Source: an uncultured beta proteobacterium
GTDB lineage: Bacteria > Pseudomonadota > Gammaproteobacteria > Burkholderiales > Burkholderiaceae_C
Length of the DNA: 33,514 nucleotides
NCBI GenBank assembly: GCA_903885585.1
Contig: CAISJH010000562.1
Span: 1-33,514, forward strand
Direction of reading: 5' to 3'
Shown one piece after another: positions 1 to 33,514 of the stretch. Position numbers and translations under genes: made by a program. Below the pieces are notes generated by a model that saw only the letters and a list, made by a program, of their open reading frames with translations, did not search any database and was not told the origin of the DNA. The stretch's first letter is position 1; each line of letters opens with the position of its first letter.

Positions 1-43
1 GAACCAAATTCCTGTGAACGAATATTTTGAAAGGGGGGAGGTT

Positions 44-499
44 ATGAATTTGACTTCTTCAAAGCTGCCATCTAATTTGAACATCATTAAAGAATCAAAA
101 ATGTCACGAACCGTTGAGGCAGACGAATCATTGATGCCGACATGGCTAGACGAATCTGATTCGTGGAATCAAGACGATTTCCTTGAAAGAACTAAAAGCT
201 ATTTGTTTAAGAAAAATGGCGTTTTAGATATGGCTGACATGCAACTGGTTGGGATGCTTGCCTCACAGATTGATATCTATGTATCGAGCGTCAAGGAGCT
301 GAAAGTTTCGGGTTTAGTAATTAACTTCAATAATGGGGTGACAGTTGGCCCAAATCCCCATATGACGATTGCGGACAAGGCATTAAATCGCATAGTACAG
401 ATTATGAAGGAATTAGAGCTTTCGCCAAAGTCTAGGTCTGGGTATCGATCTAACTATGAAATGTCCCCGGAGTTGAAGCGATTTTTGGAAGGGCCATAG
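44..499 (+). CDS. Phage terminase small subunit, P27-like (putative)
   Basis: The 151-residue product resembles P27-family small terminases, which bind phage DNA and present it to the large terminase for packaging. Visible family features are a P-x-WL-x(6)-W opening (residues 32-41), a helical middle ending in VKELKVSGLVI (83-93), an NP-x(3)-IA-x-KAL segment (104-114) and the closing ELELSPKSRSGY (123-134), which matches the usual E(F/L)GLTPxSRS ending. I chose the ATG at 44 because it follows a strong AAGGGGGGAGG stretch (31-41); an in-frame GTG at 14 lacks one. The gene is AT-rich compared with the catabolic genes downstream. No large terminase or portal gene follows, so this is either a remnant or the edge of a phage-like element whose rest lies left of the window. 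The family call is by motif recognition only. Confidence 0.62.
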   Translation: MNLTSSKLPSNLNIIKESKMSRTVEADESLMPTWLDESDSWNQDDFLERTKSYLFKKNGVLDMADMQLVGMLASQIDIYVSSVKELKVSGLVINFNNGVTVGPNPHMTIADKALNRIVQIMKELELSPKSRSGYRSNYEMSPELKRFLEGP

Positions 500-732
500 G
501 CATTTTTGGGTTACTCCCTGCATTGGTCATGATGGAGGCATGGGTGTTGTTTCTGGAAAGTTGCAGACCTTTTTATCAACTTAGTACGGCAGGGTGGGGC
601 AGGCCATGACCACTGCACTGAGGATGCAGGGGGCGTTGGCGCTATTTGTGCGCTATGTTAAGTCGCTTTGGTACGTCTCAAGGGGCAGGTCATCTTGAAA
701 AAAGCGAACACCAAGTTGGTTCTGTAAATCTT

Positions 733-759
733 AAAAAAATGACCACCAGACTTAGTCAT
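733..759 (-). terminator. Possible weak rho-independent terminator of the carboxylase/IclR operon
   Basis: On the minus strand ATGAC and GTCAT form a 5-bp stem (755-759 with 739-743) around an 11-nt loop, followed directly by seven T residues (complement of the A-run 733-739). It lies about 170 bp past the IclR stop at 933 and is the only hairpin plus T-tract seen after that operon. The stem is short, so efficiency is doubtful. Confidence 0.25.
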
Positions 760-761
760 AG

Positions 762-801
762 CTGTCACCGCAATTGCGGTGCAGAAAAGAATCTGCGGTG
801 A
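762..801. repeat. Nested inverted repeats
   Basis: A perfect 14-bp palindrome ACCGCAATTGCGGT (767-780) sits inside a larger inverted pair, TCACCGCA (765-772) and TGCGGTGA (794-801). A second hairpin GCAGA/TCTGC (781-785 and 792-796) lies between them. CTGTCACC (762-769) is also inverted against GGTGACAG (907-914), which bounds about 150 bp. This could be an element end, a protein-binding site or an RNA structure; nothing in the sequence decides. Confidence 0.45.
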
Positions 802-808
802 TCTAGGC

Positions 809-898
809 TTAAAAATCTAACTTAGCAGCCAGCTTCTTCATCAACGCCCCGGCTACTTCCCTCTCCATACGAGAGATGGCTAACTCGGTAGCGTAATT
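809..898 (-). pseudogene. 29-residue C-terminal remnant, unknown
   Basis: A minus-strand open tail ending in a TAA (811-809) encodes 29 residues, finishing with MEREVAGALMKKLAAKLDF. It is stopped immediately upstream by an in-frame TAA (901-899), so it cannot start as a normal gene except at an internal ATG at 868 (19 residues). The amphipathic, Lys/Ala-rich ending looks like the last helix of a real protein, but I do not recognise the family. It lies just downstream of the IclR gene, within decayed sequence. Confidence 0.25.
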
Positions 899-932
899 TT
901 ATGCGGGGTGACAGTTAGCTGGGATTCAGCCG

Positions 933-1739
933 CTATTTCTGGATTTCTTGTTTTATCGCAACCGGCCGGTTGATCAGCTTGGAGAGATTCGCCAACTGCG
1001 CCCAGAATGTATCAGCGCGCGCAGTGTCCTTCAATAGGGTGTGTGGCGCGATGCAACCTAAGGCGAGCAGGGGTGAGCCTGCTGAAACGGCAACCGGTAA
1101 GCCAATTGCAACGCAGCGATCGTCAATTTCAAAGACGCAGCGGCCGTTTTCTTCTAGGCTCTGGAAGGCTTGATAAAGAGCACCTAGCGATGCTGCGGCG
1201 CGAAGCCCCTGGCCCTGACGGATGCCATCAGTTAGGGTTGCCTGTTCGGCCGCCGAATGCATCCATACGAGGCAGCGACCCCAGGCATTGGAATCAATAG
1301 GCGCGACGCTTCCGACCAGCGAGTTCTGCATCACTGCAGAGGATTGTGCGTGTTCGATCACCAGAACCTGCGCACCGTCACAGGTCGCCACCAGAAGATC
1401 TACTTCAAAGTGGCGGGCAATATCCTGAAGCACCGGCTGGCGCTGCCACAACTCTTTAAAACTGCCGAGTAGCGCCGTGCCCAGGTTGAGGCACGCAAGA
1501 TCAGGCTCATAAGCGCCCTCGTCGACGCGATCAGGAATCAGGTTCAAAAAACCTTCCGTTGCAAGCGTGTGCAGCAGCCGCTTTGCGGTAGCACGCGAGT
1601 AGCCCGGCCACGTCGCCAGTTCAGCGACGGTGATGACCGAGCTGAACGTACCAAGGCTGCGCAAGATGTCCAACCCCCTGCCGAGCGACCCCATGTCGGC
1701 GGAAGCAGGGCTGGTAGTGTTAGGTGAGCGGCGGCGCAT
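933..1739 (-). CDS. IclR family transcriptional regulator (distal of pair)
   Basis: This 268-residue protein has the IclR layout. A winged helix-turn-helix covers about residues 18-75 (SLGRGLDILRSLG, then TVAELATWPGYSRATAKRLLHTL). The effector domain follows, with the family's conserved RC-x-E-x-D/C-x(2)-G-(L/I)-PV pattern visible near residue 205 as DDRCVAIGLPV. The R-A-T-A-K-R-LLHTL recognition helix resembles PcaR/PcaU-type members, which respond to aromatic or acidic catabolites. The ATG at 1739 shares one base with the TGA of the preceding IclR gene (TGATG), so the two are translationally coupled and probably made in fixed ratio. As the last gene of the carboxylase operon it probably senses a pathway intermediate; the ligand cannot be read from the sequence. 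Confidence 0.9.
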   Translation of the reverse strand: MRRRSPNTTSPASADMGSLGRGLDILRSLGTFSSVITVAELATWPGYSRATAKRLLHTLATEGFLNLIPDRVDEGAYEPDLACLNLGTALLGSFKELWQRQPVLQDIARHFEVDLLVATCDGAQVLVIEHAQSSAVMQNSLVGSVAPIDSNAWGRCLVWMHSAAEQATLTDGIRQGQGLRAAASLGALYQAFQSLEENGRCVFEIDDRCVAIGLPVAVSAGSPLLALGCIAPHTLLKDTARADTFWAQLANLSKLINRPVAIKQEIQK

Positions 1740-2545
1740 CAGGCGGGCTTTGGCTGGAGGGCCGGATTGAAGCTGGATTCGATGCGTAGCTTCACGACGA
1801 GCATCGCCGGGCCGATGACTTCCTCAAGATGCTCGCGCGTAAAATGAAATGCCGGCGCGGCGCACCCCAGTACGTAGCGATTACTTGCGTTGGGCAGGTC
1901 GATCGAGACGCCCACCCCATTCACGCCGCGCTCGAGCGACTCCATGGTTACGCAAAAGCCGCGCTCTGTAATTTCTTTGGTCGCTTGCTTGATGCCTTCA
2001 CTCACTTGGTCCCAGGCTTGGGGAAACCGGGTCGCGATTTCCATGCAGAGCTTGTCACGTTCTGCCGGCAGCAGCGAGCCGAGGTAGGCGCGGCCGGCAG
2101 CGGAAAATGGCAATGTCAGGCGTGAACCGCGGTGCACGCGCAGCGAGACGATGCTTTCGTTGGAATGGCAGACTTCATCGCACACCATTGACATGCCATC
2201 CTGCTCGGCTAGCACGACGAGGGCGTTGTGCTCATTTGCTAGTGCCTGCATTAGCGGCCTTGCGATCGCTGGAATGCCAAGGTTGACGCGCGCCATGTAG
2301 CCAAGAGCCAGAACTGGTGGGGCAAGGCGGTAGCGCCCAGAGGCAAACTCATAGGTTAGGTAGCCTATAGAAGTCAGTGCCGCGGTGATGCGTGAGACCG
2401 TCGGCTTTGGCAGCCCGACGATATCGGCGATTTCACCGTTGGAGAGCCAGTCGTTGCGTGGGGTAAAAGACTTGAGGATACGCAGCCCCCGAGCGAGTAC
2501 ACGCACGGTTCCATCGTTAGAGCCGGTTTCCTGGGCGCTGTTCAT
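1739..2545 (-). CDS. IclR family transcriptional regulator (proximal of pair)
   Basis: A 268-residue IclR protein: N-terminal winged HTH (VRVLARGLRILKSF, then LSNGEIADIVGLPKPTVSRI) followed by the effector-binding domain containing RGSRLTLPFSAAGRAYL and RGVNGVGVSIDLPN. The family usually acts as dimers or tetramers on promoters of its own catabolic operon. I take the ATG at 2545, 26 bp after the stop of the biotin carboxylase gene. The frame stays open further upstream but would then overlap that gene. It is translationally coupled to the next IclR gene. Pairs of adjacent IclR genes raise the possibility of a heteromer or of two effectors controlling the same promoters. Candidate operators are the 20-bp-spaced repeats at 15239 and 28795. 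Confidence 0.9.
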   Translation of the reverse strand: MNSAQETGSNDGTVRVLARGLRILKSFTPRNDWLSNGEIADIVGLPKPTVSRITAALTSIGYLTYEFASGRYRLAPPVLALGYMARVNLGIPAIARPLMQALANEHNALVVLAEQDGMSMVCDEVCHSNESIVSLRVHRGSRLTLPFSAAGRAYLGSLLPAERDKLCMEIATRFPQAWDQVSEGIKQATKEITERGFCVTMESLERGVNGVGVSIDLPNASNRYVLGCAAPAFHFTREHLEEVIGPAMLVVKLRIESSFNPALQPKPA

Positions 2546-2571
2546 GAGGTTTATGCTAGTTTGCCTGTTTT

Positions 2572-4557
2572 CTAAGAACTGCCGGCGACCGGTTTGCCCT
2601 CGATGGGGGCAAGTTCGACGAGAACCTGCCCGACCGACACCGCAATTCCAATTTCGCATCTTACCAGTGCCACTTTGCCGGCTCGGGGCGCCCGTACATG
2701 GTTTTCCATTTTCATGGCCTCCAGAACGACGAGAGTGTCGCTTTCTGCAACTTCGTCACCGGCCTTAACGTTGATTGCAACTATCACGCCATGCATTGGC
2801 GCCAGAGCTTGGTTTCCCGTTCCGGTAGCGCGGTCGGCCGGTGCCGCGCGGTGCAGGACGCGGTGCCAGCCTCCGACTTGAAGTTCGACGGTGTCACCTC
2901 GGTCGAGCGCCCACCAGGCCTTACCGTTGACCGTACCGCTGAACAGGCCTTTGTCATTGTGCACTGTGACTTGCCAGTCCTGCGAACTGCTGTGCACGAC
3001 TAGTTTGCCAAGAGTCATGGCAGTCATCTCGCAGCCTACGGGCTTCGAGTCTTCCCAGAAAGTGGCGACGCCAAATGGAGCACCACGCGAAAGGGCAGAG
3101 CGGTCGAAAAGTGGAAAAGCCGCGCCCCAGGGGCCCGAAGCTGCGGAGCCTGCCTGCGAATGCCAGGTATCCACCGCCAGCGCGCAAGCTCCAGCGGCAT
3201 TCGAGGCGGCTTCGACCGCTAGCGCTTGAATATGTTCGTCTAAAAAGCGCGTGTGGAAGTGGCCCGCCTTGATGTCGGCGTTGGCGACAATGGCCTCGAG
3301 TAGCCCGAGGTTGGTGGTGAGGCCCATCACTGAGCAGCCGTCCAGCGCATGCGACATCGCAGCAATTGCGTCGGTGCGGTTAGCGGCATGAACGATGACC
3401 TTGGCAACCATCGGGTCGTAAAAGGGAGTGATCTCACCGCCGTCGGCAAGCGACGTTTCCACTCGGACACCCGTGGGCCATTTGACTCGCAGCGCGCGGC
3501 CTGGTGCGGGACTGAAGTTCTGCGCCGGATCTTCGGCATAAACGCGTACCTCGATAGCATGGCCCAAACGCGGAATGTCGACTTGCGCGCGCGGCAGCGC
3601 CTCGCCCGAGGCGATCCTGAGTTGCCATTCAACAAAGTCTAGGCCCGTGATTTCCTCGGACACTGGATGTTCCACCTGAAGCCGCGTGTTGACCTCAAGA
3701 AAAAAGAATTCGTCGTTTCCGCCGACAATGAACTCAAAAGTGCCTGCGTTGACGTAACCCACGGCCTTTGCGCCTTTCACGGCAGACTCGACCAGCGCGG
3801 TGCGCACCGCTTGATTGATCGTCGTAGCCGGCGCTTCCTCGACCACCTTCTGATGTCGCCGCTGCAAAGAGCATTCGCGTTCATGCGCATGCACGATGTT
3901 GCCAAAACTATCCCCGAACACCTGTACCTCGATGTGGCGCGGCTGGTCCACGTAGCGCTCGGCCAAGAGTCGCCCGTCACCGAAGCTGGAGCGGGCTAGT
4001 CGTACGCCGGCCTCAATGGCATTGGGTAGTTCGTCGGACGCGCGCACGATCTGCATACCCTTGCCGCCCCCGCCTGCGCTGGGCTTGAGCATCAGTGGAT
4101 AACCGACATCGTTAGCCAGTGAGGTCAGGCGCGCTGTGTCATCGCTGGCTTCCGCGGAACCCGGAACAACAGGCACGCCGGCGTCCCGCATCAGCTGCTT
4201 GGCCCTGCCCTTGTCGCCGAGCGTGTCGATGGTTTCAGCGCTTGGGCCGATGAAGACGAGGCCTGCCTCGGTGACGGCACGTGCAAAGTCTGCATTTTCC
4301 GACAGAAAGCCGTAGCCTGGGTGGATCGCTTCACAGCCTGTGTCCAGCGCGGCGCGCACGATGCGTTCGGCGTTGAGGTAACTGGCGACGGCAGTAGCGG
4401 TCCCGATGTACACGGTCTGTGCTGCACCCTCAAGATGAGCAGCACCTGCGTCTGCGTCTGAATAGACAGCCACGTATTCGACGGCGAGCCGGCGACAGCT
4501 CCGCGCAATGCGGCAGGCGATCTCGCCCCGGTTTGCTATCAGGATTCTTTTGAACAT
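2572..4557 (-). CDS. Acyl-CoA carboxylase alpha subunit (biotin carboxylase + BCCP)
   Basis: This 661-residue cytoplasmic subunit uses ATP and bicarbonate to carboxylate its own biotin and passes the carboxyl group to the partner carboxyltransferase. The N-terminus MFKRILIANRGEIACRIAR is the classic biotin carboxylase start. The glycine-rich ATP loop PSAGGGGKGM and the catalytic EVNTRLQVEHPVSE follow. The C-terminal biotinyl domain has EAMKM with the biotin-accepting lysine at residue 616. Length and domain order match methylcrotonyl-CoA (MccA/LiuD) and geranyl-CoA (AtuF) carboxylase alpha subunits. The ATG at 4557 is preferred over a longer frame to 4701 because the longer form overlaps the upstream gene and lacks homology. 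It starts 16 bp after the carboxyltransferase stop. The acyl substrate cannot be fixed from this subunit. Confidence 0.93.
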   Translation of the reverse strand: MFKRILIANRGEIACRIARSCRRLAVEYVAVYSDADAGAAHLEGAAQTVYIGTATAVASYLNAERIVRAALDTGCEAIHPGYGFLSENADFARAVTEAGLVFIGPSAETIDTLGDKGRAKQLMRDAGVPVVPGSAEASDDTARLTSLANDVGYPLMLKPSAGGGGKGMQIVRASDELPNAIEAGVRLARSSFGDGRLLAERYVDQPRHIEVQVFGDSFGNIVHAHERECSLQRRHQKVVEEAPATTINQAVRTALVESAVKGAKAVGYVNAGTFEFIVGGNDEFFFLEVNTRLQVEHPVSEEITGLDFVEWQLRIASGEALPRAQVDIPRLGHAIEVRVYAEDPAQNFSPAPGRALRVKWPTGVRVETSLADGGEITPFYDPMVAKVIVHAANRTDAIAAMSHALDGCSVMGLTTNLGLLEAIVANADIKAGHFHTRFLDEHIQALAVEAASNAAGACALAVDTWHSQAGSAASGPWGAAFPLFDRSALSRGAPFGVATFWEDSKPVGCEMTAMTLGKLVVHSSSQDWQVTVHNDKGLFSGTVNGKAWWALDRGDTVELQVGGWHRVLHRAAPADRATGTGNQALAPMHGVIVAINVKAGDEVAESDTLVVLEAMKMENHVRAPRAGKVALVRCEIGIAVSVGQVLVELAPIEGKPVAGSS

Positions 4558-4573
4558 GCTGTTTTCTGGCAGC

Positions 4574-6178
4574 TCACATACGGAAAACGCCAAAGCGCGT
4601 TTCTTCTTTGGGTGAACCCGCCGCCATGGCGAGCCCGAGCGAGAGCCAGCCACGAGTATCGGTCGGGTCAACCACGCTGTCGACCCACAGGCGCGATGCA
4701 CTATAGACTGCGCCGCTGTGGTCCGCGTAATTCTTTCGAATCGGGTCCTTGAAGGTCTCTACTTCTTCGGGCGACATCGCCACGCCAGTTTTGCGCAGTT
4801 GATCCTGACGTACCGTCGCAAGAACCGTGGCGGCCTGTTCGCCGCCCATGACGGAGGTCCGTGCGTTAGGCCACATGCCCATGAGTCGCGGCCCAAAGGC
4901 GCGGCCGCACATGGCAAAGTTGCCCGCCCCGTAGCTGCCGCCGATCATCAGGCTGAACTTGGGCACGCGCGAGTTAGAAACGGCATTTACCATCTTGGCT
5001 CCGTTTTTGGCAATACCGCCAGCCTCGTATTCGCGGCCGACCATGAAGCCCGCGATATTGTGCAGAAAGACAAGCGGAACTCCCGTCTGGCTGCACAACT
5101 CGATGAAGTTCGCTGCCTTCTGCGCCGACTCCGAATACAGAACGCCGTCGTTGATCAGCACGCCCACCGGAAAGCCGCCGATCTCACCTGTGCCGCACAG
5201 CAGCGTCTTGCCGAAGCGTTCGCGATAGGGTACGAAGTAACTGGCGTCCAGCAGTCGCGCGAGGATCTCAGAGGCGACGATGGGCTCCTTCGGATTCGCA
5301 TTGACGAAGCCGGCAAGTTCGCAAGGGTCATAGTGCGGATCAAGCGGCGTCGAGGGCGGCGAAAGCGCTGAAATCACGCGCGAGCGCGCAATAATATCGC
5401 GCACCATTTTCAGCGCCTGCAGGTCGTCATTGGCAAAGTGGTCGGCAACGCCCGACAGGCGCGTGTGCAGGTCAGCACCACCCAGTGACTCAGCGTCAAT
5501 CAGCTCGCCTGTGGCTGCCTGCACAAGTTGCGGCCCGCCGAGAAAGATGGTGCCAGTGCCCTTGACGATCACTGTCTCGTCGCACATTGCGGGAATGTAC
5601 GCGCCACCCGCCGTGCACGAGCCCATCACCGCCGCGATCTGCGGCAACTTCATCGCCGACATTTCAGCGATGTTGCGGAAGATGCGGCCAAAATGGAGCT
5701 CGTCTGGAAATATATCTTCCTGCATCGGCAGGAAGGCGCCGCCTGAGTCCACAAGGTAGATGCAAGGCAGCGCGTTCTCTCGGGCAATGGCCTGCGCACG
5801 CACTTGCTTTTTGATGGTGATCGGGTAGTAGGTGCCGCCCTTGACCGTCGCATCGTTGGCCATGATCATGCACAGGCGCCCGCGCACGCGGCCTATGCCG
5901 GTGACGATGGCGCCCGATGGAACTGCGTCGGCATAGAGCGCGTGACCTGCCAACTGGCCGATCTCCATGAATGGCGTGCCCGGGTCCAACAGGCGGTGGA
6001 TACGCTCTCGCGCCGTGAGCTTGCCGCGACTTGAATGTGTCGCGAGCGCTTTGGCTCCGCCTCCCGCGATAGCGAGGCCGCGCACTTCGCTTAAATCGCG
6101 CCGTAGTTGGTCATAGGCGGCGATGTTGCGCGCAAATGCCTGGCCATTGGTGCGAAACTGCGAGACGAGTGTCGTCAC
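4574..6178 (-). CDS. Acyl-CoA carboxylase beta subunit (carboxyltransferase), MccB/AtuC-like
   Basis: The 534-residue beta subunit transfers CO2 from biotin to an acyl-CoA. Both halves of the family are present. The N-terminal acyl-CoA half has PSGAIVTGIGRVRG, NDATVKGGTYYP, LVDSGGAFLP and the oxyanion segment GSCTAGGAYIPAM. The C-terminal biotin half has GGSYGAGNFAMCGRAFGPR and WPNARTSVMGGEQAA. These motifs are typical of methylcrotonyl/geranyl-CoA carboxylases rather than propionyl-CoA carboxylase. The residue after SGGA (Phe here) lies in the acyl pocket region and may matter for specificity. The start is a GTG at 6178 overlapping the TGA of the AtuA-C gene (GTGA), with an AAGG about 9 nt upstream. 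With AtuA next door, a branched enoyl-CoA substrate carboxylated at the gamma carbon is the best inference. Confidence 0.93.
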   Translation of the reverse strand: MTTLVSQFRTNGQAFARNIAAYDQLRRDLSEVRGLAIAGGGAKALATHSSRGKLTARERIHRLLDPGTPFMEIGQLAGHALYADAVPSGAIVTGIGRVRGRLCMIMANDATVKGGTYYPITIKKQVRAQAIARENALPCIYLVDSGGAFLPMQEDIFPDELHFGRIFRNIAEMSAMKLPQIAAVMGSCTAGGAYIPAMCDETVIVKGTGTIFLGGPQLVQAATGELIDAESLGGADLHTRLSGVADHFANDDLQALKMVRDIIARSRVISALSPPSTPLDPHYDPCELAGFVNANPKEPIVASEILARLLDASYFVPYRERFGKTLLCGTGEIGGFPVGVLINDGVLYSESAQKAANFIELCSQTGVPLVFLHNIAGFMVGREYEAGGIAKNGAKMVNAVSNSRVPKFSLMIGGSYGAGNFAMCGRAFGPRLMGMWPNARTSVMGGEQAATVLATVRQDQLRKTGVAMSPEEVETFKDPIRKNYADHSGAVYSASRLWVDSVVDPTDTRGWLSLGLAMAAGSPKEETRFGVFRM

Positions 6179-6510
6179 TTGGCCGCGCCTTCGATCACTG
6201 GCATGCGCAGTAGCGCATGGCCCAGTGCCTTGCCGGTCTGGTCGAGCCGCAGCGTGCGCGTGGCGCCGCCGCCGAGCGCGCCTTCCATCACCACGACAAC
6301 GGCTTCGAGGTTGTCCATCGGGTAGCAGTTGACGTCTCGCTTGACCCAGTCGCCATAGTGCGCGCGTACCCGTTCGGGGGAGAGGCTGGCTTTAAGCAGA
6401 GCGTAGTCTTCAGGCCGCTTGGCGATGACGCCGGCGGTGCAGATGTCTCCCTTGTCGCCGGAGCGAATATAAGCGATGTCGGCAAGTTGTCTTGTATGTA
6501 TTGTGGTCAT
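6175..6510 (-). CDS. AtuA-like C-terminal (ferredoxin-fold) domain protein
   Basis: A 111-residue protein corresponding to the small C-terminal domain that in many AtuA/DUF1446 proteins is fused to the large domain. The opening L-A-x-I-A-x-(I)-R-SGDKGD (residues 8-20) is the hallmark of this domain. The function of AtuA is unproven; it is required for citronellol growth in Pseudomonas, and I know of no assigned reaction. The ATG at 6510 lies 4 bp after the stop of the large-domain gene and the stop overlaps the carboxyltransferase GTG, so the three are made together. The split arrangement suggests a two-subunit AtuA complex. Confidence 0.8.
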   Translation of the reverse strand: MTTIHTRQLADIAYIRSGDKGDICTAGVIAKRPEDYALLKASLSPERVRAHYGDWVKRDVNCYPMDNLEAVVVVMEGALGGGATRTLRLDQTGKALGHALLRMPVIEGAAK

Positions 6511-6514
6511 GAGT

Positions 6515-7903
6515 TCAGGCCTCCAGCACTTCAACTGTCTGTTTCACGTACTTGCGCGGAATCAGCGTCGGCCAAAGCGACACGACGGGACGCGGCTTGA
6601 TGGGTGTGCCGAACGAGGTGCCTCCCGGGCCCATGATCCACAGGTTCGATCCTGCCCGCCGCACCTTGTCGGCTTCGTCGGCGGTGCGCGTGCGCACAGC
6701 GCAGCGCAAGCCGATTTCAGCCATGTCGTTAGCCTTGTCACGGTCGATCGCTGGTGCTGCCGGACCGTGCAGCAAGTTAAGGCCAATGTAGTCAAAGTGG
6801 ATGCTGTCAGCCTTGAGGTTCATTCTTTCGAAGCGCTCGAGCATCGTCTGCTTTGCCTTCTCGGCGCGGTCAAACGCTTTCGGCCAAGGGAAGAAGGCCA
6901 TGCACTCGCCGATCCAGCCGTCCTCATAGCCAATCACGAGCTTGAGAGTTTCTGGTGGCGGCAGACCACGGACTCCCGAGACCTTCACACGATCGGGGCC
7001 TGTTTCTTTCAGGGTCAGTGAGGTAAAGTCGGCCACGCCATCGGGCATCAGGTATCGGCGCGGATCGGCGATTTCATAGACGAGGTGTTCCTTGATTGTG
7101 AACTGGTCAACACGACCACCGGTGCCCGGCAGCTTGGTGATCTCGGCCGTGCCGTCGGACTGCATGCTGAAATAGGGGAAACCCACGCGTCCCATGTTTG
7201 GCATCTCGGCAAAGCGTGAAGACATGCCACCTGAACAAGCCGATGCGCACTCGACGATGTGGCCAAGCGCGATGGCCGCGGCGACGCGATCTGTGTGGGC
7301 GGGGTCGTACTTCCAGCCGAAGTGATGCATTGCTGGGCCAACGTAGAGCGCGTTGTCTGAAACCCGGCCAGCCACCACCAAGTCGGCACCTTTCGCCAGC
7401 GCCTCACTGATGCCGCTGCCGTCGGTGTAGACGTTAGCGCAGACTACCCTATCGCGGATCGCGTCAAACCCGTCTTCACCGGTTTCCATGTGCAGCAGCG
7501 GTACGCCGTCGGCGCGGATCTCGTCGAGCCTGCCAAGCATGCCATCACCTTCGACCATGCCGATGCGCAGGCCCTTCAGTCCTTGGTTTTGGGCGTCGGC
7601 GCGCATGCGTTCGGCGGCGGCGCGAACGTTCACCCCTCCGCCGTTGGAGATAAGCTTGGTGCCCGTTTCCTTCGCGATCGGCATCATGACCTTCATGAAC
7701 TGCACGGCGTCGGGTACGTATCCTAGGTCGGGCTTCTTCTGCACTTGGCGCTGCAGCAGCGCCATGGTGAGTTCCGCCAGAAAGTCAAAGCACAGGTAGT
7801 CAAGCTTGCCACCCTTAAGTAGCTCGACTGCAGGGTCAATGCCGTCTCCCCAGAAGCCTGAGCCTGAACCGATTCGAACGGGCCCGTTGATCTTTGTAGT
7901 CAT
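6515..7903 (-). CDS. atuA: Acyclic terpene utilization AtuA family protein (DUF1446)
   Basis: The 462-residue product is the large domain of AtuA. It opens with a glycine-rich nucleotide-site-like IGSGSGFWGDG (residues 11-21), followed by LDYLCFDFLAELTMALL, KLISNGGGVN and CANVYTDGSGI, all typical of this family, and ends WPTLIPRKYVKQTVEVLEA. In the atu cluster of Pseudomonas, atuA lies beside the geranyl-CoA carboxylase genes and is needed for acyclic terpene growth, but its chemistry is unknown. Here it is likewise beside an acyl-CoA carboxylase, with its C-terminal domain in a separate gene. The ATG at 7903 overlaps the stop of the upstream crotonase (ATGA), with AGGGA upstream. The symbol reflects family, not a proven substrate. 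Confidence 0.85.
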   Translation of the reverse strand: MTTKINGPVRIGSGSGFWGDGIDPAVELLKGGKLDYLCFDFLAELTMALLQRQVQKKPDLGYVPDAVQFMKVMMPIAKETGTKLISNGGGVNVRAAAERMRADAQNQGLKGLRIGMVEGDGMLGRLDEIRADGVPLLHMETGEDGFDAIRDRVVCANVYTDGSGISEALAKGADLVVAGRVSDNALYVGPAMHHFGWKYDPAHTDRVAAAIALGHIVECASACSGGMSSRFAEMPNMGRVGFPYFSMQSDGTAEITKLPGTGGRVDQFTIKEHLVYEIADPRRYLMPDGVADFTSLTLKETGPDRVKVSGVRGLPPPETLKLVIGYEDGWIGECMAFFPWPKAFDRAEKAKQTMLERFERMNLKADSIHFDYIGLNLLHGPAAPAIDRDKANDMAEIGLRCAVRTRTADEADKVRRAGSNLWIMGPGGTSFGTPIKPRPVVSLWPTLIPRKYVKQTVEVLEA

Positions 7904-8691
7904 TTCTTTCCCTTGCTTGAAAGCTTCTGGCGGTATTCGCCAATACGTAGTTTGTGTGAGCGGGACTGGAAGGCCACGGTCTGCACGTAAGCCTCGTATT
8001 CGAGGTTGGCGCGAAAGTCCATCTGTGCGCCGTGTCGCAGGGAGAGTTTTGTCATCCGTGCAACATCTTTCGTCGAGTTTCCAGCGATCTGTAGCGCTAG
8101 CTCTATCGCGCGTTGCATGAGTTTTTCCCCTTTTAGCACCTCGGCGAAGACGCCCATTTGCAGGCCAGCCTGTGCTGTGATGGTGCTTCCGGTGTGTAGG
8201 TAAAAGCTGGCGCGCATGCTACCAATGAGTCTGCTTAGCAGCCAGGGCACACCAACGTCGGCGGCTGACAGGCCAAGGCGGCCAAAGAAGATATCATATC
8301 GAGCACCCTCGGAGGCTATGGCGATGTCGCAGGCCAGCGCGATGCCCGCGCCGCCGCCAACGGCCGGACCGTTCACGGCGGCGATCACCGGCACGTCAAA
8401 GTAATGCAGCCTCTCGGCTACACGGTTGAAGCCGCGCACGAGTTCGTAATCGCGCTCGATCTCCGAAGGTTCAGGGCTCATGATCTCGAAAAGGTCGCCG
8501 CCACCACAGAAGATTGCATCCTTGCCGGTGACGATCAGTACACGCAGCTCCGGGTCCGCGGCGATCTTTCCTAGCACTGCCAGACATTCCTGTGAGAAGT
8601 CCAGACCCATGGCGTTTGCCCTATCGGGCCAGTTTAGCGAGAGGGTGGTAATGGGGCCCTGCTTATCTATGGAGAAATTTCTCTTACTCAT
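7900..8691 (-). CDS. Enoyl-CoA hydratase/isomerase family (crotonase), atypical active site
   Basis: A 263-residue crotonase-fold protein, which binds acyl-CoA and polarises its thioester carbonyl. The oxyanion-hole segments are present: FCGGGDL (61-67) and NGPAVGGGAGIALACD (107-122). By hand alignment to rat hydratase, the two catalytic glutamates are missing: Phe136 replaces Glu144 and Phe163 replaces Glu164. An acid, Asp145, lies in the loop where PaaG-type isomerases and related members carry their catalytic Asp. It is therefore more likely an isomerase, lyase or hydrolase than a simple hydratase. It overlaps both neighbours by ATGA (synthetase upstream, atuA downstream) and occupies the place of atuE in the Atu scheme. 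Confidence 0.88.
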   Translation of the reverse strand: MSKRNFSIDKQGPITTLSLNWPDRANAMGLDFSQECLAVLGKIAADPELRVLIVTGKDAIFCGGGDLFEIMSPEPSEIERDYELVRGFNRVAERLHYFDVPVIAAVNGPAVGGGAGIALACDIAIASEGARYDIFFGRLGLSAADVGVPWLLSRLIGSMRASFYLHTGSTITAQAGLQMGVFAEVLKGEKLMQRAIELALQIAGNSTKDVARMTKLSLRHGAQMDFRANLEYEAYVQTVAFQSRSHKLRIGEYRQKLSSKGKK

Positions 8692-10253
8692 TTAGTTGCC
8701 TTCTCGTTGATGTTGGCTCTGGCTCGTTCGCGAAGCGCAAAGCGCTGTATCTTTCCGGAGGCGGTCAGGGGCAGGTTGTCGGTGAAGTGTATTTTTCTTG
8801 GCAGTTTGTGCTTGCCGATCAGCGTGGCACAGTGGGTGATCAACGCTTCTTCGGTTGTGCAAGCTCCTTCACGCAAAACGGCAAAGGCGTGGATTACCTC
8901 GCCTCGAATCTCGTCAGGCATGCCGACCACCGCAACGTTTTGGACGGCCGGATGCTCGGCCATTGCGTTCTCGACTTCCTTTGGGTACACGTTGTAGCCA
9001 TTGGTTACGATCATGTCTTTCAGCCGGTCGCGGATGTAGATGTGCCCATCTTCGTCGACGATGCCGATGTCGCCAGAATGCAGCCAGCCGTTGCGAAGCG
9101 ACTCGGCTGTCTGTTCGGGACGGTTCCAGTAACCGATCATCAAGGTCGGCGCGCGGAAGCACAACTCGCCGGGTTCATTGGGCGCCATCACCATGCCGTG
9201 GATATCGATCACCTTGACCTCGACGCCAGGCAGTGCGGGCCCGGTCGAGCCCGTGCGGTGTGCGTCGCCAGGCACCTGTGCAGCGGCTACGGGAGAGATC
9301 TCCGTCAGGCCATAACTCTCGATGATCTCGATGCCGTGCACGTGCTTCAAGTCGTATTTGAGCTTGTCTGAGACCGGGCCGCCGCCAACATCTAACAGTC
9401 GAAGCGTGGAGATGTCGGTCGTACTGATTTCGGGCGCATCAAAGATGCGAGCGAACATCGTTGGCACGCCCACCATGACAGTGATGCGGTGCTTCTCTAC
9501 TGCCTTTAGCGCGGACTGCGGGTCGAATTTAGTAAGGATAACCGTCGTCGCACCAGCCAGTGCCGGCATTAAAAAGTCCCAGCAGAAACCAAAGGAAGAA
9601 AATAGCGGCAACATCGCTAGGTTGATGTCAGTCGCCTGTATGCGCGCGACGGACTGCGTCATGCATGCGTTTTCGATCACGCCATATTGGCTCAGCAAGA
9701 TGCCCTTGGGCTTGCCCGTCGTTCCCGAACTGTAGATCATCACGCCGGGGTCATCGCCCCGGCTTTCGATTGGGGGATGTATTAGCCACTTTTCAGGCTG
9801 ACCCTTCAGTGCGGTGGTAACGATGTCTTCATATGTTTGCCAATCAGCCTGATTGCCCCGGATCACTACCTTAAGTTCGAGACTCGAAAGCTCCGGCGAG
9901 ATGCGATCGATGAGGTTGTGTTCCACGAACGCCGCTACCGGTGAGCAGTCCTGCGCAGCAGTAGCAAGCTCGCGCGAGGTAGTGAGCGTGTTCACCGGTA
10001 CGCATATCGCGTTGACGATTCCGCAGGCGACGTACAGTTCCTGCAATTCGCGCGAGTTGCCCGAGAGCACCATCACGCGATCTCCGGGCTTCACGCCTGA
10101 CACAAACAGAGCTGACGCTATAGCAGAGGCGCGCTGCCATGTCTGCAGCCAGGTCTGCGTGGTACTGTCGGCCAGTATGAGATGCGTTTGTGCAGGCAGC
10201 GTGCGCGCATTGTGTGCGAATAGCCTGTCGATACGGTCGATGGGGGTAGTCAT
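8688..10253 (-). CDS. AMP-dependent acyl-CoA synthetase (ANL superfamily)
   Basis: The 521-residue enzyme converts a carboxylic acid, ATP and CoA to acyl-CoA, AMP and PPi. The phosphate-binding loop YSSGTTGKPKG is at 174-184. The hinge/core segment HSGDIGIVDEDGHIYIRDRLKD and the NGYNVYPKEVE motif follow. The adenylation lysine is Lys501 in LTASGKIQR. There is no transmembrane segment. It lies between a FabG-like SDR (13 bp upstream) and a crotonase (ATGA overlap), and an AAGG precedes the ATG by about 8 nt. It is the likely activation step for this operon and corresponds in position and class to AtuH. Chain length and branching preference cannot be read from sequence. Confidence 0.92.
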   Translation of the reverse strand: MTTPIDRIDRLFAHNARTLPAQTHLILADSTTQTWLQTWQRASAIASALFVSGVKPGDRVMVLSGNSRELQELYVACGIVNAICVPVNTLTTSRELATAAQDCSPVAAFVEHNLIDRISPELSSLELKVVIRGNQADWQTYEDIVTTALKGQPEKWLIHPPIESRGDDPGVMIYSSGTTGKPKGILLSQYGVIENACMTQSVARIQATDINLAMLPLFSSFGFCWDFLMPALAGATTVILTKFDPQSALKAVEKHRITVMVGVPTMFARIFDAPEISTTDISTLRLLDVGGGPVSDKLKYDLKHVHGIEIIESYGLTEISPVAAAQVPGDAHRTGSTGPALPGVEVKVIDIHGMVMAPNEPGELCFRAPTLMIGYWNRPEQTAESLRNGWLHSGDIGIVDEDGHIYIRDRLKDMIVTNGYNVYPKEVENAMAEHPAVQNVAVVGMPDEIRGEVIHAFAVLREGACTTEEALITHCATLIGKHKLPRKIHFTDNLPLTASGKIQRFALRERARANINEKATK

Positions 10254-10266
10254 GTTAGAGCCTTAT

Positions 10267-11022
10267 CTAGAAAGCCATGCGTTGGCCGCCGTCGATGTAA
10301 TAAACCTCGCCTGTGCAGAAGCCCGCTGCATTCGAAGCGAAGAACGCGACGAAGGCGCCGATCTCATCGGGCTTGGCCACCCGGCGCATGGGGATGCGCT
10401 TTTTGATCATTTCGGCGGTGGCAGTGTTAGCCAGAACTTCGCGCGAAATCTCCGACTCCACATAACCGGGAGCCACACAAACGACACGAATGTTGTCTCG
10501 TGCCCAGTCCTGCGCCAGCGAGCGAGTCAAGCCTTCTATGCCGGCTTTTGAAGCCACGTACGATGGGCAGTTCGGAAACGCCATCTGCCCCGCGATAGAG
10601 CCGATATTGATGATTACGCCGCCGCCGCGCTTTTTGAGTTCGGGGTGGGCGTAATGCGCGAGCGCGTATTGCGCGACAAGGTTGACTTGAAGGTCCGCAG
10701 CGAATTCTTCGGGGGAGATTTTCTCGGCTGGGTCGTTACGCAGCATACCGGCGTTGTTTACAACGACGTCGAGCCCGCCGAAGGTTGTGACGGCATGTGC
10801 CACTGCAGACTTAAGGTTGGCATTGGAAGCTGCGTCGCCATTGAAGACAGAGGCTTGACCGCCGGCTAAATTGATGAGCGCGGCCGTTTCATTAAGCGCC
10901 GCACTGTCACGGCCCAGGCACACGACGGCACATCCACTCAAGGCCAGCGCCTGAGAGATTGACCTTCCAATGTTGCGACTCGCCCCGGTCACGATAGCTA
11001 CGCGCTGCTTTGCGATTGTCAT
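10267..11022 (-). CDS. SDR family oxidoreductase, FabG-like
   Basis: A 251-residue short-chain dehydrogenase with the complete classical set: TGASRNIG cofactor loop (12-19), NNAG (89-92), catalytic Ser142, Tyr155 and Lys159 (YVASK), and a DGG near the C-terminus. The family oxidises or reduces hydroxy/keto groups with NAD(P); here a 3-hydroxyacyl-CoA dehydrogenase role is the natural fit. I start at the ATG at 11022 because GGAG lies 6 nt upstream; the frame continues to a TTG at 11046 with no better signal. It follows the dienoyl-CoA reductase-like gene by 53 bp and precedes the synthetase by 13 bp. Confidence 0.9.
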   Translation of the reverse strand: MTIAKQRVAIVTGASRNIGRSISQALALSGCAVVCLGRDSAALNETAALINLAGGQASVFNGDAASNANLKSAVAHAVTTFGGLDVVVNNAGMLRNDPAEKISPEEFAADLQVNLVAQYALAHYAHPELKKRGGGVIINIGSIAGQMAFPNCPSYVASKAGIEGLTRSLAQDWARDNIRVVCVAPGYVESEISREVLANTATAEMIKKRIPMRRVAKPDEIGAFVAFFASNAAGFCTGEVYYIDGGQRMAF

Positions 11023-11075
11023 GTTGTCTCCAGTCTCTTTTTCCAACTAGCTTAAGCTAGGTAACTTGCTCGCCG

Positions 11076-11888
11076 TCAAACCTTCGCAAACCGCTTTCCC
11101 GACTCCGGTAGCTTAAAGACACCTTTGTTTAGCCACTGGCCGGCGTCTGCCACCAGGACTTCACCATTGATGTAGTCAGCCATTGGAGAACACAAGAAAA
11201 GGCCTATCTCGACCGTCTCTTCAATCGTCTCGAAACGTCGGTTGGGAATGGACGATAGGATAGATTCGCGCGCTTCTTCTGAAGGCCAGAGGGCGGTACG
11301 TGACTGGTCCGTATCCACAAAGCCTGGACAAAGGCAGTTAACCTGTATGTTGCGGTCACCCCACTCGACGGCAAGCGTCTGCGTCATGGCAATCACGCCG
11401 GCCTTGGCTGCCGCCGAATGGACAGTGCCGGGGCCGCCGAACCAAGCGTAGGCGGCCGATATGCTGAGGATCTTTCCTCCGCTCTGCGCCAGCATGTGCT
11501 TACCGGCGGCGAAAGTGCAATATGCCGTGCCGTTCAGCACGGTGTTGATCACGGTGTTCCACCCGTTGGGCGAAATGTCTTCTGCGCGTGAGACAAAATT
11601 ACCTGCCGCGTTGTTGAGCATCACGTCGATGCGGCCGTAGAAGTTGACTACGCGATTGACCTGTGTCTGCACCTCATCGGAATTGCGAATGTCCATCGCG
11701 CAAACCAAGGCCTCGCCACCGGCCGCGCGAATCTCGGCCGCCACGACTTCCAGTAGGGACTCACGACGGCCTGCAAGTGCTACGCGGGCACCCAGCGCGG
11801 CTGCGCGAAGGGCAAAGCCGCGACCGATCCCTGAGCCGGCGCCAGTGATCATCATGACCTTGTTTTTGAGCGTTTCTGGGGCAAGCAA
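11076..11888 (-). CDS. SDR family, 2,4-dienoyl-CoA reductase-like
   Basis: The 270-residue product has a TGAGSGIG cofactor loop (15-22) and the NNAAGNF motif (92-98) characteristic of eukaryotic-type 2,4-dienoyl-CoA reductases. The active site also follows that subfamily: Tyr147, Ser158 and Lys162 are spaced +11 and +15, exactly as Tyr199, Ser210 and Lys214 in human DECR1, and the usual YxxxK is SxxxK. Such enzymes use NADPH to reduce conjugated dienoyl-CoAs that arise when unsaturated acids are beta-oxidised, so the pathway substrate may be unsaturated. The start is a TTG at 11888 with AGGAG 8 nt upstream. It is the first gene of the leftward operon, reading from the intergenic region shared with the hydratase at 12012. 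Confidence 0.88.
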   Translation of the reverse strand: MLAPETLKNKVMMITGAGSGIGRGFALRAAALGARVALAGRRESLLEVVAAEIRAAGGEALVCAMDIRNSDEVQTQVNRVVNFYGRIDVMLNNAAGNFVSRAEDISPNGWNTVINTVLNGTAYCTFAAGKHMLAQSGGKILSISAAYAWFGGPGTVHSAAAKAGVIAMTQTLAVEWGDRNIQVNCLCPGFVDTDQSRTALWPSEEARESILSSIPNRRFETIEETVEIGLFLCSPMADYINGEVLVADAGQWLNKGVFKLPESGKRFAKV

Positions 11889-12011
11889 GATGATCTCTCC
11901 TAAATAAAATTATACGCTCAACATTGGAATAAAAAATTCACCGTCGCTGTTGTTTATTCTTAATTTGGCTATTCAGTGTGGTAAATTTATTTTGAAACTA
12001 TAGACTTATAA
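11889..12011. promoter_or_regulatory. Divergent AT-rich promoter region
   Basis: This AT-rich 123 bp separates the leftward carboxylase operon from the rightward hydratase. For the rightward gene, TATAGA (11999-12004) is a -10-like hexamer only 7 bp from the ATG at 12012, implying a very short or absent leader if used. ATTTATTTTGAAAC (11985-11998) matches 11 of 14 positions of the ATTTCGTTTGAAAT palindrome at 15239, so a diverged copy of the same operator is possible. The 20-bp direct repeat seen at the other two divergent promoters is not evident here. Confidence 0.4.
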
Positions 12012-12851
12012 ATGGAATTTGACTATCATATGCCAATGGAAAACAGTGCAACTGCCAACAATGCGACCAATACCAGCAAATCCGTGCTCTTCTACATTGA
12101 AGACGGCATTGCCACTATCATCCTGAATCGCCCGGAGCGGCGCAACGCGCTTTCGATCGCCGCCAACGAGCGACTCTTCGAAATTTGGGAGCAGCTAGAC
12201 GCCGACCCGACAATCCAGGTAGCCATTCTCACTTCCGCTGACTGCGGCACCTTCTCAGCGGGTATGGACCTGCACGAGGCTGCCGAGATGAAAACCAGCA
12301 CCGGCAGGGACATCTTGCAACTTCTGCGAGACCCGATGTACCAGCGGATGCGTTCGGTGCGCATACCGATCATTGCGGCTATGACGGGCCACTTTATGGC
12401 AGGCGGCATTGTGCTGGCGCTCAATTCTGACCTTCGCGTTGGCTTGGCTGGCACGTCAGGCGGCATCACTGAAACCAAGGTTGGCCGCGGCTCGCCCTGG
12501 GCCGTGCCCATGCTTTGGATGTTGCCGCAGCCCCTACTGATGGAGATGGTTCTCACAGGTGATTTGGTGTCGGTGGAGCGGTTGCATGAACTCGGCTTCG
12601 TCAACTACGTGGAAGCCACACCCGATGAGGTCCGCGCGCGCGCGCGCCACCTAGCTGAGCGCATTCGTGACAACGCGCCGATGAGTGTACGCGCCGGCAA
12701 GCAGGCGCTGAATTCGGCGATGGCCCTTGGCAGCGTCGCTGGATTTGCCCGCGCTCAGGAAATTTTTGCCCCAGTCTATGCAAGCAACGACGCACAGGAA
12801 GGCCCGCGCGCCTTTGCAGAAAAGCGAAAGCCGGTATGGACTGGCAAATAG
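12012..12851 (+). CDS. Enoyl-CoA hydratase
   Basis: A 279-residue crotonase-fold enzyme that hydrates 2-enoyl-CoA to 3-hydroxyacyl-CoA. Both catalytic glutamates can be placed: Glu154 (in ITETKVG) and Glu178 (in MEMVLTGD), equivalent to rat Glu144 and Glu164. Oxyanion-hole segments are FSAGMDL (81-87) and the region around residues 125-132. The C-terminal AEKRKPVWTGK is typical of full-length hydratases. The N-terminus is about 20 residues longer than usual and no good ribosome site precedes 12012, so in-frame ATGs at 12030 or 12036 are possible starts. It is a single gene transcribed away from the carboxylase operon and convergent with the hydrolase gene. Confidence 0.88.
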   Translation: MEFDYHMPMENSATANNATNTSKSVLFYIEDGIATIILNRPERRNALSIAANERLFEIWEQLDADPTIQVAILTSADCGTFSAGMDLHEAAEMKTSTGRDILQLLRDPMYQRMRSVRIPIIAAMTGHFMAGGIVLALNSDLRVGLAGTSGGITETKVGRGSPWAVPMLWMLPQPLLMEMVLTGDLVSVERLHELGFVNYVEATPDEVRARARHLAERIRDNAPMSVRAGKQALNSAMALGSVAGFARAQEIFAPVYASNDAQEGPRAFAEKRKPVWTGK

Positions 12852-12971
12852 ATGGCTTCTTCGTGCGGAGTTCTCGCCGGCTATTGAACTTGCGATTGGT
12901 CCGACCAGCGACATCAATGAAGCGCGACTACGAGGCTTGGAAAAACTCACCACCGAACTTGATTTGCCACT

Positions 12972-13889
12972 CTAGGGCTGAGGTTTCCACTTGCGAGAGC
13001 TTGAGCCTATCCGCCATACTGCCAGCTGTGTGCGTAGCGCCGTAACTAGCGCCAGCGGCTCATCCAGCATGACATGGTGTCGCGCGTTCGGTATCTCCAC
13101 CAACGGATAGATACAGCCGAAAGCCGCGCGTGTGATGCCGCGCGCGAAATCATCGAAGCGCTCGCTAAGCCCACCCCACATCAGTGATACAGGGCAGTGC
13201 ATGTCGAGCAGGTCCTGTACAAATTCGAGTCGGCGCTGGTGTGATGTAGCGGCCGGATCGAACTTCCAGCGCCAGCCGCCTGCTTCTTCCTTTATCGAGG
13301 TCTGGGCAATGTGGTCCAAATAGAAGCCGCAGTTAACTGGTTGCTCGGGCAGCAATTTGAACCTCTGCAGTGCGGTGGCCCGGTCTTTGTAGATTTTCGG
13401 AACAGGGCTTGAATTCACCTTTGGCGCAAAGGTTGTGCCGGCGGGCTCGCGTGCTGGGGAGTCAAGAATCACCAGCCCGGCCATGCGCTCGCTGTGCGCA
13501 CATCCCGCCATGATGGCGACATAGCCGCCCAGGCTGTGACCAAGCATGAAAGGTGGAAGGCCCGGCGCTAATGTGTCGGCAACTGCCATTACCTGCTCCG
13601 CATAGCGCTCGCGCTCGTAACGCCCGCAATGGGCGCTGTCGCCCATTCCCCCCAGGTCTGGCGCGATCACGTGGTATTCGGATGCAAGTAGCGGTGCTAC
13701 AAAGCGCCACCACTCGGCGCTTGCCGCGTTGCCGTGAATCAACATCAGTGGCGGCATTGTCGTATCGCCCCAAGCGAGGTAATGTATGGCGCAGCCGTGC
13801 ACGTCTAGAAAGCCGCTTCTGCAGGGCATGGCGAGTGCTTCTGCTGCCCAATTGGGCATCGGCGCTGTGGTGTCGATTTGCTTATTCAT
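12972..13889 (-). CDS. Alpha/beta hydrolase
   Basis: The 305-residue product is an alpha/beta-hydrolase-fold esterase or thioesterase-like enzyme. The oxyanion HGN lies at 52-54, the nucleophile Ser119 is in GHSLGGY (117-123), and the catalytic histidine is His271 or His272 in NARHHVMLDEP; the acid residue is not certain. Related enzymes open lactones or C-C bonds (meta-cleavage type) or hydrolyse acyl-CoA. I chose the ATG at 13889, 52 bp past the stop of the CoA-transferase; longer frames to 14000 overlap that gene. It probably shares a transcript with the CoA-transferase. The substrate is not evident. No signal peptide is seen. Confidence 0.87.
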   Translation of the reverse strand: MNKQIDTTAPMPNWAAEALAMPCRSGFLDVHGCAIHYLAWGDTTMPPLMLIHGNAASAEWWRFVAPLLASEYHVIAPDLGGMGDSAHCGRYERERYAEQVMAVADTLAPGLPPFMLGHSLGGYVAIMAGCAHSERMAGLVILDSPAREPAGTTFAPKVNSSPVPKIYKDRATALQRFKLLPEQPVNCGFYLDHIAQTSIKEEAGGWRWKFDPAATSHQRRLEFVQDLLDMHCPVSLMWGGLSERFDDFARGITRAAFGCIYPLVEIPNARHHVMLDEPLALVTALRTQLAVWRIGSSSRKWKPQP

Positions 13890-13941
13890 GATTGCAAAGG
13901 CGCAATTTCTAAGACTCGTATGCCGGTCAACGGAACCAGCT

Positions 13942-15219
13942 TCAATGCCATGCTCTTTTTCCCCAAGTTGATTTTCGCCATGCATGCAGCAGCTCCTCAC
14001 GAAAGTGCGGCGCTGCGATTGCGATGAGCCTTTCTGCCCGTTGCGTCAGCGTTGCTTGGCGCAGGTCTGCCACACCGAACTCAGTTACAACCACATCAAC
14101 GTCACCTCGCCCGACGGTGGCCGGGTTACCTTCTAGGCTGACCACGATGCGACTTTGCATGCCACCGTCAGCCGTCGAGGGCAGCACCGTGATGGCGCGC
14201 CCTCCACTGGCCGACTGTCGAGCTGCGTGGCAGAAATCAAGAAGCCCGCCAATGCCGCCAAGTTTCCGTCCACCCACTGACTCGCTGTTGACCTGGCCGG
14301 TGAGGTCAACCTCCAGCGCACTATTGACCGCGTGCAGGCATGAGATTTGGGCGATCACGCTTGCTGCATGCGTGTATCTGCCAGAAAGTACGTTCAAAGT
14401 TGGATTCTCGTGAACCCATTTGTAAAGATCAGCGCTGCCGCTAACTGTGTTACAGACAGAGATACCTACGTCAATGCCCTTGCGTGCGTTGGTAATCACG
14501 CCGCACTGGACGAGTTGCCCTGCGGCATCACCGAAAACGCCTGAGTGAAATCCAAGGTCACGGTGGGAGTGCAATTGCTTTAGCACAGCATCGGGCAGGC
14601 TGCCTACGCCGGCCTGAAGCGTTGCGCCATCAGGCACTAGCGCTGCAACATGTTCGCCGATGGCGCGTTCCACATCACCGATTTTGGCCGGCGGAATCGT
14701 CAGCGGCGGTTCATTTGCCTGCACCCAGTGGTCGATGTGGATATCGGGCGGAAGTTCTGCGCCATGCGTCCACGGCATATCAGCGTTTAGCTCGGCGATG
14801 ACAAGACGCGCACACCGCGCGGAGTCAACCGTGTAGTCATGCGCAAGGCCCATGCTGTATGGTCTGCCGCCGGCGCCGGGTGCGAGCTGTATCAGCACAA
14901 CGTCGGCTTGGATTGCGCCATTGGAAAACATCTGCATGACACGGCTGTATCGCTCGGGTATCACCTCAAGCAGGCCGCGATCAGCCAGCGTAGCATTGCG
15001 CCCAAGTGCTGCATAGGATAGAAAGCGCATTCCTTCGGGAAGCTCGCCATCAAAAGTGCGCGACAGCGTAGAACCAAGAAACAGCGTGAGTGGCGCGACG
15101 CCCGCGCCTTCTGCCACAAGCTTGCGTGTGAGCGTTAGCGGCTCAGCTGAGGATTGGCCGCAAACGATATGGTCACCGGCGCGAAGCAACCCGTGGAAGC
15201 TGAAATCCGCAGCCGCCAA
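13942..15219 (-). CDS. Acetyl-CoA hydrolase/transferase family CoA-transferase
   Basis: A 425-residue class I CoA-transferase of the acetyl-CoA hydrolase / 4-hydroxybutyrate CoA-transferase group, which moves CoA between carboxylates through a glutamyl-CoA intermediate. The probable catalytic residue is Glu303 in NSALEVDLTGQVN. Other markers are LQAGVGSLPDAVL (201-213), HSGVFGD (225-231), SVGGRKLGGIGG and VTEFGVADLR. The first usable start is a TTG at 15219 with no ribosome site. The frame is closed by a TGA about 50 bp further up, so the start really is weak or non-standard. It reads divergently from the acyl-CoA dehydrogenase at 15365 and the 20-bp-spaced repeats lie just ahead of it. Confidence 0.88.
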   Translation of the reverse strand: MAAADFSFHGLLRAGDHIVCGQSSAEPLTLTRKLVAEGAGVAPLTLFLGSTLSRTFDGELPEGMRFLSYAALGRNATLADRGLLEVIPERYSRVMQMFSNGAIQADVVLIQLAPGAGGRPYSMGLAHDYTVDSARCARLVIAELNADMPWTHGAELPPDIHIDHWVQANEPPLTIPPAKIGDVERAIGEHVAALVPDGATLQAGVGSLPDAVLKQLHSHRDLGFHSGVFGDAAGQLVQCGVITNARKGIDVGISVCNTVSGSADLYKWVHENPTLNVLSGRYTHAASVIAQISCLHAVNSALEVDLTGQVNSESVGGRKLGGIGGLLDFCHAARQSASGGRAITVLPSTADGGMQSRIVVSLEGNPATVGRGDVDVVVTEFGVADLRQATLTQRAERLIAIAAPHFREELLHAWRKSTWGKRAWH

Positions 15220-15364
15220 GACTTTGGGAGGTTGTTTAATTTCGTTTGAAATAATAATATTTCGTTTTCAACTCGATTGGCGATTTGAATGTTAAAACAA
15301 GTATAGTTTAAAATCAATTCATTAATTTTATTGGGCGCGGAGCTTAATACCCGGCGTCACCCGC
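15220..15364. promoter_or_regulatory. Divergent promoter with 20-bp-spaced direct repeats
   Basis: ATTTCGTTT occurs at 15239-15247 and ATTTCGTTTT at 15259-15268, exactly 20 bp (two helical turns) apart, separated by an AT-rich linker. The first copy is also half of a palindrome ATTTC-GTTT-GAAAT (15239-15252). The same arrangement with ATTTCATTTT is found at 28795-28824. A TATAGT (15302-15307) with a TTGGCG 19 bp upstream is a candidate rightward promoter for the dehydrogenase gene. The repeats lie 20-50 bp ahead of the CoA-transferase start, where they could control it. Confidence 0.6.
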
Positions 15365-16552
15365 ATGACTGGAATCTCCCCCTTCTTCGTCGCCCAGCAA
15401 GAACGTGAGTGCGACCTGAACGACGTCCGCGAGGCCGCCCGTAAGCTCGCCCGCAATTTCGATCTTGCCTACTGGCGTAATTGCGACAAAGAAGAAAAGT
15501 ACCCGTGGGACTTCGTCAATTCTTTTGCCAAAGCAGGCTGGATGGGCATTCTTATGCCCGAGGAATACGGCGGCATGGGCTTGGGCGTTACGGAGGCATC
15601 TATCTTGTTACAGGAGGTAGCGGCTGTCGGCGGTATGTCGGGAGGCTCGGCCATCCACTTCTACGTGTTTCCACCCCAACCGATTCTGCGGCACGGCTCC
15701 AAGGCCATGAAGGACAAATATCTGCCTGCGTTCGCGCGCGGCGAACTGCTGATGGCCTTCGGTATCACGGAGCCTACGGCCGGCGTCGACACATCCCGCA
15801 TCACCACCCGTGCAGAGAAGAAAGAAGGCCGCTGGGTCGTGCACGGCCAGAAGGTATGGACCACCAATGCGCAGAACGCCAGTAAGATTTTGCTGCTAGC
15901 CCGTACTTCACCGCGTGACGATAAGAGGCCGCTTGACGGCATGACCCTATTCTGCGCCGATCTGGACCGCAAGTACTGTGACGTGCGGGTCATTGACAAG
16001 CTAGGCCGCGCCGCGGTCGACTCCAACGAGGTCTTCATCGACGGGCTTGAAGTGGCTGATGAAAACGTAATTGGGGAGGTCGGTAAGGGCTTTAGTTACC
16101 TGCTCGACGGCCTCAACCCCGAGCGCATAGTTGTCGGAATGGAAGGCATTGGCATGGGCAAGGGTGCGCTCGACTTGGCCGTTGAATATGCCAACACCCG
16201 CGTCGTGTTCGACAGGCCCATAGGCATGAATCAGGCTGTGGCCCACCCACTCGGTGAATGTTGGATCAAGCTTCAGGCAGCAGAACAGATGGCGTTGCGC
16301 GCAGCCTACCTATATGACAACCACCTGCCCTGCGGCGCGGAGTCAAACGCGGCAAAGTTCCTCGGTGCTGAAGCAGGCTTTGCCGCCTGTGACCAGGCCA
16401 TGCAGACGCTCGGCGGCTATGGCTATGCGAAGGAGTATCACATCGAGCGCTTCTGGCGAGAGGTTCGCTTGCTCAGGCTTGCGCCGATATCCCAGGAGAT
16501 GGTGCTGAACTATGTCACGGGCAAAGTCCTGGGCCTACCGCGGTCTTATTGA
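15365..16552 (+). CDS. Acyl-CoA dehydrogenase, isovaleryl/long-chain-type base position
   Basis: This 395-residue flavoprotein oxidises acyl-CoA to 2-enoyl-CoA and passes electrons to ETF. Family signatures are FGITEPTAGVD (132-142), the FAD segment VWTTNAQNAS (164-173) and QTLGGYGYAKEYHIERFWRE. The usual C-terminal catalytic Glu is absent: the IYEGT position reads RLAPI. A Glu is instead present at 253 (LNPERIV), where isovaleryl-CoA and long-chain dehydrogenases carry their base on helix G. That hints at a branched or bulky substrate. Ribosome-site match is poor at the chosen ATG, but no alternative fits. It is monocistronic, between divergent and convergent neighbours. Confidence 0.9.
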   Translation: MTGISPFFVAQQERECDLNDVREAARKLARNFDLAYWRNCDKEEKYPWDFVNSFAKAGWMGILMPEEYGGMGLGVTEASILLQEVAAVGGMSGGSAIHFYVFPPQPILRHGSKAMKDKYLPAFARGELLMAFGITEPTAGVDTSRITTRAEKKEGRWVVHGQKVWTTNAQNASKILLLARTSPRDDKRPLDGMTLFCADLDRKYCDVRVIDKLGRAAVDSNEVFIDGLEVADENVIGEVGKGFSYLLDGLNPERIVVGMEGIGMGKGALDLAVEYANTRVVFDRPIGMNQAVAHPLGECWIKLQAAEQMALRAAYLYDNHLPCGAESNAAKFLGAEAGFAACDQAMQTLGGYGYAKEYHIERFWREVRLLRLAPISQEMVLNYVTGKVLGLPRSY

Positions 16553-16722
16553 ACTAAAAATAAGCAACAGTTCATACTCAATTGAGCCTTCCGCAATCGG
16601 TCATGATGGTGAAGTTGGTTTTGGGCATTCAATCAAATTTTAAAAAGAGTAAGTGCAATATGATGAACTAGCCTTAGACCAAGTTGCCAGTGCTAGGTGG
16701 TCGCGTGAGCGCTAAAACGTAC

Positions 16723-18144
16723 TCAGAAGCTACCAGGAGATGTCAACGCCATCAGGCTGCCGACTGTCGATAACGATTCAAGAGCAAATACTGAATTGAG
16801 GATGCCTTTCGCTTGTGACGCCGGAATCACGCCTTGTGCGTTGGAGAGAAATTTCCCAGTCAAGTCCTCATTAGTCATCGCACTAGAAGGATCAGGCGAT
16901 GGACTTCCTTTAGGATACCGCTTCTCACCCGTGAAAGTCGTCCCACGCGCTCGCAACTCGACCTTCGCAGGTCGACTCGCCCCGTGGCTGATCAGCAGCT
17001 TCACATAGTCTGGGTGCACCTCATGCGTGACCTTATCCATCAGTGAGATCACAGATTTGCTAAAAACCAATGAAGGGTCCTGCCAGGCCCGCGCGGTCGG
17101 CGGGCAATGCGCCGCGACGGCAATCCCGTGCGCGATACTAAACTGAGCGTCCAACACGTCGTGAATCTCGCGGTTGAGCCATATGGGACGCTCAACAAAG
17201 CCTTCTACCCAGACCTTTATTCCTTCGATTTCATTGGGATTGATATTATTCGCCTTGACCATGTCGATCAACACGTCGGCAAGCGCGTGGAGGATTCGGC
17301 AGTGGGCGTATGGTTTGTAAGAGGTCTCTGCAGGGAAGTGCCACTTCGTTCCGAGGCCGTTGGTGATGACGTCCGGCTCCCAACGCTTCGTGCCCATGAA
17401 GCGCGGGTATCCGACCTCGCGGTCATCCAGAACCATGATGTCCCCGCGGTGGCCGAGCAAGGCCATGTGCGCGGCAGTCATTGCCGTTTGCGTGAGCATG
17501 CCGCCAAGCAGGTACTTAATGGTGGAGCTTGGCGCGTGGTCAAACCAGGCCATCTGCGCGTTGACGGGCGAAGTGCAGCCGGCTATGCCTAAAGCGTGGC
17601 TCATGACCTCGGCTGACTGACCCTGCATCATGCCGATGGCGGCAGTGGCGCCGAAAACTGTGCTGCTATAGCCGTAGACCAGTGGCGTGGCGACCTTGCC
17701 GTCTTTGGTGTCGCGCAAGTAGTCCATCGCTTTGCTGATGCGGTAGGACATTTCGTGTGACACGGCGATGGCACGAATTAGTTCCTTGCCTGAGAGGCCT
17801 CGCTCTTCTGCCACTGCAAGCGCGCCTGGCAGCACGTAGGGGGTTACGTGGCCTGGCGGGAGAATGGCGTCCATGTCGAGGGCGTTGATGAGTTCTGCAT
17901 TGGCGAAAGCGGCGCCAAAGATATTGAGTTTATTGGTTGTGCCAATGACCGTGCCTGTGCATCCGGTGCCTCCCAACAGGCGGCCGTAGTCGATGCCAAT
18001 GCGGCCTTTGGGGGAGTCGACAGCTGCGAGGGCTGCGCCTAAGGAGTCGAGGAGGAGGCGTTTGGATTCTTCGACTACTTGGGGGGGGAGGGCGTCGTAA
18101 GGGGTTTGTGTGAAGATGGCAAGTTGCTGGATGAGGGTAGCCAT
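16723..18144 (-). CDS. MmgE/PrpD family protein
   Basis: The 473-residue protein belongs to the MmgE/PrpD family, which includes 2-methylcitrate dehydratase and cis-aconitate decarboxylase and acts on tricarboxylic or related hydroxy acids. Recognisable are the N-terminal helical opening with LLLDSLGAALA, the segment NAELINALDMDA followed by PPGHVTPYVLPGALA, and KPYAHCRILHALADV around residues 285-300. The ATG at 18144 has GGAG 5 nt ahead; the frame to 18168 lacks this. It is the last gene of the long leftward operon, 62 bp after the SDR. Substrate is unknown; a dehydratase or lyase step on a polycarboxylic intermediate would suit the neighbouring Bug receptors. Confidence 0.88.
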   Translation of the reverse strand: MATLIQQLAIFTQTPYDALPPQVVEESKRLLLDSLGAALAAVDSPKGRIGIDYGRLLGGTGCTGTVIGTTNKLNIFGAAFANAELINALDMDAILPPGHVTPYVLPGALAVAEERGLSGKELIRAIAVSHEMSYRISKAMDYLRDTKDGKVATPLVYGYSSTVFGATAAIGMMQGQSAEVMSHALGIAGCTSPVNAQMAWFDHAPSSTIKYLLGGMLTQTAMTAAHMALLGHRGDIMVLDDREVGYPRFMGTKRWEPDVITNGLGTKWHFPAETSYKPYAHCRILHALADVLIDMVKANNINPNEIEGIKVWVEGFVERPIWLNREIHDVLDAQFSIAHGIAVAAHCPPTARAWQDPSLVFSKSVISLMDKVTHEVHPDYVKLLISHGASRPAKVELRARGTTFTGEKRYPKGSPSPDPSSAMTNEDLTGKFLSNAQGVIPASQAKGILNSVFALESLSTVGSLMALTSPGSF

Positions 18145-18206
18145 TTTTTCTCCGATTAGGTAACCCAATCCAACCCTGACCCATTGGTAAGAGTGGGGAG
18201 GTGCAC

Positions 18207-18968
18207 TTACATTGCTAGTTTGCCACCATCAACAGGAAGCGTTACGCCGTTGACATACGACGCCATGTCAGATGCCAAAAAGATTGCTGGGCCTGCCAAC
18301 TCATCTGATGTGCCCAGGCGGTTGGCCGGTATGCGTGCGAGGAAGCGCTCCATGCGCTTCGGGTCATTCTGCGTATACTCTGTCATCGGCGTGGCGATGA
18401 CACCGGGTGCAAGGGCGTTCACACGGATGCCGTCTTTGCCTAGGTCAGCTGCCATGGCCTGCGTGAGCATCTTCACTGCACCCTTGGAGGCCGAGTACCC
18501 TAGCGCGCCTGGTGAGGCCACAAATGCGGAGCCGGAAGCGATATTTATGATGCAGCCCTTGCTGCGCCTCAGTGCAGGCAGCCAAGCGTGGATAGTGTTG
18601 AAGGTACCAAAGAGGTTGATGTCCATGGTACGGCGGATGTTGTCATGGGCGCGCGGGCTATCAACGGTCTCGCGGATGATGACGCCGGCGCTGTTGACTA
18701 GCACGTCTAGGTCGCCTAGTTCCTGCTGCAGCTTTTCGGCTAGCGCGACGGAGGCAGCGCTGTCAGTCACGTCGAGCTTGAAGCTGAAGGCAACGCCCCC
18801 TGCTGCGGTGATCTCGGTGACCGCGCTGTTACATGTGCCGTCCTCGCGGTCCGTCAATACGACACGCGCTCCCGCTTTGCCATAAGCCACGGCGATGGAG
18901 CGCCCAATGCCGCTGGCTGCGCCGGTAACTAATGCGAGCTTGCCAGCTAGGATCGGATGGTGAACCAT
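18207..18968 (-). CDS. SDR family oxidoreductase, classical
   Basis: A 253-residue short-chain dehydrogenase with TGAASGIG (15-22), NSAG (92-95), catalytic Ser145, Tyr158 and Lys162 (YSASK) and a C-terminal VDGGKLAM. An acidic DRED around residue 40 after the second strand suggests NAD(H) preference. I start at the ATG at 18968, 8 bp after the Bug receptor stop; the frame extends to 19019 inside that gene. A GGAG is 11 nt away, farther than ideal. It probably oxidises a hydroxyacyl-CoA or hydroxy acid; the actual substrate is not evident. Confidence 0.9.
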   Translation of the reverse strand: MVHHPILAGKLALVTGAASGIGRSIAVAYGKAGARVVLTDREDGTCNSAVTEITAAGGVAFSFKLDVTDSAASVALAEKLQQELGDLDVLVNSAGVIIRETVDSPRAHDNIRRTMDINLFGTFNTIHAWLPALRRSKGCIINIASGSAFVASPGALGYSASKGAVKMLTQAMAADLGKDGIRVNALAPGVIATPMTEYTQNDPKRMERFLARIPANRLGTSDELAGPAIFLASDMASYVNGVTLPVDGGKLAM

Positions 18969-18976
18969 GGATACAC

Positions 18977-19963
18977 TCACTCCGGCTCGATACCAGCACT
19001 CTTGACCATACGCTGCCACTTTTGGAGCTCCGCGCGCTGGAAGGTTGCGAGTTCAGCGCCGGTGCCGGGGAAGGGCTTCCACGCATTTTGGCCGAAGAAC
19101 TTTTCGGCTTCTGGCGTGCGCATGATTTGGGCAATCATCTGGCTCAGCTTGTCGGCCACAACTGGAGGGGTGCCCTTGGGTGCGAACGCCGCGAGCCAGC
19201 CGTTCAACTCAAAACCGCGAAGCCCCTGCTCTGCCATGGTCGGGATCTCTTCATAGCCCGGCATGCGCGCGCGCGTGGTCACGCCAAGCGCCTTCATCTT
19301 TCCAGCTCTCACCTGCGGCATGATAGCTGGCGCATCACCAAACACCATATCGATCTGCCCGCCCATCACGTCGGAAATGGCCATGGGCAGGGATCTGTAA
19401 GGCACGTGAATGATGTCGATGCCGCCCAGTTCCTTAAGCAGTTCACCGCTCACGCGGGCAGCCGAGTTGCCGCCACCAAAGCTCATCTTGCCGGGGTTCT
19501 TTTTGGCCAGCGCCAGCAGTTCCTGGACATTGTTGACCTGCGTGTTGGGCGATATGGCTAATACAGATCCGCCAATAATCACTCCCGAAAGCGGAACAAA
19601 GTCGGTAACAGGGTCGTACGGCACTTTCTTGAAAAGCGCTGCATTGGCTGCGTGTGTGGTGTTGGTCCCTATGGTAATGTTGTAACCATCCGCCGGCTGC
19701 TGTAGCAAATACTGCAGTGCAATGAACCCGTTGGCGCCGGCCTTGTTCTCCACCACAACCGGCTGCTTCGTCATGTCAGACAGGCGCTGGCCGATGAAGC
19801 GGGCCGCCAAGTCAGTTGTTGTTCCTGCGCCGAAGGGAACGATAATGTGTATCGGCTTATTAGGGAAAGTATCCACCACCTGAGCGAACGAAGCGCAGGT
19901 TGCGATAAAAAGCGCACAGCCCAGCAGCAGGCTACGGGTTATGTCATTTTGATACAAGATCAT
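18977..19963 (-). CDS. Bug/TctC family periplasmic substrate-binding protein (tandem copy A)
   Basis: The 328-residue receptor belongs to the tripartite-tricarboxylate-transporter receptor (Bug) family, periplasmic proteins that bind carboxylates. A signal peptide covers about residues 1-25 (hydrophobic SLLLGCALFIATCASFAQ). It is followed by FPNKPIHIIVPFGAGTTTD, the ligand-loop signature, then PADGYNITIGTNTTHA and YDPVTDFVPLS. The protein ends MVKSAGIEPE, identical to the next gene. The ATG at 19963 overlaps that gene's stop (ATGA). No TctA/TctB membrane genes are in the window, as is usual for orphan Bug genes. The two copies are clear paralogs by tandem duplication but differ in the loop regions, so they may bind related ligands. 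Confidence 0.92.
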   Translation of the reverse strand: MILYQNDITRSLLLGCALFIATCASFAQVVDTFPNKPIHIIVPFGAGTTTDLAARFIGQRLSDMTKQPVVVENKAGANGFIALQYLLQQPADGYNITIGTNTTHAANAALFKKVPYDPVTDFVPLSGVIIGGSVLAISPNTQVNNVQELLALAKKNPGKMSFGGGNSAARVSGELLKELGGIDIIHVPYRSLPMAISDVMGGQIDMVFGDAPAIMPQVRAGKMKALGVTTRARMPGYEEIPTMAEQGLRGFELNGWLAAFAPKGTPPVVADKLSQMIAQIMRTPEAEKFFGQNAWKPFPGTGAELATFQRAELQKWQRMVKSAGIEPE

Positions 19964-20952
19964 TCTGGCTCGATGCCCGCGCTCTTTACCATCCGCTGCC
20001 AGCGCAGAATGTCTGCCTTCTGGAAAGCAGCCAACTCGGGACCCGTCATAGGAATTGGCTTCCACGCGTTCGAGAGGAAGAACTTTTCAGCATCGGGTGT
20101 GCTCATGATGTCGGCGATCATCTTGCTCAGCTTGCCGGCCACATCAGGTGGCGTGCCCTTGGGCGCGAAAGCCGCAAGCCAGCCGGTGCTCTCATAGCCC
20201 TTCACACCCTGCTCGGCAATTGTGGGGATATCTTCTGCGCTCGGCATGCGGCCGATGGTGGAAACACCTAGCGCCTTGAGCTTGCCCGCACGGACCAAAG
20301 GTAGGATGGCCGGACCGTCGCCGAAAACCATGTCGATCTGGTTGCCCATCAAGTCGGTGATCGCACTTGGTAAGGCCTTATACGGTACGTGAATTATATT
20401 GATGCCAGCCAAGTCTTTAAGGATCTCGCCTCCAGACCGCGACGAAGAATTGCCGCTGCCGAAGGTCAATTTGCCAGGGTTCCTCTTAGCTTGGGCGATG
20501 AGGTCTTGCACGTTGTTTGCAGGATTGGAGGGCGATACGGCCAGCACCACGCCACCAATGGTCACTCCCGACAAGGGCACGAAGTCGGTCACCGGGTCAT
20601 ACGGCAGCTTTTTAAAGAACGCCACATTCGCCGAATGCGTGGTTACGGTGCCGATGGTGATGTGGTAACCATCCGCAGGCTGCTGCAACAAATACTGCAT
20701 CCCGATAAATCCGTTGGCGCCAGCCTTGTTTAAGATGATTACGGGCTGCTTGGTCTGATCAGTGATTTTCTGGCCAATGTAGCGAGCCGCCTGGTCGGTA
20801 GTTGTACCCGCTCCGAATGGCACGACGATGTGAATCGGCTTGTTAGGGAAACTCGCGGCGGTCTGTGCGAATAGAGTAAAGGGCGACAGTGCTGCACCCG
20901 CAAGCAGTGCGCCGCCGGTAAACAAGCTCTTGAGATTTGTCAGTAGTTTCAT
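19960..20952 (-). CDS. Bug/TctC family periplasmic substrate-binding protein (tandem copy B)
   Basis: A 330-residue Bug receptor with a signal peptide (MKLLTNLKSLF, then a hydrophobic run to LFAQ at about 30) and the family motifs FPNKPIHIVVPFGAGTTTD, PADGYHITIGTVTTHS and YDPVTDFVPLSG. It is a close paralog of the adjacent gene, sharing most motifs and the C-terminal MVKSAGIEPE. AAGGAG stands 8 nt before the ATG, the best ribosome site of the pair, so translation of copy A probably depends on this gene through the ATGA overlap. It likely delivers the acid used by this operon to an unlinked membrane component, or acts as an extracellular sensor ligand carrier. Confidence 0.92.
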   Translation of the reverse strand: MKLLTNLKSLFTGGALLAGAALSPFTLFAQTAASFPNKPIHIVVPFGAGTTTDQAARYIGQKITDQTKQPVIILNKAGANGFIGMQYLLQQPADGYHITIGTVTTHSANVAFFKKLPYDPVTDFVPLSGVTIGGVVLAVSPSNPANNVQDLIAQAKRNPGKLTFGSGNSSSRSGGEILKDLAGINIIHVPYKALPSAITDLMGNQIDMVFGDGPAILPLVRAGKLKALGVSTIGRMPSAEDIPTIAEQGVKGYESTGWLAAFAPKGTPPDVAGKLSKMIADIMSTPDAEKFFLSNAWKPIPMTGPELAAFQKADILRWQRMVKSAGIEPE

Positions 20953-20986
20953 GGATGGTCTCCTTTTGTGTGATTAAAAAACTCGC

Positions 20987-21505
20987 TTACTGCGGTCGGC
21001 CTTTCACCATGCGCAGAGGGTTGTAAGTAGCAACAACTTCGCCGCGCTGGTTTATAACGCGATTGAAAGTGCGCACAAGGCCGCGGCCCGGCTTGCTTGT
21101 GCCACGCGCTTCCACTACCTCGGCTTGCACCTGGATGGTGTCTCCCGCCACAGTGGGCCTGAGGATGCGTAGGTCGCACTCCAAAAAAGCCATGCCGGTC
21201 CGCTGCATGGTTGACTGCATCAGCAGCCCTTCGCAGATGCAATACACCAGGGAGCCAGGTGCCGGCCGCGCGCCGATCTTAGACTCTGATTTGATGTACT
21301 CGAGGTTGGTGAACATCTCTTCCACCATACCTGTGACGCCTACGAACATCGTGATATCGGCCTCGGTGATTGTGCGGGCAAGGGTTCGAAAGCGCTGACC
21401 AACTTTGAGGTCGTCCCAATACCAGCCCATGCCGTGTACAGCAATGTCGTTCCAGCCTTCAGTTTCACCAACGAATTTCTTCGTATCTAGTCCTTCTTTA
21501 CTCAT
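20987..21505 (-). CDS. MaoC-like hot-dog protein lacking the Asp-His dyad
   Basis: The 172-residue hot-dog-fold protein resembles MaoC dehydratases: WYWDDLKVGQRFRTLARTITEAD (residues 28-50) is the typical opening. In (R)-specific hydratases the motif is SGDxNPxH, with Asp and His five residues apart as catalytic pair. Here the corresponding TGMVEEMF has Met60 and Phe65, so both residues are replaced. It is therefore probably not a standard hydratase; it could be a binding partner, a thioesterase-like enzyme or use other residues. AAGGAGG lies 4 nt before the ATG, embedded in the end of the CaiB gene (ATGA overlap). Confidence 0.82.
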   Translation of the reverse strand: MSKEGLDTKKFVGETEGWNDIAVHGMGWYWDDLKVGQRFRTLARTITEADITMFVGVTGMVEEMFTNLEYIKSESKIGARPAPGSLVYCICEGLLMQSTMQRTGMAFLECDLRILRPTVAGDTIQVQAEVVEARGTSKPGRGLVRTFNRVINQRGEVVATYNPLRMVKGRPQ

Positions 21506-22764
21506 GGTGCCTCCTTGATAATGCCCTGCACGCTCCAGCTTTCGATCTCGCTATCACTCGCGCCCAACAAGCGGCGCAAGACTTTGTGCGTATGCTGGCC
21601 AAGCGTAGGCGGACCGACCTCATAGCAAATGGGGGTTTCTGAAAATCGCATTGGGTTCGCCACAGATGGCACTTGCCCAGCGCCCTTGTGCGTAAGTGAA
21701 AGCTGTAAGCCACGCGCCTTGACCTGAGGGTCCGCAAAGACGCGGTCGATCGTATTAATAGGGCCGCAGGGGACATCGATTGCTTCCATGGCCGAGACCC
21801 AGTCATTGATGCTGCGGGTTTTCGTGCGCTCTGTCATCATGTCCAGTAGCACCTCGCGGTTGGCTACGCGCAATGAAATGGTGGCAAAGCGCGGGTCATC
21901 GGCTGCATCACCAAGATCAAGCACATGCATCGCCTTGCGAAACTGAGTGTCATTGCCCACTGCGAGTATGAAATGACCATCGGTGGCCGGAAAGTACTGG
22001 TAGGGAACGATGTTCGGATGCCCATTGCCCATTCGCTGAGGTACCAAGCCTGTGGTGAGGAAGTTCATAGACTGGTTGGCCAGAACGGCAACCTGCACGT
22101 CGAGCATGCCGATATCCAGGTGCTGGCCGGTTCCTCCTGAATCACGGTGTCGCAATGCGGCCAAGATGCCAAGCGCTGCGTACATGCCCGACATAATGTC
22201 GGCCAGAGCAACGCCAGCTCGCTGCGGGCCGCCGCCGAGCTTGTGGTCGGGCTCGCCGGTTACGCTCATTAATCCGCCCATACCCTGGATCAAATAGTCA
22301 TAACCCGCTCGCTTCTTGTATGGCCCTGTCTGGCCAAAGCCGGTAATCGAGCAGTAGATGAGCTGAGGTAGTTCCTTGTGTATGCTTTCGTAGTCGAGGC
22401 CGTAACGCTTCAGGCCGCCAACTTTGAAATTTTCGACCAGAATGTCGCACTTTGCTGCGAGGGCTTTTACGAGTTTCTGGCCTTCGGTCGTTGCGATGTC
22501 AATGGCGACTGATTCTTTGCCGCGGTTTGCTACGAGAAAGTACGCCGCATCTGTGTTCTCGCCCGAGTGCTGGTCTTGGACGAAGGGCGGCCCCATCTGC
22601 CGCGTGTCATCACCGCCTTGAGGGTTCTCGATTTTGATGACCTCGGCACCAAGGTCAGCCAGATTCTGCGTGGCCCAAGGTCCCGCGAGGATACGCGTGA
22701 GATCAAGCACGCGCACGCCGGCCAGCGGTGCCTTAATTGTAGTGTTGGTAGTCGCGTCTGTCAT
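21502..22764 (-). CDS. CaiB/BaiF family CoA-transferase (class III)
   Basis: This 420-residue class III CoA-transferase moves CoA from one acyl-CoA to a free acid without ATP. The typical start PLAGVRVLDLTRILAGPWA (13-31), DLGAEVIKIE (37-46) and GYDYLIQGMGGLMSVTG (154-170) are present. The catalytic aspartate should be Asp189 in GVALADIMSG. The ATG at 22764 shares a base with the upstream stop (TGATG); a TTG just before it is not needed. Placed between an acyl-CoA dehydrogenase and a MaoC gene, it probably activates the starting acid or recycles CoA from a product, for example a dicarboxylate. Class III formyl-CoA, carnitine and succinyl-type members cannot be told apart by eye. Confidence 0.92.
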   Translation of the reverse strand: MTDATTNTTIKAPLAGVRVLDLTRILAGPWATQNLADLGAEVIKIENPQGGDDTRQMGPPFVQDQHSGENTDAAYFLVANRGKESVAIDIATTEGQKLVKALAAKCDILVENFKVGGLKRYGLDYESIHKELPQLIYCSITGFGQTGPYKKRAGYDYLIQGMGGLMSVTGEPDHKLGGGPQRAGVALADIMSGMYAALGILAALRHRDSGGTGQHLDIGMLDVQVAVLANQSMNFLTTGLVPQRMGNGHPNIVPYQYFPATDGHFILAVGNDTQFRKAMHVLDLGDAADDPRFATISLRVANREVLLDMMTERTKTRSINDWVSAMEAIDVPCGPINTIDRVFADPQVKARGLQLSLTHKGAGQVPSVANPMRFSETPICYEVGPPTLGQHTHKVLRRLLGASDSEIESWSVQGIIKEAP

Positions 22765-23903
22765 CAAAGACTCATTGACTTTGCGATGAGTGTGCGCTGA
22801 ATCTGAGATGTGCCCCCGCCGATGGTCGACTGCATGCCTTCGCGGAAGTAGCGCTCCATGTCGGCTTCGGGCAACATGCTGTGACCTCCAAGAATTTGCA
22901 TGCCATTGCGCGTGACTGTCTGTAGTGTCTCCGATGCCATCAGCTTGGCCATCGACACTTCACGTTGGCAGGGAATGCCACGTGAGGCCATTTCGGCCGC
23001 GCGGTAGACTATTAGGCGAGCCGCGTCTACTGCGGTCTGCATGTCGGCCAGCATATGACGAATGACTTGGAACTCGAAGATTGACTTGTCGAACTGGATG
23101 CGTTCGTGTGCATACCTGGTCGCATCAGTTACCGCCTGCTGCGCATTACCAACGTAAGCGGCCGAAACGGCGATGCGTTCCAGCTCTAGGTGGTCGGTGA
23201 TGATTTTCCAGCCGTCGCCAGGCTGGCCAAGCACGTTTGCATGTGGCACGATGGCGCCGTCGGCGAAGATCTCCGTCGTGCCGGTGGCACGGCGTGCCAT
23301 TGTTGGTAGCTTGCGGATGTCGAGACCCTTGGTGTCATTCGGTACCAGAAGGACCGTAAGGCCTTTGTGTTTAGTAGCTTCCTTGTCGCTCCGCGTAAGC
23401 ATGGCAATGACCACGTTGCGCGCCGCTGCGCCAGAGCACCACAGCTTCTGCCCCGTGATTTTCCAGCCCTCAGGAGTTTCTTCAGACCGCGTTTTCGTGT
23501 TAGCTGCATCGGAGCCTGCAGAAGGCTCAGAAATGGAAATCGAAAAGCGGATTTCACCCGCCATGAACGCTGGTAGAAATCGTTCCTGCTGGTCCTTCGT
23601 GCCGAACTTGCAGATGTTCATAGCCGTAAACGTCGACACCATGAAGGCGGTCGCAAAGTCAAAGCCGTAGCGTGCTAGGCCCTCGCACATTAGCGCGTAG
23701 TCAAAAATAGTGCCGCCGTCGCCGCCGTTTTCTTCAGGCACCAGCAGGCGTAGCCAGCCCATTTTTGCAATCTTGTCGTATGCTTCATATGGGTATTTAC
23801 GGTCGATGTCGCACTGGCGAACATACTCGCACGTGACTTCTTCCTGCATGACACGGTCAACCGTGTCTTTCCACATCTGCTGTTCGTCTGTAAGAAAGTT
23901 CAT
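22764..23903 (-). CDS. Acyl-CoA dehydrogenase, helix-G base type
   Basis: A 379-residue acyl-CoA dehydrogenase (FAD, ETF-linked). It shows SISISEPSAGSDAA (121-134), LWCSGAAARN (154-163), QILGGHSMLPEADMERYFRE and the terminal GGGTSQIQRTLIAKS. The residue that is Glu in short/medium-chain enzymes (IYEGT) is Gly here (IGGGT). Glu242 in LELERIAVS sits at the isovaleryl/long-chain base position. The ATG at 23903 is taken because the family starts at NFLTDEQQ; a weak GGA is 4 nt away. It lies 22 bp after the MaoC gene and overlaps the CaiB start. Substrate probably branched or bulky. Confidence 0.9.
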   Translation of the reverse strand: MNFLTDEQQMWKDTVDRVMQEEVTCEYVRQCDIDRKYPYEAYDKIAKMGWLRLLVPEENGGDGGTIFDYALMCEGLARYGFDFATAFMVSTFTAMNICKFGTKDQQERFLPAFMAGEIRFSISISEPSAGSDAANTKTRSEETPEGWKITGQKLWCSGAAARNVVIAMLTRSDKEATKHKGLTVLLVPNDTKGLDIRKLPTMARRATGTTEIFADGAIVPHANVLGQPGDGWKIITDHLELERIAVSAAYVGNAQQAVTDATRYAHERIQFDKSIFEFQVIRHMLADMQTAVDAARLIVYRAAEMASRGIPCQREVSMAKLMASETLQTVTRNGMQILGGHSMLPEADMERYFREGMQSTIGGGTSQIQRTLIAKSMSL

Positions 23904-23925
23904 AGTTCCAAATCTCTGGTTCAAT

Positions 23926-24384
23926 TTATTCAGGGTTTCGTTCAACAATCAGGCGTTCACGCCTGATAAGCAGGGTGAACTCGCAGCTCAGCACTTTCTC
24001 GTTGCGCTGGTTCACGACCCAAAGTTGTGCAGTGACGATGCCGTGCTTGTCGCCCTTGTCGCGCTTGGCAATGATCTCGGACTCGGCATGGATCGTGTCG
24101 TTAATGAAAGTAGGCTTTAGGAAGCGAAGCTTGTCCACGCCGTAGAAAGCCTCGACCACCGCGGAGTCAAAACCGAACATCGCATTGCCGATGACGAACA
24201 CCAACCCGCCCTGCACGACGCGCTGGCCATACATTGAACTCTTGGAAAACTCGGCGTTGGAGTGGATCTCGAGCCAGTTACCAGTGAGGCCGCAGAAGTT
24301 GACAACGTCGGTCTCGGTGATGGTGCGACCGTGCGAGCATTTCTTTTGGCCGATCGAGAGTTCACCGTATGGCAGGTTCATCAT
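23926..24384 (-). CDS. MaoC family dehydratase-like protein
   Basis: The 152-residue hot-dog protein has the MaoC layout: the hydratase-2 motif region reads GLTGNWLEIHSNAEF (32-46), with QRVVQGGLVF next. The conserved catalytic His is kept (His41) but the Asp five residues before it is Asn36. This Asp-to-Asn change would weaken a standard trans-2-enoyl-CoA hydratase mechanism, though several MaoC subgroups carry TGN here. Expected action is reversible hydration of an enoyl-CoA. The ATG at 24384 overlaps the stop of the PcaC-like gene (ATGA); a second Met follows at once. It differs strongly from the other MaoC gene at 20987. Confidence 0.85.
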   Translation of the reverse strand: MMNLPYGELSIGQKKCSHGRTITETDVVNFCGLTGNWLEIHSNAEFSKSSMYGQRVVQGGLVFVIGNAMFGFDSAVVEAFYGVDKLRFLKPTFINDTIHAESEIIAKRDKGDKHGIVTAQLWVVNQRNEKVLSCEFTLLIRRERLIVERNPE

Positions 24385-24932
24385 TTTGAAGTTTTCCCGG
24401 AGCTTTTCTTTTTTGTACCTGCTTTTGTGGCAACGTGCAATGAGGCTTTCCTAGGTTTTGCAGCAGCTTTAACCATGTCCCCGACAAACTTTTTGCCTTC
24501 CCCTTTTTCCTCGAGCACTGACAAGTCGATTTTGTGTTCCTTGAGCAGTCGGCGCGCGATAACGAAGCAATCTCGACCGACGGGGATGCCGCAGTACATG
24601 CCGATGTGCAGCAAAAGCTCGCGGATTTTATTAAGCGGTGGTTTCGTCCGTGTGATTGCTATCTTGAAGTGCAACTCGAATTCTTCCATGCGGCCAAGTC
24701 CAGCCAGCATGGCCATGTTGATCAGGCTGTATTCTTGGTGGCTGATGATGCCGCGAGCCCAGGTGCGTGCCCAAAGCTGGTTGTTGAGATAAGCCTGCCA
24801 CTCAGCGTCAAACGGCGTGCTTTGCAGCGCAGTCTTTACGTATGCGCCGCCCACGACAGTGAGTCGTGTCTCATGGCCAAGTTTGGCGTGTGGTGTGTTG
24901 GCGTTTGTGGGTGCTCCGAAGTCTGCTTTCAT
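24381..24932 (-). CDS. Carboxymuconolactone decarboxylase (PcaC)-like protein with basic tail
   Basis: A 183-residue protein whose middle (about residues 38-140) matches the CMD/PcaC fold: STPFDAEWQAYL, MAMLAGLGRMEEFELHFK with His88, and IRELLLHIGMYCGIP. PcaC decarboxylates gamma-carboxymuconolactone. There is no CxxC, so it is not an AhpD peroxidase. Residues 145-183 form an unusual Lys/Ala/Ser-rich tail (KAAAKPRKAS, TKKKSSGKTSK), absent from typical PcaC. The ATG at 24932 is preceded by TTGGAAACA; a TTG at 24953 inside the SDR stop region is less likely. It could remove a carboxyl group added by the carboxylase or present on the substrate, or open a lactone. Confidence 0.83.
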   Translation of the reverse strand: MKADFGAPTNANTPHAKLGHETRLTVVGGAYVKTALQSTPFDAEWQAYLNNQLWARTWARGIISHQEYSLINMAMLAGLGRMEEFELHFKIAITRTKPPLNKIRELLLHIGMYCGIPVGRDCFVIARRLLKEHKIDLSVLEEKGEGKKFVGDMVKAAAKPRKASLHVATKAGTKKKSSGKTSK

Positions 24933-24949
24933 ATTGTTTCCAATTGATG

Positions 24950-25744
24950 TCAAAGGGTGGTGAAGCCGCCGTCGACGGCTAGGTCGGAGCCCGTTATGAA
25001 CGATGAGGCATCGCTTGAAAGGAACAGCGCCGTGTTGGCAATCTCCACTGGCTGGCCGTAGCGCAGCAGCGGGTAGCGGGAAACCGTCTGGCGCTTGCCC
25101 TCGGGGTCGTCCTTGTAGCGGAAGGCAGTGCGGCTTGTCTCGACGCCGCCGGGCGAGATCGTGTTTACACGGATGTTGTCAGGCGCATGGTCCACCGCCA
25201 GGGTCTTAGCCAGCATGATCATCCCGCCTTTGGTAGTGCCATAAGCGGCGCGCCCTGCGCGTGCGACGTTGCCGTGCATTGATGCGATGTGGATGATGGA
25301 GCCACCTCCTGCCGCGATCATCGGTGGCAGCGCCGCACGGCTCACGAGGAAGGCACCGGTAAGGTTGATGCTGATCACTTCGTTCCATTCGGCCAGGCTG
25401 TAGTCGGTGATCTTTGCTGTCTTGTCTAGCATGGCGGCGCAGTGGACTAGCACATGGCAGTTACCGAGGGCTGCCACAGCATCAGAGATTGCTTTGTTAA
25501 CAGAAGCTTCAGACGCAACATCGCAGACAAGCGCAACTGCGCGGCCACCTTTTTGAACAATCTCTAGCGCCACGCTCTGTGCGGCTATGAGCGAAAGGTC
25601 TAGGCATGCAACGCTCGCGCCTGCGCCCGCTAGTATGCGGCACGTTGCAGATCCGATGGCGCCGCCACCGCCGGTGACGATGGCAATTTTGCCGTCGAGT
25701 CTGAAGTTGCCAGCGGCGCCAACAGGGACATAAGGCCCAATCAT
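24950..25744 (-). CDS. SDR family oxidoreductase, classical
   Basis: A 264-residue short-chain dehydrogenase: TGGGGAIG (24-31), catalytic Ser155, Tyr168 and Lys172 (YGTTK), and a C-terminal ITGSDLAVDGG. CAA replaces the usual NAG triad at residues 102-104. An Asp at the end of the second strand (CLDLS) suggests NAD(H). The N-terminus carries about 16 extra residues before the fold. The ATG at 25744 overlaps the stop of the Bug receptor gene (ATGA). Role inferred: oxidation of a hydroxyacyl-CoA or alcohol intermediate of this operon. Confidence 0.9.
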   Translation of the reverse strand: MIGPYVPVGAAGNFRLDGKIAIVTGGGGAIGSATCRILAGAGASVACLDLSLIAAQSVALEIVQKGGRAVALVCDVASEASVNKAISDAVAALGNCHVLVHCAAMLDKTAKITDYSLAEWNEVISINLTGAFLVSRAALPPMIAAGGGSIIHIASMHGNVARAGRAAYGTTKGGMIMLAKTLAVDHAPDNIRVNTISPGGVETSRTAFRYKDDPEGKRQTVSRYPLLRYGQPVEIANTALFLSSDASSFITGSDLAVDGGFTTL

Positions 25745-26718
25745 TCCAACGTTGCTCCAGAGCTCTTGATGATCGGAGCCCACTTTTCGCGCTCGCTGCG
25801 CAGCAACTTGGTGAAGTCAGCAGCCGAGCCGCCAATGGGAAAGAGGCCCGCGTCATAGAACTGCTGCTGCACCGAAGGGACCTTCATCGCGGCCATAGCG
25901 GCAGTCTGTAGTTTGATGATCACGGCCGGCGGCGTGGCTGCAGGTGCCATCAGGCCGCCGTAAGAGACCATCTCGTAACCCGGCACGCCGGCTTCAGCCA
26001 CCGTGGGCAGGTCGGGAAATGTCTTGGAGCGGTAGGGGTTGGTAGCTGCAATCACGCGCACCTTGCCCCCCTTGATCAGTTGGCCGGCGACGGCGGTGGA
26101 AAGAATGGCGGCGTCAATACGATCGCCCACGAGGTCGAGCAGGGCAGGGCTCTCACCTTTGTACGGCACGTGCGTCAGTTCGATCTGCGTCATGTAATTG
26201 AAGAGTTCCATAGCCAGGTGCTGCGGGCCGCCCGTGCCTGACGAGCCGTAGGTCAGCTTGCGTTCCTTGGCGAGCTTGATGAATTCCTGAACGTTCTTCA
26301 CGGGAAGGCCGTTGCGAACTATCAGAAGATGGTCATAGGTGACGATATGGCTGATGGAGGCGAGGTCTTTCTCGACCTTGTAGGAAAGGTTCGGGTCCAT
26401 AATCGGGCGCAACGTCAGATTTCCCGGACCGCCGAAGACCAGCGTGTAACCGTCAGCTGGCGACTTGGCCACCATGTCGGTGCCGATGACGCCAGCAACG
26501 CCTGGCTTGTTTTCGACGATCACGGTCTGGCCAAGCAGTTTGGCCATCTCGCCCGCGAGCAGGCGGGCCGACACGTCTGTGGCGCCGCCGGGTGGGTATG
26601 GCACGACGATGCGGACTGTCTTTTGTGGAAAGTTAGTCTGTGCAATGGAGGGCGAGTGGGAAAACAGGATACCGCAAGCCGCTAGGCCAAGCAAAGTAAA
26701 GTGGAAGAGTTTTTTCAT
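25741..26718 (-). CDS. Bug/TctC family periplasmic substrate-binding protein (third, divergent)
   Basis: The 325-residue Bug receptor has a signal peptide (MKKLFHFTLLGLAACGILF to about residue 25, ending SIAQ) and family motifs FPQKTVRIVVPYPPGGATD, ENKPGVAGVIGTD, PADGYTLVFG and YGSSGTGGPQHLAMELF. Its ligand loop PYPPGGATD is the common Bug form, unlike the PFGAGTTTD of the tandem pair, so it probably recognises a different acid. GGAG is 6 nt before the ATG at 26718, and a frame to 26730 is not supported. It sits third in the operon after the dehydrogenase and crotonase. Confidence 0.92.
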   Translation of the reverse strand: MKKLFHFTLLGLAACGILFSHSPSIAQTNFPQKTVRIVVPYPPGGATDVSARLLAGEMAKLLGQTVIVENKPGVAGVIGTDMVAKSPADGYTLVFGGPGNLTLRPIMDPNLSYKVEKDLASISHIVTYDHLLIVRNGLPVKNVQEFIKLAKERKLTYGSSGTGGPQHLAMELFNYMTQIELTHVPYKGESPALLDLVGDRIDAAILSTAVAGQLIKGGKVRVIAATNPYRSKTFPDLPTVAEAGVPGYEMVSYGGLMAPAATPPAVIIKLQTAAMAAMKVPSVQQQFYDAGLFPIGGSAADFTKLLRSEREKWAPIIKSSGATLE

Positions 26719-26759
26719 GGCTGTCTCCAAGTGATGTGAAAGTCTGAAAGGGATGTAAG

Positions 26760-27548
26760 TCAGTGGGTGCCGCGCAGCCTGTTGGCCATCGCGCGGACTG
26801 CGTCGTCGTGTTCAGGGGTACTGTGCGCGATTGCCTGGAACGCCGCCGACATCTCCAGGAGTGATTCGATTCTGGTGTGCTGGCCCTCGCGCAACAGGCG
26901 CTTGGACATTCGCAGCGCATGCGGTGGGTTGGCGGCAATGCGTGTTGCGAGCGATCGAGCCTCGGCCATGAGCTGGCCGGCTGGTACGACTTTTGAGACG
27001 AGGCCGCAGGCCAGTGCCTCAGCTGCATTGATGGCATCGCCAGTGAATGTCATCTCGGCCGCCTTTGACATGCCGACAGTCCGAGGCAGCAGCCAAGCAC
27101 CTCCGTCGCCAGGAATGATGCCGAGCTTGACGAAGCTCTCTGCAAAGCGCGCCGACTCTGAGGCGATCCTGATGTCGCACATGCAGGCCAGGTCACAGCC
27201 AGCGCCGATCGCCGGGCCGTTCACGGCTGCGATGGTCGGCACTTCAAGGTGATACAGCGCCAATGGGATGCGCTGGATGCCCAACCGGTAGCGGTTCTGG
27301 ATTTCGAGAGTGGAGCCTTGGGCGATGCCGAGCTTGTCACGCATGTGCTTGATGTTACCGCCCGCGCAGAATGCGCTGCCCGCGCCAGTGAGAATCACGC
27401 AGCGCGCCGACATGTCGTCGCGGATGCGCGCGCAGGCATTCACGAATTCGTCGAACTGCGCCTCATCCGATAGAGGATTGCGCTCTTCAGGCCGGTTCAT
27501 GGTCAGCGTGACAATGCCGTCCTGCTTTTCATAGATAAGGAAGTCCAT
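26760..27548 (-). CDS. Enoyl-CoA hydratase/isomerase family, PaaG-like active site
   Basis: A 262-residue crotonase. Oxyanion-hole segments are FCAGGNIKHM (60-69) and NGPAIGAGCDLACMCD (110-125). The second catalytic glutamate is kept (Glu165 in AEMTFTGD). The first is Phe139, and an acid, Asp148, appears in IIPGDGGAWLLPR, the loop where PaaG-type ring-opened/epoxide isomerases have their Asp. The protein could therefore be an isomerase or a hydratase of unusual substrate. ATG shares a base with the stop of the dehydrogenase gene (TGATG). Confidence 0.9.
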   Translation of the reverse strand: MDFLIYEKQDGIVTLTMNRPEERNPLSDEAQFDEFVNACARIRDDMSARCVILTGAGSAFCAGGNIKHMRDKLGIAQGSTLEIQNRYRLGIQRIPLALYHLEVPTIAAVNGPAIGAGCDLACMCDIRIASESARFAESFVKLGIIPGDGGAWLLPRTVGMSKAAEMTFTGDAINAAEALACGLVSKVVPAGQLMAEARSLATRIAANPPHALRMSKRLLREGQHTRIESLLEMSAAFQAIAHSTPEHDDAVRAMANRLRGTH

Positions 27549-28735
27549 CAGCAGTGCATCCCCATTTGACGCGCGATGATGCGCAGCTGGATCTCTGGCG
27601 TGCCCTCTCCGATGTATGACTCTGGGCCATCGCGAAATAGTCGTGGGATTCCGCTTTCTTCCATGTAGCCATAACCGCCGTGCAGGTTAACGGCCTGCTG
27701 CGTGCAGAAGATCACGGCGTCGGCTGTCATGAACTTGCCCATGGATGCACAGCGGTGCGATTCCCTGCCGGCAATCACGTCCTTCGCGGCGCTATAGACC
27801 ATGAGTCGCGCGGCTTCGATGCGTGCGGCCATTTCGGCCACCTTGAAAGCCACGCCCTGAAACTGGCCGATCTTCTTGCTGAAGGCCTCACGCTCCTGCG
27901 CATATTTGAGAGTTTTCTCCATCGCGATTTGCGCAATACCAAGGCCGCGCGTTGCCTGCATCACACGGCCCGAAGATAGAGTCGACTTGAGCTGCGAAAG
28001 GCCACCGCCGACTTCGCCGAGCAGATGGCCGGCACCGACGCGCACATCGCTGAAAGATACCAGCGCTGTTGACGATGAATGGTTGCCGAGCTTGTCCAAG
28101 GGCGATGCCTCGATGCCCTTGAGATTGCGATCCACAATGAACAGCGAAATTGCATCGGGTTTGCGCTCTGGCGAGGTACGCGCCGCGAGGATGTAGTAGT
28201 CGGCAATCGTGCCGTTGGTGATGTAGACCTTGCTGCCGGAGATGATCCAGCCATCGCCGTCACGGCGAGCACGAGTCTTGATGCCCTGCACGTCGCTGCC
28301 AGCATCAGGCTCAGTCAGCGCGAAGGCGCCGATGCGTTCTGCCTTAAGGGCAGGGAACATGAACTCGCGCTTTTGCGCTTCGCTACCGAGTTCATAAAGG
28401 GGGCGCACGGCAAGATGCTGGTGTGCGAAAACGCCAGCTGAGACACCTGCCGGAATTCGCGTGAGCTCTTCGTAATAGACGCAACCAAGTAGGATGTCGC
28501 CGCCGCCACCGCCCAGTTCTTCAGGATAGTCGGGCGCGAGAAAGCCACCCTCAGCAAGCACCTTATAGACCTCGCGAGGGAACTGCCTGTCACGCTCGCC
28601 CTGTAACGCCAGAGGCTCCAAACGCTTGGTTACAAAACGGCGAAACTGATCTCGGAACTGGAGGTGCTCTGGCGCGAGCAGTACGTCGGCCGCAAAATAA
28701 GTTTGCTGCCCATTTACATCCATGTTGACGGCCAT
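27548..28735 (-). CDS. Acyl-CoA dehydrogenase, short/medium-chain type
   Basis: The 395-residue enzyme starts the long leftward operon. Motifs are FALTEPDAGSDVQG, VYITNGTIADYYI, NLHGGYGYMEESGIPRLFRD and YIGEGTPEIQLRIIARQ. The catalytic base is at the usual place, Glu377 in IGEGT, and the helix-G position is Gly (SSGRVMQ). It should oxidise an acyl-CoA to its 2-enoyl form and feed ETF. AAGGAG lies 5 nt before the ATG. It is one of a divergent pair of dehydrogenases with the gene at 28892, across a promoter holding the 20-bp-spaced repeats. Confidence 0.92.
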   Translation of the reverse strand: MAVNMDVNGQQTYFAADVLLAPEHLQFRDQFRRFVTKRLEPLALQGERDRQFPREVYKVLAEGGFLAPDYPEELGGGGGDILLGCVYYEELTRIPAGVSAGVFAHQHLAVRPLYELGSEAQKREFMFPALKAERIGAFALTEPDAGSDVQGIKTRARRDGDGWIISGSKVYITNGTIADYYILAARTSPERKPDAISLFIVDRNLKGIEASPLDKLGNHSSSTALVSFSDVRVGAGHLLGEVGGGLSQLKSTLSSGRVMQATRGLGIAQIAMEKTLKYAQEREAFSKKIGQFQGVAFKVAEMAARIEAARLMVYSAAKDVIAGRESHRCASMGKFMTADAVIFCTQQAVNLHGGYGYMEESGIPRLFRDGPESYIGEGTPEIQLRIIARQMGMHC

Positions 28736-28891
28736 CTTTCTCCTTCATCAACGAACGGGCCTTTTTAGGCTTTGTAATTGATCATACCCCACTCATTTCA
28801 TTTTCGGTAATGATATTTCATTTTGTTGAATACCATGTAAAATACCTGTACATTCCACTATCTCACTTCTGATTTCATTTATAAATGGCCA
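28736..28891. promoter_or_regulatory. Divergent promoter with 20-bp-spaced direct repeats
   Basis: ATTTCATTTT occurs at 28795-28804 and again at 28815-28824, exactly 20 bp apart, and a third near-copy ATTTCATTTA at 28872-28881. The same layout with ATTTCGTTT is found at 15239-15268. For the leftward operon TATGAT (28786 to 28781, minus strand) is a good -10, with TTACCG 18 bp upstream as a weak -35. The first repeat would then fall between -35 and -10. For the rightward gene TAAAAT (28838-28843) is a possible -10 and the second repeat would overlap its -35 region. This fits control of both directions by one regulator. Confidence 0.62.
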
Positions 28892-30040
28892 ATGAATAAG
28901 TACTTCCTGACTGAGGAGCAGCTCGCTATCCAGGAGGGCATCAGGCGCTTTTGCGACGAGGCCATTGCACCACTTGCAAGCAAGATAGACGAGACTGGCG
29001 AGTTTCCGCATGCCATCTTCCGACAGCTGGGCGAACTGGGTTACATGGGGGTTTCAACTCCCGTGGGGCTTGGCGGCGGCGGGCTTGACCTCGTATCGAT
29101 TTGCTTGGTTTTGGAGGAGATCTCCAAAGCATCGGGCGCCGTGGGAAGCTCTTACAACGCGCATATTGGCCTTGCCACCACCGTCATCAGCGAGTTCGGC
29201 TCCGACGAGCAGAAGCGCAAGTACCTGCCCGACCTCACGTCGGGCCGAAAGATAGGCGCCTTTGGCCTAACCGAGCCGGGCGGCGGGTCAAATGCTGGCG
29301 CCCCTTCCACGCGTGCGGTGCTGAAAAACGGCGATTGGTACATCACCGGCTCAAAGGCCTTCAACACCAACGGCTTCGTGGCGGACACCTTCGTCATCAC
29401 TGCCAAAACCGACAACGGCGTGACAGCTTTCATCTTGGAGCGCGGCATGCCGGGCTTCGAAATCGGCCCACCCGACAAGAAGATGGGCGTGAGTGGTTCG
29501 CCCACCAGTACGCTTTATTTTCAAGACGTGAAGGTGCCAGATGCCAACCGCGTCGGCGAGGAGGGCAAGGGTTTTCGCAAGTTCGCGCGCACACTAGATA
29601 AAGGGCGAGTCAATGTGTCGGCGCTATCGGTGGGCTTGGCGCAGGCAAGTTATGAAGCAGCGGTGGCTTATTCAAAAGAACGCACACAGTTCGGAAAGCC
29701 GATTGGTGCTTTTCAGGGGATTCATTTCCAGCTGGCTGAAATGGCAACCGACATTGAGGCCGCGCGCCTGATGATGCTGAATGTAGCGCGCATGTACGAC
29801 TCCGGCCAGCCCATCAAGATGGAAGCCGCCATGGCGAAGTACTTTGCCGCCGAAGCTAGCCTTCGGGTGTGCGACAAGGCCATCGAAATTTTTGGCGGCT
29901 ATGGGTATTTGCGCGATTTTCCAGTCGAGCGGTACTACCGCGACGCAAAGATGTATCAGATCGGCGAGGGTACGAGTCAGATCCAGCGGATCATCATTGC
30001 GCGCGAAATTCTGGGCAAAGCAATCGTCAGTTTTGCTTGA
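28892..30040 (+). CDS. Acyl-CoA dehydrogenase, short-chain type
   Basis: A 382-residue acyl-CoA dehydrogenase with [48 protein letters not shown] and [21 protein letters not shown]. The C-terminal base Glu359 is in place and the helix-G position is non-acidic (DKGRVN), as in short-chain and 2-methyl-branched-chain enzymes. No clear ribosome site precedes the ATG at 28892. A five-codon frame ATG-GCC-AAT-GAA-TAA (28885-28899) overlaps the start and could affect initiation. It begins the rightward transcript that continues through the MaoC stub to the AMACR-like gene. Confidence 0.92.
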
Positions 30041-30081
30041 TGGGCCAAGCATTGCAGCGCCTTCGTCCTCCCGGAGAATCC

Positions 30082-30177
30082 ATGAACAACGAACTCGAAA
30101 CAATCGGTCTTGGCCTGATCTGGGAGAAGCTGCCGCTGGGCATGCTTTGTAGAGCAGGCTTTGAAAGGGGACTTTGA
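30082..30177 (+). pseudogene. MaoC-type dehydratase N-terminal stub (31 aa)
   Basis: A short frame starts at an ATG with GGAG 6 nt upstream and encodes 31 residues. GLGLIWEKLPLGM (residues 9-21) aligns with GMGWYWDDLKVGQ of the MaoC protein at 20987 and with the general MaoC opening. The normal continuation (F-R-T-x-x-R-T-I-T-E-x-D) is missing; the frame runs into LCRAGFERGL and a TGA one base before the ATG of the next gene. I read this as a MaoC gene reduced by internal deletion to its start, with ribosome site retained. It may still be translated and help couple the following gene. Confidence 0.5.
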
Positions 30178-30178
30178 G

Positions 30179-31312
30179 ATGGGACCTCTTGCTGGACTGA
30201 AGATCGTCGAATTCGCAGGCATCGGGCCTGGCCCGTTCGCCGCGATGCTGTTGGCTGACCTTGGCGCGGAGATTATTCGAATCGAGCGCAAGGAGTTTTC
30301 ATGCATGGGTCTGCAGCGTCCTCGTGAATACGACTACGCCATGCGTAACCGGACCACCATCCATCTTGACCTCAAGTCGCCACAAGGCGTCGAATTCGCA
30401 CTGCGCCTAGTTGACCAAGCGGATGCACTAATGGAAGGATTCCGACCGCAGGTCATGGAGCGCCTCGGGGTAGGGCCCAATGTCTGTATAACGCGCAATC
30501 CCAAACTGGTCTACGGGAGAATCACTGGTTGGGGCCAGAGCGGACCACTCGCGCTCGCGGCGGGGCATGATCTGAACTACATCGCTCTCACGGGCGCACT
30601 TCACGCAATAGGTCGGCAAGGGCAAGCGCCGGCCATTCCACTTAATTTACTGGGCGACTATGCGGGAGGTTCTCTTTATCTCGTGATCGGCATGCTCAGT
30701 GCACTGCACGAGGCAAAGTCATCTGGGCGTGGACAAGTCGTCGATGCAGCAATTGTGGACGGTGTAGCTTCGCTGTCGACACAGCTCTATGGAATGATCA
30801 AGTCTGGTTTACTCAATCACGAACGCGGAACTAACTTCATCGATTCGGGCGCACATTTTTACGACGTCTACGAATGTGCCGACGGCAAATGGATCTCCAT
30901 CGCACCAGTCGAGTCCAAGTTCTATGCGCTTATGCTGCAGTTGGTCGGCGTCGACATCGAAACACCGCAGTTGCAGCGCGCAGGTTGGCCCGCTGCAAAA
31001 GTAAAAATAGCTCAGCGCGTCCGAACCAAAACGCGTGACGAGTGGACTCAACTGCTAGAAGGCACCGACATGTGCTTCGCCCCCGTATTGGATCTCGATG
31101 AAGCGATCGATCACCCGCACATGAAGGCCCGTGGCATTTTTGTGGACATCGCAGGGGAAGTTCAGCCTGGCCCAGCGCCGCGCTTTAGCCGAAGTGACCC
31201 GGGGACACCGAAACCGGGCGTGGTGGCCACCCATGAAACAGTATGCGGCTTACTGCACGGATGGTTGGATGAAAAAGAAGTAAATGCCGCATACGAGGCA
31301 GGCACGATATGA
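30179..31312 (+). CDS. CaiB/BaiF family, alpha-methylacyl-CoA racemase-like
   Basis: A 377-residue class III fold protein closest to alpha-methylacyl-CoA racemase (AMACR/MCR), which inverts the 2-methyl centre of acyl-CoAs so that the S form can be dehydrogenated. Both acid/base residues are present with exact spacing: His130 in AAGHDLNYIALTG and Asp160 in LLGDYAGGSLYL are 30 apart, as His126/Asp156 in the mycobacterial enzyme. The start PLAGLKIVEFAGIGPGPFA is typical. ATG at 30179 has AAGGGGA about 8 nt upstream; a TTG at 30161 is less likely. A racemase here strongly suggests that 2-methyl-branched acyl-CoAs occur in the pathway. Confidence 0.88.
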   Translation: MGPLAGLKIVEFAGIGPGPFAAMLLADLGAEIIRIERKEFSCMGLQRPREYDYAMRNRTTIHLDLKSPQGVEFALRLVDQADALMEGFRPQVMERLGVGPNVCITRNPKLVYGRITGWGQSGPLALAAGHDLNYIALTGALHAIGRQGQAPAIPLNLLGDYAGGSLYLVIGMLSALHEAKSSGRGQVVDAAIVDGVASLSTQLYGMIKSGLLNHERGTNFIDSGAHFYDVYECADGKWISIAPVESKFYALMLQLVGVDIETPQLQRAGWPAAKVKIAQRVRTKTRDEWTQLLEGTDMCFAPVLDLDEAIDHPHMKARGIFVDIAGEVQPGPAPRFSRSDPGTPKPGVVATHETVCGLLHGWLDEKEVNAAYEAGTI

Positions 31313-31449
31313 GCAACGCGGCTAGTCGGATGGGGCGCCTTGCTGGTAAGACGACATTTATCAAAGCTGAAGTAGAAGCGGAGTTTGGGCAGGCAACCCC
31401 GCGACGCTTCGATTTGGAAGTTGCATACGTCGTCCTTACAGATCCATGA
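31309..31449 (+). pseudogene. 46-aa stub overlapping the racemase gene, SDR-like start
   Basis: A frame of 46 residues begins in an ATGA overlap with the racemase-like gene, as functional operon genes here do. MGRLAGKTTFI (8-18) looks like the first strand of a short-chain dehydrogenase (M-x-x-L-x-G-K-x-x-x-I), but the glycine-rich cofactor loop that should follow is missing; the frame goes to KAEVEAEFGQATPRRFDLEV and stops. This suggests a gene cut down by internal deletion and now fused out of context. It is followed by AT-rich non-coding sequence. Confidence 0.4.
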
Positions 31450-31520
31450 GAAGTATCAAATACTGTAGTGGCCTACCTGCCGATTTAATTTGGTGCCGAC
31501 TTAAGCTTGTTTTCTCGTTC

Positions 31521-31554
31521 CTGTATTGTTTTCATTACAGAAAAGGATTGTTTT
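31521..31554. promoter_or_regulatory. Possible operator/promoter before the SDR gene
   Basis: In AT-rich DNA 50-80 bp ahead of the SDR start, CTGTA (31521-31525) and TACAG (31536-31540) form an inverted repeat around 10 bp, and ATTGTTTT is directly repeated at 31525 and 31547. This could be an operator or part of a promoter; no clear -35/-10 pair stands out. Confidence 0.25.
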
Positions 31555-31603
31555 AAAAAAATCAATGTAACACTGGCAATAGATTTAACCCATTGGAGTT
31601 TTC

Positions 31604-32395
31604 ATGGATCTGTATTTGAGTGGTAAACATATTTTGATTACTGGCGGCAGCAAAGGCATTGGCTTAGCCTGTGCTGAAGCATTTTTGGCAGAGGGCGCTC
31701 GCGTCAGTTTGGTGTCTCGCAGCGAGTCCAACTTGGAGCGAGCGCTAGAGCGGTTGGCCGGCCATGGTGTAAACCGCGTCAGTGCGTACGCCGCAGACTT
31801 AACCCAGCCCGCTTCTGCACAAACTGCACTATCAGCAGCCATTGCAGATTTTGGGCCTTTGGATGTGCTGGTCAATTCAGCGGGTGCCGCCAAGCACACG
31901 CCTGCGCCGGAGTTAACACCACAAGCTTGGCAAGACGCAATGCAAGCCAAATACTTTAGCTATATCCACATGATCAACCCAGTCATTAAACAAATGGCTC
32001 AGCGCGGCAAGGGTAGTATTGTCAATGTGGTGGGCAATGGCGGCAAAGTGGCTAGCCCTACTCATTTGGCGGGTGGTGCAGCCAATGCTGCACTAATGTT
32101 GGCAACGGCTGGGCTGGCTAATGCCTTCGCTTCGCAGGGCATTCGAGTCAATGCTATCAACCCAGGACTGACACGTACTGATCGATTGCAAGAGGTCATG
32201 GCAGCCGATGCGATTTTGCAGGGCATCGAAATAGATGAAGTCATGAAACGCGCTGTGGCCAAAATTCCAATAGGTCGGATGGCAGAGCCCGAAGAAATTG
32301 CCCGAGTTGTCTTGTTCTTGGCGTCTGACGCTGCCAGTTATGTGACGGGCATCAACATGAGTATGGATGGGTCAACCACACCCTTGCTAGTTTAA
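31604..32395 (+). CDS. Atypical SDR-fold protein without the YxxxK active site
   Basis: A 263-residue SDR-fold protein with a normal cofactor loop TGGSKGIG (13-20), NSAG (91-94) and a C-terminal YVTGINMSMDGS. At the active site the expected Ser-Tyr-x-x-x-Lys is gone: the aligned stretch reads HLAGGAANAAL, with Gly157 at the Tyr and Asn161 at the Lys position, and Gly near 144 for Ser. It still should bind NAD(P) but not do classical hydride chemistry through Tyr/Lys. GGAG stands 6 nt before the ATG. Base composition is visibly more AT-rich than the catabolic genes to the left, so it may have a different origin. Confidence 0.85.
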   Translation: MDLYLSGKHILITGGSKGIGLACAEAFLAEGARVSLVSRSESNLERALERLAGHGVNRVSAYAADLTQPASAQTALSAAIADFGPLDVLVNSAGAAKHTPAPELTPQAWQDAMQAKYFSYIHMINPVIKQMAQRGKGSIVNVVGNGGKVASPTHLAGGAANAALMLATAGLANAFASQGIRVNAINPGLTRTDRLQEVMAADAILQGIEIDEVMKRAVAKIPIGRMAEPEEIARVVLFLASDAASYVTGINMSMDGSTTPLLV

Positions 32396-32523
32396 TTTCG
32401 ATAGTGAAGTTAAACACAACAGATGAAGATCTGCAAGGCCGTCCGAGGCCAGGGTGTGTGAGACAAATAGGAGTACTTGATTAAAGGAGTATTTTGGTTT
32501 GTCTCAAAACTTAAGAAGCGGAG
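32396..32523. repeat. Intergenic stretch with long-arm hairpin
   Basis: TGAGACAAA (32459-32467) and TTTGTCTCA (32498-32506) form a perfect 9-bp inverted repeat around a 30-nt loop. The loop contains GGAGTA twice (32470-32475 and 32486-32491). No T-tract follows, so it is not a standard terminator. It lies between the SDR stop and the small ORF at 32524 and could be an RNA leader structure or an insertion-element end. Confidence 0.45.
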
Positions 32524-32667
32524 ATGAAATTGAAATTCATTCAACCCAAGGCCACTGCAAAGCAGGTAGTCAAAGAAATATCAAAAGTGGGCATATGTTT
32601 GATGCCAGGGCATTGTCAAAATGACTTTTTACCAACGGCTAGACTCGAGCCGCTCAATAGGAGTTAA
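32524..32667 (+). CDS. Small ORF, 47 aa, unknown
   Basis: A 47-residue frame beginning MKLKFIQPKATAKQVVKEIS and containing VGICLMPGHCQNDF. I do not recognise it. The pattern of a helix (ATAKQVVKEIS) followed by a short strand and PG resembles the first residues of phytanoyl-CoA dioxygenase-type proteins, so it could be a truncated gene, but this is weak. GGAG abuts the ATG too closely for a good ribosome site. Its TAA (32665-32667) overlaps the ribosome site region of the Rid gene, one base before that gene's TTG, so translation through it could help the next start. Confidence 0.3.
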   Translation: MKLKFIQPKATAKQVVKEISKVGICLMPGHCQNDFLPTARLEPLNRS

Positions 32668-32674
32668 CTTGTTC

Positions 32675-33061
32675 ATGTATCGCAAAGTGATCGAATTAGA
32701 TAAACCCTGGACTAGGACGGTTCCTTTCTCCCTGGGTGTGGTGGGTGAGAGTCGTATCCTCTTTACAGCGGGAATCACCGCACGGGACTCTGAAGGAGAA
32801 GTGGTTGGAAAGGGAGATATGCGAGCGCAGATGGAGATGTGTTTCCAAAATGTAGGTGATGTGTTGCGCGCCGCAGGCACCGATTTCGGTAACGTTTTGA
32901 AGTGGACCATGTACACCACGGACATTGATGAGTTCTCAAAGAATGCGGATGTTTACAAGCGACATTTCATCAACAGCCCTGCGAGTACCTTGGTCGAGGT
33001 GAGGCGCCTGATTTTTCCTGAAATGCTTGTCGAGATAGAGGCTGTTGCTTCTCTGCCCTAA
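32675..33061 (+). CDS. Rid/YjgF/UK114 family protein lacking the imine-deaminase arginine
   Basis: The 128-residue trimer-forming Rid-fold protein shows LFTAGITARDSEGEVVGKGD (29-48) and QNVGDVLRAAGTDFGNVLKWTMYTTD in the expected order, ending LVEIEAVASLP. RidA proteins deaminate reactive enamines/imines using an Arg in the motif PARSCVEV; here the motif is PASTLVEV with Ser104 instead, as in Rid subgroups of unknown activity often linked to catabolic clusters. I place the start at the ATG 32675. A TTG at 32669 has better spacing to AGGAG (32659-32663) and would add two residues. A terminator-like hairpin follows at 33094. Confidence 0.85.
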   Translation: MYRKVIELDKPWTRTVPFSLGVVGESRILFTAGITARDSEGEVVGKGDMRAQMEMCFQNVGDVLRAAGTDFGNVLKWTMYTTDIDEFSKNADVYKRHFINSPASTLVEVRRLIFPEMLVEIEAVASLP

Positions 33062-33093
33062 CTATTTGAATAACAAATGGATTTAGATGAAAA

Positions 33094-33124
33094 AACCCGC
33101 ATCACTTTTGCAAGTCTGCGGGTT
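33094..33124. terminator. Rho-independent terminator-like hairpin (possibly bidirectional)
   Basis: AACCCGCA (33094-33101) pairs with TGCGGGTT (33117-33124) around a 15-nt loop, followed by CTTT. An A-run precedes the left arm (33090-33095), giving U residues if read from the other side. It lies 33 bp after the Rid gene stop and is the best terminator in the window. Confidence 0.7.
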
Positions 33125-33450
33125 CTTTAGTGCGCTTAATGTTTCTAATTTGAAACTTAGATATTTTCAGTCTTTTGGATTACTCTGAAATCGCTTAAAA
33201 GCAATGATTTCATTGAGTTTCTTGGCTACTCAACCTGAGCTTGAAAGAAGAAATACCTTAACGTATAGTAGTGTGATTTTTATTGAAATTGCAGTATCAT
33301 TGCTACACCGTTGCAGCGGTACTGTTGCACGCGCTCCCTTCACACTGCAGTGATCTTTGTAAAACTTTGTTTAACTTAACAATGCTATTTACAAATCAAT
33401 TCACCTGCTTATAATCACCCACACACTTGCTTTTCACTGCGAAAAGTACT
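33125..33450. other. AT-rich non-coding region next to the attachment site
   Basis: No gene is visible in this 326-bp AT-rich stretch. It contains GTTTC/GAAAC inverted (33141-33145 and 33152-33156). Right before the tRNA fragment there is a stem CTTTTC/GAAAAG (33430-33435 and 33441-33446, 5-nt loop) and a palindrome AAAGTACTTT (33443-33452) that straddles the junction. Such short repeats beside a tRNA 3' end are what integrase arm and core sites look like, but no integrase gene lies here. Confidence 0.4.
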
Positions 33451-33495
33451 TTGACATGGTGGGGGTCGTTGGTTCGAGTCCAATCGCGCCTACCA
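33451..33495 (+). other. 3' half of tRNA-Val(GAC): probable attachment-site junction
   Basis: These 45 bases read as tRNA positions 32-76: anticodon loop TTGACAT with GAC at 33453-33455, the 3' stem strand GGTGG, variable loop GGGTC, T-arm GTTGG-TTCGAGT-CCAAT, acceptor strand CGCGCCT, discriminator A and encoded CCA (33493-33495). The 5' half is absent: the base-pairing partner of GGTGG (CCACC) is replaced by GTACT, and no AGGCGCG acceptor strand or D-arm lies upstream. It cannot fold as a tRNA. Identity to tRNA begins at the anticodon loop, a usual crossover place for tyrosine integrases, so this is best read as the distal att repeat of an integrated element, with chromosome resuming to the right. 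Confidence 0.82.
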
Positions 33496-33514
33496 ATATC
33501 TTCAATTAAATCAA

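Follow-up and report, generated by a model that had tools for sequence, protein, structure and literature searches.

An exact 3′ half of tRNA-Val(GAC) at the end of a catabolic contig: a probable attR-type end

Introduction

Does a 3′ half of a tRNA gene that stands alone at the end of a contig mark the boundary of an integrated element, and do the catabolic genes beside it belong to that element? The question is raised by a half tRNA-Val(GAC) near the right end of contig C562, which was analyzed over its entire length of 33,514 bases (the window). The contig was filed in an assembly of 862 contigs (5,475,447 bases; listed completeness 95.71%, listed contamination 6.32%), which, with that number of contigs, is taken as a metagenome bin. 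The sections of the Islander paper used here (PMC4383910) give anticodon-centered sites in 2083 of 3919 islands and a 3′ fragment in 3760, and include among the criteria for an island an intact cognate tRNA upstream in the same orientation, an integrase between tRNA and fragment, and a length of 2–200 kb.

Results

The fragment and its boundary

The fragment and the sequence to its right were located as follows.

33451..33495, + strand: 3′ half of tRNA-Val(GAC), anticodon loop to CCA, most likely an attR-type core (45/45 identity to the tRNA of G000:C832; no tRNA called by ARAGORN)
33496..33514, + strand: 19 bases up to the end of the contig, with a weak likeness to the sequences downstream of tRNA-Val in relatives (compared with 57 flanks and with 5000 shuffles)

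Positions 33451–33495 read TTGACATGGTGGGGGTCGTTGGTTCGAGTCCAATCGCGCCTACCA and matched the intact tRNA-Val(GAC) gene on contig C832 of the same assembly (G000) over its 3′ part at 45 of 45 bases, with zero mutations. Identity started at the first base of the anticodon loop, extended through CCA and broke sharply on the left, where base 33450 is T in the window and C in the intact gene. A 46-base query (the core plus base 33450) matched the window once at ≤3 mismatches, with no second copy of the core, and gave no match in any of 100 shuffles. The 31-base 5′ half was not found in the window on either strand at ≤3 mismatches, ARAGORN called no tRNA there, and no Rfam family reached its gathering score; the sole sub-threshold Rfam match, HPnc0260 (minus strand, 53.6 bits, gathering score 59), lies over the tRNA part and was interpreted as the tRNA's antisense strand, not as a new RNA. 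The initial annotation, which had described an exact 3′ half without a 5′ half at these positions, was therefore confirmed to the base.

Measured against Islander, the fragment reaches the 3′ end of the tRNA gene (45/45 to CCA) and overlaps no conserved coding domain, the last listed ORF of at least 90 amino acids stopping at 33061 (PF01042). Because identity begins where tyrosine integrases that target tRNA genes have their standard ‘A’ crossover, at the anticodon loop, and 10 of the 75 copies of the core in the genus are halves of this kind (below), the fragment is, judged from its sequence, most likely an attR-type end. It is a real attachment-site half of an ordinary kind, and the element behind it is putative.

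Since the window is the complete contig, no more than 19 bases follow the half on its right. Mean identity of 33496–33514 to the 57 tRNA-Val flanks was 7.0 of 19 compared with 5.2 in shuffles (24 of 5000 shuffles reached 7.0), and the best identity to a single flank was 13 (reached by 28 of 5000), which gives modest support to a native tRNA-Val flank that would resume at 33496. The earlier proposal that the host chromosome resumes near this position was borne out to that extent, but the flank is unlike that of C832 and the contig is compositionally foreign to the assembly.

Other copies of the core

At ≤3 mismatches the core was found in 65 of 81 genomes of the genus, at 75 places that were sorted one by one, via ARAGORN or the 5′-half sequence, into 64 intact genes, 10 halves (nine genomes, the window's half included) and one copy truncated where its contig ends. 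Intact gene and half shared a single contig in G015 (about 8 kb from gene to half) and in G066 (about 10.4 kb apart); the half in G005 carried two mismatches. A tyrosine-integrase frame lay 6–96 bases inside the half in 6 of 10 halves outside the window, a set of eight halves from the genus and two from family genomes (G406 and G311) that were chosen for their match, so that the set is not a random sample; the G005 half stood outside the prefiltered integrase comparison and was read by eye, and only 183 upstream bases were visible for the G011 half. The tRNA-Val(GAC) elements of G015, G066, G067, G406 and G311 resemble the window in the identical 45-base core at the half end and differ in the integrase frame 6–96 bases inside it; at that place AT-rich DNA and a RidA gene are present in the window.

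Two larger arrangements were also seen. In G032 (G032:C9:312396-517767) one contig bears both an intact tRNA-Val and an exact half, with about 205 kb between them, perhaps a single very large island or a series of islands. Two exact halves with 8.8 kb between them, each with its own integrase frame, lie on G067:C106 (L036), in what looks like a tandem array.

The exact core was present in at least 120 IMG/VR stretches. Among the IMG/VR loci listed, 21 of 35 intact genes were followed by an integrase at a distance of up to 3 kb. Inside the half, an integrase was present over the same distance in 5 of the 61 halves with 3 kb visible and lacking in 56; a further 15 halves had <3 kb visible, and many halves are not independent, having one host flank in common. 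The missing integrase beside the window's half is accordingly not decisive, since most of these halves also have none within 3 kb. Many of the IMG/VR halves listed have the common flank AACAAAATCCGCTCTGCTGGGCGGT and similar inner ends, and one host lineage therefore seems to carry many prophages at tRNA-Val. The accessible part of a Variovorax paper shows tRNA-Ser and tRNA-Val(TAC) sites and no GAC site.

Partner tRNA and integrase

An intact tRNA-Val(GAC) with an adjacent integrase had been expected to the left of the half. Neither was on the contig, which ends before any left copy, and the intact tRNA and any integrase of the putative element are not seen because the contig ends. No integrase domain was detected on C562, either by a PF00589 search of the assembly, which gave 17 matches elsewhere, or by our own HMM in the 33.5 kb. 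The only other copy of the core in the assembly (≤3 mismatches) was the gene on C832. That gene is uninterrupted, lies between relA/spoT-like and glgC-like genes (named by eye from translations) and has a right flank different from that of the window's half. Because the flanks differ, an element inserted in the C832 gene cannot have this half as its right end; this pairing was rejected, the C832 gene continuing directly into its own terminator and the glgC-like gene. Elsewhere in the assembly, contig C380 has three consecutive tyrosine recombinase matches, one with an internal TAG.

Compared with Islander-type islands, the window has an exact 3′ fragment from anticodon loop to CCA, outside the genes found, and a core that is duplicated in relatives. 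It differs in what is seen on the same replicon: the intact cognate tRNA required upstream is absent from the contig, which ends, and the assembly's copy is on C832 with a different flank; the integrase required between tRNA and fragment is absent from the 33.5 kb visible, and the left end of the unit is off the contig.

Non-coding DNA at the right end

The stretch between the last gene and the half contains the following features.

33090..33128, no strand assigned: inverted repeat, terminator-like, after the RidA gene (related terminator beside tRNA-Met in G295)
33129..33450, no strand assigned: AT-rich non-coding end (33062–33450, 36% GC)
33388..33415, + strand: sigma-70-like promoter match TTTACA-16-TATAAT, outward across the half (11/12 consensus bases; consensus match only)
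33428..33448, + strand: 8-bp hairpin between promoter-like match and core (predicted fold of 33422–33514)

No direct repeat family of ≥9 bases was found in the AT-rich end. The promoter-like match, which was noticed after the fact, scores 11/12, a level reached by two shuffles when the final 100 bases were shuffled 400 times; at the looser level of 9/12 the end region holds two matches, with a shuffle mean of 1.9. It was the best of the 80 halves compared, none of the other 79 exceeding 9, while among 82 intact tRNA-Val genes three also reached 11/12 and one reached 10. This comparison kept 79 halves and 82 intact genes (7 halves and 20 intact genes had no candidate) and omitted repeated upstream sequences, copies ≤101 bases from the end of a locus and edge copies. 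The match stops 35 bases before the core, and the best matches of intact tRNA-Val genes usually stop at 44–45 bases; because its position is near that of intact tRNA-Val promoters, it could be an old tRNA promoter.

ICEclc carries catabolic genes, has a tRNA-derived end and inserts in tRNA-Gly, and its promoter Pcirc, at the end opposite the integrase, drives the integrase only once the element has circularized. In the parts of the literature used here, ICEclc of Pseudomonas knackmussii has Pcirc as an outward-facing constitutive promoter (PMC9286271), listed at position 102,729 for the intB13 transcript (PMC2892462). The window is similar in that a candidate outward promoter, here a consensus match only (11/12), accompanies a tRNA-derived end and catabolic genes, and differs in its tRNA fragment, which is of tRNA-Val(GAC) and not of tRNA-Gly. 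A scan of 35 window proteins (E 1e-5) recognized no conjugation genes, although a large ICE would lie mostly beyond the contig. There is a slight chance that the match is a strong outward promoter reading through the core and, in the integrated state, transcribing only the half and its flank. It is equally doubtful that, in a circle formed by excision, the candidate promoter would face the left end and switch on an integrase there, as a Pcirc-like switch in an otherwise undescribed catabolic element at tRNA-Val.

Genes near the contig ends

Genes and gene remnants near the two ends of the contig were identified by protein family and DNA matches.

2..499, + strand: P27-type phage terminase small subunit, left open by the contig's left edge (PF05119, E 1.4e-11; phrog_83, E 1.5e-13)
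31604..32395, + strand: SDR oxidoreductase (PF13561)
32456..32534, + strand: remnant of the start of a DUF5681 gene (leader plus first codons), not in frame (77% DNA match to G384, E 4.0e-9)
32621..33061, + strand: RidA/L-PSP family protein, the gene nearest to the half (PF01042, E 3.8e-25)

The terminase small subunit gene (41% GC, GC3 0.46) has 34% identity to that of Methylophilaceae phage P19250A, the sole phage relative found, and scores below NCBIfam's own cut-off for TIGR01558. Relatives were found in none of 398 other family genomes at E 1e-8, and none was confirmed in viral contigs. No terminase large subunit follows, because no ORF of at least 90 amino acids starts between 500 and 932, and no other contig of the assembly shares the left 950 bases of the window. 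The G384 gene that matches the 79-base remnant is PF18932 (DUF5681, E 3.3e-11); its Pfam domain starts at residue 34 and is itself not matched in the window, and the frames of the remnant were read by eye. These phage traces at both contig ends fit a patchwork of mobile DNA, and neither proves an element that runs from end to end.

The terminal 1 kb, minus the core, was compared with 398 other family genomes and gave two short, weak matches only, one to a terminator (G295) and one to a DUF5681 leader (G384); with the core included, the family search returned, among the matches listed, mostly tRNA genes. No counterpart of the terminal 1 kb was found in viral contigs, and plasmids gave only partial SDR matches, in seven records. 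With no real counterpart in family genomes, viral contigs or plasmids, no related element end was found.

Catabolic blocks

The catabolic genes occupy most of the window.

933..31312, no strand assigned: catabolic gene clusters (protein family matches; blocks shared with L109 and L112)

They encode an acyl-CoA carboxylase-like protein, a CoA ligase, crotonases, acyl-CoA dehydrogenases and CoA transferases, together with TctC-type binding proteins and IclR-type regulators. GC3 was 0.51 and 0.56 in the last two genes compared with 0.58–0.75 in the other catabolic genes. Eight of the 80 named loci were compared with the window, and in these the two blocks have separate closest relatives, L112 for the first and L109 for the second. 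Window positions 18977–30064 are common to L109 in two main pieces of 79 and 81% DNA identity, synteny ending at 30064, and positions 1800–12840 are common to L112 in five pieces of 67–75%, four of them collinear; L110 and L111 have only single genes in common with the window.

Five genomes were searched for the core at ≤3 mismatches, which was found at 1, 0, 0, 2 and 1 places in the genomes of L109, L110, L111, L112 and L116, respectively. The four copies in L109, L112 and L116 are intact genes, each on a contig that differs in length from the contig bearing the catabolic match, and in none of the five genomes are core and match on one contig; catabolic clusters of this kind occur elsewhere without the tRNA-Val mark. 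The earlier interpretation is partly supported: the exact half and the core duplicated at element ends in relatives speak for an element, and the catabolic genes, parts of whose blocks lie on contigs without the core in 5 of 5 genomes, are no more than possible cargo of it.

Composition of the contig

Base composition was compared between the window and sampled contigs of the assembly; of the 41 contigs sampled, the 11 that read as N were excluded, and C670, which was fetched on purpose, was left outside the GC mean and inside the tetranucleotide range. Window GC was 56.7%, compared with 64.0–71.1% in 29 readable contigs (5.6 sd below). Tetranucleotide correlation was 0.57–0.76 for six window pieces and 0.88–0.97 for 22 contigs. 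Contigs of the assembly that bear integrases are also lowish in GC (C670, 60.7%; stretches of C65, 59.8%, and C228, 59.9%), and an island may deviate in composition from the very genome that carries it.

Window correlations with 20-kb samples from 20 other genomes of the family were 0.64–0.87 with no clear winner; 18 of the 20 exceeded the value for the assembly's own contigs (0.71), and L109 reached 0.89. Because no sampled genome stands out, no host is named by composition. The gene at 28892–30040 has 92% protein identity to L109, a MAG named Ramlibacter sp., and a GC3 of 0.69 compared with 0.84 there; this protein identity, combined with the lower GC3, suggests long residence in a lower-GC host. 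Since the contig is compositionally foreign, it has probably been mis-binned or, less likely, recently acquired, mis-binning being the simplest reading.

Discussion

The half is probably a displaced 3′ fragment of tRNA-Val(GAC) that forms the attR-type right end of an integrated element or of its remains, on a contig probably foreign to the chromosome of the assembly. A tyrosine integrase would have crossed over at the anticodon loop in this copy, as in relatives in which the core is duplicated, and left the displaced fragment at 33451–33495 with the element on its left and the native tRNA-Val flank on its right. The left end of the element, with its intact tRNA and any integrase, would lie beyond the contig.

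The half may instead be a relic, whether a decayed site, the end of a lost small element or a tRNA-Val that has lost its 5′ half and kept its promoter, in which case the catabolic genes would be ordinary neighbors. We consider this somewhat unlikely. In its favor, no integrase stands beside the half, the DUF5681 remnant at 32456–32534 indicates local decay, the core is absent from the block's contig in 5 of 5 genomes, L109 synteny ends at 30064, a half with two mismatches exists in G005, and the promoter-like match 35 bases before the core is near the 44–45 usual for intact tRNA-Val genes. Against it, the 45-base core is free of mutations, and elements with the integrase at the far end are also bare at the half (56 of 61 listed IMG/VR halves with 3 kb visible). 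If the contig does belong to the genome, it would be a recent catabolic island, as the initial annotation proposed, away from the assembled C832 tRNA or present in part of the population. The right flank unlike that of C832, the single intact tRNA-Val core of the assembly, the foreign composition of all six contig pieces in an assembly with 6.32% listed contamination, and the GC3 of 0.69 versus 0.84 that points to long lower-GC residence make this unlikely, even though the closest relative of one block is in the MAG named Ramlibacter sp. (L109; 92% protein, 79–81% DNA), tRNA-Val is repeatedly used as an insertion site in the genus, and the integrase-bearing contigs of the assembly are somewhat low in GC too. 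Genomic islands are often lower in GC.

Two further explanations concern the origin of the fragment itself. An assembly artefact joining a conserved tRNA segment to unrelated sequence would account for a contig that stops 64 bases after the core start, and the core is common to many organisms; this is improbable, as identity starts sharply at a biologically meaningful point and inspection by eye showed no sequence common to both sides that might have caused a wrong assembly. If an intron in the anticodon loop split the tRNA gene, its second part would also begin at that loop, but the 5′ half is not in the window and no intron family, group I included, was detected at E up to 1 in 30001–33514, so that a split gene is very unlikely, its probability being close to nil. 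The displaced attachment-site half is the preferred reading.

When a draft contig ends in a clean half-tRNA, this alone neither proves the adjoining catabolic genes mobile nor assigns them to the organism of the assembly. For the genus, the copies of the core identify tRNA-Val(GAC) as a repeated insertion site. If the left end of this contig were found together with an integrase, the locus would become a catabolic island with a mapped end and possibly an excision-linked promoter.
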